Shown here in pieces: positions 1 through 56,491 of a stretch of 56,491 nt of DNA. Every line of letters begins with the position of its first letter. Position 1 is the first letter of the stretch. The position numbers and the translations under genes are program-made. This DNA comes from a virus: positions 1-56,491 of the IMG/VR virus record IMGVR_UViG_3300042564_002455; one strand, given 5' to 3'. The notes beneath the pieces are model-generated. The model did not search any database, was not told the origin of the DNA, and worked only from the letters and a program-made list of their open reading frames with translations.

Positions 1-217
1 CCCTTACACCGATGTTTACGCTCTTAAAGAATCTTTTGATTTTTCTTGTATCAATATCTCCATTGGGTACTACGATTACCACACCGCAAATGAATATGTG
101 GTGGTTGAGGATGTCTACAATGGTATCAAAGTTGGTAAAAAAATGATAGAGTCATTGGGTTATACCAAACATAAATTTAAAGAAGAAAAACCTAATAAAA
201 TTTATAGTCCATTTTAA
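1..217 (+). CDS. C-terminal fragment of a zinc-peptidase-like protein
   Basis: The last 71 codons of a gene that begins before the window; the open frame starts at base 2 and ends with TAA at 215-217. The visible stretch CINISIGYYDYHTANEYV is reminiscent of the C-terminal part of M20/M28-type aminopeptidases, where a similar Ser-x-Gly-Tyr-Tyr...His-Thr segment precedes a final helix. No metal ligands can be judged from so short a piece, so the family call is tentative. The gene converges on the Clp-like gene, and both end in a shared hairpin at 218-249. Confidence 0.5.
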   Translation, partial: PYTDVYALKESFDFSCINISIGYYDYHTANEYVVVEDVYNGIKVGKKMIESLGYTKHKFKEEKPNKIYSPF

Positions 218-249
218 AAAAAAAGGAGGTTATTCAACCTCCTTTTTTG
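218..249. terminator. bidirectional rho-independent terminator
   Basis: Stem AGGAGGTT / AACCTCCT with loop ATTC, flanked by an A-run on the left and a T-run on the right. It can therefore end transcription both from the peptidase-like gene (+) and from the Clp-like gene (-), whose stop codon it overlaps. Confidence 0.85.
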
Positions 250-2272
250 TTTTACCCTTCTTTCCTTTTTTCTCTTCCGTTATTATAATAACGTCATTTT
301 CTGCCGTAACTATATAAGGAGTTTCGGTTTTAAGTTCACCCCTAAGAACTTCCTCGGAAATATAATCCTCAATTTTATCTTGGATTGCTCTCTTTAAAGG
401 TCTCGCTCCGTACATCTCATCAAACCCAACTTTTGATATCATCTCAGTTACCGAAGATTCAAATTTGAATTGGTATTTGATTTTAGTCAATCTTGATGAT
501 AACTTATTAAGTTCAATCTTAACGATTTCATTAATTTGTTCTTGTTTTAGGGTGTTAAAGATTATTACATCATCAATTCTGTTTAGGAATTCAGGTGCGA
601 AGAATTTCTGAAGTTCCTTTTTAAGAATATCTCGTTTTTGTTCTTCCTCAACATATGATTTAGTTTGGAATCCAACACCAGATCCAAAGTCCTGTAATTT
701 TTTAACACCAATATTTGATGTCATAATGATAAGACAATTTTTGAAATTGATTTTTCTTCCCAATCCATCTGTAAGGTGACCATCATCTAATACTTGTAGT
801 AAAGTTGAGAATATGTCTTTATTTGCTTTCTCAATCTCATCAAATAAAATAACGGAGTATGGTTTGTTTTTAACTTGTTCAGTTAATTGACCACCTTCAT
901 CATAACCAACATATCCCGGAGGAGATCCGATTAAACGAGAGATTGAGTGTTTTTCCTGATATTCAGACATATCAACTCTAATTAAAGAATCTTCACTACC
1001 GAATATCTCTTTCGCTAATTGCTTTGCCAAGTGAGTTTTACCCACACCTGTGGATCCCAAGAAGATAAACGATCCTATGGGTCTATTTGGGTCTTTAATA
1101 CCTAATCTGTTTCTTCTAATTGCCTTTGAGATTTTTGAAACCGCCTCAGATTGACCGATTACTTTAGATCCAATAGTGGATTCCAAATCAACTAAGGATT
1201 TTGAGTCATCAATGTTAAGTTTCCCAACAGGAATTTTTGTCATATTGGATACAACCTCATAAACCAATTCAATCTCAACTTCTTTCTTATTAATATTCAT
1301 TTCTTCTTCAAACTTCATTTTTTCTACGTGAAGTTTATTCAGAATCTTTTTCTCCTTATCTCTAAGTTCCGCAGCCTGTTCGTAATTTTGTTTTTTAACA
1401 ACATCAATTTTTTGTTGCTTAATGTCAATCGCATCCAATTTTAATTTCTCAATAACTTCAGGTAATTTAATATCAACCTGACTTCTTGCCCCAACTTCAT
1501 CTATAATATCAAAAGCTTTATCGGGAAACTCTCTATCGGTAATATATCTGTCAGCCAAATCAACACAAGTGATTAACACTTCGTCACTAAAAATGACTTT
1601 ATGGTAACTCTCGTATTTGTCTTTTGAGTTTTTTAGAATTTGTAGAGTTTCTTCTTTCGTTGAGGGGTCAACTACCACTTTTTGGAATCTTCTTTCCAAT
1701 GCTCCGTCCTTCTCAAAGTTTTTACGGTATTCATCAAGTGTTGTTGCTCCAATACATTGAATCTCACCTCTCGCTAGTGCCGGTTTGAATATGTTTGATG
1801 CGTCCAATGACCCCGATGAGTTACCCGCACCTACAATGGTGTGAATCTCGTCAATAAAGATAATAATATTGGGATGTGATTGTAATTCTTCAATAATTAC
1901 TTTCATTCTCTCCTCAAACTGACCTCTATATTTTGTTCCCGCGACAATGGATGTCATATCTAGTAGAACAATTCTTTTATCCGCCAAATTTCTTGGGCAT
2001 TCACCCTGTTGAATTTTCATTGCCAATCCCTCAACAATTGCGGTCTTACCACAACCTGGTTCTCCGATAATAATAGGATTATTTTTCTTTCTTCTTGATA
2101 AGATCTGAGCAATTCTTAATATCTCTTTATCTCTACCAATAACTGAATCTAATTTACCTTCCTCAGCCAATTTATTTAAATCTTTACTGAAGTTATCCAG
2201 TACAGGAGTACCACTATCGTTGTCCCCCTTTTTTCTTGATGAAGACCCATCGCCGTCCATTATCTCATTCAT
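230..2272 (-). CDS. ClpC-type double AAA+ unfoldase lacking the N-domain
   Basis: A 680-residue Hsp100 ATPase. NBD1 has Walker A GEPGCGKT at 70-77 and Walker B IIFIDE at 137-142; NBD2 has GSTGVGKT at 406-413 and ILFDE at 475-479. The middle domain is short (about 280-345, with a UVR-like segment), as in ClpC and unlike the long ClpB M-domain. The Clp-N repeat domain (about 140 residues in ClpC) is absent: the AAA+ core begins about 40 residues in. A VGF tripeptide at 533-535 sits where ClpC carries its ClpP-docking loop, so partnership with a host ClpP is possible (inference). The gene is divergent from Hsp20 and shares a 150-bp regulatory region with it. A TATTTATT motif lies 14 nt before the start. 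Confidence 0.93.
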   Translation of the reverse strand: MNEIMDGDGSSSRKKGDNDSGTPVLDNFSKDLNKLAEEGKLDSVIGRDKEILRIAQILSRRKKNNPIIIGEPGCGKTAIVEGLAMKIQQGECPRNLADKRIVLLDMTSIVAGTKYRGQFEERMKVIIEELQSHPNIIIFIDEIHTIVGAGNSSGSLDASNIFKPALARGEIQCIGATTLDEYRKNFEKDGALERRFQKVVVDPSTKEETLQILKNSKDKYESYHKVIFSDEVLITCVDLADRYITDREFPDKAFDIIDEVGARSQVDIKLPEVIEKLKLDAIDIKQQKIDVVKKQNYEQAAELRDKEKKILNKLHVEKMKFEEEMNINKKEVEIELVYEVVSNMTKIPVGKLNIDDSKSLVDLESTIGSKVIGQSEAVSKISKAIRRNRLGIKDPNRPIGSFIFLGSTGVGKTHLAKQLAKEIFGSEDSLIRVDMSEYQEKHSISRLIGSPPGYVGYDEGGQLTEQVKNKPYSVILFDEIEKANKDIFSTLLQVLDDGHLTDGLGRKINFKNCLIIMTSNIGVKKLQDFGSGVGFQTKSYVEEEQKRDILKKELQKFFAPEFLNRIDDVIIFNTLKQEQINEIVKIELNKLSSRLTKIKYQFKFESSVTEMISKVGFDEMYGARPLKRAIQDKIEDYISEEVLRGELKTETPYIVTAENDVIIITEEKKGKKGKTKKEVE

Positions 2273-2286
2273 AATATTATTTTTTT

Positions 2287-2294
2287 AATAAATA
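2287..2294 (-). promoter_or_regulatory. candidate late promoter motif TATTTATT
   Basis: Read on the minus strand the sequence is GATATATTTATTA, 14 nt before the ATG of the Clp-like gene. It belongs to the motif set described in the findings. Confidence 0.5.
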
Positions 2295-2322
2295 TATCAA
2301 ATTATGGTCAATAATTCAATAG

Positions 2323-2357
2323 TGACAAATTGTCATATACTAACTGACAAAATGTCG
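2323..2357. promoter_or_regulatory. tandem operator-like palindromes between clp and hsp20
   Basis: TGACAAATTGTCA (2323-2335, perfect palindrome around a central A) is followed by TGACAAAATGTCG (2345-2357, imperfect). The centres are 22 bp apart, about two helical turns. Both lie in the divergent region between two chaperone genes, as expected for sites bound by a dimeric regulator controlling both. Which regulator, host or phage, cannot be told from sequence. Confidence 0.5.
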
Positions 2358-2425
2358 TATATTTTATTTGGCATGCCAGTTGAATAATTCACAATCAAAT
2401 AATAAACATAAAAATTTAAAAAACT

Positions 2426-2797
2426 ATGAAAACAGGAAATTTATCAATTTTCGACACAATCCTAAACGACTTTTCTGATGTTAAATTCAGAAGAAATTAT
2501 CTCAGTGATTATGATGTTCATAAAACCGAAGATGGGGCTTATTATGTATTCAGCGTTCCCGGATTTAATAAGTCAAATTTAAAAGTTGATGTTGATGACA
2601 CAATTTTAACCATTGACGGTAATCGTGTAATTAAATCATCAAATGGTGATAAAACTAAGAGTGTTCACTTCTCTTATGACTTGGGATTAAACATTGATAC
2701 CTCTAAACTTGAGGCAACCATTGAGGATGGGTTATTAAGTGTGTTCATCCCTAACGAAACAAAGGTTGAAAAGAAGAAGAAAATATCTTTACTTTAA
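2426..2797 (+). CDS. Hsp20 / alpha-crystallin small heat-shock protein
   Basis: 123 residues. The alpha-crystallin domain occupies about 30-115: YVFSVPGFNKSNLKVDVDDT matches the family's first strands, and the segment ending GLLSVFIP corresponds to the conserved A-x-x-n-GvL motif, here with an acidic ATIEDGLL version. The N-terminal arm is short and the C-terminal tail is lysine-rich. The protein should hold unfolding client proteins for refolding. It faces the Clp-like unfoldase across the operator-like region at 2323-2357, so the two may be co-regulated as a chaperone pair. Related small Hsps occur in many T4-like phages of marine hosts. No TATTTATA motif lies upstream, which sets it apart from the presumed late genes. 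Confidence 0.92.
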   Translation: MKTGNLSIFDTILNDFSDVKFRRNYLSDYDVHKTEDGAYYVFSVPGFNKSNLKVDVDDTILTIDGNRVIKSSNGDKTKSVHFSYDLGLNIDTSKLEATIEDGLLSVFIPNETKVEKKKKISLL

Positions 2798-2821
2798 CGA
2801 TTTTTTTTACTCATCATAATA

Positions 2822-2829
2822 TATTTATA
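2822..2829 (+). promoter_or_regulatory. candidate late promoter motif TATTTATA
   Basis: TATTTATA within ATATATTTATAATA, 14 nt upstream of the ATG at 2844; one of the strand-consistent motif set. Confidence 0.5.
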
Positions 2830-2843
2830 ATAAAAATTATATT

Positions 2844-3233
2844 ATGAAAAAAATTGTAAGATTAACAGAAAGTGATCTAGTTAGGTTAGTAAAAAGAATA
2901 ATCAGCGAAGGTGAAAGATATGGTTCATTTGGTGATAATGAAAAATGGGTTGATATGGATACAGACCAATTCTCTGACGATGATATAAATGATGATGATT
3001 TTGACACAGAGGAGTTCGATGACTATGAATCATTTCACGAAAGACATCCAAAAAGAAGAGCTTTAAGTGGCGATATGGGTAAGGCAATGTTTAACACATA
3101 TAAAGAAAAAACAGGAAAACCCCTTTCAATCAAAACTAGAAGACCACAAAAAAGTAGCGGTGGGTCTGGATTTGACCACGATAGAGAATTTAGAAAGTAT
3201 CAAGGTGATATTGGAGATGCTTCTTGGTCATAA
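2844..3233 (+). CDS. presumed packaged head protein with N-terminal targeting tag
   Basis: 129 residues, no recognised family. The first 22 residues (MKKIVRLTESDLVRLVKRII plus SE) form a basic amphipathic helix ending I-S-E before Gly23. That fits the T4 gp21 prohead-protease rule (I/L)-x-E followed by A/G/S. Two proteins encoded at 22.7-23.5 kb share the same tag and the same cut position. The body is very acidic (Asp/Glu-rich, about 30-70), then basic at the C-terminus. The inferred role is an internal head protein freed of its tag during maturation. It is preceded by its own TATTTATA motif and followed by a terminator. Confidence 0.7.
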   Translation: MKKIVRLTESDLVRLVKRIISEGERYGSFGDNEKWVDMDTDQFSDDDINDDDFDTEEFDDYESFHERHPKRRALSGDMGKAMFNTYKEKTGKPLSIKTRRPQKSSGGSGFDHDREFRKYQGDIGDASWS

Positions 3234-3261
3234 ACTTTATTTTCACTAAAAGAAAATTGAT

Positions 3262-3287
3262 AACCCCTCCCCAAAAGAGGGGTTTTT
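3262..3287 (+). terminator. rho-independent terminator
   Basis: Stem AACCCCTC / GAGGGGTT with loop CCCAAAA, followed by TTT. It ends the short transcript carrying the gene at 2844-3233. Confidence 0.85.
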
Positions 3288-3299
3288 CATTATATATGA

Positions 3300-3307
3300 T
3301 ATTTATA
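3300..3307 (+). promoter_or_regulatory. candidate late promoter motif TATTTATA
   Basis: GATATTTATAATA lies directly after a terminator and 15 nt before the ATG at 3323. A fresh start of transcription is needed at this point, which strengthens the promoter reading. Confidence 0.55.
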
Positions 3308-3322
3308 ATAAATAAAAAAAAG

Positions 3323-4921
3323 ATGAAACACTTATTAAATAATTTATCAGAGGAGGAGAAAAATAGTATTCGTAATCAATATACAAGTGAAATTAGAGTT
3401 GTAACCGAAAACTTTAAAAAGTTACTAAATTCAAAACTTGGGGATGTGAGACCGTTGGTTGATGATGAATTACTCACAGAAGAAAAATTAATTGGTGAAC
3501 AAGGGTTTAAAGATTTTTTTAAAAATATATTCTCAGGTAAAAAGGATAAAGAAAGTGATAATAAGATTGATGATCCCAAGAAAGCCGATCTTGTTGATGA
3601 TGATGTTGCAGAATTCTATAAAACTTTAGAATCAATAAAAGAACCTATATCTCAACAACAAAAAGGTAAAATGAATTTCCAAAAAGATGTTGAGACGGTT
3701 CAAATAGCGTTACAATTATTAGGTTATGAATTACCTAAATTTGGTGTTGATGGTTTATTTGGCCCTGAAACCGGATCTGCGGTTATTAAATTTAAAATAG
3801 ATAATAAATTAAACGAATCGTTTAAACATTTAAATGAGTCATTACCTCAGATTGATACTTTTCCAATTGCCGGTGGTCAATATAATATAGGTTATGACCA
3901 AAAATGGGATGATTTTAATAATCCCGCCGGAACCGCTAATAGCGATTTCTCAAGAAAAGCCACAAATGCCGGTGCTGGTGGTCATAAAAATGGTCATATT
4001 GGGGTGGATATATTCGGTAAAAAAGGTACACCAATTGTGGCTCCTGTTGATGGAAAAGTTAAATATGGATCTAACGGATTAACTGTTATTGTTCAAGATG
4101 ATAAAACAGGTTTCTCTCATTGGTTGGGTCATTTAGATTCAATAACAGTTAAAGAAGGTGAGTTTGTGTCAGCAGGTCAGCAAGTGGGGACTTTAGGTAA
4201 TACGGGGAACGCTGCCGGTACCGCACCACACCTTCATTATAATGTATATAAAACAAGTTCAGGATTTAATTCTGGTGAAGACCCGTTAGACATATTAAAG
4301 GGTGCTATTAGTAAATCAACAAACACTCCCATAAAGAAAAATGAAGATGGTAGTGAAAACGAATATAAATCCGAAGAAGATGGTAGTATATCAATAACCC
4401 CTGAAATGATTAAGGATATGATTGATAAACTTAAATCTAAAGGAATTAAATCTGAAGATTTAAAGAAGTATTTAGATATGGTTAAAACCGGAGGTGCTGG
4501 CGAAGGTGTAATAGTTACCAACGATAAAGAATTTTATGAACAAATATTAAAAGGTATTGGAGCACCCATAACAGAAAGTAACCTTAAATTTTTATATGCG
4601 TGGAGACAAGCAGAAGGTAGTAAATCCACAAATAACCCATTCAATACAACATTAAACCTTAAAAGTGACGAAAAAAAAACTAACTATAATAGTGTTGGCG
4701 TTAAGAATTACTCAACTCCATCCTATGGTGTTGAAGCTACGGTAAAAACGCTTCTTAATGGTTATTATGATTGTATAGTGGACGAACTAAGGAATGATTC
4801 CGGAGCTGAAAGAATATCTAAAATATGTATAAGTCAATTGAAAACATGGGGGACTGGAGGTTTAGTTAATAAAGTTTTACAAAATGGTTCAATAAACCCA
4901 CCACCAATTTACTCAGCGTAG
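3323..4921 (+). CDS. peptidoglycan hydrolase: PG-binding, M23 endopeptidase and muramidase-like domains
   Basis: 532 residues from ATG 3323. An upstream in-frame ATG at 3224 would read through the preceding terminator and motif, so it is rejected. Domains: an N-terminal helix (MKHLLNNLSEEEKNSIRNQ), a linker, a peptidoglycan-binding repeat at about 120-160 (FGVDGLFGPETG), and an M23 LytM fold at about 215-315 with zinc ligands H225, D229 and H305 and catalytic-site H270 and H303. The C-terminal about 120 residues contain WRQAEGSKSTNNPFNTT, resembling a glucosaminidase/lysozyme-like lobe with a Glu. The role would be cell-wall cleavage during entry or lysis. No signal peptide or transmembrane segment is seen. 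It is a paralogue of the protein at 5265-7397, with 114 identical bases shared. Confidence 0.88.
   Translation: MKHLLNNLSEEEKNSIRNQYTSEIRVVTENFKKLLNSKLGDVRPLVDDELLTEEKLIGEQGFKDFFKNIFSGKKDKESDNKIDDPKKADLVDDDVAEFYKTLESIKEPISQQQKGKMNFQKDVETVQIALQLLGYELPKFGVDGLFGPETGSAVIKFKIDNKLNESFKHLNESLPQIDTFPIAGGQYNIGYDQKWDDFNNPAGTANSDFSRKATNAGAGGHKNGHIGVDIFGKKGTPIVAPVDGKVKYGSNGLTVIVQDDKTGFSHWLGHLDSITVKEGEFVSAGQQVGTLGNTGNAAGTAPHLHYNVYKTSSGFNSGEDPLDILKGAISKSTNTPIKKNEDGSENEYKSEEDGSISITPEMIKDMIDKLKSKGIKSEDLKKYLDMVKTGGAGEGVIVTNDKEFYEQILKGIGAPITESNLKFLYAWRQAEGSKSTNNPFNTTLNLKSDEKKTNYNSVGVKNYSTPSYGVEATVKTLLNGYYDCIVDELRNDSGAERISKICISQLKTWGTGGLVNKVLQNGSINPPPIYSA
3528..3641 (+). repeat. 114-bp direct repeat, copy 1 (paralogous hydrolase linker)
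   Basis: Bases 3528-3641 are identical to 6043-6156 (offset 2515). The repeat encodes the acidic linker (SGKKDKESDNKIDDPKKADL and onward) ahead of the PG-binding domain. Flanking sequence diverges at once, indicating recent gene conversion or duplication limited to this segment. Confidence 0.9.
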
Positions 4922-4968
4922 TTTTAGATAAAAAAAAATAATGTATAGACATATGGGAATTAATAATT

Positions 4969-4976
4969 TATTTTTG
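4969..4976 (+). promoter_or_regulatory. possible Bacteroidota -7 element TATTTTTG
   Basis: TATTTTTG fits the TAnnTTTG -7 consensus of the Bacteroidota primary sigma factor and lies 13 nt before the ATG at 4990. No clear TTG -33 element is present at 17-23 nt upstream, so this is only a half match. Confidence 0.3.
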
Positions 4977-4989
4977 TAAATAAAAAATT

Positions 4990-5232
4990 ATGGCAATTAC
5001 AAAAGAAGAAATTATAGGAACAAAAATAATTAATGACATTACTTCGTCAAATATTAAACACACAGAATATGATACAGAAACAAAGGGTCTATTGGTTGAG
5101 TTTAATAATGGTTTAAAGTATGAGTATCAAGATGTGCCCCATCAATTATATACTCAATTCAGAATGTCCGAATCTCAGGGTAAATTCTTCAGTTCAAAAA
5201 TAGCGAAAGCTCACCCATATAAAAAACTTTAA
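4990..5232 (+). CDS. KTSC-domain protein
   Basis: 80 residues. The stretch from about residue 24 (HTEYDTETKGLLVEFNNGLK, then YEYQDVP, then S-x-G-K-F-F) follows the KTSC family pattern: a hydrophobic strand pair, Y-x-Y-x-x-V-P and a final Ser-x-Gly-x-Phe motif before the short Lys-rich end. KTSC domains occur as small stand-alone proteins or next to nucleic-acid enzymes in bacteria and phages; their molecular role is not established. The gene lies between the two peptidoglycan hydrolase paralogues, which may reflect position rather than function. Confidence 0.8.
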   Translation: MAITKEEIIGTKIINDITSSNIKHTEYDTETKGLLVEFNNGLKYEYQDVPHQLYTQFRMSESQGKFFSSKIAKAHPYKKL

Positions 5233-5251
5233 CTAAATACATATTTTGTAG

Positions 5252-5259
5252 TATTTATT
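5252..5259 (+). promoter_or_regulatory. candidate late promoter motif TATTTATT (short spacing)
   Basis: TATTTATT only 5 nt before the ATG at 5265. The spacing is shorter than the usual 12-17 nt, so a transcript from here would start close to or inside the first codons. Confidence 0.3.
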
Positions 5260-5264
5260 AGTTA

Positions 5265-7397
5265 ATGAAAAAGGATACTGAAATTTTATCAAGCTTTGAC
5301 TTAAAAAAAGGATTAAATCCGAAGGTGTGGGTTAAGGACAATAAGTCCACAAAACTTAAACCTGAAATTAGAGAAAAGTTATTAGAAATTGCTTATGAAT
5401 TCATAGAATTTTTAGGTGTTGACATTATTGTATCTGATGCTCATATCATAGGTTCTATGGTTAATTACAACTGGTCAAAATACTCCGATTTTGATTTACA
5501 CATAATTGCCGATTTTGAACAATTCCCTAAAGACCAATTAGGTCTATACCAAGAACTTTTTAAATTAAAAAAAACTTTATTTAATTCTAACCATAATATT
5601 AAAATATATGGTTATGATGTTGAGTTATACGTACAGGATAGTAATGAACCTTATTTCTCATCAGGGGCTTATTCTTTGATATATAACAAATGGTTAAGTC
5701 CTCCCAAAAAAACTGATTTTAAAGCGGATAAAGAAGTTCTTATGTCAAAAGTTAATCAATGGACTGAGAAAATTGATGAGGTTATTGATTCGGCTAAAGG
5801 TAAAGATTTGGAAGTAGCTTTAAAGTTATTGGGCGGTTTTAAGGATAAACTTAAAAAATACAGACAATCGGGATTAGAAGGTGGTGGTGAATTATCTTAT
5901 GAAAATTTGGTATTTAAATACCTTAGACGAAATGGGTATATTGAAAAACTATTTAACTTTGAAAACGAGAAAGTTGATAAGGAATTGTCATTGGAACAAA
6001 AATTAATTGGTGAACAAAAACTAAAAGATTTTTTCAATAATTTATTCTCAGGTAAAAAGGATAAAGAAAGTGATAATAAGATTGATGATCCCAAGAAAGC
6101 CGATCTTGTTGATGATGATGTTGCAGAATTCTATAAAACTTTAGAATCAATAAAAGGTCCTATATCCCAACAACAAAAAGGTCAAATGAACTTCCAAAAA
6201 GAAGTTGAGACCATACAAATCGGATTAGAATTACTTGGATATAATCTACCTAAATTTGGGTCTGATGGATTATATGGACCTGAAACGGCAAGTCAAGTAG
6301 AGAAATTCAAATCAGATAATTTAAAAGAATTAGAAAGTACTCAAAAAAAATCTTCAATTAGTGAAAGTGAATCATCTAAATTTTTACCTCCTGTCACTCC
6401 TTTTAATATTGGAAGTGATTTTAACGCAAGTAGAGGCTATGGTAAGCACGGAGCGGCTGATATTCCAGTACCATCCGGTACTGAAATACGTTCACCATTA
6501 GATGGTAAAGTTTTAAAGGTTCATGATGATAGTGGGAATTGTGGTGGTACTATTGTAATTGACCATGCCGATGGATATCAGACCATTTTTTGTCATTGTA
6601 AACAAATAAATGTAAGTGCCGGTAATTTAGTAAAACAAGGGGATGTAATAGGTTTAAGTGGTGGTGGTGCAAATGATAAGGGTCATGGTAGATCCACAGG
6701 TCCTCATTTACATTTTGCGGTTAGCCTTAATGGTACAAAGATAGACCCCGCTACTGTGGTGGATAAAAAATACGTAGGTAGTTTTGACAATAAAAATGTA
6801 GTTGATTCAATCGCAACCCCTGAAATGATTAAGGTTATGATAGAAAAACTTAAATCCAAAGGAATTAAATCGGAAGATTTAAAGAAATATATTGACGTAG
6901 TTAATACGGGTGGCGGTGAAGGATTTACAGATATTGATTTAATGAGTGAAGAAGGGTATAAAAAATATGAGAATATTTGTCAAAAATTTATAAATACTAG
7001 AAGTAGTAATTTATTGGGAATAACAGGTGAGATGATGGCTAAAGCGGCTAAAACCACATATAGTACGTATCAAAAATATGTTCCACCTCAATTGGCTTTA
7101 GCCCAAATGACAGTAGAGGGTGGATTTAGTAGTAACCCTAATAGTAGACCAATTAAAACTAAAAACCCATATAATGTGGGTAATGTTGATGATGGTAGTA
7201 ATAAATATTTTTCCGATGTTCAGTCGGGAATACAAACCTATTACGATTTAATTGCAAGAAGTTATTTAACAGGTGGTAAAACCGCAAAAGATTTGGTAAA
7301 TAATTTTGTAAATAAAAACAACAACAGATACGCATCATCAACAAAGTATGAAAGTAGTTTGAACAATTTAGTAAATCAAATCAATAATACGGCATAA
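5265..7397 (+). CDS. nucleotidyltransferase fused to M23/muramidase-like peptidoglycan hydrolase
   Basis: 710 residues. N-terminal domain (about 1-170): a minimal Pol-beta-type nucleotidyltransferase, with G63-S64 and then S74-D75-F-D77 in GSMVNYNWSKYSDFDLHII and a third acidic candidate E120 in YDVELYVQD. From 240 it parallels the protein at 3323-4921: a linker, a PG-binding repeat (about 305-350, FGSDGLYGPETA) and an M23 domain with H395, D399, H444, H481 and H483. It ends in a muramidase/glucosaminidase-like lobe containing MTVEGGF and NPYNVGN. The hydrolase half should cut peptidoglycan; the target of the nucleotidyltransferase half is unknown. Fusion of the two activities in one frame is unusual, and no frameshift or internal stop separates them. 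Confidence 0.85.
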   Translation: MKKDTEILSSFDLKKGLNPKVWVKDNKSTKLKPEIREKLLEIAYEFIEFLGVDIIVSDAHIIGSMVNYNWSKYSDFDLHIIADFEQFPKDQLGLYQELFKLKKTLFNSNHNIKIYGYDVELYVQDSNEPYFSSGAYSLIYNKWLSPPKKTDFKADKEVLMSKVNQWTEKIDEVIDSAKGKDLEVALKLLGGFKDKLKKYRQSGLEGGGELSYENLVFKYLRRNGYIEKLFNFENEKVDKELSLEQKLIGEQKLKDFFNNLFSGKKDKESDNKIDDPKKADLVDDDVAEFYKTLESIKGPISQQQKGQMNFQKEVETIQIGLELLGYNLPKFGSDGLYGPETASQVEKFKSDNLKELESTQKKSSISESESSKFLPPVTPFNIGSDFNASRGYGKHGAADIPVPSGTEIRSPLDGKVLKVHDDSGNCGGTIVIDHADGYQTIFCHCKQINVSAGNLVKQGDVIGLSGGGANDKGHGRSTGPHLHFAVSLNGTKIDPATVVDKKYVGSFDNKNVVDSIATPEMIKVMIEKLKSKGIKSEDLKKYIDVVNTGGGEGFTDIDLMSEEGYKKYENICQKFINTRSSNLLGITGEMMAKAAKTTYSTYQKYVPPQLALAQMTVEGGFSSNPNSRPIKTKNPYNVGNVDDGSNKYFSDVQSGIQTYYDLIARSYLTGGKTAKDLVNNFVNKNNNRYASSTKYESSLNNLVNQINNTA
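6043..6156 (+). repeat. 114-bp direct repeat, copy 2 (paralogous hydrolase linker)
   Basis: Identical to 3528-3641; see copy 1. Similarity at protein level continues into the PG-binding domain, but the M23 and C-terminal domains are much more diverged. Confidence 0.9.
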
Positions 7398-7434
7398 ATT
7401 ATTAATCACTCATAAACTATTATTAATATTGATA

Positions 7435-7442
7435 TATTTATA
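7435..7442 (+). promoter_or_regulatory. candidate late promoter motif TATTTATA
   Basis: GATATATTTATAAAG, 16 nt before the ATG at 7459. It heads the run of + strand genes leading into the head module. Confidence 0.5.
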
Positions 7443-7458
7443 AAGAAAAAATAAAGAT

Positions 7459-7644
7459 ATGGCATCAACCGCATGTACTTCGTATTATAAAACAACAATA
7501 ATCGGATTTTTACCGGCAAACCCAACAGGGGGGACTGTTGTTACTTTTGCTAACCCAACACCGATAGCGTCAAATGTAACTGGTGGTACTATCTATCAAT
7601 GTAGTGCGGTCACACTTGGTGGATTTAACGGATTAAACAATTAA
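7459..7644 (+). CDS. small Thr/Gly-rich hypothetical protein
   Basis: 61 residues, rich in Thr, Gly, Ala and Asn with two Cys-containing stretches (STACTSYY and YQCSAV); no charged core and no recognised family. The composition (TGGTVVTFANPTP, then SNVTGGTIYQC) is typical of beta-rich virion surface or decoration proteins. It is preceded by a well-placed TATTTATA motif and followed after 18 bp by the next gene, so it is probably real and expressed with virion genes. A decoration or fibre-tip role is only an inference from composition. Confidence 0.55.
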   Translation: MASTACTSYYKTTIIGFLPANPTGGTVVTFANPTPIASNVTGGTIYQCSAVTLGGFNGLNN

Positions 7645-7662
7645 ACATAAATAAAAAATAAA

Positions 7663-9084
7663 ATGGGAAAATTAAAACCAATTGGAAGTGAAAGATTAGA
7701 AGGTATGGAAAAAATAAACCGTATCATTGAAATTTCACGTTATAAGGAAAACATTCCAACGCCTGTAAATGAAGTTAAATCTACAGAGTACGGAATAATG
7801 TTAGCCGATGGTAACACATATAAAATTGAAAGAGATAAAAACGGATACGTCATTAAAAAATCTATTAATGAATCCGAAATGGATTATCTTGAACCAATGC
7901 AAAATAGAAAGTACTATCCTTCCTATTCCCAAGCATTGAAGAGATTAAACTTAATTACAAAAGAAGTTAATACTTTGGTCGGTAATGAAGAAAACATCTC
8001 ATTATTTGGTGAACAAAAAAAATTTACATTAAAAACACCTAAACCGGCGCCTGTAGAAGCTCCGCCGATGCCAGAACCGGCACCTGCTCCCGCACCAACC
8101 GATATGCCACCTATGCCTGATGCAGGTATGGATATGCCTGAAGACCCAACTATGGGTGACGAAGGTATGGATATGCCGGAAGATCCTGAAATAGGTGATG
8201 AAGGAATGGATATGGGTGATGAAGGAATGGATATGGGTGGAGAACCCGAAGGTGAAGAAGGTATGGTTACCTTTAAATCGATCCAAAAACTAACAGGTAA
8301 GTTAGGTCAAAAAATTAGAAAACTTAATCAAGGTGAAGAACCAATTTCATCTGATGATACAAAATATGTAATTAACTCAATATTATCAGCTCTTGATTTA
8401 AGTCAATTATCCGATGAGGATGTTGAGGAGATTATGACTAGATTTGAGGATAATGAAGATATGGGTGACGAGGATATGGAAATGCCGGAAGAACCTGAAA
8501 TGGGTGATGAAGATATGGAAATGCCGGAAGAACCTGAAATGGGTGATGAAGATATGGAAATGCCTGAAGGTGAAATGAGAGAAGAATGGGAAGGAACTAT
8601 GGATGGAGATTACGATTTAGGATTTAGTGATGAACCTAAGAAAATGAGACACCCAAAATCACCAATGGAAGAAATGGACTTTAACAAAGCGTTAACTAAC
8701 AAACATAGCGAACTTATTAAAAATAAAATGGGTGATATGTTAGAAGATAATCACGTTGATGGGATGGGTAAAATTTTTGATGACATTTTCTCAGAATCAA
8801 AAGTGGATAAGATTTTATCAAAATACTTCCAAGAATCACCTAACGAAAAAAGATTAAACGAGGAAAGAGGAGTTAGGAAATTTGTTGAGAAAAAAACTCA
8901 TAAAGTTAAACAAATGAAAGAGGTTAAGAGATTATCTGAATCTATTGACCAAGAAGTAACTTCTGAGAAATTCATTACGAGATATTCTAAGGCCGAATTA
9001 ATCGGTAAAACTAATAAGAGAAATTTAGTTTTTGAGGTTAATGGTAAACAATTTAAAATCACACCTGACGGAGCGATTCTATGA
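7663..9084 (+). CDS. acidic Met/Asp/Glu-repeat head-module protein
   Basis: 473 residues, no named family. The N-terminal 120 residues are mixed, with KSINE before Ser at about 70, a possible (I/L)-x-E protease site. A Pro/Ala-rich hinge (PAPAPAPTDMPPMP) follows, then two blocks of acidic repeats of the type EDPEMGDEGMDM and EMPEEPEMGDED. The second block is encoded by a 39-bp tandem repeat at 8461-8574. The C-terminal about 80 residues are basic and helical, then end in a small beta element (LVFEVNGKQFKITPDG). Placed upstream of the terminase and portal, it is probably a virion or head-core protein. It overlaps the next gene by ATGA. Confidence 0.65.
   Translation: MGKLKPIGSERLEGMEKINRIIEISRYKENIPTPVNEVKSTEYGIMLADGNTYKIERDKNGYVIKKSINESEMDYLEPMQNRKYYPSYSQALKRLNLITKEVNTLVGNEENISLFGEQKKFTLKTPKPAPVEAPPMPEPAPAPAPTDMPPMPDAGMDMPEDPTMGDEGMDMPEDPEIGDEGMDMGDEGMDMGGEPEGEEGMVTFKSIQKLTGKLGQKIRKLNQGEEPISSDDTKYVINSILSALDLSQLSDEDVEEIMTRFEDNEDMGDEDMEMPEEPEMGDEDMEMPEEPEMGDEDMEMPEGEMREEWEGTMDGDYDLGFSDEPKKMRHPKSPMEEMDFNKALTNKHSELIKNKMGDMLEDNHVDGMGKIFDDIFSESKVDKILSKYFQESPNEKRLNEERGVRKFVEKKTHKVKQMKEVKRLSESIDQEVTSEKFITRYSKAELIGKTNKRNLVFEVNGKQFKITPDGAIL
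8461..8574 (+). repeat. 39-bp tandem repeat, three units
   Basis: Units at 8461-8499, 8500-8538 and 8539-8574 (the last three bases short) encode MGDEDMEMPEEPE. Only a few silent or conservative changes separate the units. Confidence 0.9.
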
Positions 9085-9491
9085 GTTATCTAATTTATAT
9101 AAATGGTTTAGGACCTAATTATAAAGGTGATAATATATACGAATTTATCTTTTCAGATACAATAACCGATATATGGGGAGAGGGATGGGAGTCAAAACCG
9201 TCTAACGGTAATCCATCCGCTCCCGATATAGAATTTATACAGAAAGTCGGAACTCTAAAAAGTGCGGATATTAAGTTATCCCTAATTCAGGATTCTGACT
9301 TTTTTTCTATGATAGATTCTATTGATGATGTAATTGCGTTAGGTTGGGAGTCGGAAGATTCTGATACTAATTTTGAAACTGAAAAAAGATTGGTTTTTAG
9401 ATTTGGTGAGGATGAAAAAACAATAAAAGAAAAACTATATGAAAGAGATATAGTTTTAGAATTTGAAAAAAAAGTAGTTTATGAAAACTGA
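9081..9491 (+). CDS. hypothetical head-module protein
   Basis: 136 residues, acidic, beta-strand-like composition at the N-terminus (MSYLIYINGLGPNYKGDNIY) with several Trp-Glu pairs (WGEGWES, LGWES). No family recognised. It overlaps the preceding gene by four bases (ATGA) and the next by 11 bases, so translation is tightly coupled within the pre-terminase cluster. No signal peptide or membrane segment. A neck or head-completion role is possible from position only. Confidence 0.6.
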   Translation: MSYLIYINGLGPNYKGDNIYEFIFSDTITDIWGEGWESKPSNGNPSAPDIEFIQKVGTLKSADIKLSLIQDSDFFSMIDSIDDVIALGWESEDSDTNFETEKRLVFRFGEDEKTIKEKLYERDIVLEFEKKVVYEN

Positions 9492-10272
9492 TAACGCAGC
9501 ATTTAAATTAATGGATATGGGATTTAAAGCCGAAACATTAGCAAGTTTAACTGAATCACAATTGGTTAAACTTTATAAGAAATTGAATGAGGGTAACGAA
9601 GAAACTAAGGAACAAGTTACACCCGTTACAAAAACATCCCTTAAAATAGGAACTAGCGGAGGTTCTCTACCACCAAACCCAAAAGGTTACAACGTAAGTA
9701 AAACCACAACAGGTGAAGTTATGGCAACTCCAAAGGAAAGTGAAATGAAAGAGGGTAAAAAGAAATCCAAAAAATATAATCCTTGGGCTATTTGTACTTC
9801 TACAGTTGGTAGAGAGGATAAGAAAAAATATGAAAGATGTGTTATGGATATTAAAAAATCTGTAAAAGAAGGAAGAGACCCATCTGAGTTGTTTTTAGAA
9901 AATAAAATCGTATCTTTACTGGAAAGAAATATCCAACCGAAAATTAGTAAAAAAGAATTCTTAGATATGATTAAAGAATCCGAAACTCAAACTCCAGTTA
10001 AACCAAAAGTACCTACGGTAAAACCGGGAGAAACTACCAAAAAACCATCAACACCATATAGTCCAAAACCGGGAGTTAAACCCGCACCTAAGGCTAAGGT
10101 GGAAACTAAAGAACAAAGTAGTCCAACCATCGCACCACCAAAAGAAAAGGAAAAAACAAAAACACCTTCAACACCATATAAACCTAAACCCGGAGTTAAA
10201 CCAGCACCTAAAGCGGGTAAAAAATCGGTACCATCTTGGTTAAGTTGGGGTAAATTAGGAATTAATATTTAA
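9481..10272 (+). CDS. presumed protease-processed basic head protein with Pro/Lys repeats
   Basis: 263 residues. Residues 21-37 (LASLTESQLVKLYKKLNE, including one flanking residue) end L35-N36-E37 before Gly38. They resemble the LTESDL...E tag of the proteins at 2844 and 22.7-23.5 kb but sit further in. Next comes a basic segment with NPWAICTSTVGREDKKKYER, a Cys-containing motif seen in several phage cargo-like proteins. The C-terminal third holds two copies of a Lys/Pro repeat (PSTPYxPKPGVKPAPKA). A packaged, DNA-associated internal protein is the simplest inference. It overlaps the preceding gene by 11 bases. Confidence 0.6.
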   Translation: MKTDNAAFKLMDMGFKAETLASLTESQLVKLYKKLNEGNEETKEQVTPVTKTSLKIGTSGGSLPPNPKGYNVSKTTTGEVMATPKESEMKEGKKKSKKYNPWAICTSTVGREDKKKYERCVMDIKKSVKEGRDPSELFLENKIVSLLERNIQPKISKKEFLDMIKESETQTPVKPKVPTVKPGETTKKPSTPYSPKPGVKPAPKAKVETKEQSSPTIAPPKEKEKTKTPSTPYKPKPGVKPAPKAGKKSVPSWLSWGKLGINI

Positions 10273-10289
10273 GTAAAATTATATTTCAA

Positions 10290-11510
10290 ATGGCAAAGAA
10301 TAGAAAAAATATCAGCGAAGCACCAATAGATTACGAAGGACCTGAAAGAATGGATCCAAGTATTGAGCGTAAAATTACATCTAAAACGACTCCTTACGCT
10401 GAACATCCTGGGTTACCTAAAATGGATAGAGATTTCGTTGAGGTTATTTCATCTGAAAGATTTAAAAATTCAGTTAATAACGTTAGAAGATATTTGGGAG
10501 ATACAACTAAGATACAAGGTGGTCCTCAACAAGTTATGATGTCACTTATGTCATCAGCAATGCAGTTGTTTGGTAAAATTGGCCAGATTGAAAGTCGTAA
10601 CAAAGAGTATCTTGAGAATTTAGCGGTTGAGTTGGTTAAAAAAGAAATGTCAATTCCCGAAGGGGCAATGCAGTTTGACGCAAAACTTATTCACGGTGGT
10701 ATGTCATCGGCTGAAGGTATGAGAGGTGAATCCGAAGAACCTACGGCAGAAGAAGTAAAAGACGCATTTGCATCGGCTGATGAACATCAGGATGAGTTAG
10801 AGGCTTTTATGGATTCTTTTGAGAAGTTTAATCAAGAAAAAGCCAAGCGTAGATTTATTAACGCTTTAATCGGTGGGGCGGCTAAAAAAGGACATTATAT
10901 GTTTGAATTGGTTGCCGATGAACTTGAGAATATTAATCCTGAACTTGTTAGGATTTATGGTATGTCACAAGCGTTGTTAGACCATTTATATTGGATTTAT
11001 CCTGAGCAAATGGTGTCAAGTATGGCAGCATCGGGTGAAGGTCAAGTAGGTCAATCAGAAGTTGATACAGAAACAGACCCACCAACAGTAATCGCAAGAG
11101 GGGCTTCTTTCCCCGTGTTAATTCACGAATTGGTTAAAGGTGTATATGAGATTTTCGGAACTCACGGATTACCTGATGACCCTCGTCAAGCCGAAATGGT
11201 AATTGCGAGTGAAGATACATTACCCGCAGAGATATGGGATTTAAGATTAGGACCTATTTTTTGGGAGAAATTCTTGGCGGCATATCCTGATGAAATTTTT
11301 GAGGAGGACAAACGTCATATTCAACATTATCTGTTTATGAGATTTTCATCTTTATCACCGGAACAATTCTTTAAATTATCTAAATTTATTTTATCTGGTA
11401 ATCCTAAAGGAAAACAGGTATTACAAAGAATGGTTGATGAAATAGTTGAGGAATTAAAGAAACAAGATTTTGATTCTCAATTCGGAGATAGTGATGATGA
11501 TGAATATTAA
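10290..11510 (+). CDS. conserved-type virion protein preceding the terminase
   Basis: 406 residues, largely helical and acidic. Two segments stand out: FPVLIHELVKGVYEIFGTHG (about 270-290), which looks like the start of a zinc-protease helix but lacks the second His of HExxH, and an Asp/Glu-rich C-terminus (SQFGDSDDDEY). It occupies the slot directly before the large terminase, where the small terminase or a neck protein often lies, but at 406 residues it is far longer than typical small terminases. I do not recognise the family. The N-terminal start is supported by the 17-bp gap after the previous stop. Confidence 0.6.
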   Translation: MAKNRKNISEAPIDYEGPERMDPSIERKITSKTTPYAEHPGLPKMDRDFVEVISSERFKNSVNNVRRYLGDTTKIQGGPQQVMMSLMSSAMQLFGKIGQIESRNKEYLENLAVELVKKEMSIPEGAMQFDAKLIHGGMSSAEGMRGESEEPTAEEVKDAFASADEHQDELEAFMDSFEKFNQEKAKRRFINALIGGAAKKGHYMFELVADELENINPELVRIYGMSQALLDHLYWIYPEQMVSSMAASGEGQVGQSEVDTETDPPTVIARGASFPVLIHELVKGVYEIFGTHGLPDDPRQAEMVIASEDTLPAEIWDLRLGPIFWEKFLAAYPDEIFEEDKRHIQHYLFMRFSSLSPEQFFKLSKFILSGNPKGKQVLQRMVDEIVEELKKQDFDSQFGDSDDDEY

Positions 11511-11552
11511 TATTACGAAGGTCCTTCTTTGAGTGATATTGGAATCTAATTT

Positions 11553-13325
11553 ATGCAAAATATAACAAAGGAACAAGTTTTAATAGAATATGTTAAGTGT
11601 ATGAGGGACACCCCTTACGCACTTAAAACGTATTTACAGACGTATGATAATACGGTATCTAGATTTGTTCCTTTGGAGTTATTTCCCGACCAAATATCCC
11701 TACTTGACGATTACGAGAATAACAATGAGAATATTGCCTTAAAGTATAGACAGGCAGGTGTATCCACCGTAACTGCCGCTTGGGCATCTAAGAAAATAGC
11801 CTTCGCAAAAAAACAAACCCCTGAGAAGATTCTAATTATTGCCAATAAATTGGACACCGCCCAAGAGATGGCTAACAAAGTTAGAGGGTTTATTGAACAA
11901 TGGCCGTCTTGGGTTGATATTGGATTTGCGAAAGAAAAGAATTCACAAAGACATTATAAATTAACAAACGGTTGTGAGGTGAAAGCGGTAGCAACATCTA
12001 AGGATGCGTTACGTGGATATACCCCAACAATATTAATATTTGATGAGGCAGCTTACATTGAAGCGGATGCGGACTTTTGGTCAGCCTGTATGGCTTCACT
12101 ATCTACGGGTGGTAAAGTTATTGTAATCTCAACACCAAACGGTTATGACCCCATTTATTATGAAATCTATGATCAGGCTCTAAGAGCAATGAACGATTTC
12201 AAAATATCTGAAATGTTTTGGTATAGAGACCCAAGATATACTAAAGATATGTTCTTGGTTAAAACAGATGATATTATTCACTACCTGTTAAATAAAGAAC
12301 AATACCCATCCGATGCGGTGGTAAAGATAGAACATTACCAACCAAATAATGGTGACCACGAAAAACTAAAACCTTATTTTAAAGATGGATTTAAACCTTG
12401 TTCTTCTTGGTTTGAATCAATGGTTAAGAAGTTAAAATACGATAAGAGAAAAGTTTCTCAGGAATTGGAGTGTAACTTCCTCGGATCTGGTGATAATGTG
12501 TTTGATTCAAAGACACTTACCAAGATTCGTGAGAATACTATTTCTGAACCCACAAATAAGATGATGGCAAACTCCTTATGGATATGGAAAGAACCTGTAA
12601 TTGGTCACAAATACATTATGGGGATTGACGTATCGAGAGGGGATAGTGAGGATTACTCAACATTCCAAATTATAGATTTTGACGAGAGGGAACAAGTTGC
12701 CGAATATGTTGGTAAGATACCACCGGATATTATGGCAGATATTGCGTTTAAATGGGCTAATATGTATTCTTGTTTTGTTGTTATTGATATAACAGGGGGA
12801 ATGGGAGTATCCACCGCTAGGAAAATGCAGGAGTTGGGGTACAGAGATTTATATGTTGATGGTGTTGATTACCAAAACAAATGGAAGTACGACCCTAAAC
12901 AAAACGAAAAAATACCGGGGATTAATTTCAACAGTAAGAGAGTTCAAATAATTGCGGCTTTTGAGGAAGCGGTTAGACATAATTTTATTATTCATAGTAA
13001 TCGTCTATTAAACGAGATGAATACTTTTGTTTATATTAGTGGTAGACCTGACCATCAAAAGGGTCAACACGATGACTTACTTATGTCAATCGCGATGGCA
13101 ATTTATGTTGGTGAATCTTCATTTAGTCAATTAGGAAAGGTTACAGAACATACAAAAGCAATGTTGGAATCTTGGACAGTTAATGTCGATGAGGCTCCGG
13201 CTAAGTCAATCGCATTCAATCCAGGATCACCTAATATACAACAAAGATATCAAGACCAAAGACAACAAGGTCCGTCTAGACAGGATTATATTGATTACGG
13301 ATGGTTATTTGGTAATAGAAGGTGA
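11553..13325 (+). CDS. terL: terminase large subunit (T4 gp17-like)
   Basis: 590 residues, the usual length. The ATPase domain has a degenerate Walker A RQAGVST (66-72), Walker B LIFDE (161-165) and a coupling segment VISTPNG (about 190-196). The RNase H-like nuclease domain carries D358 (MGIDVSRGD), D411 (VVIDITGG) and D506 or D507 in HDDLL. The protein drives DNA translocation into the prohead through the portal and cuts the concatemer. It is followed 63 bp downstream by the portal gene, as in T4-like phages. No recognisable small terminase lies next to it. Confidence 0.95.
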   Translation: MQNITKEQVLIEYVKCMRDTPYALKTYLQTYDNTVSRFVPLELFPDQISLLDDYENNNENIALKYRQAGVSTVTAAWASKKIAFAKKQTPEKILIIANKLDTAQEMANKVRGFIEQWPSWVDIGFAKEKNSQRHYKLTNGCEVKAVATSKDALRGYTPTILIFDEAAYIEADADFWSACMASLSTGGKVIVISTPNGYDPIYYEIYDQALRAMNDFKISEMFWYRDPRYTKDMFLVKTDDIIHYLLNKEQYPSDAVVKIEHYQPNNGDHEKLKPYFKDGFKPCSSWFESMVKKLKYDKRKVSQELECNFLGSGDNVFDSKTLTKIRENTISEPTNKMMANSLWIWKEPVIGHKYIMGIDVSRGDSEDYSTFQIIDFDEREQVAEYVGKIPPDIMADIAFKWANMYSCFVVIDITGGMGVSTARKMQELGYRDLYVDGVDYQNKWKYDPKQNEKIPGINFNSKRVQIIAAFEEAVRHNFIIHSNRLLNEMNTFVYISGRPDHQKGQHDDLLMSIAMAIYVGESSFSQLGKVTEHTKAMLESWTVNVDEAPAKSIAFNPGSPNIQQRYQDQRQQGPSRQDYIDYGWLFGNRR

Positions 13326-13360
13326 TATTTATCAAAATATCCAAAATACTAGTGTTTAAC

Positions 13361-13368
13361 TATTTATG
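13361..13368 (+). promoter_or_regulatory. candidate late promoter motif TATTTATG
   Basis: TATTTATG, 20 nt before the portal ATG. A second copy, TATTTATC, occurs at 13326-13333, immediately after the terminase stop codon. One or both could start portal transcription. Confidence 0.35.
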
Positions 13369-13388
13369 GATGTAGTTAAATTTATTAT

Positions 13389-15236
13389 ATGGAAAATAAC
13401 AATAATCAAAATTTGACCGTTTGGCAAAGATTAACCCAAGCCTTCGGTCCTTACTCATTATTAGGTCAAGATTATCCGACCTACAAATACGATAAGACAG
13501 AATTACTAAAAACAAACAGTAAACAACAATACGAGAAGGAAAAACTCCAAGCTCAACAAACATTCTACTTATCCAATCAATGGACTAAGATTGAGAATAA
13601 TTTATATACCCAAGCAACTTATTACGAACCAACAAGATTAGCATCATTCTATGATTTTGAATCTATGGAGTATACCCCCGAAATATCCGCAGCGTTAGAT
13701 ATCTATGGTGAGGAATCTACCACGGTTGACCAAAATGGTAATATGTTACAGATTTATTCTGAATCACAAAGAATAAAATCAATACTATCGGATTTGTTTA
13801 ATAACAATTTGGATATTAACACAAACTTACCAATGTGGACAAGAAATGCTTGTAAATATGGTGATAATTTTGTTTATCTAAAATTGGACACTGAAAGAGG
13901 TGTTGTTGGTTGTATGCAGTTACCGAACATTGAGATTGAAAGATTGGAGATGGGTATGGCGTCAAAAACTACCAATACCGAACAAGACCCAAGAAATACA
14001 GGATTGAGATTTAAATGGAAAGCCAAGGATATGGAATTCAATTCTTGGGAGATTGCTCACTTTAGATTATTGGGGGATGATAGAAAGTTACCTTACGGTA
14101 CGTCTATGTTGGAAAAGGCGAGAAGAATTTGGAAACAATTATTGTTATCTGAGGATGCGATGTTAATTTACAGAACATCAAGAGCACCTGAAAGAAGAAT
14201 GTTTAAGATATTCGTAGGTAATATGGACGATAAGGATGTGGAACCGTATGTTCAGCGTATGGCAAACAAGTTCAAGCGTTCTCAAGTTGTGGATAATAAC
14301 ACAGGTAATGTTGATATGAGATTTAACCAAATGGCGGTTGACCAAGATTACTTCATACCTGTTAGAGATGCCGCCGCCCCTGACCCAATTACAACACTAC
14401 CCGGAGCAACTAACTTATCGGAAATTGCCGATATTGAATATATCCAAAAGAAATTACTTACCGCATTGAGAGTTCCTAAAGCCTTTTTAGGTTTTGAGGA
14501 GGTTGTTGGTGACGGAAAGAATTTATCTTTACAGGATATTCGTTTTGCGAGAACTATTAATCGTATTCAAAAGAGTATGTTGGCTGAGATGAATAAAATC
14601 GCCATCATACATTTATTTCTTTTGGGTTTTGAAGATGAATTATCTAATTTTACATTATCATTAACTAATCCATCCACACAAGCCGATCTATTAAAGGTTG
14701 ATGTGTGGAAAGAAAAGATTCTATTATATAAAGATGCGGTTGCTGGTATTGAAGGTATTGCTCCTGTGTCACAATCTTGGGCTAAGAAACATATCTTAGG
14801 ATTCTCTGACGAAGAGATTAGATTGGATTTACAACAACAAAGAATTGAGAAAGCGGTTGCCGCTGAACTTACAAATACACCAACAATTATTGTTCACACG
14901 GGCATATTTGATAATATTGATAAATTATACGGACAACAAACAGGAACAACCGCAGCATCTGCTGCAGTTCCACCACCACCTCCTGGCGGAGATATGGGAG
15001 GAATGGAACCACCACCAATGGGTGGAGAGGAAGGTGGAGGTATCGCACCGCCACCTCCAGGACCAACTCCGGGTGGAGAAGCGGGGGTAACACCTGAATC
15101 TTCAAATAGGGATAATGTGAATATATTATTAGAAAATAGTAGTTTGGTGTCTGAAAGCGAATATATAAATTTATCCAGAGCTAAAAATTCTTTAGGTGAA
15201 ATGGAGGATGAATTGAACAGATTGTTAAAAGATTGA
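13389..15236 (+). CDS. 20: portal vertex protein (T4 gp20-like)
   Basis: 615 residues. Conserved gp20-type segments: RAPERRMFKIFVGNMDDKD (about 262-280), the DYFIPVRD ... ITTLPGATNLSEI region, and DIEYIQKKLLTALRVPKAFL. The dodecameric portal forms the DNA entry channel, nucleates the prohead and docks the terminase. Unusual is a Pro/Gly-rich extension (about 520-565, PPPPPGGDMGGMEPPPMGG) followed by a short helical tail, which typical gp20 proteins lack. The order terminase, portal, core protein, protease, scaffold, capsid is that of T4. Confidence 0.93.
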   Translation: MENNNNQNLTVWQRLTQAFGPYSLLGQDYPTYKYDKTELLKTNSKQQYEKEKLQAQQTFYLSNQWTKIENNLYTQATYYEPTRLASFYDFESMEYTPEISAALDIYGEESTTVDQNGNMLQIYSESQRIKSILSDLFNNNLDINTNLPMWTRNACKYGDNFVYLKLDTERGVVGCMQLPNIEIERLEMGMASKTTNTEQDPRNTGLRFKWKAKDMEFNSWEIAHFRLLGDDRKLPYGTSMLEKARRIWKQLLLSEDAMLIYRTSRAPERRMFKIFVGNMDDKDVEPYVQRMANKFKRSQVVDNNTGNVDMRFNQMAVDQDYFIPVRDAAAPDPITTLPGATNLSEIADIEYIQKKLLTALRVPKAFLGFEEVVGDGKNLSLQDIRFARTINRIQKSMLAEMNKIAIIHLFLLGFEDELSNFTLSLTNPSTQADLLKVDVWKEKILLYKDAVAGIEGIAPVSQSWAKKHILGFSDEEIRLDLQQQRIEKAVAAELTNTPTIIVHTGIFDNIDKLYGQQTGTTAASAAVPPPPPGGDMGGMEPPPMGGEEGGGIAPPPPGPTPGGEAGVTPESSNRDNVNILLENSSLVSESEYINLSRAKNSLGEMEDELNRLLKD

Positions 15237-15244
15237 TATTTATA
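15237..15244 (+). promoter_or_regulatory. candidate late promoter motif TATTTATA
   Basis: GATATTTATATAAAAA starts over the portal stop codon, 17 nt before the ATG at 15262. Confidence 0.5.
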
Positions 15245-15261
15245 TAAAAACATTTAAAGAG

Positions 15262-15990
15262 ATGGTAAAATTTGGTATACTAAAAACGAAAATTGAAGCT
15301 CTATTATTAGAGTCATATAGTAATAACACATTTAAGAATGAAATAAAAACATTCAATAAATTGGTTCTTGGTAATAAAAATATTTCTAAGTTATTTTATC
15401 TATATGATGAACTAAACTCTAATAAGGGTTTAAGTGAGAGTATTGCTAAAGAATTCGTATTTGAATCCATTACACTATACGAAAACTTGATTAATAAAGT
15501 CCAAAATAAGGACATTAAATTAATTATGGATTGGGTATCTAAAACAAAGGCAAGTAACCAATACGAACATATTGATAATTTATTGGGTAGATCAGATGAT
15601 GTTTTAAATTTAGAGAATAAAATTAAAAACAAAAAAATAATTGTAGAAAATTTACAAAAAGAACCTTATTGTGAAAATAATACAAATATTAATATACCAA
15701 TAAATTCAATGTTAAACATCGCAAATAAGTCATATTCAGAGTATATTAGTAACCTTACCGAATCGGAGCAAAAAGAGGTTATAGGTCTATTAAAAATGGA
15801 TGAATCAACATTAGAAAGGACATTTAACGAGTTGAGAGATGATGCTATTGTTAAACTAACATTATTAACGGTAAATGAGGGTGATGAGTCGGTTAGAAAT
15901 ACCATTAATGAAACAATAGATAATATTAAAATCAAAACTCCAGATAGGTTAGAATTAGTTAAATTGCGTTCATTAATTGATAAACTTTAA
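15262..15990 (+). CDS. helical prohead-core-type protein
   Basis: 242 residues, Asn/Lys/Glu-rich and almost wholly helical by composition; no named family. The N-terminus (MVKFGILKTKIEALLLES) ends L15-L16-E17 before Ser18, a good (I/L)-x-E prohead protease site. T4 carries the small core proteins gp67 and gp68 at the same place between portal and protease, so a core or internal protein role is likely from position and processing site. Sequence identity with gp67/gp68 cannot be claimed. It has its own upstream TATTTATA motif. Confidence 0.6.
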   Translation: MVKFGILKTKIEALLLESYSNNTFKNEIKTFNKLVLGNKNISKLFYLYDELNSNKGLSESIAKEFVFESITLYENLINKVQNKDIKLIMDWVSKTKASNQYEHIDNLLGRSDDVLNLENKIKNKKIIVENLQKEPYCENNTNINIPINSMLNIANKSYSEYISNLTESEQKEVIGLLKMDESTLERTFNELRDDAIVKLTLLTVNEGDESVRNTINETIDNIKIKTPDRLELVKLRSLIDKL

Positions 15991-15994
15991 TTTT

Positions 15995-16023
15995 TTGACA
16001 AAATAATAATATTAACCTATAAT
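15995..16023 (+). promoter_or_regulatory. perfect sigma-70-type promoter TTGACA-N17-TATAAT
   Basis: TTGACA at 15995-16000, 17 bases, TATAAT at 16018-16023, then 33 bases to the ATG at 16057. All twelve consensus positions and the optimal spacer match the E. coli housekeeping promoter, although the Bacteroidota primary sigma uses a different consensus. An inverted pair AATTCC (16021-16026) / GGAATT (16051-16056) brackets the leader. Confidence 0.45.
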
Positions 16024-16056
16024 TCCTAAAACAATAAACATATCAATTATGGAATT

Positions 16057-16509
16057 ATGAAGAAGGGTAAAACCTCAAAATTAGTCGGTTACAAATCATC
16101 AAAAATTAATTACGGGACAGTAGATTCAAAACATCTTAAATCACTTTACATTAATATACAATCTTGGGTTGAGCCGAACGACGATTACGAAAATTGGACA
16201 AGAATTGTCCTAAATATGTCAAGAGCCGTAAAACACGCAATCTACGAGACAATCAACAGGGAGATATTCGATGAGAATTTTATAGTTGATTTAGATTTAA
16301 GAACAAGTGGAATACAATACAAAAAAAGGTCTTTTATGAATTTAGAAATAAATTTATTCTTAATGAACGAAATTGATTTCAAATCACCCGAACTTAAAAA
16401 ATCCATTAAAGATATAGTTAACTCAATACACAATGATGTGTTCAAAGGTAATGAATATTTTAAATTTCACGTTAGTAAAAAAGACAAATCTGTATTAGTT
16501 GAGGCATAA
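16057..16509 (+). CDS. hypothetical protein between core protein and protease genes
   Basis: 150 residues, basic at the N-terminus (MKKGKTSKLVGYKSSK), then mixed alpha/beta with hydrophobic strands (FIVDLDLRTSGIQYKKRSF, MNLEINLFLMNE). No family recognised. It lies inside the head operon but, unlike its neighbours, is preceded by a sigma-70-like promoter rather than the TATTTATA motif, so its timing may differ. The start at 16057 is the only sensible one: an ATG nine bases earlier runs into a stop after three codons. Confidence 0.6.
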   Translation: MKKGKTSKLVGYKSSKINYGTVDSKHLKSLYINIQSWVEPNDDYENWTRIVLNMSRAVKHAIYETINREIFDENFIVDLDLRTSGIQYKKRSFMNLEINLFLMNEIDFKSPELKKSIKDIVNSIHNDVFKGNEYFKFHVSKKDKSVLVEA

Positions 16510-16524
16510 ATATAAAGTTCGCGG

Positions 16525-16532
16525 TATTTATT
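16525..16532 (+). promoter_or_regulatory. candidate late promoter motif TATTTATT
   Basis: GGTATTTATTG, 13 nt before the ATG of the prohead protease gene. Confidence 0.5.
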
Positions 16533-16545
16533 GTTAAAATAACAT

Positions 16546-17277
16546 ATGAGCGAATATAGAATTTTAAAAGGTAACGAATCAGGTAAGAAAGGTATTCTTA
16601 TTGAGGATGACGCAGGATATGTATCACCAAGAGAGTTCGGCAACCAAGATATATTAAAAGAATCAAAAGGTTTTCTTGATCATAGTAAACCTTTTGAGTT
16701 CTACGCCGTACTACAAAAATACGACACACCAAACAGAAATGGTAGATCATACCCCGAAAAAATATTAAAAAGAGAAGCTGAGAATTATAAAAAATTAATT
16801 CAAAAAGGAACATCTTTATCAGAGTTAAATCACCCCGAATCTTCTTTAATAGATTTAGACAGAGTTTCCCACATTATTACTGAAGTATGGTGGGAGGGTA
16901 ATGTCTTAATGGGTAAATTAAAACTATTAACCACGCCAGGATTCCACGAAAGGGGTGTTTGTTCATCTAAGGGTGACTTAGCTGCAAATTACCTTAGACA
17001 AGGCGTTACATTAGGTATATCTTCAAGAGGAGTCGGTTCACTTAAAAAAGTTGGTGAACAAAATGAAGTTCAGGATGATTTTGAATTAATTTGTTTTGAC
17101 TTAGTATCATCACCATCAACACCGGGAGCATATCTATTCTCAAATCCTGACGATAGAATGAAGTATGATGAGAACTTAGAGGAAGAGAAAAAAATGTCAG
17201 TTGAAAGACAAGTTGGTGAAACAGGAAATAAGTCATTAGATTTAATGAGAAAATTGTCCGATTATTTGGGTGGATGA
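16546..17277 (+). CDS. 21: prohead core protease (T4 gp21-like)
   Basis: 243 residues. Serine protease of the herpes-type assemblin fold used by T4-like phages. His96 lies in SELNHPESS and the Ser159/Ser160 pair in GVTLGISSRGVG, the two hallmark motifs of the family, with the usual spacing of about 60 residues. It should digest the scaffold and trim the capsid protein and tagged internal proteins after (I/L)-x-E once the prohead is complete. Plausible target sites are visible in the capsid protein, the scaffold and several small proteins of this window. It lies directly before the scaffold block, as in T4. Confidence 0.92.
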   Translation: MSEYRILKGNESGKKGILIEDDAGYVSPREFGNQDILKESKGFLDHSKPFEFYAVLQKYDTPNRNGRSYPEKILKREAENYKKLIQKGTSLSELNHPESSLIDLDRVSHIITEVWWEGNVLMGKLKLLTTPGFHERGVCSSKGDLAANYLRQGVTLGISSRGVGSLKKVGEQNEVQDDFELICFDLVSSPSTPGAYLFSNPDDRMKYDENLEEEKKMSVERQVGETGNKSLDLMRKLSDYLGG

Positions 17278-17324
17278 TTGTTATTAATGTCGATAGAACT
17301 TGACAAATTATAATTTAATAACGA

Positions 17325-17332
17325 CATTTATA
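17325..17332 (+). promoter_or_regulatory. candidate late promoter motif CATTTATA
   Basis: CATTTATA, one mismatch to the set, 17 nt before the ATG at 17350. Confidence 0.4.
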
Positions 17333-17349
17333 AAAAAATAAAAATAATT

Positions 17350-17559
17350 ATGGACGAGAAATATTTTGTGGCTAAAATCACTTATGAAATGCCTGACGAA
17401 CAAACCGGTAAGGTTAAAAAAGTTAGAGAAGAAAAATTGATTAATGGGTATAACCCAACAGATGTTGAGGCTAAGGTAACTAAACGTTATGAAACATTCA
17501 CGTTTGATTGGCGAATCACCTCAATATCAGAAAGTAAAATTGATGAGGTTATTGATTAA
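17350..17559 (+). CDS. DUF4494-like small protein
   Basis: 69 residues. The pattern YFVAKITYEMPDEQTGKVKK, then a Glu-Lys-Leu-Ile strand, NPTDVEAKVTKRYE and a final acidic strand resembles DUF4494, a small family of Bacteroidota chromosomes and their phages with no known function. It sits between the protease and scaffold genes but has its own motif upstream and a strong terminator downstream, so it forms a monocistronic unit inside the head cluster. Confidence 0.6.
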   Translation: MDEKYFVAKITYEMPDEQTGKVKKVREEKLINGYNPTDVEAKVTKRYETFTFDWRITSISESKIDEVID

Positions 17560-17577
17560 TATTTAATGAACTATTTT

Positions 17578-17609
17578 AAAAAGGGGAACTAACGTTCCCC
17601 TTTTTTTTT
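17578..17609 (+). terminator. strong rho-independent terminator
   Basis: Stem AAAAAGGGGAAC / GTTCCCCTTTTT with loop TAAC and a long T-run. It separates the DUF4494-like gene from the scaffold-capsid unit. Confidence 0.92.
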
Positions 17610-17660
17610 GTTTTTTTTTACGATTTAACTATAATAAACGAATTTTTACTGAAATGGTAA

Positions 17661-17668
17661 TATTTATA
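17661..17668 (+). promoter_or_regulatory. candidate late promoter motif for scaffold and capsid genes
   Basis: TATTTATA, 17 nt before the scaffold ATG and downstream of a strong terminator. The capsid gene has no such motif of its own, so this site would have to serve the most abundant virion protein. Confidence 0.6.
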
Positions 17669-17685
17669 TAGAAAAATTAGCACTA

Positions 17686-19185
17686 ATGGCAAAAGAAAAA
17701 TCTTTAGTTGAAGACGCTCTTCTACAAATGAGAAATTTGGAAGAGGCAGTTTCACAAAACGCAAAAGGAATACTTGCATCTACAATGAAGCAAGAAATCA
17801 AAGAATTAGTAAAAGAATCTATCGTATCTGAACAAGATGACGAGGAGATTGACACAGAAGTTGACATGGATATGGATTCTGATGAAGAAGAGATGGATAT
17901 GGATATGGATTCCGATGAGGATGAAATGGAAATGGACATTGACTCTGACGAGGATGAAATGGAAATGGATACTGATATGGATATGGATATGGGAGATGAC
18001 GAAGTTATCGATCTATCAGATGAAGACAGTATCTCAGATGAAGAACTATTAAAGGTTTTCATGGCGATGGGAGAAAAAGACGGTATTATCGTTAAAAAAG
18101 ACGATGACCAAATTCATCTAACAGACGAAAACAAAGATTCTGAATATCTAATCCAAATGGGTGAGTCCGAAGAAGAAGAGTATGAAATGTACGAATCTGA
18201 TGAGGAAGAAATGGAAGAATCTTACGAAGAAATGGATGAATCTGATGATGACGACATCGACAGTATTATATCAAAAGTTTTTGACGAAGGTGAAACAGTT
18301 GACGTGGACGATGAAGAAGTTGTCTATGAAATTGAAATGGATTCTGACGAAGAAGAAATGTCTGAACAAGAAGACGAAGAAAATATGTTTGGAGAAGAAG
18401 ACGAAGAAGAAATGTATGAACAAGAAGATGAGGAAATGCAAAACGAATCAATGAAACCAAAAATTGGTAAGGGCGCAAAAATCGGAAAACCTTCAAAATT
18501 CTCTTACAAAACTTCTAAAGGTGGATTCAAAGAAGATATGAAAACTGGTACTAAAGGTGTCGGAATGGGTAAAGTTAAAAGTACAATTTTTAACAAACCT
18601 GTGAAGAAAGAAACCAAAGAAGGTGCTATGATGGGTAAAGGGAAACCTTCATCTATGTTTGTTTCAGGTAAATCTAAAGAAGAAACCAAAGAAGCTTCAC
18701 GTACATTAGGTAACGGTTCAATGTTCAGAAAAGGCGGTCTACCAAAACCAAGAGCTCATTCCAAATCAAATATCAGTATTGAAGAACAAAGAAACATTAA
18801 TCAAGTACAAATTTTAAGAGAAAAGAACGAAGAATATCGTAAGGCTCTTAATGTGTTTAGAGATAAACTTAATGAAGTTGCTATTTTTAATTCAAATTTA
18901 GCGTACGCTACGAGATTGTTCACAGAACACTCAACTTCAAAACAAGAAAAAATAAACATCTTAAGAAGATTTGACGGTGTTGAAACTATAAAAGAATCTA
19001 AGAATTTGTATAAAACGATAAAAGAAGAACTTTCAACAAAAACTAAAGGGTCAATTACAGAATCAATTGAGACTAGAATCGAAAAAACACCTGCATCAGG
19101 CTCGGCTTCTACATTGATTGAATCAAAAACGTATGAAAATCCTCAGTTCTTGAGAATGAAAGATCTGATGAGTAAAATAAACTAA
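17686..19185 (+). CDS. 22: prohead scaffold / core protein (T4 gp22-like)
   Basis: 499 residues. The N-terminus has L18-E19-E20 before Ala21, a candidate protease site. Residues about 50-110 and 165-245 are extremely acidic repeats (MDMDSDEEEMDM types), then a basic Lys/Gly region. The C-terminal helical domain (ISIEEQRNINQVQILREKNE onward, through LNEVAIFNSNLAYATRLF and ILRRFDGVETIKES) resembles the conserved C-terminal part of gp22 core proteins. More (I/L)-x-E sites (SITE, TLIE before Ser) near the end suit proteolytic removal. Being directly before the capsid gene fits the call. Confidence 0.8.
   Translation: MAKEKSLVEDALLQMRNLEEAVSQNAKGILASTMKQEIKELVKESIVSEQDDEEIDTEVDMDMDSDEEEMDMDMDSDEDEMEMDIDSDEDEMEMDTDMDMDMGDDEVIDLSDEDSISDEELLKVFMAMGEKDGIIVKKDDDQIHLTDENKDSEYLIQMGESEEEEYEMYESDEEEMEESYEEMDESDDDDIDSIISKVFDEGETVDVDDEEVVYEIEMDSDEEEMSEQEDEENMFGEEDEEEMYEQEDEEMQNESMKPKIGKGAKIGKPSKFSYKTSKGGFKEDMKTGTKGVGMGKVKSTIFNKPVKKETKEGAMMGKGKPSSMFVSGKSKEETKEASRTLGNGSMFRKGGLPKPRAHSKSNISIEEQRNINQVQILREKNEEYRKALNVFRDKLNEVAIFNSNLAYATRLFTEHSTSKQEKINILRRFDGVETIKESKNLYKTIKEELSTKTKGSITESIETRIEKTPASGSASTLIESKTYENPQFLRMKDLMSKIN
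17862..17994 (+). repeat. acidic coding repeat in scaffold gene
   Basis: Imperfect repeats of GATATGGATTCTGATGAAGA type encode Met/Asp/Glu strings. They also create serine-rich open frames on the opposite strand, which are not genes. Confidence 0.8.
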
Positions 19186-19205
19186 ACAATAAAAACTAAA
19201 ATATA

Positions 19206-21044
19206 ATGGGAGCATTATTAGAATCAGGTCTTGTTGGTAACATCGGTCTTAAGCACCTTAAGGTTATCAAAGAAGATACAATTAACAAATGGGACAAATT
19301 AGGGTTCCTAGAAGGTCTTAAAGGCCACCTAAAAGAAAACGTTGCACAACTTTATGAAAACCAAGCATCTTTCTTGATTAACGAAGCATCTTCAGAATCT
19401 TCTAACGGAGCATTTGAAACAGTTGTTTTTCCAATCGTAAGACGTGTTTTCTCTAAATTGTTGGCTAACGAAATCGTATCAGTACAAGCAATGAACTTAC
19501 CAATTGGTAAATTATTCTACTTCGTACCTAAAATTCAAGGTTATAACACTGCGGACGCTAATGGAAATCCACATTTCGGTCCTGTTGGAGCACCAGATGG
19601 TCCAACACTAGCAGAATCACAAGCGGGTTATGGTGCTAACGATAAAAACCTTTATGATAGATTTTATGAAGGAAATGAACCAACTTTGGATCCTGCTGGA
19701 CTTTTTGATTACTCAAAAGGTGCTTATACGGCAATTACAACAACAAATGTTGTAACAGTTGCTTGGTCAAATGGTGTAATGATACCAACGGCTTACTCTT
19801 TAACAGGTGGTACGGTAGCGGCAACAGGTGCTGACGGAGGTCCTGTTTACAGAAAAGCAATTATCGTTATGTCAGGATTCTCAACCGCAGGTGAAGGTAA
19901 ATTGATTGGACCTGACGGTATGGAAATTGATAGCGAGGCTTTCCTTTCTGATTTAAAGGTTAAAGCAGTATCTACCGGAGCATTCTCAGGAATGGGATCT
20001 GGTGACTTACTATTTAGAGTTGTTACTCAAAAATACGGTAAAGGTATTGTACAATACGGACAACAAGCTACGACAACTTGGTCATCAACAGGAAATGGTG
20101 GATCTTATTACGATATATGTGATTCAGTAGGTCTTATTTATTTAGAAGTTGACTTACAAGTTCCTTGTGCTCTTGGTACGGCTTCTTTAGATGGTTACTC
20201 AGGTTTAACTTTAAATATCTCTGGTGATGCATCAAATGGAACTCAATTTACTTGTTCTTTCAGAAGATATAAGTCATTGGAATTCGAAGACCAAATTGGT
20301 GAGGTTTCTTTCGACCTTCAATCCGTTACTGTATCTGTTACTGAAAGAAAACTAAGAGCACAATGGTCTCCTGAGTTAGCTCAAGACGTTGCGGCTTTCC
20401 ATAACATCGACGCTGAGGCTGAATTGACGGCATTGTTGTCAGAACAAGTAGCTGCTGAGATTGACCGTGAAATTTTACGTGACTTACGTAAAGGAGCGGC
20501 TTGGAATCTACGTTGGGATTACAACGGATGGAAGAGAGGAACATCATCTAATCCATTAACTCAATACACTCAAAAAGATTGGAATCAGACTTTGATTACC
20601 GCAATTAACCAATTGTCGGCTCAAATTCACAAGTCAACTCTTCGTGGTGGTGCTAATTGGATCGTAGTTTCTTCTGAAGTTTCTGCAATTTTTGATGACT
20701 TGGAATACTTCCACGTATCAAATGCTTCACCTGAGCAAGATCAGTACAACATGGGTATTGAAAGAGTAGGTACATTAGCTGGTCGTTACCAAGTATTCCG
20801 TGACCCTTACTTCCCTGCTAACCAAGTGTTAGTTGGTCACAAAGGTACATCGTTACTTGACACAGGTTACATCTACGCACCGTACGTACCTCTACAATTA
20901 ACACCAACTATGTACAATCCGTTCAATTTTACACCTATCAAAGGTATTATGACACGTTACGCTAAGAAAATGGTTAATAACCGTTTCTACGGACGTATCA
21001 CAGTTGATGGTGTTAGAACGTTTGATTTGAGAGAATTGAGATAA
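19206..21044 (+). CDS. 23: major capsid protein (T4 gp23-like)
   Basis: 612 residues, somewhat longer than T4 gp23. The propeptide ends FLINE (I58-N59-E60) before Ala61, the counterpart of the T4 site FLTE before Ala, so the mature protein should begin at residue 61. The HK97-fold C-terminal domain includes RDLRKGAAWNLRWDYNGW, the segment NWIVVSSEVSAIFDDLEYF and a terminal GIMTRYAKKMVNNRFYGRI typical of gp23. A Gly/Thr-rich insertion (about 160-330) probably forms the surface domain. It is expressed with the scaffold and followed by a terminator. Confidence 0.95.
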   Translation: MGALLESGLVGNIGLKHLKVIKEDTINKWDKLGFLEGLKGHLKENVAQLYENQASFLINEASSESSNGAFETVVFPIVRRVFSKLLANEIVSVQAMNLPIGKLFYFVPKIQGYNTADANGNPHFGPVGAPDGPTLAESQAGYGANDKNLYDRFYEGNEPTLDPAGLFDYSKGAYTAITTTNVVTVAWSNGVMIPTAYSLTGGTVAATGADGGPVYRKAIIVMSGFSTAGEGKLIGPDGMEIDSEAFLSDLKVKAVSTGAFSGMGSGDLLFRVVTQKYGKGIVQYGQQATTTWSSTGNGGSYYDICDSVGLIYLEVDLQVPCALGTASLDGYSGLTLNISGDASNGTQFTCSFRRYKSLEFEDQIGEVSFDLQSVTVSVTERKLRAQWSPELAQDVAAFHNIDAEAELTALLSEQVAAEIDREILRDLRKGAAWNLRWDYNGWKRGTSSNPLTQYTQKDWNQTLITAINQLSAQIHKSTLRGGANWIVVSSEVSAIFDDLEYFHVSNASPEQDQYNMGIERVGTLAGRYQVFRDPYFPANQVLVGHKGTSLLDTGYIYAPYVPLQLTPTMYNPFNFTPIKGIMTRYAKKMVNNRFYGRITVDGVRTFDLRELR

Positions 21045-21065
21045 TCAATTATCTATGTAATATTG

Positions 21066-21094
21066 AAAAGGGACAAGAAATTGTCCCTTTTTTT
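21066..21094 (+). terminator. rho-independent terminator after the capsid gene
   Basis: Stem AAAAGGGACAA / TTGTCCCTTTT with loop GAAA and a T-run. It overlaps the stop codon of the convergent minus-strand gene. Confidence 0.92.
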
Positions 21095-21326
21095 ATGCCC
21101 CTTCTTTTGGTAATTCTTCCGTTTTAGACAATACCCTTATTGATTTAGATATGATTTCAACCTCAGCAAAACTATATACCCCCCTCTGATAAGCGTGTCT
21201 AACGGCTTCCACTAAGTAATAATTGGCATGTTCCTTATCCATAACACCCAAAATTAAATCTATATGTTCTTCTGAGTGTAGTTCTATACTACCGAATAAA
21301 ACTGCGTATGGATTATTTTCTTGCAT
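21093..21326 (-). CDS. small hypothetical protein
   Basis: 77 residues, acidic and helical (HSEEHIDLILGVMDKEHANY, then VRHAYQRGVYSFAEVEIISK). No family recognised. It converges on the capsid gene and overlaps the upstream small gene by 14 bases, so the two form a pair transcribed against the head operon, a layout typical of early or regulatory phage genes. Confidence 0.55.
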   Translation of the reverse strand: MQENNPYAVLFGSIELHSEEHIDLILGVMDKEHANYYLVEAVRHAYQRGVYSFAEVEIISKSIRVLSKTEELPKEGA

Positions 21327-21453
21327 AAACTTTTGATTTTATAAACATCATTATTTCTTGTTCAATATTATCAATCAATTCGTAATTATCCAAAACTATT
21401 TTAGAAAATTCTTCTGTTAACTCAGGAGTCCATTTAAAATGTTCGTAAATCAT
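21313..21453 (-). CDS. very small hypothetical protein
   Basis: 46 residues from ATG 21453 (MIYEHFKWTPELTEEFSKIV onward). An in-frame ATG at 21498 would add a hydrophobic 15-residue leader, but that leader is just the complement of the TATTTATA motif of the divergent gene, so the inner start is preferred. The protein is acidic and helical with no recognised family. It is coupled to the following gene by a 14-base overlap. Confidence 0.45.
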   Translation of the reverse strand: MIYEHFKWTPELTEEFSKIVLDNYELIDNIEQEIMMFIKSKVYARK

Positions 21454-21472
21454 AACAATTCGTTTTTTAAGA

Positions 21473-21480
21473 TATTTATA
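21473..21480 (+). promoter_or_regulatory. candidate late promoter motif TATTTATA
   Basis: GATATTTATATAAAAA, 31 nt before the ATG at 21512, a longer leader than most of the set. On the minus strand the same bases read TATAAATA upstream of the small gene at 21453. Confidence 0.4.
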
Positions 21481-21511
21481 TAAAAATAGAAATAACAAAT
21501 CATTAAGTCAA

Positions 21512-22237
21512 ATGAGTAACAATAAATTAAACGAGGCTACAGTTACATCTTCATCGTCAGGTAAATACCAAGCACCATTATCGCCAGGTATTAGGGAATT
21601 TGATAAGCAAGAAATGCAACCTTTCTATATACCAACCTCTAAATACGATGACTCCGAATTGGCTTATGATAGTTATGACGGTAAGATGTCAACACCAAAA
21701 AATAAAATAAAGAAAATGGAAACAAACGCAAGAAAAATATCTAAATATATTAAGGACCATCCAAGTGATTCTGATGATGATGGTAATAACTTAAATAGTG
21801 GTAATGGTCCAATTAAACCATTGGGTGAATCAACAGAGAACGAAAACATCAGGGATGTAATAAAGAATGTTTTAAGGGAGGATTTGGGTGTTTGGTTCGG
21901 TACTAAGAAAAAACCTAAAGGTAGTAAACAACCGGGAGGTCCTTGGGTTAATATATGTAGAAAAAAAGAAGGTGGGGGTCATCCTCCTTGTGGTAGACCT
22001 GAGGCTTCAGATAAGGGATATCCAAAATGTAGAGCCGCAGGTGTTGCCTCAAAAATGACTGACTCACAAAAGAAAAGTGCTTGTCAACAAAAAAGAACTG
22101 CCGAGAAATCACACTCTAAGTCAGGAACGGGAAACAAACCAAAAATGACTCATTATAAACCAAAAAAAAATACCTCCAAAAATGAAGGTATTGATAAATT
22201 GGTTAAAAAAATTATAAAAGAAATTAGAACTTATTAA
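21512..22237 (+). CDS. presumed packaged head protein, DUF5872-like Cys/Lys domain
   Basis: 241 residues. The N-terminus MSNNKLNE is followed by Ala, giving L6-N7-E8, a compact prohead-protease site. The middle is Ser/Asp/Asn-rich. Residues about 135-220 form a basic, Cys-containing domain (GGPWVNICRKKEGGGHPPCG, YPKCRAAGVASKM, KKSACQQKRTAEKSHSKSG) resembling the small phage and algal-virus family DUF5872, probably nucleic-acid- or metal-binding (inference). The end is a basic helix (LVKKIIKEIRTY). The stop overlaps tail-to-tail with the convergent gene by 14 bases. Confidence 0.65.
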   Translation: MSNNKLNEATVTSSSSGKYQAPLSPGIREFDKQEMQPFYIPTSKYDDSELAYDSYDGKMSTPKNKIKKMETNARKISKYIKDHPSDSDDDGNNLNSGNGPIKPLGESTENENIRDVIKNVLREDLGVWFGTKKKPKGSKQPGGPWVNICRKKEGGGHPPCGRPEASDKGYPKCRAAGVASKMTDSQKKSACQQKRTAEKSHSKSGTGNKPKMTHYKPKKNTSKNEGIDKLVKKIIKEIRTY

Positions 22238-22643
22238 GAATATCATTAAGTGAGTGACTAATCTGTCCATTGATTACAACCTCGTAGGACTTCCTACGAC
22301 GTTCTATCTCGTGATTAAACAAGTAAACTACCCTTTCCCAAGTTCTAGCGTCTAATATAATAGAATAATGATATACGTGATTGGTTACGAACGCCTGTTG
22401 GCTCTGTAATGTTAGGTATATACCCAATCTCTCATTCTTAACCACACGTTTATCACTTATGGGTGATAGTATTAATTCAGAATCATTCTGATTAATTAAT
22501 TTACGACAAATGTGAAAACAAGTTGTTTGGAACTCCTTAATTTCGGGGTCTAAACCTTGGTCTAATGGACGACGTTTTATCCATTTATAATAACGAAAAG
22601 TAATTCTATTAATTTTGTGTTTTACGAATTGGTAGGGTGTCAT
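22224..22643 (-). CDS. hypothetical protein under a host-type promoter
   Basis: 139 residues, basic, Arg/His/Tyr-rich (ITFRYYKWIKRRPLDQG, then FNHEIERRRKSYEVV) with a central beta-rich part. No family recognised. Unlike its neighbours it has no tag and no TATTTATA motif but is preceded by a full Bacteroidota primary-sigma promoter (TTG-N19-TATCTTTG). It is thus a candidate early gene, expressed by unmodified host polymerase and possibly acting on the host. Confidence 0.6.
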   Translation of the reverse strand: MTPYQFVKHKINRITFRYYKWIKRRPLDQGLDPEIKEFQTTCFHICRKLINQNDSELILSPISDKRVVKNERLGIYLTLQSQQAFVTNHVYHYSIILDARTWERVVYLFNHEIERRRKSYEVVINGQISHSLNDILNKF

Positions 22644-22662
22644 ATATCCGATTTTGGTTTTA

Positions 22663-22692
22663 CAAAGATAATGACTTTTTTTGGATTAACAA
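22663..22692 (-). promoter_or_regulatory. Bacteroidota primary-sigma promoter
   Basis: On the minus strand, TTG (22692-22690), 19 bases, TATCTTTG (22670-22663), matching TTG-N17-23-TAnnTTTG. The ATG at 22643 follows 19 nt downstream of the -7 element. Confidence 0.6.
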
Positions 22693-23174
22693 TAAGGTGG
22701 GGAACATCTTTTTTTACCGTCTAAACCTTTCATTTTACCCTGACACACTTGAACCGCGAACCCATTTCCGTATGCTGAGGGGTAAACCTTAAATTTTGAT
22801 TTAGCCGCCGCCTTACCCCTCGCACATAATTTAGTTCCGGCCTTTTTTCTACCCTCCTCAATTACATCATCAAAAGAACTATTATCCATATGTTGTTCAT
22901 CACCACCTTTGATTTCATTCATCATAAAATCAAAAACTTGATCCATATTGTTTTTGGATTCGGCAATATGGTCTTGTGCCCAATCGTGACCATTATCCAA
23001 TATTTCTTCTATCATCCCCCTATCTTGTTCTAATAGAAATTCACATTGTCTTTTCATCTGTTCTAAGTTTGAAAAGAACATATATCTATCACCACGTTCT
23101 TCGTGTGATTCGTTTAATACTCGTTTTATCAAATGAGTAATATCTGCTTCGGTTAATCTAATTACTTTTTTCAT
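22686..23174 (-). CDS. presumed packaged head protein with N-terminal targeting tag
   Basis: 162 residues. The tag MKKVIRLTEADITHLIKRVL plus NE ends L20-N21-E22 before Ser23, the same length and cut position as the proteins at 2844 and 23177. The middle is an acidic helical region. The C-terminal 55 residues (GTKLCARGKAAAKSKFKVYP, then SAYGNGFAVQVCQGKMKG and a CxPPYC-like end) form a Cys/Lys domain with a YPSAY core, found in many phage internal-type proteins. It lies 2 bp after the next tagged gene and was probably transcribed with it. Confidence 0.68.
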   Translation of the reverse strand: MKKVIRLTEADITHLIKRVLNESHEERGDRYMFFSNLEQMKRQCEFLLEQDRGMIEEILDNGHDWAQDHIAESKNNMDQVFDFMMNEIKGGDEQHMDNSSFDDVIEEGRKKAGTKLCARGKAAAKSKFKVYPSAYGNGFAVQVCQGKMKGLDGKKRCSPPYC

Positions 23175-23176
23175 TT

Positions 23177-23545
23177 TTATACTTTTTTTAATTTTAAATC
23201 AGGCTCAATAAAACTACCACTATCAATTACGCTTGGTGATCCCGTATCCACGAAATTTATAACTTTTTTAATTATATCGGAATCAACATCCTTAGACATT
23301 TTACCACCTGTTATTGTATAACCATTACCGGTAGGTGTTATGTTTTTAATATTCATATCACCTAATTTAGTGTATAATCTAATTTTTTGTAATTTATTCT
23401 GACTATTAGCGATTGATATTGTTCCATCAGGGTTAATGGTAAAGTTCCTTCCTAATAAAGTATTTGTGGAGGTGTTAGATTCTTCTATGACTCTTTGAAC
23501 AATCATTCTTAAATCTGATTCGGTTAATCTAATTACTTTTTTCAT
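23177..23545 (-). CDS. presumed packaged head protein with N-terminal targeting tag
   Basis: 122 residues. The tag MKKVIRLTESDLRMIVQRVI plus EE ends I20-E21-E22 before Ser23. The body is beta-rich and not acidic (NFTINPDGTISIANSQNKLQ, GNGYTITGGKMSKD), quite unlike the bodies of the other two tagged proteins. The shared part is thus the tag alone, as expected of a sorting signal rather than a protein family. The terminator at 23571-23598 isolates it from the upstream secreted-protein gene. No TATTTATA motif is evident immediately upstream. Confidence 0.65.
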   Translation of the reverse strand: MKKVIRLTESDLRMIVQRVIEESNTSTNTLLGRNFTINPDGTISIANSQNKLQKIRLYTKLGDMNIKNITPTGNGYTITGGKMSKDVDSDIIKKVINFVDTGSPSVIDSGSFIEPDLKLKKV

Positions 23546-23570
23546 AATAATATAAATACCTTATAAAACA

Positions 23571-23598
23571 AAAAACCCCTCTTTTGGAGGGGGGTTTT
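23571..23598 (-). terminator. rho-independent terminator
   Basis: Stem CCCCTC / GAGGGG with loop TTTT, extended by an A-run and T-run across a small bulge. Read on the minus strand it follows the type IX-tagged gene and ends in a T-rich tract. Confidence 0.8.
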
Positions 23599-23603
23599 AT
23601 TAT

Positions 23604-24881
23604 TTATTTTTTGAACATTTTATGTAGTGTCGTATTTTGTTTGGATATTACCTTTATATAGTATATACCATTTGGTAAATCCTTGGTTTCTATTTTACCT
23701 GTAACGCCTTTTATTGATTTTACTATCTTACCTACATAGTCATAAATTTCCACATTAGATAATTCTGTCTTATTAATTAAAACCTCTTCGTTAAAAGGAT
23801 TGGGTGATAATGAAACATCAATTTCGTCATTAGACGTGATAACATCATCAAACTCAACTCTACTTTGATTATTACAATAATGTAGTGACATTACACCATC
23901 AACATCATATCCATCAGCACTTGATGAGAATTGAGTGAATGGACTTCTATCACTTATTCTGATGTATTGGAAGCATTTAACATATTCCATCTCAATATAC
24001 GAATCCATACATACCTCACCTAATAAAGTCCAATAATCACCGTCCATAGACACTTCAATTAACGCTTTTTCAGGGTAATTAGAACATAATGGATTACCAT
24101 AACTTGTTTCAGTAATTTTGATATCATCACCTTCTTCATTAAAGACAACGAAATCAAACTTTAAAACTAATTGACCACCGAAACCTAATGATACGAAATT
24201 AATTACTTCAGTTCCTTGTGGGATACCTAAAGCGTTTAATGGGTTAGTTCTTGCCGTGGTAATCGGAGTTCCATTTTTTCTTAGTCCTGGTGTGTAGGAC
24301 ATTACTTTCTGAGCAGATCCACCAATCAATGTTGTTGGTGTTGGATTGTTTTCTTTCTGAATTCCCTCAACACCATCAATATCATATCCGTCACAAACTC
24401 CCAACGATTCAAAATTACCATGAGGGGAAACATCAATAATTTTAATGTATTGAACCCAATTCATTTCACCCAAATCAAATTGTTCGTCTTGACAAGCTTC
24501 ACCAACATAATACCAATTACAATTGTCTTGGGATACAAAAACCTGAACTTTCTCAGGGTATCTTTTACAATTAGGATTGTTAAATGTTGTTTCATACAAG
24601 ATAATGTCATTACCTTCAATGTTCTTTACCGGACTTGAGAATTTAAGGACAATTTCTCCACCGAAACCTAAAGAAACGTAATTAGCGTTTTCCTCACTTG
24701 TTGGTGTGTCGGAAGATTGAGCCTGACCGATGGCTCGTAATGGGTTAGAGCGTAAGGAACTAACGACTTGACCATCGTTGTTTAGTCCTTGATTGAATGA
24801 TACAATCTCATCAACCCATATGGATTGAGCAATAGAGATTTGACACAAAATTCCCGCGAAAAGTGTTAGGAGTGTTTTCAT
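23604..24881 (-). CDS. secreted protein with type IX secretion sorting domain
   Basis: 425 residues. A signal peptide MKTLLTLFAGILCQISIAQS (cleavage near A-Q) precedes two homologous beta-rich domains (about 20-180 and 190-345). Each carries FVSLGFGGxxVLKF-like and YVSLGFGG motifs, N-P-x-C...YPE, a V-S-x-D segment and a closing DGYDxDGV. The last 70 residues (SLSPNPFNEEVLINK, then VEIYDYVGKIV and DLPNGIYYIKV) match the Bacteroidota Por/type IX C-terminal sorting domain. The protein should cross the inner membrane by Sec and the outer membrane by the host type IX system. It is transcribed alone, with a TATTTATT motif and its own terminator. Surface binding or blocking of receptors is inference. 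Confidence 0.9.
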   Translation of the reverse strand: MKTLLTLFAGILCQISIAQSIWVDEIVSFNQGLNNDGQVVSSLRSNPLRAIGQAQSSDTPTSEENANYVSLGFGGEIVLKFSSPVKNIEGNDIILYETTFNNPNCKRYPEKVQVFVSQDNCNWYYVGEACQDEQFDLGEMNWVQYIKIIDVSPHGNFESLGVCDGYDIDGVEGIQKENNPTPTTLIGGSAQKVMSYTPGLRKNGTPITTARTNPLNALGIPQGTEVINFVSLGFGGQLVLKFDFVVFNEEGDDIKITETSYGNPLCSNYPEKALIEVSMDGDYWTLLGEVCMDSYIEMEYVKCFQYIRISDRSPFTQFSSSADGYDVDGVMSLHYCNNQSRVEFDDVITSNDEIDVSLSPNPFNEEVLINKTELSNVEIYDYVGKIVKSIKGVTGKIETKDLPNGIYYIKVISKQNTTLHKMFKK

Positions 24882-24895
24882 AGTTGTTTTTTTTT

Positions 24896-24903
24896 AATAA
24901 ATA
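24896..24903 (-). promoter_or_regulatory. candidate late promoter motif TATTTATT
   Basis: On the minus strand TATTAATATTTATTAAA, 14 nt before the ATG of the type IX-tagged gene. Confidence 0.5.
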
Positions 24904-24965
24904 TTAATAGTTAATTTTTGATTAATCAAATGTAAGATATGAATTAATATTAGTAACCTTTAAAT

Positions 24966-26456
24966 TTATTTTTTATTTACAATCTGAAACTTGATTTGTT
25001 TTTTGTATGTGTTGATTTCTCCCGTTACATCTAATTTTAAATCAATGTAATATTCATTCGGTATTTTATCTCTTGTGTCAAAGATAAAGTAATATTCATT
25101 TGGTGCTTTATTTATTTGTGTCCAATCCTGAACTTGAACTTCAGTTTGACCCTCCTTAACATATATTCGGTAATATGCCTTTATTTTTTCTAGTGGTTGG
25201 TTTGATGTGTATTGTTTTTTAATGACAACACCAACTTTACGTAAATCCGTATTTAATATTTTCTCATCTTGTTTTATCCCATAATAATCAAAACCATATA
25301 AAGCAGGTTCCTTAGTTGTTGTTCCTATCGTTAACGCTTTTGAATATGGTTGTATGACCAACTCATTTTCAATGTCGGGTAATTGAATCCCATTTAAAAA
25401 TAAATCACCCCACACATCAGTAAAGGTACAAGGTGACTTATACCCCAATAATGCGGGTATTGTTACTTCGTATATTCCTTTAGTTTTTCTACATGTTGTA
25501 ATAGCGGATAAAGATGGTATTAGGTCACCATTATTATCTAATAGTGATACAATTGGGTTGGAATCCAAATTAACTGGGTTACCATCTTCATATAGATACA
25601 AATATAATTTATTTGGTCTTCCTAAACTAAACAAATCCCTATCATCGGTAATTAAATCATTATAATTTGTTAATAGGTATGGTTCATAAAATGTTTGAGT
25701 ATGACGAGTAAAGAAACCAACGGAAAAATACTGAGTTATCCCCGTAAATAATTCTATATTTGGTTTATAGGCAATACCCCATCCAGTAACACCTGTTATT
25801 GCACCATTTAAAATACCATTAATTTCATCGGTCATATCAAAAGATATATTCTCATTTCCAAATTCAAAATGTTGTTCCGCAATAATAGTAAGACCTGAAT
25901 AATTTACACCTGACCCCGTTATTGAGTTTGTGTTATCATACATACCTTCTGTTGACCAAGGTAATGTTGTTTGACGATAAAACCAATTGGATGATTCTAA
26001 TGAGAAGTTTTTTCTTGTAAAAACAGATTCCGTGTCATTTAACCCTATACCAAAATCGTATTCTCTACCAACACCTTCGTCCCAAGGTTGGGGATTTCCA
26101 GTTGTACCTGAAGAGAGTGGGATTCTAAATAATATTAAATCAAAAGATGACGCTCTTTTTATTTCACCTGAAAACCTAGTGGCGTTTAATAATCCCGGAT
26201 CAAATGATGCGGTATTGGTCATTATTAATGTATGAGTCATAGAACTAGTACATCCTGTTTGAATAACTCCGTTACTAATCTTCTCAGTTAATAAATCTAA
26301 ATTTAAGTCAAATATGAATCTACTATATATTGTACTTGGGTTTTCGGTATTAATGTAGCCAAAGAAAAGTTCTGTTATAGGCGCCTGACCCGTATTACTA
26401 TATGTGTTATATAGTATAGTGTTGTTTCTACTGAAATATGAGTTATTTATTGACAT
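24966..26456 (-). CDS. tail or fibre-type virion protein
   Basis: 496 residues, beta-rich, Asn/Thr/Tyr/Phe-rich, with few Lys clusters. Segments such as YSRFIFDLNLDLLTEK and FSVGFFTRHTQTFYEPYLLT look like jelly-roll strands of surface-fibre or carbohydrate-binding modules, and the C-terminal 110 residues resemble an immunoglobulin-like beta domain (KAYYRIYVKEGQTEVQVQDW, then FIFDTRDKIPNEYYIDL). No named family recognised. Position next to the baseplate-type genes and a well-placed TATTTATT motif support a late virion role. Confidence 0.6.
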   Translation of the reverse strand: MSINNSYFSRNNTILYNTYSNTGQAPITELFFGYINTENPSTIYSRFIFDLNLDLLTEKISNGVIQTGCTSSMTHTLIMTNTASFDPGLLNATRFSGEIKRASSFDLILFRIPLSSGTTGNPQPWDEGVGREYDFGIGLNDTESVFTRKNFSLESSNWFYRQTTLPWSTEGMYDNTNSITGSGVNYSGLTIIAEQHFEFGNENISFDMTDEINGILNGAITGVTGWGIAYKPNIELFTGITQYFSVGFFTRHTQTFYEPYLLTNYNDLITDDRDLFSLGRPNKLYLYLYEDGNPVNLDSNPIVSLLDNNGDLIPSLSAITTCRKTKGIYEVTIPALLGYKSPCTFTDVWGDLFLNGIQLPDIENELVIQPYSKALTIGTTTKEPALYGFDYYGIKQDEKILNTDLRKVGVVIKKQYTSNQPLEKIKAYYRIYVKEGQTEVQVQDWTQINKAPNEYYFIFDTRDKIPNEYYIDLKLDVTGEINTYKKQIKFQIVNKK

Positions 26457-26469
26457 TTTTCTGTTTTAC

Positions 26470-26477
26470 AATAAATA
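26470..26477 (-). promoter_or_regulatory. candidate late promoter motif TATTTATT
   Basis: GATATTTATTG on the minus strand, 13 nt before the ATG at 26456. Confidence 0.5.
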
Positions 26478-26494
26478 TCAATAAAGTTGGATAA

Positions 26495-28099
26495 TTAATT
26501 TATTCTTACGTTTTGGTTTAGAACCGTATTTGGAGCATCCAACATCTTTTGTAATATATCCGCAGATAATGTACCATCCAATGCCGTTGGGACTGGAGCT
26601 AAACCGTGATATGGATGTACGTGAGCGGTTAAGAATTTAACAATCAAAGTTATCATATCCATTAATTTATCACCCCTAACCATTGGGTCAGTTTGATTTT
26701 CCATATCAACTAATTTTGGTTGTGATATACCATAAATTGTATTCTTTAAATCTATTTTCTTTTGACCTATTTGTGAATCTTGAGAAATTAAGTATATTTT
26801 TTGAGCCCCCAATACTCCATAAGTAACACTTTCATTATTAACTTTAAATGGGGTGTATTTATTATTATTAACTTTAATCGGATCCCCAAAAATAGGATTA
26901 CCATCTTTATTTTTACCCGATACAATACCGAAACCAAAAGACATACCCCCACTACCCACTTGTATTTTTTGGTAGAATCTCATAATGTTACTGGATTCTA
27001 ATACCGCTTCAAGTGGTGATGACCCATTCAAATCCTCTAACTTATTATATGTTGCCGGTGACGGTCTAAAGGCAAAAGTAAATTGGTCTCCATCATTTTG
27101 GGGTTTAAATATTTTACCATTATACCCATCAAAATCTTTCATATTTATTTCACCATTAAGTAATTGTAAAATAAATGAATTGATTAAGTTAACCGCATTT
27201 TCAAAACTCTGTCCTTGGAAGTTAATACTGATAGGTAACTGAGCCCCTTTTATGTCCTCAATATCGGTAGTTATTTTAAAATTTTTACTATTTAATCTGT
27301 CGTCTTTTTTTCTTTGTACGTTATATAGATTAACATACCCTGTAAAAATATCTTGGTCATTCTCAGGGTTAGTTATATGCCACTCCACCAATAATTTTAT
27401 TGGTTGTGATACCGTGGTTATACTTAATTGAGACGTTGGCTTATCCTTAACCATTGAGGTTGTGAAATGTGATAATTGTAAAAATGACCTATTATCGTTT
27501 GCAGTTGGTAATGTATTTACATCATATTTTTTTGTTTTTCCCGCTCTGATTAATACGTCATTCTCTTTAAGAATGATATCGGTAGTTCCTCTACCTAAAA
27601 TCGCATTATCTTCTGGCTCAGGAAATATACCTTTAGTATCTTTTGGTACTTGACCCCCATTACCCGCCAATGGTAAAGTCGGTGCGATGTTATCCCCCTT
27701 TGATGTGTTTGTTTTTGATGATACATAATTCTCATAAGCGACCGACATCGGTGATGATGGTGATGTTGGTAAATAATATCTAGCAGCGTCAGTGAATTTG
27801 GTTAATTGTGTTTTACCGATACTTTGTACCACGGGGTATAATATATTAACCGATTCATTAATTTTTGGCGTTACATTTAAAGAAAACGGTAATAATGGTA
27901 AAAAAACAAATGGGTCGTATTTTGTCCATAAATAAATTGGTGAAATATTATCCTTAGTTGAACTAAGATACTTTGGATCAACGCTATTTAATATATCGCT
28001 TTTGGTTTGGTTGTCTGGTTGTACCCTCAATCGACCTAATCTATAAGGGTCAGCACTATCAAGAACAAAACCTGTAAATAATATTTTACCTATTTCCAT
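26495..28099 (-). CDS. baseplate hub protein with gp5-like OB domain (probable)
   Basis: 534 residues. The N-terminus (KILFTGFVLDSADPYRLGRL, then RVQPD and a WTKYDPFVFLPLLP segment ending ESVNILYPV) follows the OB-fold pattern of T4 gp5/VgrG-type hub proteins: G-x-V-x-x-x-x-D-P-x-x-x-G-R-x-R-V. No lysozyme domain is visible, unlike T4 gp5, so cell-wall cutting may be left to the separate M23 proteins. A HVHPYHGLAP segment near the C-terminus contains three His and may bind metal. It overlaps the following 71-codon gene by 14 bases. Confidence 0.5.
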   Translation of the reverse strand: MEIGKILFTGFVLDSADPYRLGRLRVQPDNQTKSDILNSVDPKYLSSTKDNISPIYLWTKYDPFVFLPLLPFSLNVTPKINESVNILYPVVQSIGKTQLTKFTDAARYYLPTSPSSPMSVAYENYVSSKTNTSKGDNIAPTLPLAGNGGQVPKDTKGIFPEPEDNAILGRGTTDIILKENDVLIRAGKTKKYDVNTLPTANDNRSFLQLSHFTTSMVKDKPTSQLSITTVSQPIKLLVEWHITNPENDQDIFTGYVNLYNVQRKKDDRLNSKNFKITTDIEDIKGAQLPISINFQGQSFENAVNLINSFILQLLNGEINMKDFDGYNGKIFKPQNDGDQFTFAFRPSPATYNKLEDLNGSSPLEAVLESSNIMRFYQKIQVGSGGMSFGFGIVSGKNKDGNPIFGDPIKVNNNKYTPFKVNNESVTYGVLGAQKIYLISQDSQIGQKKIDLKNTIYGISQPKLVDMENQTDPMVRGDKLMDMITLIVKFLTAHVHPYHGLAPVPTALDGTLSADILQKMLDAPNTVLNQNVRIN

Positions 28100-28301
28100 T
28101 ATTTCTTTTTTGATACTCTTTTAATACTTTATTATAGGTGATTTCTAAATTATCTAAATAAAGTGTTAGGTTAATAATCGAGTTTTTAGTTTTAACAAAA
28201 TCCTCATTAATAAAATCCATAACGGAAGTCAAATCTTTATTTGGACTATTTTCAATGTCATTAATAACACTTTTGAATTTTTCAATTTCCATATTAAACA
28301 A
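28086..28301 (-). CDS. small helical protein in the baseplate cluster
   Basis: 71 residues, helical, predicted coiled-coil character (NLTLYLDNLEITYNKVLKEY). No family recognised. It overlaps both neighbours (14 bases with the hub-like gene and 8 with the large upstream gene), which supports it as a real coupled gene; it may be a small baseplate or chaperone component. Confidence 0.55.
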   Translation of the reverse strand: MFNMEIEKFKSVINDIENSPNKDLTSVMDFINEDFVKTKNSIINLTLYLDNLEITYNKVLKEYQKRNNGNR

Positions 28302-30198
28302 ATTTTCCCGAAAAACTAGATATTGATGTTATCCCACCCGCAACAGGTAATGGAGGTATGGCAAATTCGGTTTTAGCGTTTTCATTTAACTCTTTTGCTT
28401 GACCTTGTAATGCCGCAAATCCAGATATTAAACCTAAATTTGGACTTCCGTCCGGTAAAGGACCGGTCGGTAAACCTAATTTTTGTAACTCCTCAATCTG
28501 ATTTATAAATGCTCTATTTGCGGAATATCCTGGTAATGCCGGAGCTACTAATAACAGGGGTAAAGGTATTGACGTTTTTTTAAATGATGGAATACCAATA
28601 CCACTAAATAAGGCCAATAGTTGGTCTATAATATTTTTACATTGCCTCCAATCATTAACAATTTTGGCAATCTGTATTAATAAAGCAATTAAATTTATTA
28701 TCAATGCATATTTTTTTAATTGTTTTTCTTTTGATATATCCTTCGCAATTGATTTAAGTAAAATTACAATGTCTTTCTTTAACATCGCAAACAATTCTTT
28801 AACAAATAACCCACCTATTTTAGTAGTTATCTCAATAAAGAAAGATTTAAATTTTTTGGCAAAATCAGTTAATGATTTTATTTCAAGATCTGCCGTTTGG
28901 CTCAAAGCCTTTAACATTATAAAAATAGGTAACATTATTTTAGGTGTTAATAATGACGTAACCAAGGCTTTTGGTAATTCTTTAATAAAAGAGAAATCTA
29001 ATGATAATTTAACATTTAAATCTAACCCAATTCCTTTTAATTCTGGATTATTTGTGAATGTTGATGTTAGGTTATTAATGGCGTCAACCAACTCATCCCC
29101 CTCACCCTCAATGAAGTTTAATTTATCTAAACTTTCCATTATTTGAATTGAGTTAACAGGGAACTTTATGTTATCACATCCTTCGAACTCCACCGCATTA
29201 TTTTGAATATTTGTAACTTCTTGATTAATCTGTAGTAAATCTAAATTAGTAAATTCAAAAAAACTATCATCTAAATTATCAAGTTCCCCTAATTTTGAAT
29301 TACCACTCACATCAATTTCATTTCTATTGTCAAAACACATACCCATTGCTCGTTGTAACAACTTACTGAACTTTGTTTGTTCTTCAAGGTCTTTTAAACC
29401 TATATTACCACTAAAAGAAACCGCACCGGTTATTTGGTCCATTAATTGAGCAAATATGTTAGTAATTTCAATAACCGCCATCCTCCTGTAATAATCTCTT
29501 AAGAAGTCAGACACTTTATTACCCCCATTCACTCTATTTTTTAAATCAACTTTAAACCAATCACCAGGTTGTCCTGACCCATCGGCTGGTTCATATGAAA
29601 TATCAAAAATATTCTGACCTGACGCTCCGTTGAATATATACGGCACCCCTTGTTCAGATATTCTTTGATATAATTGTCTATTCATAGGGTATTTAATACT
29701 CCCTGTGGATAAATCTTTTTGTTTTTCGTATTTAACTTTACCTGTTATTGCGTTGGGATCTACTTTTAATAGGGATTTAAAGTCAACGGACGGGACACTT
29801 ATGTATAAAGTTTGATTACCTTGATATTGTTGTTGTTGAGAGCACCCTATAGCGTTAATGACCGCACCAATCAATATCTCCTCAATTTCAGGTTTTATTT
29901 TAAATAGTGTTTTTGTGAAGGCGGTTTTTAGATACTTAGTTGTACCTGTTCCCTTACCCCTATTTGAACTGAATAATTTTAATAGTTGTTCAAATTGGGT
30001 TTGTACTTGTTTTTGTAATCTATTTTTCTGTTCGGTTAGTTTATCTAAACCATTGGCGATATCTTTGTTAGCCTCCTCAAATGAGCTATTACCCTGCGAA
30101 CTAATAGATTTGATATCAGATTTTATCTTTATAAAGGTTTTACTTGATGCGATTTTTTTATCAACATCACTATAACCTTGATTAATATCTACGGACAT
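28294..30198 (-). CDS. large baseplate-region virion protein
   Basis: 634 residues. The N-terminal 110 residues are a helical, Lys/Gln-rich region with coiled-coil character. The middle is mixed. Residues about 420-560 are unusually hydrophobic (LVTSLLTPKIMLPIFIMLKA, YALIINLIALLIQIAKIV), which could be membrane-inserting segments or buried structural helices. The C-terminus is Pro/Gly-rich. No family recognised. Its position in the tail cluster suggests a baseplate or tape-related protein; the hydrophobic block would suit a component that contacts the host membrane during injection (inference). Confidence 0.6.
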   Translation of the reverse strand: MSVDINQGYSDVDKKIASSKTFIKIKSDIKSISSQGNSSFEEANKDIANGLDKLTEQKNRLQKQVQTQFEQLLKLFSSNRGKGTGTTKYLKTAFTKTLFKIKPEIEEILIGAVINAIGCSQQQQYQGNQTLYISVPSVDFKSLLKVDPNAITGKVKYEKQKDLSTGSIKYPMNRQLYQRISEQGVPYIFNGASGQNIFDISYEPADGSGQPGDWFKVDLKNRVNGGNKVSDFLRDYYRRMAVIEITNIFAQLMDQITGAVSFSGNIGLKDLEEQTKFSKLLQRAMGMCFDNRNEIDVSGNSKLGELDNLDDSFFEFTNLDLLQINQEVTNIQNNAVEFEGCDNIKFPVNSIQIMESLDKLNFIEGEGDELVDAINNLTSTFTNNPELKGIGLDLNVKLSLDFSFIKELPKALVTSLLTPKIMLPIFIMLKALSQTADLEIKSLTDFAKKFKSFFIEITTKIGGLFVKELFAMLKKDIVILLKSIAKDISKEKQLKKYALIINLIALLIQIAKIVNDWRQCKNIIDQLLALFSGIGIPSFKKTSIPLPLLLVAPALPGYSANRAFINQIEELQKLGLPTGPLPDGSPNLGLISGFAALQGQAKELNENAKTEFAIPPLPVAGGITSISSFSGKFV

Positions 30199-30200
30199 AA

Positions 30201-30563
30201 TTACTTTAATTTAAATGGTTTACTCTCTAAAGCGTCTTTTTCTATTAAATCTTTTAACAGATCATCATCCATATCGGAAATAGAGAAACTCTCCTCTTTA
30301 CTTGCGGATTTTTCCCAAATAGACGATTGTAGTTTAGAAAGTTGTAATTTCTTTTCAACACAATCGTTTATTATTTTTTGTTGTTTCTCAATTACAGGGC
30401 CAATAAGAGTCATATCTTCCGGATCCTTCATCATTGATAACATTTTATTTTGTATTCTTAGAGCGGTATTTCTTTGCTCCACAAGCTCGTTGTAGATTTC
30501 CTGTAATAAGGATAAAATTGATTCCTTATTTAACTCTATCTTTTTTTTCTGTGGTCTAGTCAT
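30201..30563 (-). CDS. small helical protein next to late sigma factor
   Basis: 120 residues, helical throughout and charged (VEQRNTALRIQNKMLSMMKD), with an acidic tail (ISDMDDDLLKDLIEKD) ending KPFKLK. No family recognised. It is encoded 12 bp downstream of the gp55-like sigma gene. In T4 the late co-activator gp33 is a small acidic protein acting with gp55, so such a role is conceivable, but no sequence match is claimed. A TATTTATA lies only 3 nt before the ATG, too close for a normal leader. Confidence 0.5.
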   Translation of the reverse strand: MTRPQKKKIELNKESILSLLQEIYNELVEQRNTALRIQNKMLSMMKDPEDMTLIGPVIEKQQKIINDCVEKKLQLSKLQSSIWEKSASKEESFSISDMDDDLLKDLIEKDALESKPFKLK

Positions 30564-30566
30564 ACC

Positions 30567-30574
30567 TATAAATA
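30567..30574 (-). promoter_or_regulatory. TATTTATA motif at unusual spacing
   Basis: AAATATTTATAGGT on the minus strand ends 3 nt before the ATG at 30563. It matches the motif but not the usual 12-17 nt spacing, so it is weak evidence for a promoter here. Confidence 0.25.
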
Positions 30575-30575
30575 T

Positions 30576-31319
30576 TTACTTAACCATATTTTGAATTAAA
30601 TCAAAATATACTCTTTTGTATTTTTTCATACACGACCTTATTTCTTTAGTTGATAAATTGGTCATTTCTCTTAAGGACAACAAAATAATGTTTTTATTAA
30701 ACTTATTATTATCGGTACTTATGAATATTGATTTATAATTAACAAAAATTTCACATAGGGATTCACCCAATTTACGCTCATTTTCATTTAAGTGTTCGTC
30801 TTGTATTATTTTTTGTAATTCGTTAATATAAGATGATATGATTTCATCAGTGTCTATTGAATCACCATCAATATAATATATTAAATCGGGTCTCAGATTA
30901 TTCTCAAGGTCATAAGATATATCCTCATACGATATTTTTCTATTGGTTTCTTTTTGGTCTTTAATAATTTGTCCCATTAAGTAATTTTTACAAATGGTGC
31001 CAAAATACGAATAAGCCTTCTTTTCTTTAGAAGGTTTAAACTTATCAATTTTGGTCATTAAAAAAGAGTGCGTGTCAGCGTGGATCTCAATAAAATCCAT
31101 ATCTTTACGATATAACTTATATCGTCTTATAATTGACGATATCATCTTGTCGAGAGGTTTCCTTAAACTTTGATTATATATTTTGTTTTTTTCTTCATAT
31201 GTAGTTGCGGATAAGAATAATCTTACCGCAACCTCTTCCCTTATATCAAAATAATTATCGGCCTTAGGTTTTCTACCTTTCTTTTTAACCTCAGTATCGG
31301 TATCCCCAGATAAAGTCAT
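30576..31319 (-). CDS. 55: late-transcription sigma factor (T4 gp55-like)
   Basis: 247 residues. A sigma region-2-like core is visible at about 85-125: FLMTKIDKFKPSKEKKAYSY, then FGTICKNYLMGQIIKDQK, comparable with the F-D-P...AFSYF-T-x-x-x-N segment of phage gp55 and sigma-70 region 2. The C-terminus has a helix-turn-helix-like segment (LREMTNLSTKEIRSCMKKYK). The protein should bind host core RNA polymerase and direct it to late promoters; the TATTTAT(A/T) motif found in this window is the obvious candidate target. The stop and start of adjacent genes share base 31319 with the upstream glycosyltransferase gene. Confidence 0.72.
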   Translation of the reverse strand: MTLSGDTDTEVKKKGRKPKADNYFDIREEVAVRLFLSATTYEEKNKIYNQSLRKPLDKMISSIIRRYKLYRKDMDFIEIHADTHSFLMTKIDKFKPSKEKKAYSYFGTICKNYLMGQIIKDQKETNRKISYEDISYDLENNLRPDLIYYIDGDSIDTDEIISSYINELQKIIQDEHLNENERKLGESLCEIFVNYKSIFISTDNNKFNKNIILLSLREMTNLSTKEIRSCMKKYKRVYFDLIQNMVK

Positions 31320-32125
31320 TAAACTGTTTGGGGTTCATATTTTATGTCTCTATCAATGGTGAAAAAATACTCTTTCTTAGCCGACTCAATCCAAAACTTT
31401 ACTTCGTCAGGTGACATAACTTCTGAACCGTTTTTGTAATTCCAAAAAATAGAACCTTCACGTAAATTCAAATGTTTGTAACCAATTCTAGGTATTGTCA
31501 TAATCTTAACATTGTTATAAGTCATTCTAAGTAAGAACTCATAAACAAAAGTTAATTTAATTGACGCTTTAAACTTACCATATTCCTCAAACGAACTTTT
31601 CTTAATAACCATTCCAGCACTTTGAAAATTTTGGTAACTTTGTAATGTTTCATTATTAAGGTATCCAATTTCATTTGAAAAGTTAGCGGCGAATGATGCC
31701 TCGTTTGTAAATCCTGCGAATAAACCTTTATCATCAATATCAACAACAATAGGTAAGAAAGCCTGAACATCTTTATATGCTTCCGAATACAATTTTACAT
31801 TTTTAAACCAAATACTTGAATACTCATCGTCAAATTCGAAAAACGAAACCCATTCAGACGAAGAATTCTCAACACCAAAATTAATCTGATTTGAGTAACT
31901 CGGTTCTTTAGTCCATAAAAGTTTCTTAACATTTAAATCACCGAAATCAAATCCGTTAATAACATCAACTAATTTAGTTTCATCGGTGTGAACAATAATT
32001 AATTCGTTAAATAGTGATTTTTGATTTTTAAGTGAGTTAATTGCTTTTTCAAATAATTCGTCAAAATCTTTAACCGCCGCTGACTTAATCGGTAAAATAA
32101 CCGATAGATTTATATAATTTTCCAT
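31319..32125 (-). CDS. GT2-type glycosyltransferase
   Basis: 268 residues, GT-A fold. The N-terminal strand and helix NLSVILPIKSAAVKDFDELF and the acidic FFEFDDEYSS (DxD-like, about residue 98) fit family 2. The closing part (SAGMVIKKSSFEEYGKF) corresponds to the acceptor region. Nucleotide-sugar donor and acceptor cannot be inferred. It lies two bases after the GT-B gene upstream and adjoins the sigma factor gene. It is the distal member of the glycan block, so it may be transcribed with the rest of the glycosyltransferases. Confidence 0.75.
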   Translation of the reverse strand: MENYINLSVILPIKSAAVKDFDELFEKAINSLKNQKSLFNELIIVHTDETKLVDVINGFDFGDLNVKKLLWTKEPSYSNQINFGVENSSSEWVSFFEFDDEYSSIWFKNVKLYSEAYKDVQAFLPIVVDIDDKGLFAGFTNEASFAANFSNEIGYLNNETLQSYQNFQSAGMVIKKSSFEEYGKFKASIKLTFVYEFLLRMTYNNVKIMTIPRIGYKHLNLREGSIFWNYKNGSEVMSPDEVKFWIESAKKEYFFTIDRDIKYEPQTV

Positions 32126-32126
32126 A

Positions 32127-33191
32127 TTATGATTCCGTTGTTTCTAGTTTATTTAATTGTTCTGTGAATGACTCATATCTAGTATTCAAATACTTACCGA
32201 ATGTGTCAACAACATTAGATTCAAACTTATTAAAATCTGAATAGTTAGATGACGTTTTTTCGATCTCAGATAATAGTTCTTCATTAATATTATCCTCTAA
32301 CCAATTCTGTAAAAAGTCGGAAATGAAATCAACAATTTGGTTGTGTTCTCTAATCCAAATACCATTATCCTCACTCATCCATTGCGGGAATAGATTAGGT
32401 ATCTTTCCAATAACAGGAACTCCTGACTTCATTGATTCCAACGGGAATGTTCCAAATCCACCACTAGGGTCAATCCAAACAGATAAGAAACAATCTTGTA
32501 ATGCGTTTGCGAACTCTTGTTCTGACAATCCTCTAAGGTCTCTAAATGTAATCCATCTGTATTGTGGAAATTTAAGGTAAAAAGATTTAATCAGAGTTAA
32601 AGTATCTCTGTGGTCTCTCGTGTGAATAGCAATGATTGGTTTAGGTGGTAATACTTGTTTTTTAAATTTATCAGAAATTACAGGTTCAATAATATCAAAT
32701 GTAACACCTTTCATAATATTACTAATATAATCTTTCTGTAGTTCTGATGTTGTAATACACTTAAAGAAACCTAACTGAGCCCAAGTTTGACCTGGTTGTA
32801 ATGTCTCCAACATATAATCATATGATTGACATAGAACAATTTTAGCGCAAGGTAGTTTCTCCAATTGTGGCATAATGAAACCATAAAGTTCGGGGACAAC
32901 AACAAAATCTTCAGGGGATATCTCAAGATTCTGACCTTCAATTGCTTTGTGAGGTAACTCAGTCATAAACTCTTCACCCAACCAAGATTCAACTCCAGTG
33001 TAATCAGGTTTTTCGTGTAACATAATTGGATTAAATCCGTTACGTTTTAACGATAAAGCCATTCTGTAAATGTAACTTAAAGATGCCTTGGCATTACCTT
33101 TAGTATCTTGAACTATGAAGTAGATTCTAACAGACTTGTCTTTAAGATTCTCGATAGATTTCTCTAATTTTTTTAATGTTTCTTGATCCAT
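32127..33191 (-). CDS. GT-B-fold glycosyltransferase (GT4-like)
   Basis: 354 residues. The C-terminal half has the GT4-type donor-site pattern: VWIDPSGGFGTFPLESMKSG then VPVIGKIPNLFPQWM, corresponding to the E-x7-E region that binds the nucleotide sugar. The N-terminal domain includes PIMLHEKPDYTGVESWLGEE. It would transfer a sugar to an unidentified acceptor in the cytoplasm. It follows the small gene at 33193-33459 after one base and shares its transcript. Confidence 0.7.
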   Translation of the reverse strand: MDQETLKKLEKSIENLKDKSVRIYFIVQDTKGNAKASLSYIYRMALSLKRNGFNPIMLHEKPDYTGVESWLGEEFMTELPHKAIEGQNLEISPEDFVVVPELYGFIMPQLEKLPCAKIVLCQSYDYMLETLQPGQTWAQLGFFKCITTSELQKDYISNIMKGVTFDIIEPVISDKFKKQVLPPKPIIAIHTRDHRDTLTLIKSFYLKFPQYRWITFRDLRGLSEQEFANALQDCFLSVWIDPSGGFGTFPLESMKSGVPVIGKIPNLFPQWMSEDNGIWIREHNQIVDFISDFLQNWLEDNINEELLSEIEKTSSNYSDFNKFESNVVDTFGKYLNTRYESFTEQLNKLETTES

Positions 33192-33192
33192 A

Positions 33193-33459
33193 TTAATATT
33201 TATTTATTAGTTTTTTATTTAAAAGCGTGTTAAATGCCAGTTTAAATGGGATTGTAAGTCCTGTTGATTTTTGACCCAAAGCCTCATCAACTTCTTCGTC
33301 TTCGGTCATAATAACCTCCAACATAGTTTTTACGACCTCATATTTAACAACATTGATGTGTGTTTCAGGTCCTCCCGTTAATGAAGTGATATTGATATAT
33401 TGTTCAATAGCGTCCAAATCAAGGTAATAATTTTCGTTAAGTACTTTTAGCATTGTCAT
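33193..33459 (-). CDS. small hypothetical protein
   Basis: 88 residues, acidic and helical (EVVKTMLEVIMTEDEEVDEA). No family recognised. The ATG overlaps the end of the HAD-like gene by four bases and the stop lies next to the start of the GT-B gene, so it is embedded in a tightly packed operon and probably translated by coupling. Confidence 0.6.
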   Translation of the reverse strand: MTMLKVLNENYYLDLDAIEQYINITSLTGGPETHINVVKYEVVKTMLEVIMTEDEEVDEALGQKSTGLTIPFKLAFNTLLNKKLINKY

Positions 33460-34115
33460 TCAGGATTTAAAATCGTATTCAAAACATCCTCCAACTCTTT
33501 TATTTTGGATATAGAATATTTTGAATTAATTTGTTTATTGTATTCCGTTTCGTATTTTATGATAATTTTGTTATCAGGATTGCTTAATAATAAGTCAGGA
33601 TTTGAGGTAAGTAAAATATCAACTTCATTCCACATTGAATTTATTGTCGTATTACTATAAAATTTTACTTTTTCGATTAGACATCCGAACTTTGATAAAA
33701 AGAATAACGATGCCGGTTTCGATCTACCTATTTCATCAGATACTATCATTAGGTCGTGATCGTCTCTCAATTTGTAGTAAACGTCGTTTAAATCATTGAA
33801 TGATGTTAGTTCAGTTGACGGGGCATGACCAAATATCTGCATTGGAAATTCCTCATACAAAAAATTATATAACTCGTCCTTATCTTTAAAGGAGAAGTGA
33901 TCCATTAAATTTAATGATGTTACAGGACTTTTGATTTCATATACAAAATCCACCTCATTAAATGACATCTCAATATAATCTTCGGAATCTACGGTGGTTT
34001 CATAGGTCTTAATGATTTCATCCGCCATCTCCTCAACCATATGCTTCTCATATACCTGAGTCATTTTGCTTATGGTATCTCTTAAGACACCATTTAACTC
34101 AATACCGATTCTCAT
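33456..34115 (-). CDS. HAD-like protein with lost catalytic residues
   Basis: 219 residues. The N-terminal MRIGIELNGVLRDT aligns with the HAD phosphatase/5'-nucleotidase motif I (hhhhDhDGVL), but both aspartates are replaced: E6 and N8. The later EVDILLTSNPDLL aligns with motif IV (VDhLIDDNP), where the Asp pair is T170-S171. A Ser (IVSDE) and a Lys (SKPASL) in the positions of motifs II and III remain. The fold is therefore probably kept while phosphatase chemistry is lost, suggesting a binding or regulatory role. It overlaps the PhoH-like gene by one base. Confidence 0.65.
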   Translation of the reverse strand: MRIGIELNGVLRDTISKMTQVYEKHMVEEMADEIIKTYETTVDSEDYIEMSFNEVDFVYEIKSPVTSLNLMDHFSFKDKDELYNFLYEEFPMQIFGHAPSTELTSFNDLNDVYYKLRDDHDLMIVSDEIGRSKPASLFFLSKFGCLIEKVKFYSNTTINSMWNEVDILLTSNPDLLLSNPDNKIIIKYETEYNKQINSKYSISKIKELEDVLNTILNPE

Positions 34116-34858
34116 TATATGTATTTTTTTAGAAGTTTAGTAATCAATGGATTTCTTACAACATCCTCATCACCAAATTCAAATACTCCAATATCATCAA
34201 TACCTTTAAATCGTTGTAAAGCGTCCCAAAGACCAGATTGTTTTTTGTCTTTATATCTGTCGGTCTGTTCCAAATCCCCTGATATGAAAAATTTAGAATT
34301 ATAACCAATTCTTGTTAATAATAATTTCATTTGATTGGGGGTTGCGTTCTGAGCTTCCTCAAAAATCAAAATGGTATTATCAATATTCATACCTCTCATA
34401 TATGCGAGGGCGAATACTTCAATAATTTCAGCCTCTTTAAGTTTTTCTCTTGCTTCTTTACCAATAATTTTATTTAGTAAATAATAAGAGGGGAAAATGT
34501 ATGGATCCAATTTCTCCTCAACATTACCGGGGAGAGAACCCAATTTTTCTTCGGCTTCAACCGCAGGACGAACAATTACCAATTTCTCATATGAATTTTC
34601 GGGATCCATAAGTAAATCAACCGCCGCCTTCATTGATATATAACTCTTACCAACACCCGCCGGACCTGAACATAGAACTATCTGATTATTGGTTAGTAGG
34701 TCATAATAGGTTTTTTGACTTTCGGTTAGGAATTTATTTCTTATTTTTTTAGTTATTAAAGAATTAATTAATTCTTTTTTTGAAAGTCGTCTCTCGTTTG
34801 ACTCAGGTCTAGCTGACGTTTGAGATTTCTGAGTGGGTGATACTTTTTTTCTTGTCAT
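34115..34858 (-). CDS. phoH: PhoH-like ATPase
   Basis: 247 residues. Walker A GPAGVGKS (65-72), Walker B-like TILIFEEAQNA (about 158-168), and the family signature around QMKLLLTRIGYNSKFFISGD, then QTDR. PhoH proteins are helicase-superfamily ATPases linked to RNA metabolism and common in T4-like and marine phages. The first 40 residues are a basic, Ser-rich extension. It is the leading gene of a short overlapping set with the HAD-like protein and the 88-residue protein. Confidence 0.93.
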   Translation of the reverse strand: MTRKKVSPTQKSQTSARPESNERRLSKKELINSLITKKIRNKFLTESQKTYYDLLTNNQIVLCSGPAGVGKSYISMKAAVDLLMDPENSYEKLVIVRPAVEAEEKLGSLPGNVEEKLDPYIFPSYYLLNKIIGKEAREKLKEAEIIEVFALAYMRGMNIDNTILIFEEAQNATPNQMKLLLTRIGYNSKFFISGDLEQTDRYKDKKQSGLWDALQRFKGIDDIGVFEFGDEDVVRNPLITKLLKKYI

Positions 34859-34962
34859 ATAAAACTATTTAATATTTTTTTTAAATTGTTTGTCGATAAA
34901 TTGTGATATCTTTTATTATATACCATCTAACTATTTTACAATATTTTTTTATTCGTTTAATA

Positions 34963-35907
34963 TTATTTTTGAAAAACGTTATGGTAGTTAGATTTTATAC
35001 GTATCATAGGGAATGACTTAATTAATTCCTTAACACCCTCTTCTAATGATATAGTGGTGTTAAATCCTAAACTATTAATTTTTTCGTAACTCACAACATA
35101 ATTTCTTTTATCTGGATCTCCATCAACATCCGCATAGTTAAAATATGTTTTAGGTAATAATTTTTTAATAATTTCACAAACATTTTTTTTAGAGTAATTC
35201 ATACTATCATGTCCTATATTATATACTTCACCTGACATTACATCCATATTCTCTATGGCAAAACAAAAAACTCTAGCAATGTCTTTAACGTGAATAAATG
35301 TTCTCATAAAATGAGATTCATATATTACCGCATACCCCTCAGTGTGTGATCGGTATGTTAAATCATTAACAAGTAAATCCAATCTAAGTCTAGGTGATAC
35401 CCCAAACGCAGTTGCAAATCTAAATGCCGTGCTATTTTCTCTATTCATTACTAATTTTTCAGCTTCTGTTTTTGTTACCCCGTATGCGGTTAGCGGATTA
35501 AGTGGAGTGTTTTCAGTGCAAATACCATCAACTTCACCATAGTTAGATCCGGTGGATCCATATAAAAGGTATTGGTCATCGTCCATCGATTCTATTAGTA
35601 TTCTAGTTCCATCTGTATTGACCGAATATGATTCCTCGTCCCCCATTTTTCTACAAATAGGAAACCCAACCAACGCCGCTAAATGTATTACAACATCATG
35701 ACCCTTTAAACTTTTTGTTAAAAGTTCTTTATTCCTTATATCGCCATGTATGAAATTAAAATTATCATTACCTACGTATGGTAAAAGTTTATCTCCATTA
35801 TCAAAAATTAATGAATCATAAACTGTTACGTTATAGTTTTTTTCTAATAATAAAGGGATAAGCGATGTTCCAATATACCCAGCACCACCTGTTACAAATA
35901 TTTTCAT
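34963..35907 (-). CDS. NAD-dependent sugar epimerase/dehydratase (SDR)
   Basis: 314 residues. Extended SDR with the Rossmann motif TGGAGYIG near the N-terminus and the catalytic Y-x3-K in TAYGVTKTEAEK, with an upstream Ser/Thr (YGSTGSNYGE). It would act on a nucleotide-sugar, for example as an epimerase or dehydratase; substrate not assignable from motifs. It overlaps the next SDR gene by four bases, so the two enzymes are likely used in one pathway supplying the glycosyltransferases downstream in the same operon. Confidence 0.85.
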   Translation of the reverse strand: MKIFVTGGAGYIGTSLIPLLLEKNYNVTVYDSLIFDNGDKLLPYVGNDNFNFIHGDIRNKELLTKSLKGHDVVIHLAALVGFPICRKMGDEESYSVNTDGTRILIESMDDDQYLLYGSTGSNYGEVDGICTENTPLNPLTAYGVTKTEAEKLVMNRENSTAFRFATAFGVSPRLRLDLLVNDLTYRSHTEGYAVIYESHFMRTFIHVKDIARVFCFAIENMDVMSGEVYNIGHDSMNYSKKNVCEIIKKLLPKTYFNYADVDGDPDKRNYVVSYEKINSLGFNTTISLEEGVKELIKSFPMIRIKSNYHNVFQK

Positions 35908-36833
35908 TTTAAAAATTTTTTATAGTACGTTATTGTGTTTTTTATTCCATCCTCATAATTTGTAAAATTAAAATTAGGGAAATATTTGTTAAATGTTTTT
36001 TTACTTAAAATTTTTATTGGTGCTCCATCTTGTTTTGTTAAATCATTAATTATACTACAATCATAATTTAACGCTTTTTTAATGATTTTAACGGATTCAT
36101 TGATAGATATTCCAAATTCTTGGCCCACATTTATTGGATTGGGTAAATCGTATATTTCTTCATCTATAATCATTTTTATTAATTTAGATACGTCCGGCAT
36201 ATATATCCACTCCCTTATTGGGGTACCTGACCCCCATACACTAAATTCTTGCTTTTCATTTTTAATAGATTCAATCATTCTCATTATTATACCATTCATA
36301 GCGTGAGTTCTTTCTTGGTCAATGTAGTCATTAGGTCCGTACGCATTTGGTATAATAAGATTTATTGTTTTTATGTTATGTTGTTTTTTATAACATTCGG
36401 ATATTACAAATCCTAATTTTTTGGGAAATCCGTAAGACTCAATGCTTTCATGTAATCTACCATCCCACCACATTTCCTCATTTTGTATATCAATTACACC
36501 AGGATATGAACAATTTGAAATTGGGTTTATTATTATAATTTTATTATTGAATTTGGCAACACATTTATATAAGTTCAAATACATTTGAGAATTGTCATAA
36601 ATTATATCACAACTATTATTTGACACGTAATTTATACTCCCGACGTGCGCCGCTGCATGTATTATAATGTCAGGATTAATTTTTTCTAAAATATCCATAA
36701 CATTTTTCTCATTTTGTAAATCCACACCATCTTGTCTACTAATGTAATGAACTTCGTATTGAGAATTCTCAAAAATATTTTTTAAATTTTTCCCTAAAAA
36801 TCCATGCCCCCCAAAAACTAATATTTTTTTCAT
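35904..36833 (-). CDS. GDP-L-fucose synthase-like SDR
   Basis: 309 residues. Rossmann motif GGHGFLGKNL and a catalytic Y-x3-K in ESYGFPKKLG. The segment CSYPG and the following MWWDGRLHESIESYGFPKK resemble GDP-L-fucose synthase (GMER/WcaG), which turns GDP-4-keto-6-deoxymannose into GDP-L-fucose. This fits the two fucosyltransferase-like genes (GT11 and GT10) in the same locus. No GDP-mannose 4,6-dehydratase lies in the window, so the precursor would come from the host or from another part of the phage genome. Confidence 0.75.
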   Translation of the reverse strand: MKKILVFGGHGFLGKNLKNIFENSQYEVHYISRQDGVDLQNEKNVMDILEKINPDIIIHAAAHVGSINYVSNNSCDIIYDNSQMYLNLYKCVAKFNNKIIIINPISNCSYPGVIDIQNEEMWWDGRLHESIESYGFPKKLGFVISECYKKQHNIKTINLIIPNAYGPNDYIDQERTHAMNGIIMRMIESIKNEKQEFSVWGSGTPIREWIYMPDVSKLIKMIIDEEIYDLPNPINVGQEFGISINESVKIIKKALNYDCSIINDLTKQDGAPIKILSKKTFNKYFPNFNFTNYEDGIKNTITYYKKFLK

Positions 36834-36868
36834 ATATTAATAATATACGTGACAAATTGATTGTAAAG

Positions 36869-37672
36869 TCATAAACAAATCCATGTTTTTGGAAATAAGT
36901 CGTCCAAAACCACACCTCTATACCCAGGCCCAAACCATTCTGATTTAGGTGCTATTGTTATAGTCTCATTATTTAAATTTAAATAAGAAGACCACCAAGA
37001 AAATGTTGAGTTACCAATAATATTATAGTTACATAGAGACATTAATATAAACGATTTCTCCATTGTCTCATCCACATATATTACGTTATCAATCTCACCA
37101 TCAAAAATTTGTTTTGATAACGGAACATTATCTGAAATTATAAATTTCACATCATTTTCAGGTATATAAGATAGTGATTTTAAATAAAATTCTTTAGATA
37201 CGTTTTTATGGTAGTGTTGAGTACTTTCATTGTCTCTATCTCCACCAAATCTACAATGTAATGATGTATATTTTTTATCTCTTTCTATACCATATTTGTT
37301 AGTAACATCAAGTAATAAATTATTTTTAAATTTAAAAAAATCTTTAATGTTAAAATCGTTAAAATACTTTTCGGATTGAAAATACCCTTCATAAAGAGTG
37401 TTATCAATTAAAGGCACTTCTCTATATGTGAAATCATTACTTAAATCGGTATGGATATAGTGATTAGAACACGATACGTCTTCTATTAACCCCGGAACGG
37501 CATAAAAAATATTTTCAAATTCAAAACCATGTCCGTTAAAATTTCCAGCAGAACCTCTAATTGGTATACCATTTGTTTTAAAATCAACTCCTAACCTCTT
37601 TGACACTCCAATTATATTTGCTATTTGAAATAAATTGTTCCCAAAACCTCCTATTAGTTTAGCAATAACCAT
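36869..37672 (-). CDS. GT11 alpha-1,2-fucosyltransferase
   Basis: 267 residues. The N-terminal GGFGNNLFQIANIIGVSKRL is the GT11 signature (usually GLGNQLFQ), LHCRFGGDRDN corresponds to the donor-site H-x-R-R-G-D region, and NSTFSWWSSYLN is the conserved family C-terminal motif. The enzyme should add L-fucose alpha-1,2 to a galactose-type acceptor. It overlaps the following SDR gene by 14 bases. With the GDP-fucose synthase-like gene 35 bp away, donor supply and transfer are encoded together. Confidence 0.85.
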   Translation of the reverse strand: MVIAKLIGGFGNNLFQIANIIGVSKRLGVDFKTNGIPIRGSAGNFNGHGFEFENIFYAVPGLIEDVSCSNHYIHTDLSNDFTYREVPLIDNTLYEGYFQSEKYFNDFNIKDFFKFKNNLLLDVTNKYGIERDKKYTSLHCRFGGDRDNESTQHYHKNVSKEFYLKSLSYIPENDVKFIISDNVPLSKQIFDGEIDNVIYVDETMEKSFILMSLCNYNIIGNSTFSWWSSYLNLNNETITIAPKSEWFGPGYRGVVLDDLFPKTWICL

Positions 37673-38348
37673 CTATAAATTCTTTTAACTCTTTCATTAC
37701 TTTATCTGATGAATACAAATATCCATTTTTTGGGATTTTATTTTGTATATATGAATTTTCATCATTATCAATTATTTTGAAATTTTTACTGAATAGTGAA
37801 ATTAATTGTTCGTTAGTTATTGGTTCAGGAAAAAACTCAACAACATTTTCACCAGTTTCTAAAAAATTATCAATATCAAATTTTATATTATTAACATTAT
37901 ACCATTGGTATTTATCCTTAATATTAATTTCGGATAAAATTGAATTATTTAACATATCAAACAATAAATTTTTTTTTAACCCGTCTCCATAAACCGCCGG
38001 CAACCTAACAATTATAAGTTTATTACCAAAAATTTTGTTTAAATCATCTTCAAATTTTTTACGGTTAATTCCATAAGGTTCGTTATCATATATTGAAATT
38101 GTTGAGATTAATATAAATTTATCACAATTAACATTACGTACAACCTCTAATAAATTGTTAATATTTTTAGAGTCTTCATTTGCATTTTTATTTGCCCACC
38201 ATTTAACTGACGATAATCCTGAACAATAAATTGTGTCATAAGAATTATTTAGTATGTCTTTAATGTTATCACGATTAAAACAATCACCAACAACACTTTT
38301 TTTTAAAATACTCCCAACAAATCCTGTATGACCAATAATTGCGTTCAT
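37659..38348 (-). CDS. short SDR sugar-modifying enzyme, atypical active site
   Basis: 229 residues. The N-terminal GHTGFVGS dinucleotide-binding motif (G6-x-x-G9-x-x-G12) and the later LPAVYGDGLKKN are typical of NAD-dependent epimerase relatives. The catalytic pair is Y92-G-I-N-R96: the invariant Lys of Y-x3-K is Arg here, with K97 and K98 beside it. The protein is also about 80 residues shorter than most extended SDRs. It may be a reductase with altered chemistry or a non-catalytic member. It overlaps neighbours by 14 and 4 bases. Confidence 0.7.
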   Translation of the reverse strand: MNAIIGHTGFVGSILKKSVVGDCFNRDNIKDILNNSYDTIYCSGLSSVKWWANKNANEDSKNINNLLEVVRNVNCDKFILISTISIYDNEPYGINRKKFEDDLNKIFGNKLIIVRLPAVYGDGLKKNLLFDMLNNSILSEINIKDKYQWYNVNNIKFDIDNFLETGENVVEFFPEPITNEQLISLFSKNFKIIDNDENSYIQNKIPKNGYLYSSDKVMKELKEFIDGYC

Positions 38349-39922
38349 TTTTGTTTTTTTTCAAAAAGGTAATCATCAATTAATACATAATCTAATTCCG
38401 TTTCCTCTAAAACATGAATAGCATCACTGATTGAAGTTAAAATTGGTTTACCTTTAATATTAAACGAAGTATTCAATATTACGGGTAATTCCCCTCTATT
38501 TTTTAATTCGGTTAAAATATCATAAAATAATTGGTGTCCATCTTTATTAACAGTTTGTAATCTTCCTGTACCATCATTGTGAGTTATTGACGGCAAAGAC
38601 TCTCTAAATTCTTCTTTAATTTTTGGGGCGTAACTCATAAACTCCGACTCAAATACATCATCGAAAAATATTTCAGAATCTTCAACACGACAAACAGGTG
38701 CGAATGGTCTAAACCATTCTCTAAATTTAACTTTCAAGTTTAATATGTCTTTCATATCTCGGATTGTAGGGTCACAAATAATACTTCTATTCCCTAAAGC
38801 TCTCGGTCCTATTTCAGAACCACCTCTGATCACACCTATAATTTTACCAGATTTTATTAAATCGGTAATTATTGGTACATTTACTTTTTTTGCGTTATAA
38901 TGAATAACATATTCATTTAATTTATAATAATCCGTAATATCTATACCATCATATACAAAATTTTTAACTCTTTGTTTGGTTTTATATAAAAATTGCCCTA
39001 ATGATAAACCGCAATCATTAGGTACAGGTGACATATATAAATTCTTACCTATTTTAGACAATTCAACTTTAAATTTTTGATTGAATAAAACATTTAATCC
39101 ACACCCACCAACAATTATAAAATTATCTGACATATGTAAATAGGGTTTGATTAAATCCATCATAACCTCTTCAAAAACATATTGTGATGTTGCGGCCAAA
39201 TCGTAACTATTTTGTCCATTTAACGAGTTATAATTTAAATTTAAATTTGTTACTGAACTTAAAAAATTTAAATTAGATTGGTATTGACTTGTGTTAGAAC
39301 CCGTATAATACGTTTTGAACGCATTAGTCCAATTATGATTTACATTACCGTACGCACACAATCCCATTACTTTACCCGCATATGCCATAGAATCAATAAT
39401 ATCTCCACCGCCTGCGCTAATTTCAGAGATTGATGAACCTATTCTACCATACGCAACCCCTAAATTATAATCTTTACTTGAGATTAATTTAATTTCATTG
39501 TCTTTAGCGTGAAAAATATTTGTATATGATATTACACCATAATCATGCCCTCCTCCGTCAGCCGAAATTATAATCGCATCATTAAAGTCTGATAAAAAAT
39601 AACCTGAAGATGCGTGAGACATATGATGACCCATCTGTTCAAATTTAGCATTTGGGAAGTGTTTTGATAATAATGTGAAATCTTCCCCAAATAAATTATT
39701 ATATACGATCAATTCAATATCATTTTTAATGTATGATTTAATGTGTTTTAAAAAATTTTCTCTATTTTCGTCATCATTTTCATAATTACCGTACTGTTTG
39801 GTAAATGCTGCGTATCTGACTTTGACAAATCTTTCATATTCAAAAATTCTTAGTTTACCAAATTCATCAATAAAAGTTGCCGATGAATCATGCGCTCCGT
39901 ATATACTTAATATATTATTCAT
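38345..39922 (-). CDS. NodU/CmcH-family O-carbamoyltransferase
   Basis: 525 residues. The N-terminal TsaD-like domain includes HHMSHASSGYFLSDFNDAII and then SADGGGHDYG. The C-terminal domain has GGSEIGPRALGNRSIICDPT and FREWFRPFAPV, both strong signatures of the family. It transfers a carbamoyl group from carbamoyl phosphate via carbamoyl-AMP to a sugar hydroxyl, as in Nod factors and antibiotics. In this locus it would carbamoylate the glycan being built. It is coupled to the short SDR gene by a four-base overlap. Confidence 0.92.
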   Translation of the reverse strand: MNNILSIYGAHDSSATFIDEFGKLRIFEYERFVKVRYAAFTKQYGNYENDDENRENFLKHIKSYIKNDIELIVYNNLFGEDFTLLSKHFPNAKFEQMGHHMSHASSGYFLSDFNDAIIISADGGGHDYGVISYTNIFHAKDNEIKLISSKDYNLGVAYGRIGSSISEISAGGGDIIDSMAYAGKVMGLCAYGNVNHNWTNAFKTYYTGSNTSQYQSNLNFLSSVTNLNLNYNSLNGQNSYDLAATSQYVFEEVMMDLIKPYLHMSDNFIIVGGCGLNVLFNQKFKVELSKIGKNLYMSPVPNDCGLSLGQFLYKTKQRVKNFVYDGIDITDYYKLNEYVIHYNAKKVNVPIITDLIKSGKIIGVIRGGSEIGPRALGNRSIICDPTIRDMKDILNLKVKFREWFRPFAPVCRVEDSEIFFDDVFESEFMSYAPKIKEEFRESLPSITHNDGTGRLQTVNKDGHQLFYDILTELKNRGELPVILNTSFNIKGKPILTSISDAIHVLEETELDYVLIDDYLFEKKQK

Positions 39923-39924
39923 TT

Positions 39925-40641
39925 TTAATTTTTATACATGTAAAGTTTATTAACTCCAGAATTTTTTAAAATAACATAACCCATATCAGTTAAAAAATTA
40001 TGAACAGACTCAGGAGAGGAATTATTTTCAAATAAATTTTCCTGAACCTCAACATAAATTAATTTTGGTCTTATTTCACCAAAACCTTTAAAGATTTCTA
40101 GTTCAGACCCTTCAGCGTCAATATGAACAAGAGTTATTTCATTTATATTTTCAGATGAATAAAAATCACTAATCTTAACACTATTAATTTTTACGGCTGA
40201 TGTTTGTTCTATGTGAGGAAAATATTTTTTATAATTTTCAGTAATTTTATACATACTTCCTTGACCTCCGTGTTCGCCAGGATTGTGAAACGATCCGGCG
40301 TCTTTTATTAAACATTTAGCAGGATAAAAATCAATTATTCCACTTTCACTGAATACTGCTTTATTAAATGTTTTAATTCCACAATTTTCGGCAAATTTAT
40401 GCGTTTTTCGATACCTTTCCAAATCTGCCTCAAAAGAGTATACCTCTAAGTCAGGAAATGCTATTTTGTATTTTATGGAATCACCAAAATCGTACGATCC
40501 AACATCTATAATAACTTTAGGGGTAATACCTAACTCTGTGAACCAATTTAAATTAAAATTACTCGAATAGAATTTATTATCATTATAAATAAATTCTATA
40601 TCTTTTTCAAAGGGTGATAAATCAACATTACTATAGTTCAT
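39925..40641 (-). CDS. FkbM-family methyltransferase
   Basis: 238 residues. SAM-binding segment VIIDVGSYDFGDS and acidic VYSFEADLE, then the FkbM core VHIDAEGSELEIFKGF and the closing KLIYVEVQENL. These enzymes O-methylate sugars or other hydroxyls in glycan and antibiotic pathways. Neighbours are the carbamoyltransferase (2-base gap) and the sugar aminotransferase (1-base overlap). Together they indicate a heavily decorated, non-reducing-end-capped sugar (inference). Confidence 0.88.
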   Translation of the reverse strand: MNYSNVDLSPFEKDIEFIYNDNKFYSSNFNLNWFTELGITPKVIIDVGSYDFGDSIKYKIAFPDLEVYSFEADLERYRKTHKFAENCGIKTFNKAVFSESGIIDFYPAKCLIKDAGSFHNPGEHGGQGSMYKITENYKKYFPHIEQTSAVKINSVKISDFYSSENINEITLVHIDAEGSELEIFKGFGEIRPKLIYVEVQENLFENNSSPESVHNFLTDMGYVILKNSGVNKLYMYKN

Positions 40642-41816
40642 TATAAATTGTCAAATTCTTTTATTGTGTTTATTATTTTATTTACATCATCATCAGTTAA
40701 ATCTCCGTGACAAGGTAATAAAATAACATCTTCATCACATTTTGCAGTATTTACTAAATAATCTTTAATACCCCCAAAAATAGTGTATTTATCATTTCTT
40801 CTATTATTCACATTAACTTGAATTCCATTACTAAACATATAATTTGCAAAGTTTTCTCTATCCTGAATATGAATAGGGAAAATTTGATAATTTGATTCAA
40901 CGTAGTCAGGTATTTTAACTAATGTTAATTTTTTTAGATTTTTTAATTCATATCTATATTTTTCACCAACACGTTTCCTTTTTAAAAGTTGCTCATTTAA
41001 ATGGTCCATTGCAACACAACCAATAGTTGCGGTAATATCATTCATATTCATTTTATAACCTAATCTAGTTATATCATTTGGTAATGGGTCTAATGGGTCT
41101 GCAATTTTAGTTTCTCTATCAACACCATACCAAACTGTTTCTTTTAATTTCTTGTAATATTCAGGATTTGGTGTACATATAATACCACCATCTCCGCATG
41201 TTACAATTTTAACTACCTGAAATGAAAAAGTTATAATATCCCCTACGGCACCAATGTTAACACCTTTATATTTTGAACCCATAGCGTGAGCTGAGTCCTC
41301 AATTATCGGAAGATTAAATTCTTTACCAATTTCTCGGATTTCATCCATTTCACAAGGCACCCCACCATAGTGTACTACAATGATTGCCTTTGTTTTATCA
41401 GTAATTCTTTCTCTGATACTTTTTGGGTCAATATTTAAAGTGTCGTAATCAATATCCGCAAATACGGGTGTCGCACCAACTTCTAAAATAGATGTGTTTG
41501 TTGCAATAAATGTAAAAGGTGTACTAACAACCTCATCACCTGATCCTACACCTAATGAAATTAATGCCGCTTTAAGGGCTGATGTACCACTATTACAAGC
41601 AACTGCGTATTTTGCTCCAAATTGGTCGCATACTTTTTGTCTAAATTCTTTTTCTTTTTTTCCCGTGTTAATCCACGTTGAGTCCAAAGTCTTTTTTAAT
41701 TCAGATGAAGTTTCTTCAGGAATATGAATAGACCAAGTTCTTATAAACCCGTTAGTTTCATAGTCTTTAATTTGGTTAATTTTTTGACCTCTTTGGTCAA
41801 CTACTACTTTTTCCAT
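40641..41816 (-). CDS. DegT/DnrJ/EryC1 sugar aminotransferase
   Basis: 391 residues. Fold-type I PLP enzyme: the cofactor-anchoring Lys is K203 in SFQVVKIVTCGDGG, the pyridine-contacting Asp is D174 in IIEDSAHAMG, and the family N-terminal CNSGTSALKAAL binds the phosphate. It converts a keto sugar nucleotide to an amino sugar, the step that normally follows an SDR dehydratase, several of which lie upstream. Length is normal for the family, with no visible damage. Confidence 0.93.
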   Translation of the reverse strand: MEKVVVDQRGQKINQIKDYETNGFIRTWSIHIPEETSSELKKTLDSTWINTGKKEKEFRQKVCDQFGAKYAVACNSGTSALKAALISLGVGSGDEVVSTPFTFIATNTSILEVGATPVFADIDYDTLNIDPKSIRERITDKTKAIIVVHYGGVPCEMDEIREIGKEFNLPIIEDSAHAMGSKYKGVNIGAVGDIITFSFQVVKIVTCGDGGIICTPNPEYYKKLKETVWYGVDRETKIADPLDPLPNDITRLGYKMNMNDITATIGCVAMDHLNEQLLKRKRVGEKYRYELKNLKKLTLVKIPDYVESNYQIFPIHIQDRENFANYMFSNGIQVNVNNRRNDKYTIFGGIKDYLVNTAKCDEDVILLPCHGDLTDDDVNKIINTIKEFDNL

Positions 41817-41821
41817 ATAAT

Positions 41822-42661
41822 TTAAATTAATTTTTTTATAGTTTTAAATATTAAATCGTCAGTTGATTTCATACTTTTCGCAATTTCAATATTTTCATTA
41901 ATTGCGCTCATACGTGAATTATAATCATCAAAAGAAATACTGTAAAGTATTTCATCTAATTCCTCCAAAGTACTAAAACTGATTATTCCTTCAGGATTAA
42001 AATACTCACTCACATTTGGGCACCCCCATAATATGGGCACACAACCTAAAGAAATGGGATCCACTAAAATTTCAGTAAAATAGTTATTAACTTTAGTGTT
42101 CATTATACATATACTATATGAGTAATCTTTTAATGGATCTATTTTATTTGTGAAATTATGGTATCCACTTCCCCACATTTCTATATTATGTTTGTGCGAT
42201 AATTCTTTTGCGATTACGTGTCTGAAATTATGACCTTCAGTATTTTTTTTAAATGACGCAATCATAGACACCAATTTAGATTTATTGTGAATTCCCCACA
42301 TATCATCACTAACTCTAGAAGCCCCAACTATTGTTCTAATATATTTTTTCCCTCGGTTTAATAACTCAGAATCGTGAGTCAAAATATAATCAAATTTGCG
42401 CTCATAATTTACAATATTCGCATATGCATCTGGGGTTATAGCTTTTGATTCTAATAACCAAGCAATTTTAATTTTTGAATTAACTTTATCTACAATATCT
42501 TTATCAAAATGAGTATCGGTGAAAACTGTAACTCCGTCCCACTCCATCATATTTTTAACCCATTCCCCTTCTTTGGGGCATCTACCAAAAGACGAAGTAA
42601 AACAACCATCCTCACCATAAGAATGATTAAACATAGAGTCGAATAAATTAACTTTAAACAT
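41822..42661 (-). CDS. GT10-like alpha-1,3-fucosyltransferase
   Basis: 279 residues. The region YSYSICIMNTKVNNYFTEIL followed by DPISLGCVPILWG is the GT10 donor-site motif (usually F-E-N-S-x-x-x-D-Y-x-T-E-K-x-x-x-x-x-x-x-G-x-V-P-V), with Asn-Thr in place of Asn-Ser and Ile in place of the usual Lys after Glu. It should use GDP-fucose, consistent with the GDP-fucose synthase-like gene. It is the last gene of the overlapping run from the SDR block; a 117-bp gap separates it from the next glycosyltransferase, with no clear promoter in the coding orientation. Confidence 0.75.
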   Translation of the reverse strand: MFKVNLFDSMFNHSYGEDGCFTSSFGRCPKEGEWVKNMMEWDGVTVFTDTHFDKDIVDKVNSKIKIAWLLESKAITPDAYANIVNYERKFDYILTHDSELLNRGKKYIRTIVGASRVSDDMWGIHNKSKLVSMIASFKKNTEGHNFRHVIAKELSHKHNIEMWGSGYHNFTNKIDPLKDYSYSICIMNTKVNNYFTEILVDPISLGCVPILWGCPNVSEYFNPEGIISFSTLEELDEILYSISFDDYNSRMSAINENIEIAKSMKSTDDLIFKTIKKLI

Positions 42662-42778
42662 AATTCAAATTTCCAATATTGTAAGTTGATATAAGGTTTT
42701 TATTTATAATATTATTATCAGTTGACGATACTAATTTTATGTTCGTTTTAAATCCTCTTATTTAATTTTTTTCATATT

Positions 42779-43402
42779 CTATTTAATTAACCAATGGTAA
42801 TCCACAACTCTATTTTCAATATTACTATATCCGTTAATTTGTTTTGCGATAGTTTCAGATGTACAATACACATTATGAATTTTTTGTATGTCACAATAAA
42901 TAACATCTATTGGGTTATCAAATAAAGACAGTTTTTCTAACAATATATCATATATACTACTATTAATTACAACAAAATGTGTTGTAAATGTGTGATGTAG
43001 TTTTACTATTTTTTCATTAATTTTTATTGGGGGCGGTGTTCCGGCACATTCATTATGATTACCACCTAAATAAAACATATCCCAATCATTCGGTAATTGA
43101 TTCATATATGAATCAATATTTTGTATTTCGTCGGTAAAATAACAATCATCCTCAATAACCAAAATATTTTTATAATTATTATTTTTGGCTTCTTTAATTA
43201 TCTCAATATTAGACATGATTAATCCAACATTACCATTTGATATTTTATAATTATGGGGTATTTTATTACCATTAAATGCTTCAAAAAATTTAAACTCACC
43301 TAAATCATATTTTTTACATTCATTTAAGATATTAATTTTTCTATCTTCTCTGTGTTTTAAATTTACACAATATACTTTATCAAATCTATCAAACAATTTC
43401 AT
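42779..43402 (-). CDS. GT25-like glycosyltransferase
   Basis: 207 residues. The N-terminus KVYCVNLKHREDRKINILNE matches the GT25 LPS-type family (h-x-h-I-N-L-x-x-R-x-x-R), the middle has NILVIEDDCYF (E-D-D metal motif) and the later WDMFYLGGNHN is also typical. The expected activity is galactose- or glucose-type transfer in outer-core or O-antigen assembly. It lies 2 bp from the GT2 gene upstream. Its composition is even more A/T-rich than the head genes, like the surrounding block. Confidence 0.82.
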   Translation of the reverse strand: MKLFDRFDKVYCVNLKHREDRKINILNECKKYDLGEFKFFEAFNGNKIPHNYKISNGNVGLIMSNIEIIKEAKNNNYKNILVIEDDCYFTDEIQNIDSYMNQLPNDWDMFYLGGNHNECAGTPPPIKINEKIVKLHHTFTTHFVVINSSIYDILLEKLSLFDNPIDVIYCDIQKIHNVYCTSETIAKQINGYSNIENRVVDYHWLIK

Positions 43403-43404
43403 AT

Positions 43405-43962
43405 TTAGTGTCTTACGTTATAATATACTTCCGGAGCAATAACCCAATTATCCGTTAAATTTTTTAATTTCATTAGGAACTCAAAATCTTCAACGCCCCC
43501 ATTCCCATTAAAAAATAAGTTATCAAATTTATTTTTGTATGAAAAAGATATACCGACTTTACCATAAACTAAATCGTTCTTATGGATTTCTGGTAATGTA
43601 TGACCATTTATGTATTTCATTCTCCAAACAACAAAATCATAACTTAAATATTTTTCAAACAATGTTTTCACATAATCTGGATGAATAGTATCATCATCAT
43701 CTAAAAAACCTATCCATTCAGTATCGACAATTTTAATGCCGTGATCCCTAACTAAACCTGACTGACCACCAACCCCGAACGAACCGGTTTTCGGTATATT
43801 AATTATTCTAATCCTTTCGTCATCAAACGTAATACCCTCAACACCATCATAAATGATTATACATCCCCAATTAGGGTTTGTTTGGTTTAATAAAGAGTCC
43901 ACCGTAGATACAATAGTTGGTCTATTTATTGATGGTATTATAAACGTGATTAGATTTTCCAT
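43405..43962 (-). CDS. GT2-family glycosyltransferase
   Basis: 185 residues, a short GT-A enzyme. The N-terminal LITFIIPSINRPTIVSTVDS and the metal motif WIGFLDDDDTIHPDYV (D-D-D) are typical of family 2. The C-terminal acceptor domain is brief, so it is near the minimum length for the family. A TATTTATT motif lies 8 nt before the ATG at 43962, a possible internal promoter for the downstream GT25-like and later genes. Confidence 0.85.
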   Translation of the reverse strand: MENLITFIIPSINRPTIVSTVDSLLNQTNPNWGCIIIYDGVEGITFDDERIRIINIPKTGSFGVGGQSGLVRDHGIKIVDTEWIGFLDDDDTIHPDYVKTLFEKYLSYDFVVWRMKYINGHTLPEIHKNDLVYGKVGISFSYKNKFDNLFFNGNGGVEDFEFLMKLKNLTDNWVIAPEVYYNVRH

Positions 43963-43970
43963 ATGTTATT

Positions 43971-43978
43971 AATAAATA
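43971..43978 (-). promoter_or_regulatory. candidate late promoter motif TATTTATT
   Basis: AATATTTATTAATA on the minus strand, 8 nt before the ATG at 43962; the spacing is shorter than usual. Confidence 0.35.
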
Positions 43979-44036
43979 TTATTAATAACTCAATTAATTA
44001 ATCATACTTTGTTTTTTATTTTTTCATTATATTTAA

Positions 44037-44936
44037 TTAATAGTTTATTATTTTCGTATTTAAAACTTCGACATATATTTCACTAATTTTTTTAACAACA
44101 TTAGTTGAATAATATTTCTCAATGTCATCAGGCACTTCATACAATTTTTTATCGATTATTTTACCCGTAACATCTACATTATATATCCACCCCGGTTTCC
44201 CACACATCCAACCCTCAATTGTCGTTCTACCTAATAATATGCCAGCTGTTTGGGAACACCTATGAATAAACTCTTCAATTTCCAAAGTTGATTCAAAATA
44301 TTTTACATGTTCATTTTTTAATAAATCTTGTAAGTAATTTGAATGGTTTGTACCAACAATCCATAACTCTTGGTTAATTTCTCTAGTGTATTTAACTAAA
44401 TCAAATAAAGGTTCTTTTCGTAAATGTTCTAATGATCCTACAAATAACAAAAAGTTTTCACTTGGATTATCTAATACTTTAAATCTATTTTCATCGATTG
44501 GATTGTAAATAATTTCGATTTTTTTTTCAGGTATATTAAAGTTATTTACAATATGGTCTTTTATTTGTGGTCTTATTGCTATGTATTTAAAAATACTTAT
44601 ATGATTAATAGGGTTTTCTTCTGAATTTAATTCAGAATGAATTGTGCTTACTTTTTTAGACAATGGAAATAACCTAATTAAGAAATCGGTTATATGATAG
44701 TGTTGACAGTGTATTAAATCAAAATATTCTGTAACTGGTGGTGATGAGGTATGGTAAACTTTAATCCCATTACTTATCGCTAAACTAGTTAATCTACCTC
44801 CAATATTTTGAGATATTACAGATACGTCATAATTTAATTTAATTAGCCCTTTCGCTAACTCATAAACGTACATCTCAGAACCCGTTAATTCTTTAAATAA
44901 GAAACAACCTATTAGAATTTTAATTTTTTTGCTCAT
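44037..44936 (-). CDS. GT4-family glycosyltransferase
   Basis: 299 residues, GT-B fold. The N-terminal part has GCFLFKELTGSEMYVYELAK, with the G-x-x-x-h-x-x-x-L pattern of GT4 enzymes, and the hinge FLLFVGSLEHLRKEPLF starts the donor domain. The C-terminal GRTTIEGWMCGKPGWI is the E-x7-E-like nucleotide-sugar site, with the second Glu replaced. Somewhat short for the family, but start and stop are clear. It is one of several GTs whose acceptor cannot be predicted. Confidence 0.8.
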   Translation of the reverse strand: MSKKIKILIGCFLFKELTGSEMYVYELAKGLIKLNYDVSVISQNIGGRLTSLAISNGIKVYHTSSPPVTEYFDLIHCQHYHITDFLIRLFPLSKKVSTIHSELNSEENPINHISIFKYIAIRPQIKDHIVNNFNIPEKKIEIIYNPIDENRFKVLDNPSENFLLFVGSLEHLRKEPLFDLVKYTREINQELWIVGTNHSNYLQDLLKNEHVKYFESTLEIEEFIHRCSQTAGILLGRTTIEGWMCGKPGWIYNVDVTGKIIDKKLYEVPDDIEKYYSTNVVKKISEIYVEVLNTKIINY

Positions 44937-44967
44937 ACTACCTAATAATTATTTTTTATACAACTTA

Positions 44968-46482
44968 TTAATTAACCATATACATTTTTGGTGACAGTCT
45001 ATCTATGTTATTTTTGACTATAGGTAGAAGTTGCGTCTCCCAATCACTTATTAATCTGTTTAATTTATTATTATCCTCATTCCTAGTTTGACTCTCATAG
45101 TGATGAGCAACTAAACTACTATCACAAACATTATTATATCCTAACATAAATGATTTTAAATTTAATTCTACATCTTCAAAACATTCAGTGTAATTCTCAT
45201 TAAAACGCCCAATCTTATTAAATAAAATTTTCCTAATCATAAGGAGAGCTCCCGTTGATCCTATAACATCTTTTTTTATTGTAGAGTAATTGTAATAGTT
45301 AAATAAACATAGGTGAGTAACTCCAAAGTTTTTATCAATTTTGTTTCTATATAAATTAATTCCGTCGTGTTGTACAGTACCATCACCAAAATGAAGCCTA
45401 GCACCTACTGTCCCTGTTTTAGGGTTTTCTTTAAAAATTTTCAACATCCCATAAATTACATTATTCAATAACTTTATGTCATTATTACAAAATAAAAGGA
45501 ATTCGTACGAATCATTAATATGGCTTTTAACTACGTCGTTATTTATTTTTGCAAAGTTATAGTAATCATATTCAATTAAGTTAATGTTATTTTTTAATGA
45601 AATGTAGTTTTTTATTTGGTTTTTTTCTTCATCAGAAGATCCGGTATCGGCAATAAAAATATCAAATAAATTAGGATTACAGTGTTCATAGAAAGAATCT
45701 AAACAAGGTAATAACAATTCTAATTTACCCTTAGTTGGTATTATAACGGCAACCTTACCAAGGTTCTTTATCGGTTTTTCTTTTATTTCCGGTACATAGA
45801 TTCTATCAGGTTTTAAATCCAAAGGTAACTTACTTCCATATTTCTCAACAAACTTTATTTTACTTTCCCAAAATTCTTGATTTGGTTGTCCAACCGATTG
45901 GTGAGTAATCTCAAATGACGATGTTACACCAATTTTAACACCATCCAAATAATTAGGAACACAAAATAAATGGTCATAAAAATGGAATTTCCCTATGGAT
46001 TCATCGAAGGTGTGTTTTATTTTTGTTTTATTAAAAGTTATAAATAAACCATCAATGGTTACTACAGGTATTAGAAATGGTAATTTAGGTGAATACCTAT
46101 TTAACCATTTCTTTTGACCTTCAGGGTGGTGATAAACTTGACCAACCATTGTTTGTTGCATCTTATCCCAATATACACCTGATTCGGGAAAATAACATGA
46201 CCCTGCTTTACCGATAATCCCATACTCAGGATTTTCTTCAAAATCCTTTAATAACTTTTTACCCCAACCATTTTCCAATTTGATGTCATTGTGACAACAA
46301 ACTATAATATCATAAATTGATTCAGATACTCCTCTATTATATAATTGAGATAACGAATATTCGTTATGGTTAATATACTCCAATATCTGAACATCTTTTA
46401 ATCCAACTGATTTTGAAATGTGTTCTTTGAAGGTCTTATTGTAATCTTCCGATTTATGTGTTGAGTAAATTATTGTTATCAT
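44968..46482 (-). CDS. two-domain GT-A glycosyltransferase
   Basis: 504 residues with two GT-A-like domains. The N-terminal one (about 1-220) has IIYSTHKSEDYNKTFKEHIS and a metal-type motif CCHNDIKL. The C-terminal one (about 240-500) has a GT2 start KVAVIIPTKGKLELLLPCLD, FIADTGSSDEEKN and LLFCNNDIKL, where H-N-D and N-N-D replace D-x-D. Fused tandem GTs often build a disaccharide repeat. The C-terminal domain resembles O-antigen rhamnosyltransferase-type GT2 enzymes. It lies 2 bp after the methyltransferase gene. Confidence 0.82.
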   Translation of the reverse strand: MITIIYSTHKSEDYNKTFKEHISKSVGLKDVQILEYINHNEYSLSQLYNRGVSESIYDIIVCCHNDIKLENGWGKKLLKDFEENPEYGIIGKAGSCYFPESGVYWDKMQQTMVGQVYHHPEGQKKWLNRYSPKLPFLIPVVTIDGLFITFNKTKIKHTFDESIGKFHFYDHLFCVPNYLDGVKIGVTSSFEITHQSVGQPNQEFWESKIKFVEKYGSKLPLDLKPDRIYVPEIKEKPIKNLGKVAVIIPTKGKLELLLPCLDSFYEHCNPNLFDIFIADTGSSDEEKNQIKNYISLKNNINLIEYDYYNFAKINNDVVKSHINDSYEFLLFCNNDIKLLNNVIYGMLKIFKENPKTGTVGARLHFGDGTVQHDGINLYRNKIDKNFGVTHLCLFNYYNYSTIKKDVIGSTGALLMIRKILFNKIGRFNENYTECFEDVELNLKSFMLGYNNVCDSSLVAHHYESQTRNEDNNKLNRLISDWETQLLPIVKNNIDRLSPKMYMVN

Positions 46483-46484
46483 AT

Positions 46485-47045
46485 TTATTTTTTTTCGAAA
46501 ATCATTAAAGTGTTTCTAAAGTACGAGCATTTATCCTCAGGTGTTTTCCTAACACTTTCACTTAATTCTTCAAGATATGTGAATCCTAATCCCTCAATTA
46601 ATGGTAGAATCTCATTATTATTTAATTCATTAAAGTGTCCATACCCTCCTTGTCCTCTTATAGCCCAAGACATGATTAAATATTTATCACAATTATTAAG
46701 AATATTATTTAAAAATATTTCTTGGTACTTTGCCGGAATATGCTCCCCAACCTCTAAACATATAATAATACCTTTTTCCTTTAGTATAAATGGTTGGGAT
46801 AAATCAAATTTCATAATTTCGAAATTATGATCCATTCTCATAGGGTCGGCCTCAATTCCTTTTAGTTTTTTAAATCCCTTCGAATCCAAATCCTTTAAAT
46901 AGTCACCCAAGCCACAACCAAAATCATATATTTGATGGTCTTTATAATCCGATAAAAAATCGGATATCCATTTGCTTAAATTATCACTATGTATGTGATG
47001 AGATATTGAGTTTTCTTTACTCCAAAAACCAGTTTCGTTTATCAT
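46485..47045 (-). CDS. SAM-dependent class I methyltransferase
   Basis: 186 residues. SAM-binding motif IYDFGCGLGDYLKDL (D-x-G-C-G-x-G) followed by an acidic loop GIEADPMRMD, then the post-I strand IIICLEVGEHIPAKYQEIFL (E-h-G-E-H-I) typical of UbiE/Coq5-like small-molecule methyltransferases. Lying between glycosyltransferases, it probably methylates a sugar, perhaps as a chain-ending cap (inference). Confidence 0.85.
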   Translation of the reverse strand: MINETGFWSKENSISHHIHSDNLSKWISDFLSDYKDHQIYDFGCGLGDYLKDLDSKGFKKLKGIEADPMRMDHNFEIMKFDLSQPFILKEKGIIICLEVGEHIPAKYQEIFLNNILNNCDKYLIMSWAIRGQGGYGHFNELNNNEILPLIEGLGFTYLEELSESVRKTPEDKCSYFRNTLMIFEKK

Positions 47046-47067
47046 ATTTTTTATTTTATATTATTTT

Positions 47068-47907
47068 TTAGTTATCAAAAAAAGTAAGTTCGTAATATTT
47101 TTTAGCATTTTCTTCAGATTTATCGTATATATTTTTGTTTAATTGTGTTGAGTATCCGCTTGTTCCTGACCAATATGCGTGTATATAATTTTCTCGGTAA
47201 TCTGTAAATTTATAACCTTTTAAATGTAAACTTTTAAACCAAGGATCACCTAAATCTAATCCATAAACTCCAAAGAATGGAGTGTTGTTATTCGGAAAAG
47301 TTTCTTTATTATTTAATTCTAAATTTATTAGGCACGCCCACTCATTTAATCTACATTCCGGCATTGGTTTTGGGTTGTTTCTATCGATATTATGTAATCC
47401 TGTTCTAATGTGAGGAAGTTTTAAGTTTAATACTTCGTCAATAGATGGATTCCAATCATAAAATTTACTACCACTACAAAGACCCTCACTAAAAGCCGGG
47501 CAATTCCAACATTGACCTATTTCACCAATACCAATTGAATTTCCAATTTTTTCTAACATATCTCCAATTATATCTCCGGTATATAAAATATCATTATGTG
47601 TTATAAAAATAAATTTTTTATCACTTTTATCAATTCCATATTGATATCTAACTGTGTGTCTATCAGACTCATTAGAATAATCCACTTTAAATTTAGTAAA
47701 TGTATATTTAATAGGGGTGTGAACTATTAAATTATTAAAATAGTCAAAAATCCAATCAACATTTTCATTATATGGTTGTTCTTTTTCTTTAATAAGAAAA
47801 ATTTTATCTATTAAATGTCCGCTATGTTTCATTAAACTTTTTAATGTACATAATGTTTGCCAAGGTTTCCCAAAAACGTTAATACAAACGTCAACTTTAT
47901 TTTCCAT
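47068..47907 (-). CDS. GT-A-like glycosyltransferase (putative)
   Basis: 279 residues. The start VDVCINVFGKPWQTLCTLKS resembles the first strand and helix of GT2-type enzymes, and FIFITHNDILYTGDIIGDML looks like the D-x-D region (H-N-D-I). A Cys-containing segment (GQCWNCPAFSEGLCSG) and YIHAYWSGTSGY at the end (with a catalytic-type His-x-x-x-Trp) are less usual. It is co-transcribed with the dUTPase gene one base upstream. The family is likely but not certain. Confidence 0.65.
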   Translation of the reverse strand: MENKVDVCINVFGKPWQTLCTLKSLMKHSGHLIDKIFLIKEKEQPYNENVDWIFDYFNNLIVHTPIKYTFTKFKVDYSNESDRHTVRYQYGIDKSDKKFIFITHNDILYTGDIIGDMLEKIGNSIGIGEIGQCWNCPAFSEGLCSGSKFYDWNPSIDEVLNLKLPHIRTGLHNIDRNNPKPMPECRLNEWACLINLELNNKETFPNNNTPFFGVYGLDLGDPWFKSLHLKGYKFTDYRENYIHAYWSGTSGYSTQLNKNIYDKSEENAKKYYELTFFDN

Positions 47908-47908
47908 A

Positions 47909-48532
47909 TTATATTCCTGTTGAACCGAAACCGTTTGAGTTTCTATCTTTTTCTTTTATTTCCGATACTTTAATTAATTCCACATATCCACCTGCAAATA
48001 CAGGACATAATACACCTTGAGCAACTTTCATACCCTTAGTAATTTTGAATTCGGAGTTGTTGGTATTAAAGATAATTGCTTTAACTTCACCATTATAACC
48101 ATTATCCACAGTTCCAGGTGAGTTCAATACCATTAATCCTTGATTGATTGCCAACCCACTCTTTGTTCTAACTTGAATTTCTAATCCTTCAGGGATATCA
48201 AAACAAACTCCCGTAGGAACTAACACCCTACCGAAAGGTGGGATTACTATCTCCTCAACTGAATATAAATCAAATCCTGAGTCGGATTCGTAATTGTATT
48301 TGGGTTCAATAGCGTCAGGATGAATAAGGTTAAACTTTAAAGGAGATCGTTCCTTATGAGACCTAATCTCATCTTCCATTGCCAATAAATCAACGCCGAA
48401 TTCCGATTTAATTAAATCATAGTCAATATCCATATCCTCTTCATCTGAGTCCTCAACCATATTAGATGACAAATAATCTTTCAATTTATAAAGTTTTTCT
48501 TGCATTTCGTCAAACTCTTTTTGATTTTCCAT
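47909..48532 (-). CDS. dut: dUTPase (trimeric type) with acidic N-terminal extension
   Basis: 207 residues. All five dUTPase motifs are present: SDSGFDLY (83-90), RTKSGLA (122-128), GTVDNGYNGEVKA (140-152, with the catalytic Asp), KVAQ (169-172) and RNSNGFGSTG at the C-terminus. It hydrolyses dUTP to dUMP and pyrophosphate, guarding phage DNA against uracil. The first about 70 residues are an acidic helical addition absent from typical enzymes of about 140-150 residues. It overlaps the exonuclease gene by one base. Confidence 0.95.
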   Translation of the reverse strand: MENQKEFDEMQEKLYKLKDYLSSNMVEDSDEEDMDIDYDLIKSEFGVDLLAMEDEIRSHKERSPLKFNLIHPDAIEPKYNYESDSGFDLYSVEEIVIPPFGRVLVPTGVCFDIPEGLEIQVRTKSGLAINQGLMVLNSPGTVDNGYNGEVKAIIFNTNNSEFKITKGMKVAQGVLCPVFAGGYVELIKVSEIKEKDRNSNGFGSTGI

Positions 48533-49233
48533 TATTTCAATTCTTTTAATTTTTTTATTACATCTACCAATACCTTAACATCTCGTTCGCAGTATTCAGC
48601 AATCTCTTTTAATTTACCATCATTCCAATAAGCGTCGTGAACTTTTTCTCCTGTAATCTCACCCTCTTTTGGTGAAGGTATGTCCATACAAGTACACATT
48701 AAATCCAAAGACCCAATTGAGGTATAAGAACCGAACTGCCAAATTTCTTTGGTATCAATTGCTTTAATTTCCCAAGGTTTTGTGTCGTAACTCGGAAGTA
48801 TAGATGGCGGTAACAATCCATTAATAACCATTCGTTTTGCTAACATCGGAATATCAAAATTCTTTAAGTTATGACCACACAAATAAAATCCTAATTTACC
48901 ACATCTTTCCAATAAGTTTTGACTATCCAACAATACCTGTTTCTCATCATCACCTGAAAAAGTTTGTGATTTAATATCACCCTTATCTGTTACGAATGAA
49001 ACTGATACACAAACAATTTTTGCGAATTCAGGAACAAGTGCAGTTCTTTTTGAAAAAACATAATCAAACGATTTGTCGTGGTCTTCAGGAAATCTCTTTT
49101 GAAACCAATCAAAGTATTTTGAGAATTGTTCGGCAATCTCAGGACTATCACTTTTACAAGTGTTATAGTCCTTAGATATACCTACAGTTTCAATGTCCAA
49201 AAATAATATTTTAGTAATTGGGATGTTTATCAT
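48532..49233 (-). CDS. DnaQ-like 3'-5' exonuclease
   Basis: 233 residues. RNase H-like DEDD exonuclease: motif I FLDIET (D13, E15), motif II around GHNLKNFDIPMLAKRM (Asp after Asn-Phe), motif III EIAEYCERDVKVLVDVIK (Y-x3-D). It matches predicted PolB-type 3'-5' exonucleases of phages that proofread or process DNA ends. It is coupled to the dUTPase gene and to the upstream GT gene by four-base overlap. These two nucleotide-metabolism genes sit oddly inside the glycan block. Confidence 0.88.
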   Translation of the reverse strand: MINIPITKILFLDIETVGISKDYNTCKSDSPEIAEQFSKYFDWFQKRFPEDHDKSFDYVFSKRTALVPEFAKIVCVSVSFVTDKGDIKSQTFSGDDEKQVLLDSQNLLERCGKLGFYLCGHNLKNFDIPMLAKRMVINGLLPPSILPSYDTKPWEIKAIDTKEIWQFGSYTSIGSLDLMCTCMDIPSPKEGEITGEKVHDAYWNDGKLKEIAEYCERDVKVLVDVIKKLKELK

Positions 49234-50456
49234 TTGTTCTTTTTATTTACGATTTCTTTGTACCAATCGGCACGTTTTCTTGTTACATTATTTAAGTCAT
49301 AAGTGTCTTTTACTGTTTCATAAAGACGCTCACCCATATCAATAATCATATTTGGATTATCAACCAATTTCTTAATATTTGAAGCCCAATCACTATGATT
49401 TCTTGAATCTTTCACCAATAAAGCGTTTCCGTCAGTGAATTTACCGTCTTTAAGTGCGTGTTTCAAGTCAACCGTATAAGGTCCAACCTCAGATGCGATA
49501 ATTGCTTTCTTATAAAATCCCGCCTCAATAACTTTAAGTTGTGACTTAACACGGTTAAAGATGTGATTCTTAATTGGAGCTAATGAGATATCAAACTTTG
49601 AGTAATTAGTCGCGTATGATGTCACAGGTTTAGTCCAAACTCTTCGGTAGTTACCGAACTCCTCACCTTCATAATATTCTTCCTTAAACTTATCCAAGAA
49701 AATTTTATATTCAGGTGTAATAATTTGGTAATTATTGGTAAAGATCGACTCATACTTAGCCCACACAGTTTCGTGTGGTTCAATTGGTCGTTGTTTTTGT
49801 TCTCCCGTTTGTTGGTTAATTTCTGTGATAGTTCCTCTTGTATCGAACCCACAAACAACAAATTGTAATTTATCTTGTATGGGATTTAATTTTGAAACCA
49901 TGCCGTCCAATAACATCAAATCGTGTAAGTGAGATGATCCACCCAACCAACCAACACGAATCTTATCGGATGGTAATGTTAGTTCATTAAATTGACTTTC
50001 TTTCGGGTCAATCGCATTTGGGAAAATCTCCACATTTTTGTTGAACTTTTTAATCTCGTCAGCAAATATTGTAGTTGTCGTTGTCACATAATCAGGATGT
50101 CTAAGATTTTCCACGATTTTTTCGTTGATCTTATTAGCTCTTATAATGTCGTGAATTGGGTGTTCCTTGCCGGGCATCCAATAATCATCCAAATCAACAA
50201 TCGTAACAATACCCAAACTCTTTAACATTCTAATAATGTTAGGTGTTTGTTCGTACGAATGCCCAATATTTCTATGGATATGAACGATATGATATTGTTT
50301 CCAATAATTCATATCGTTAATTCGTGGTTCATAATCAATATCCACATGAAAATCATCAGGATACATATTTTGTAGGAAAGTGTGAGGGTCAACAGACCTG
50401 AATTTACCTACACCTGTTTTATCACTTGGTAGGACTAATACTTTAATTTTTGTCAT
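49230..50456 (-). CDS. GT4-like glycosyltransferase
   Basis: 408 residues, GT-B fold. The N-terminus KVLVLPSDKTGVGKFRSVDP has the G-x-G-x-x-R type start, and VHIHRNIGHSYEQTP follows. The donor-domain hinge is RVGWLGGSSHLHDLMLLDG, and the C-terminal region has SLAPIKNHIFNRVKSQLKVI then EAGFYKKAIIASEVGPYTVD, matching the family E-x7 donor site. It is the first gene of the minus-strand glycan transcription unit after the terminator at 50515-50551. Confidence 0.82.
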   Translation of the reverse strand: MTKIKVLVLPSDKTGVGKFRSVDPHTFLQNMYPDDFHVDIDYEPRINDMNYWKQYHIVHIHRNIGHSYEQTPNIIRMLKSLGIVTIVDLDDYWMPGKEHPIHDIIRANKINEKIVENLRHPDYVTTTTTIFADEIKKFNKNVEIFPNAIDPKESQFNELTLPSDKIRVGWLGGSSHLHDLMLLDGMVSKLNPIQDKLQFVVCGFDTRGTITEINQQTGEQKQRPIEPHETVWAKYESIFTNNYQIITPEYKIFLDKFKEEYYEGEEFGNYRRVWTKPVTSYATNYSKFDISLAPIKNHIFNRVKSQLKVIEAGFYKKAIIASEVGPYTVDLKHALKDGKFTDGNALLVKDSRNHSDWASNIKKLVDNPNMIIDMGERLYETVKDTYDLNNVTRKRADWYKEIVNKKNK

Positions 50457-50514
50457 ATTCGATAATTCTATTTTTCAAAGTATAACAATAATTTATTAGT
50501 AATTCAAGTTTGGT

Positions 50515-50551
50515 AGAAATAAAAAACCCCACGACTAATTGCCGTAGGGTT
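50515..50551 (-). terminator. rho-independent terminator
   Basis: Hairpin AACCC-C-ACG / CGT-A-GGGTT with loop ACTAATTGC and one mismatch. Read on the minus strand it ends in TTTTTTATTT. It closes the operon 50575-53198 and separates it from the glycan block. Confidence 0.8.
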
Positions 50552-50574
50552 ATATAAAATTAATAAAACTAATA

Positions 50575-51183
50575 CTAACTAATTTTTTTGATTTTTGTTA
50601 ATTTACCTTCAAATATATGTTTACCAACTTTAAATGTAAACAAATCATTTGTTCTTGACGTACTCTCAACTAATAAACCATTTTCTTTTAACACATCTTC
50701 CACAGTTTCCCTAATAACGTCTCTAATTTCATTTAAGTTAATTGACGATTGTTGTTTAGGTAATGGTTGTGATTGTTGTGTTTTTTTAGGTGTTGATGTT
50801 TCATTAATCGAACCCTTACCAGTATTCATCAATCTAGCAGCTTTTTGTACTAGATCATCAGATATTGCCACCCCTCCTTGATTTGGTTGTTCAATCGGGT
50901 GTTCCATCATTAACCTTTTAATTTCGTCAGGTAATTTAGAACTTAGTATTCTATCCTTTGTTAATGGTTGTGGGTTATTATTAATTGGTTTACTGATTTC
51001 TGATTCACTTAGATATTCACTTGGTATATTATAAGACGCTTGTGGTGCGTTGTATTCAGCAACTTCCGGTGTTGAGTAGTTTGATAATCCTTCAGAAGCG
51101 TTTCCTCTCGGTATCTCACTATGTTTATCCATTATTTTTTTGGATATCATAAGTTTTTGTATCAAATCATTTTCTGTTCTCAT
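50575..51183 (-). CDS. hypothetical virion-region protein
   Basis: 202 residues. Ser/Asn/Pro/Gln-rich, low-complexity N-terminal two-thirds. The C-terminal 55 residues are a helix (LNEIRDVIRETVEDVLKENG) followed by a small beta element (LFTFKVGKHIFEGKLTKIKK). The same helix-plus-beta end type occurs in the protein at 7663-9084. LSE before Ser and LNE before Ile are possible protease sites but not placed like the tag. No family recognised. It is last in the five-gene unit ending at the terminator. Confidence 0.55.
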   Translation of the reverse strand: MRTENDLIQKLMISKKIMDKHSEIPRGNASEGLSNYSTPEVAEYNAPQASYNIPSEYLSESEISKPINNNPQPLTKDRILSSKLPDEIKRLMMEHPIEQPNQGGVAISDDLVQKAARLMNTGKGSINETSTPKKTQQSQPLPKQQSSINLNEIRDVIRETVEDVLKENGLLVESTSRTNDLFTFKVGKHIFEGKLTKIKKIS

Positions 51184-51184
51184 G

Positions 51185-51592
51185 TTATGCTATTTGTTGT
51201 GTTGGTGTATTATCAAATTTTGCGTTAATTAAAACGTTTGTCATACTTTTATCCCCACTGAGATTGTAGTTTGGTCTAGCCTCGTTAAATGTACCCCCCG
51301 TTGGTTTATACATCACGATTTTATCCAATCTAAATAATCTCCAACTAGGTTTGGGTTGTTTACCCAAATAAGCGGTATGTGACGCCCCATCAGTATCCCA
51401 AGCCCTTAATACTAAGTTTCCTGCTTTACTATATCCTAAACAAACAGGTTCAATAATCCTTAACCCTTTACCACCAGGTTCGTCACCTGTATAGTAAATT
51501 GAGACGACTTGTCGCTTCTTAATAGAGTCGGTAACAGAGTCAACTGACGCTATCTCAAGGATAAGAGATTTTAAACTGTTGTAAAGTTTCAT
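51185..51592 (-). CDS. WYL-like domain protein
   Basis: 135 residues. From residue about 28: VVSIYYTGDEPGGKGLRIIE, then PVCLGYSKAGNLVLRAWD and WRLFRLDKIVMY, in the order of a WYL domain (Y-x-G, R-x-h-x-P-h-h-h, L-R-A-W, R-x-F-R-L-D-R-I). WYL domains sense ligands or nucleic acids and regulate transcription or defence. There is no helix-turn-helix; the N-terminal 15 residues (MKLYNSLKSLILEIA) form a helix with I11-L12-E13. That is suggestive of prohead processing, although Ile after the cut is less favoured. Packaged regulator is one hypothesis. Confidence 0.6.
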   Translation of the reverse strand: MKLYNSLKSLILEIASVDSVTDSIKKRQVVSIYYTGDEPGGKGLRIIEPVCLGYSKAGNLVLRAWDTDGASHTAYLGKQPKPSWRLFRLDKIVMYKPTGGTFNEARPNYNLSGDKSMTNVLINAKFDNTPTQQIA

Positions 51593-51882
51593 TAAGCCTT
51601 AGGTGTTGTATATGGTCTGTTTACTTGGAAAGAATTGATTTTAATTTGTTCTTTTCTTTCTCTATTATCGTCAGACGAACCACCATTCAAGATGTCAAGA
51701 AAGATACCAGTACCTTTACCAAAAGCATCCCCATCTCCCATTGCGTCCTTATTAACGGACGAATATTCGTTTGCGTTTTGTTTGTAATCGTTTATTGTAA
51801 TTTCTTTTTTTCTTTCTTCTTTTGCGATTTGCCCCAAAGCGTTATTTGGTTGACTAAAATCAATTGGAAATAGTGCTGCCAT
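51592..51882 (-). CDS. small hypothetical virion-region protein
   Basis: 96 residues, polar and Asn/Asp/Lys-rich, no secondary-structure-rich core evident (FPIDFSQPNNALGQIAKEER at the start, NSFQVNRPYTTPK at the end). No family recognised. It overlaps the WYL-like gene by one base and lies one base from the upstream gene, so the five genes of this unit are tightly coupled. Confidence 0.55.
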   Translation of the reverse strand: MAALFPIDFSQPNNALGQIAKEERKKEITINDYKQNANEYSSVNKDAMGDGDAFGKGTGIFLDILNGGSSDDNRERKEQIKINSFQVNRPYTTPKA

Positions 51883-51883
51883 G

Positions 51884-52354
51884 TTAAATTAATTTTTTCA
51901 TTAATTCGTTTATCCTTTTCAGGTTTTCTGTAATTTTTATGTCGTATTGGTCAACAGGGTTATTATGTGATTTACTAGGTCTATTCATTGTTGATAAATC
52001 GTCTTTAGTGTGGTCGGAATTAAATTGATTCGGTAACACTTCAGATCTATTTTTCTTCGTATTATAAATATCCGTTCTTAAATAATTTAACGTGTCATCC
52101 GCCCATTTTTTCATATAATCCCCACCATTTAAAATGTATGGAGCATCTTCCTTATTCCCATTATAGTTATCAAACCAACTTTTAATTCTTTTTAATTGTT
52201 GGTAAGTCATTGAATTTTTATTTTGGAGTTCTTCGTTTCTTTTCGCACCCTCTTCGTTTTCGGATGTTTCACCTATTGACATAGATGAGTTCTTAAGGTG
52301 ATTTTTAATCTCCACAGGTATCTTAATCTCTTTTCCGTATAATTCCTTATTCAC
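51884..52354 (-). CDS. hypothetical virion-region protein
   Basis: 156 residues, Asn/Lys/Glu/Asp-rich and helical. The central segment MTYQQLKRIKSWFDNYNGNK, then YILNGGDYMKKWADDTLNYL, looks like a small conserved helical unit with Trp and Gly-Gly. The end (ITENLKRINELMKKLI) is a basic amphipathic helix. No family recognised. It overlaps the upstream gene by eight bases. Confidence 0.55.
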   Translation of the reverse strand: MNKELYGKEIKIPVEIKNHLKNSSMSIGETSENEEGAKRNEELQNKNSMTYQQLKRIKSWFDNYNGNKEDAPYILNGGDYMKKWADDTLNYLRTDIYNTKKNRSEVLPNQFNSDHTKDDLSTMNRPSKSHNNPVDQYDIKITENLKRINELMKKLI

Positions 52355-53198
52355 TTTTAAGAATTTTAATTAATTGGTTTATTGAAATACCTTCATTATC
52401 TGCGATTTTTTTAATTGCTTCAATATTTTTCTTTAACATTTTACTTACCGTAGTTTCTTTATTTTGAACTTCGGAATTATCTTTCGATCTTTTTGATAAC
52501 ATTTCATCAACCATCTTACCCATTTCCATTTTTTCTCTTTCGGAAATTGTCATCTTGGCAATAAAATCTTTATCGTTTTTATATTTAGATTTTTTATCTC
52601 TTTTTCCCGATGGGTCTTTACCAAATTGTTTTGTTCTTTGTTTTGCCTCATCAGGTTCCATTCCTAAACTCTTAACCAATGCTTGGAATGTATCCTTACC
52701 ATCCATATCTTTGGTTTCTTCATATCCGAAAGCGTCCGAATAATCAATTTCATTAACCGTGGGGTCTTCTTCAACACCCTCTCCGTAGTAAGTTCTATAA
52801 CCACGAGTAATAGGATTGTTGGTTTGTCTTGTCGCAACAATGGTTTGGTCCATTGTCCTTTTAGGTGTTAACCATTTATTAAGGATTGGAACTTTTGATG
52901 TCGACATTGTTCCATCATCATCAACCAACTCCTCAAGTTCGGTTGGTTTTTTATTTTTTATATTTTTTAAACTTTTTGTAACCTCATCGGTAGATTTTAC
53001 CGATTTATTTTTCATTATTTTACCAATCAAATTCTTAATTTTAGGACTATCTTTTTTATCAAAATCCATCTTCTCATCCTTCTTTCTTGACTCTGATAAT
53101 GTCTCTGACACGGAATAGTACAAAGATACCTTGTTACCTCTGTCCTTTAGAAAGAAATAGTAAGGTTTAGAAAAATATTCTTCATTAAAATTTATCAT
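52347..53198 (-). CDS. hypothetical virion-region protein, first gene of its unit
   Basis: 283 residues, Lys/Asp/Glu-rich, basic overall. The start [20 protein letters not shown] precedes [11 protein letters not shown], with L-S-E before Ser at about residue 36, a possible prohead protease site. The middle has a Thr/Gly/Tyr patch ([20 protein letters not shown]), the end a helix ([20 protein letters not shown]). No family recognised. It has a TATTTATT motif 12 nt upstream and is divergent from the large fibre gene, whose own motif is only 14 bp away. Confidence 0.55.
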
Positions 53199-53210
53199 CG
53201 CTTTTTTATC

Positions 53211-53218
53211 AATAAATA
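53211..53218 (-). promoter_or_regulatory. candidate late promoter motif TATTTATT, divergent pair
   Basis: AGTATTTATTG on the minus strand, 12 nt before the ATG at 53198. It is half of a back-to-back pair with 53232-53239. Confidence 0.55.
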
Positions 53219-53231
53219 CTTCAATGTCGTG

Positions 53232-53239
53232 TATTTATC
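53232..53239 (+). promoter_or_regulatory. candidate late promoter motif TATTTATC, divergent pair
   Basis: GTATTTATCAATAAA, 13 nt before the ATG at 53253. The two opposed motifs occupy a 54-bp intergenic region with no room for other elements. Confidence 0.5.
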
Positions 53240-53252
53240 AATAAAAAATATA

Positions 53253-56200
53253 ATGGCTCAACAAAACATTAATCAATATGTTTATAAAAAATTTTATTTA
53301 AGTCCATATCTCTTAGATTTAACTGATATTTCTTTAGCTTCCGATGAAGTTGATTATAATCAAGAAGTTGTATTTTCACCTTATTTGATTGCTCAAACTC
53401 ACGGGAATAGATTACCATTTTATTTTGATTTAAATAGTACAGGTACAACAACACAACCCATATTAACTTATGGTAGTTATGATTTTAATAATGTTATTGT
53501 ATCCGAAAATTACTATAACCCCGATAATTTAGATTTAACTTGCTTAACTACTCATACCGCTTGTGATATTGGATTAACCGGTATTGATAACGGGTTAGTA
53601 ACAGGAATGACTGGTCAGTCAATTTCATTTACCAATGGATTATTGGGGAATTCTCAAAAATTCGACAGGTTATCTTTTGATAGACGATTAAAGTTTTTTC
53701 AAGTAACAGGTTATACTTCGGAACCTAATGTTCGTTTTTCAGGTATTACAGGTCAAACTCTATATGAAATAGTATCAAAAACGGGAGATACCGAAGGTTA
53801 CTACCAAGAACTATATGGTGGTTTTTACCAAGGATTCTATAAGTTATTTGGTTTTGATTATAATATTTTTCCGTCAAGGATGAATAAAGGTTGGTCTGTT
53901 GAAATGGTTTTGAAGCCTCGTTTAACAAATGAATTCACCCCGTCTTCAGGTCAAACAACATTAAATGAAATTTATCCAAATAATAAGAACACGTTCTTTT
54001 ATATGGGTACAAGAGCGGAAAACAAGTTTTATCACCACGCATCGGGTGTTCCATCTTCTGATACTGGATATACGAGAGTAACAGAGTCATTAGTTGATTG
54101 TTTAAAAACTTGTGCTTGCGCTGATACAGGTGTAACTAATTCAAGATGTGTCGATGTTTATAATCCAACAGGAATTACCGTAACTCACGATATTGGTTGT
54201 GGTTGTGGATGTTCAAACGGAACAATTAGTAATATACCTGACAAGGATCCAATATATGATTCTATGTCAAACGCGATGTCACTTAGATTATGTGGTGACG
54301 ATGACAATCCAAAAATTGGTGTAAGAATTCTAAGATTCACCGGTGATTGTGAAACTACAGGTTCTTGTGATACATCAGGAATTACATATACAACAGGATA
54401 TACTGTTGATGATTATTGTTCCGAAAATGGTATATATGATTATTGCGTTCCTGTTAATTCAGCTTTTACAATATCCGAACATTGGTTTTTAGTTGATGTT
54501 GTTTGGGAAAGATATACTTGGTTAGATACTTGCGATTTATTTTATAGAGGTGGGTTAGGAGATATTACCAAGTTTGAATATCTGGATTCGCTGGCAAACA
54601 ATTCCGTTTATTTAATAAAACCACCCGTAACTCACGATAATTTAACCCCTGAACAAATTGAGATCGTCCAATTAAACGAAAAATGGTTATTGGATGGTTC
54701 ATATAGAAAAGGTAGATTAAAAATTTATGTTAATGGTAAAGTTTTCTTTGTTGTTGAGGATGTTGAAGAAATTATACCTCGTGGTTTAAATACCGAAAAA
54801 GAAAAACAATTAGGAGTTCCTTTCAGTATAAGTTGGGGTGGTGGAACACAAGGGTTAAGAGAGAACTTAACTTTCTCTGCGTGTCCTACAGGTAACACTA
54901 GTGTTTATATTCAAGACCCCGAATTATTTCCTAACAATGTATTAAGTGGAACTTCTTTGTCCGCTCTGACTACAAATATTTTAATTGAACAAAATTTTGC
55001 CGGTACTTTTGATGGGGGAATATCTCAATTCAGAATGTATGTTTCTCCACTTTCCGCTCCGGAGGTTAAACACAATTTCTCAATATTAAAACCAACATTT
55101 AATTTATTTGATCCTGATTGTCCTAATTGTGGTATTACTTGTTTGCCTAATGATTTTACTTTTAGTATATTACCAACACCCACGCCAACTCAAACTCCGA
55201 CTAACACTGCAACACCTACTAATACTTCAACTATAACACCCACACTTACTCCTACCCCTACTAACACTGTTACATCTAGTGTAATAATACCTGTTGTAAC
55301 ACCGACAAATACCCCAACTAATACTCAGACTAGAACCCCGGCTAAAACTCCATTCGCAACTCAAACCCCAACTAAAACACCAACTCCAACTAATACCACA
55401 ACTAACACAACTACACCTACACAAACTCAAACTCCGACTAATACTCAGACGCCAACTAATACAAAAACGCCAACACCTACCAATACCCCAACACCAACTA
55501 ACACAATTACTCAAACACCAACTAACACAGAAACTACAACTCAAACCCCAACCCCAACCAATACAAAAACGCCAACTAAAACATCTACACCTACAAATAC
55601 TCAAACACCAACTAATACTCAAACGCCAACTAACACCCAAACACCTACAAATACTAAAACTCCGGCAAAAACTCCATTCCCAACACAAACACCAACAAAA
55701 ACAACAACACCAACAAATACCACAACCCCTACTAATACGGTAACACCTACCATCACTACCACAATAACCCCAACCCCAACCAATACAAAAACGCCAACTA
55801 AAACATCCACTCCAACTAACACAGTTACTCCAACCACAACACCAACTAATACTCAAACACCAACTAATACCCAAACACCCACAAATACTAAAACACCAAC
55901 TAAAACACCGACATCAACTAATACTCAAACTCCAACTAACACTCAGACTCCGACTAATACAAAAACACCTACAAACACTAGAACCCCGGATAAAACTCCA
56001 TTCGCAACTCAAACACCCACAAAAACAACAACGCCAACTCAAACCACGACTGATACGTCCACTCCGACACCGACCCAAACTCCGACTAATACTCAGACGC
56101 CAACTAATACAAAAACGCCAACACCTACCAATACCCCAACACCAACTAACACAATTACTCAAACACCAACTAACACTATTACCCCAACTAACACTATTAC

Positions 56201-56491
56201 CCCAACTAATACTAAAACTCCAACACCAACTCCAACAACTACAAATACTCAAACTCCAACTAACACTATCACACCAACACCTACAAAAACACCCACAAAC
56301 ACTAGAACTCCGGATAAAACTCCATTCGCAACTCAAACCCCTACAAAAACAACAACACCAACAAATACTGAAACCCCAACTAATACCCCAACTCAAACAA
56401 CAACACCAACAAATACTACCACGCAAACACCAACTAAAACGTCCACACCTACAATTACGACTACACCTTCAAACACCTCAACACCAACAAA
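53253..56491 (+). CDS. fibre/adhesin-type virion protein with Thr/Pro repeat stalk, truncated at window end
   Basis: The frame from ATG 53253 is open to the last base (1079 codons visible, no stop), so the C-terminus is missing. Residues 1-630 are beta-rich and Tyr/Asn/Thr-rich. Within them is a Cys-dense patch ([17 protein letters not shown], then [12 protein letters not shown], about 285-330) and a lectin-like (LamG/ConA-type) segment ending [20 protein letters not shown]. From about residue 641 the chain is almost wholly Thr, Pro, Asn, Gln and Lys in TPTNTQ-type repeats with a 108-residue super-period. The likely role is a long virion fibre or host-binding adhesin; the stalk is probably extended. 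No signal peptide is seen. Confidence 0.75.
55428..55528 (+). repeat. 101-bp perfect direct repeat, copy 1
   Basis: Identical base for base to 56076-56176, an offset of 648 bp (two 324-bp periods), so the two blocks were copied recently while the intervening unit has diverged. Confidence 0.9.
56076..56176 (+). repeat. 101-bp perfect direct repeat, copy 2
   Basis: Second copy of 55428-55528, in the same reading frame. Confidence 0.9.

What the first reader, a model, noticed from the sequence alone, without database searches (positions are those of the whole stretch)
23604..24881. Phage-encoded protein built for the host type IX secretion system
The protein has a clean signal peptide, two copies of one beta-rich domain and a C-terminal sorting domain with the SPNPF...NGIYYIKV pattern of the Por/type IX system. 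Such domains direct proteins across the outer membrane of Bacteroidota and often lead to surface anchoring. The gene sits between head and tail genes, has the phage TATTTATT motif 14 nt upstream and its own terminator. It is thus integrated into phage regulation rather than contaminating host DNA. A phage that places a protein on the host surface through type IX secretion could use it for superinfection exclusion, receptor masking, aggregation or matrix digestion.
Basis: partly seen in the sequence, partly recalled or inferred. Interest (0 to 1): 0.85.

Follow-up and report, generated by a model that had tools for sequence, protein, structure and literature searches.

The report
Phage gene for host-surface secreted protein
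A large tailed virus of freshwater Bacteroidota carries, as an optional add-on gene, a sugar-binding-like protein with the address tag of its host's own type IX secretion machinery, so it very probably displays this protein on the infected cell's surface; a few such phage genes were reported before, but here its bacterial origin, its regulatory cassette and its gain and loss can be followed.

Summary
The 425-aa ORF (23604-24881, minus strand) has a signal peptide, two copies (~40% identical) of one domain, and a type IX (T9SS) type A sorting domain: PF18962 E=1.6e-10 and TIGR04183, both above the curated cut-offs. A confident AlphaFold model (pLDDT 90) places the C-terminus on a solved T9SS cargo domain (8glk_D, TM 0.81); the repeats look discoidin/CBM32-like. 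Signal peptide, domains and sorting domain are conserved in two related phages (59% identity, omega about 0.2). The same architecture is common in freshwater Bacteroidota that possess T9SS, and the phage copies form one clade among them: a captured host surface protein. In the phage it is a moron: a cassette (own promoter-like element and terminator) between two genes that abut directly in the nearest relatives. It is present in 3 of 74 distinct junctions; in one lineage it was deleted between 11-bp repeats, leaving its regulatory flanks. Other members of the phage group carry different T9SS cargo, one also a PorU2-type sortase homologue. Phage-encoded T9SS cargo was already reported in 2019-2020, so this is a new member of a known kind. 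Surface display is very likely; its purpose (receptor occlusion or superinfection exclusion favoured) is untested.

The parts
23604..24881 (-). gene for the T9SS-type cargo protein, 425 aa
   Evidence: homologues in same position in L003 and L084
24825..24881 (-). signal peptide, residues 1-19 (MKTLLTLFAGILCQISIAQ)
   Evidence: hydropathy and conservation in three phages; no dedicated predictor available
24348..24812 (-). repeat domain D1 (discoidin/CBM32-like), residues 24-178
   Evidence: F5/8 type C only sub-threshold in Pfam
23874..24320 (-). repeat domain D2, residues 188-336
23607..23825 (-). T9SS type A C-terminal sorting domain, residues 353-425
   Evidence: PF18962, TIGR04183; model fits 8glk_D
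24925..24938 (-). conserved upstream element TATCTTACATTTGA, containing TACATTTG (fits the Bacteroidota -7 pattern TAnnTTTG); position to within a base or two
   Evidence: same sequence (13-14 nt) in L003, L084 and the deletion scar of L105; promoter role inferred
24896..24903 (-). TATTTATT, 14 nt before the start codon, recurrent upstream motif of this phage
23576..23592 (-). intrinsic terminator CCCCTCCAAAAGAGGGG + TTTTTT
   Evidence: conserved in L003, L084, L105
24966..26456 (-). core phage gene A (496 aa), upstream border of the insertion site
   Evidence: present in over 400 viral contigs
22686..23174 (-). core phage gene B (162 aa), downstream border of the insertion site
   Evidence: A and B abut directly in the nearest relatives
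23177..23545 (-). second optional gene C (122 aa), inserted independently between the cassette and B
   Evidence: present in L084 and L105, absent from L003

Best explanation
The gene is a moron of a T4-like (Gp23) phage of T9SS-bearing Bacteroidota. It encodes a type A T9SS cargo protein captured from the bacteria. During infection the protein would cross the inner membrane by Sec, be recognised through its C-terminal domain by the host's T9SS translocon and be left on, or released from, the outer surface after the sorting domain is cut off. There its two discoidin-like domains would bind surface glycans or other cell-surface material. The most likely benefit is to alter or cover the infected cell's surface so that further phages, or the phage's own progeny, attach less. 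Shown: gene, domains, conservation, bacterial origin, cassette, gain and loss. Inferred: export, ligand, benefit. The stated confidence is for 'phage moron encoding a T9SS cargo'; the benefit alone is about one in three.
For: Sorting domain above both curated cut-offs and in both phage homologues. Structure of the C-terminus matches the NucA cargo domain solved in the T9SS complex (8glk_D, TM 0.81, 1.9 A). Signal peptide and paired cysteines conserved. Purifying selection, dN 0.32 against near-saturated dS of 1.3-1.5; sorting domain dN 0.37. Same D-D-CTD proteins in freshwater Bacteroidota, up to 58% identity per domain, often as tandem paralogues; all nine such genomes tested have SprA, controls 0 of 14. 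The phage copies are one clade, 100/100. Cassette with conserved upstream element and terminator, clean empty sites, and an 11-bp-repeat deletion. Other phages of the group carry unrelated T9SS cargo, as does the isolated Flavobacterium phage immuto. Literature: in Flavobacterium columnare, mutations in T9SS/gliding genes give phage resistance (PMC9233685); T9SS adhesins are proposed receptors (PMC13288928).
Against: No export or surface experiment. The host of this phage is not known; T9SS in the host is inferred from the gene's relatives and from the nearest isolate (immuto, about 40% in Gp23). No signal-peptide predictor was run. The TATTTATT motif also precedes other genes and may mean late expression, which fits superinfection exclusion less well. 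The gene is dispensable, as most relatives lack it. The discoidin-like assignment rests on whole-model fold search with low TM over two domains and on a sub-threshold Pfam match.
Confidence: 0.82

Rival explanations
1. Receptor occlusion or superinfection exclusion is the specific role: the surface protein binds the glycan or adhesin that phages use and hinders later adsorption.
For: T9SS-dependent surface proteins and gliding genes are needed for phage infection in flavobacteria; moron cassette with a possible host-type promoter 53 nt upstream; glycan-binding-like domains; same role proposed for Cryophage cargo.
Against: No direct test; virulent T4-like phages gain little if expression is only late; ligand unknown.
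Confidence: 0.35
2. The protein serves something other than phage exclusion on the host surface or in the medium: aggregation of cells, attachment to particles, binding of polysaccharide, or protection of progeny from binding to debris.
For: Bacterial relatives are tandem surface proteins of freshwater Bacteroidota; other phage cargo of the group carry PKD, lamin-tail and cohesin domains.
Against: No catalytic domain; no direct evidence.
Confidence: 0.3
3. It is a virion protein (decoration or fibre) and the sorting domain is only reused as a structural module.
For: It lies beside structural genes; the same A-B site in other relatives holds proteins with a shared C-terminus (...VVQLNAxxLGGxNGLNS) that look virion-associated.
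Against: It has a conserved signal peptide and conserved cysteine pairs, and lacks that shared C-terminus; Sec export would remove it from virion assembly; bacterial relatives have the identical architecture.
Confidence: 0.07
4. Contaminating or passing bacterial DNA without function in the phage.
For: The domains are bacterial in origin.
Against: Same place and flanks in three separate phages, independent contig with identical sequence (L002), purifying selection, conserved cassette signals.
Confidence: 0.02

Closest known systems
Cryophage T9SS cargo genes (Bellas et al. 2020, PMC7468147)
   Same: Phage of Bacteroidetes with genes that bear T9SS type A sorting domains, variable between phage relatives, proposed to use the host's T9SS
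   Different: Those are an endoglucanase, a GH39 and a PA14 protein in a 76-kb phage; here a double discoidin-like protein in a T4-like phage, with insertion site, cassette and deletion seen
T9SS sorting domain proteins near head genes of crAss-like cluster 2 phages (Viruses 2019, PMC6949934)
   Same: T9SS sorting domain in phage genes beside the head section
   Different: BACON repeats, unrelated domains
Flavobacterium phage immuto, gene 15 (QQO91933.1, 'cohesin domain-containing protein')
   Same: Signal peptide and T9SS sorting domain (PF18962 36.7 bits) in an isolated T4-like phage of a Flavobacterium; among the nearest isolates by Gp23
   Different: Cohesin domain instead of discoidin-like repeats; different place in the genome; the sorting domain is not named in its annotation
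D-D-CTD surface proteins of freshwater Bacteroidota (loci L011-L040)
   Same: Same order of domains, up to 58% identity per domain, sorting domain at the end
   Different: Often longer N-terminal parts and tandem paralogues on chromosomes
Uncultured Caudovirales proteins named 'Secretion system C-terminal sorting domain' in UniProt (A0A6J5L910, A0A6J5M064, A0A6J5M2J1)
   Same: Phage proteins with the sorting domain already named in public databases
   Different: Other N-terminal parts; fold overlap low

Membership tests
T9SS type A cargo | Por/T9SS type A C-terminal sorting domain at the very end of the protein | tested here: met
   PF18962 41.5 bits (27), TIGR04183 37.6 bits (23) to the last residue; fold match 8glk_D
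T9SS type A cargo | Sec signal peptide | tested here: met
   n-, h- and c-regions visible, most hydrophobic stretch in all three copies, Q at the likely cleavage site; no dedicated predictor run
T9SS type A cargo | T9SS present in the producing cell | tested here: inconclusive
   SprA in 9 of 9 genomes that hold the nearest bacterial relatives, 0 of 14 controls; the phage's own host is unknown
T9SS type A cargo | T9SS-dependent passage of the outer membrane and removal of the sorting domain | not testable with these tools
   needs expression in wild type and T9SS mutants
Phage moron (accessory cassette) | Extra gene between two genes that adjoin in relatives | tested here: met
   A-B gap 0 in the nearest relatives (A 90-91% identical), 1.8 kb here
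Phage moron (accessory cassette) | Own promoter and terminator | tested here: inconclusive
   terminator clear and conserved; promoter-like element conserved in four phages but not assayed
F5/8 type C (discoidin) domain | Profile match above the Pfam cut-off | tested here: not met
   PF00754 17.2 bits against 28.2; resemblance is by fold search only
Superinfection exclusion protein | Reduces infection by further phages | not testable with these tools
   needs adsorption and plaque assays

The most novel reading that the evidence does not exclude
A whole group of T4-like phages of aquatic Bacteroidota uses the host's type IX secretion system as a standing route to rebuild the infected cell's surface: exchangeable cargo cassettes are swapped in and out at several sites, and at least one member (contig IMGVR_UViG_3300036770_003984) also brings its own PorU2-type sortase homologue, by which the anchoring step itself could be changed.
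Probability: 0.3. Interest if true: 0.78.

Novelty: new member of a known kind. Interest (0 to 1): 0.56.

Why it matters
It gives a tractable case of a virus that sends a protein through its host's type IX system, with natural phages that have, lack or have deleted the gene, so its effect on host surface, adsorption and exclusion can be tested. It also suggests that T9SS, already linked to phage receptors in flavobacteria, is used by phages and not only needed by them.

Tried and rejected
The first structure job with two sequences gave a poor model (pLDDT 45); a 60-sequence alignment gave pLDDT 90. Nucleotide search of phage records found nothing, and tblastn of the whole protein found none; a consensus sorting domain found immuto and several uncultured very large phages at weak scores. 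PHROGs has no family for the protein. The generic sigma-70 scan was uninformative, with fewer sites than shuffles. Rfam found nothing. Contamination was rejected because of the shared insertion site. A virion role was considered and set low. The paper search for PorU2 gave no result. The search for related loci found no second viral copy of the PorU2 homologue, nor did the profile search in 51 viral records. Two collection calls failed for limits on the number of handles.

Full report
What is there. The window is a 56-kb virus record with T4-like head genes: large terminase (11553-13325), portal (13389-15236) and Gp23 major capsid protein (19206-21044). The nearest cultured phages by Gp23, with about 40% identity, include Flavobacterium phage immuto. 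The ORF at 23604-24881 on the minus strand encodes 425 aa: signal peptide, two copies of one domain, a linker and a T9SS type A sorting domain. The sorting domain passes both curated thresholds.

Structure. With an alignment of 60 phage and bacterial homologues the model has mean pLDDT 90. The C-terminal domain matches 8glk_D, the NucA cargo domain in the solved T9SS complex, with TM 0.81 and 1.9 A. A sequence profile also hits it with E=1.6e-4. The repeats' best fold matches include discoidin/F5-8 type C and CBM32 domains, but TM-scores over the whole two-domain model are low, and the Pfam match to F5/8 type C is below threshold. I therefore call them discoidin-like, with carbohydrate binding as inference. 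Cysteines are conserved in each repeat in phage and bacterial homologues, as expected for an exported protein.

Relatives in phages. Besides an identical contig (L002), two phage contigs hold homologues of 59% identity in the same gene order: L003 and L084. All three keep signal peptide, both repeats and sorting domain. dN is 0.32 and dS about 1.3-1.5 (near saturation) for the whole gene, dN 0.37 for the sorting domain, so all parts are under purifying selection. Two very large virus contigs (L087, L089) carry more distant D-D-CTD proteins, which the tree puts elsewhere among bacterial ones.

Origin. Seventy-two bacterial loci encode the domain, most in Bacteroidota and many in freshwater MAGs; the best are 58% identical to D2. 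Many have the same D-D-CTD order and lie in tandem sets. All nine genomes of such loci that I tested encode SprA, the T9SS translocon, while 14 control genomes gave none. The three phage copies form one fully supported clade among bacterial lineages. The simple reading is a single capture of a host surface-protein gene.

Cassette, gain and loss. Flanking genes A (24966-26456) and B (22686-23174) are core to a large group of viral contigs. In the nearest relatives (A 90-91% identical) A and B abut directly; here they are separated by the T9SS gene and a second small gene. Of 74 distinct A-B junctions, 3 hold the gene. Two more, of one lineage, keep its upstream element, its last codons and its terminator but lack the gene body. 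In the full-length relative L084 the ends of that deletion are two copies of an 11-bp repeat, AAGTAAAA[C/T]AA, of which the deleted form has one. The gene is thus optional and has been gained and lost. All copies share TATCTTACATTTGA (13 to 14 nt) upstream, which contains the Bacteroidota -7 pattern TAnnTTTG (pattern from general knowledge), then TATTTAT about 20 nt before the start, and the terminator CCCCTCCAAAAGAGGGG after the stop. TATTTATT is a positioned motif in this window (7 of 57 genes, always -13 to -22). Two possible promoters, one host-type and one phage-type, are an inference.

A wider pattern. A profile search of 50 viral records found the sorting domain above cut-off in nine, several of them members of this phage group at other genome sites and with other N-terminal parts: a lamin-tail-like domain, PKD domains, and others without a named domain. 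One contig (G020, 128.5 kb) has three, one of which, between B and the next core gene, is an 873-aa Peptidase C25 protein that matches NCBIfam 'putative type IX secretion system sortase PorU2' at 550 bits against a cut-off of 450. The isolated phage immuto has a signal peptide-cohesin-sorting domain protein, annotated only as cohesin domain-containing.

How it probably works. Established knowledge of T9SS (e.g. PMC8545088) gives the path: Sec export, recognition of the sorting domain, passage through the translocon, cleavage and often anchoring to lipopolysaccharide. The phage protein has the two signals needed. Its purpose is not shown. In Flavobacterium columnare, phage exposure selects mutations in T9SS/gliding genes which give resistance (PMC9233685), and T9SS adhesins are suggested receptors (PMC13288928); covering or altering such receptors is the role I favour at about one in three, with aggregation, attachment or decoy functions close behind.

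Known or new. Phage-encoded T9SS cargo has been described: sorting domains near head genes of crAss-like phages (PMC6949934) and three cargo genes in Cryophage, with the same idea of hijacking the host system (PMC7468147). UniProt also names such domains in uncultured phages. The window gene is a new member of that kind. What seems to be added here is the double discoidin-like architecture in a T4-like phage, its bacterial origin, the moron cassette with a natural deletion, and the recurrence of T9SS cargo, once with a sortase homologue, in one phage group.

Noticed in passing
L256:4314-6935 (contig IMGVR_UViG_3300036770_003984, about 28.3-30.9 kb): A related phage encodes a full C25 peptidase with signal peptide and sorting domain that matches NCBIfam T9SS sortase PorU2 above cut-off, with phage core genes on both sides; no paper on PorU2 was found in the library.
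   Followed up: partly
L010:3692-4423 (Flavobacterium phage immuto gene 15): An isolated phage carries an unannotated T9SS cargo candidate (signal peptide, cohesin, sorting domain) beside a C-type lectin gene; L247 in a metagenomic phage has a similar gene in a similar neighbourhood.
   Followed up: partly
window 34963-46482: Cluster of sugar-nucleotide and glycosyltransferase genes (epimerases/GDP-mannose dehydratase-like, fucosyltransferase families 10 and 11, aminotransferase, NodU-like carbamoyltransferase, FkbM methyltransferase): the phage seems able to make or add a fucose-type glycan.
   Followed up: no
A-B site in L130, L140, L144, L151, L212, L221: The same insertion site holds other proteins with the shared C-terminus ...VVQLNAxxLGGxNGLNS, up to 939 aa and tandemly repeated; probably virion-associated, function unknown.
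   Followed up: no
L087 (464-kb virus contig), 5839-10999: Neighbouring genes for exported proteins: a possible second sorting-domain protein (439 aa, below cut-off) and a metalloprotease-like lipoprotein beside the D-D-CTD protein.
   Followed up: no
window 22686-23545: Genes B and C, and other genes of the group, begin with a shared MKKVIRLTESDL-like N-terminal motif, as if a common targeting or maturation tag.
   Followed up: no
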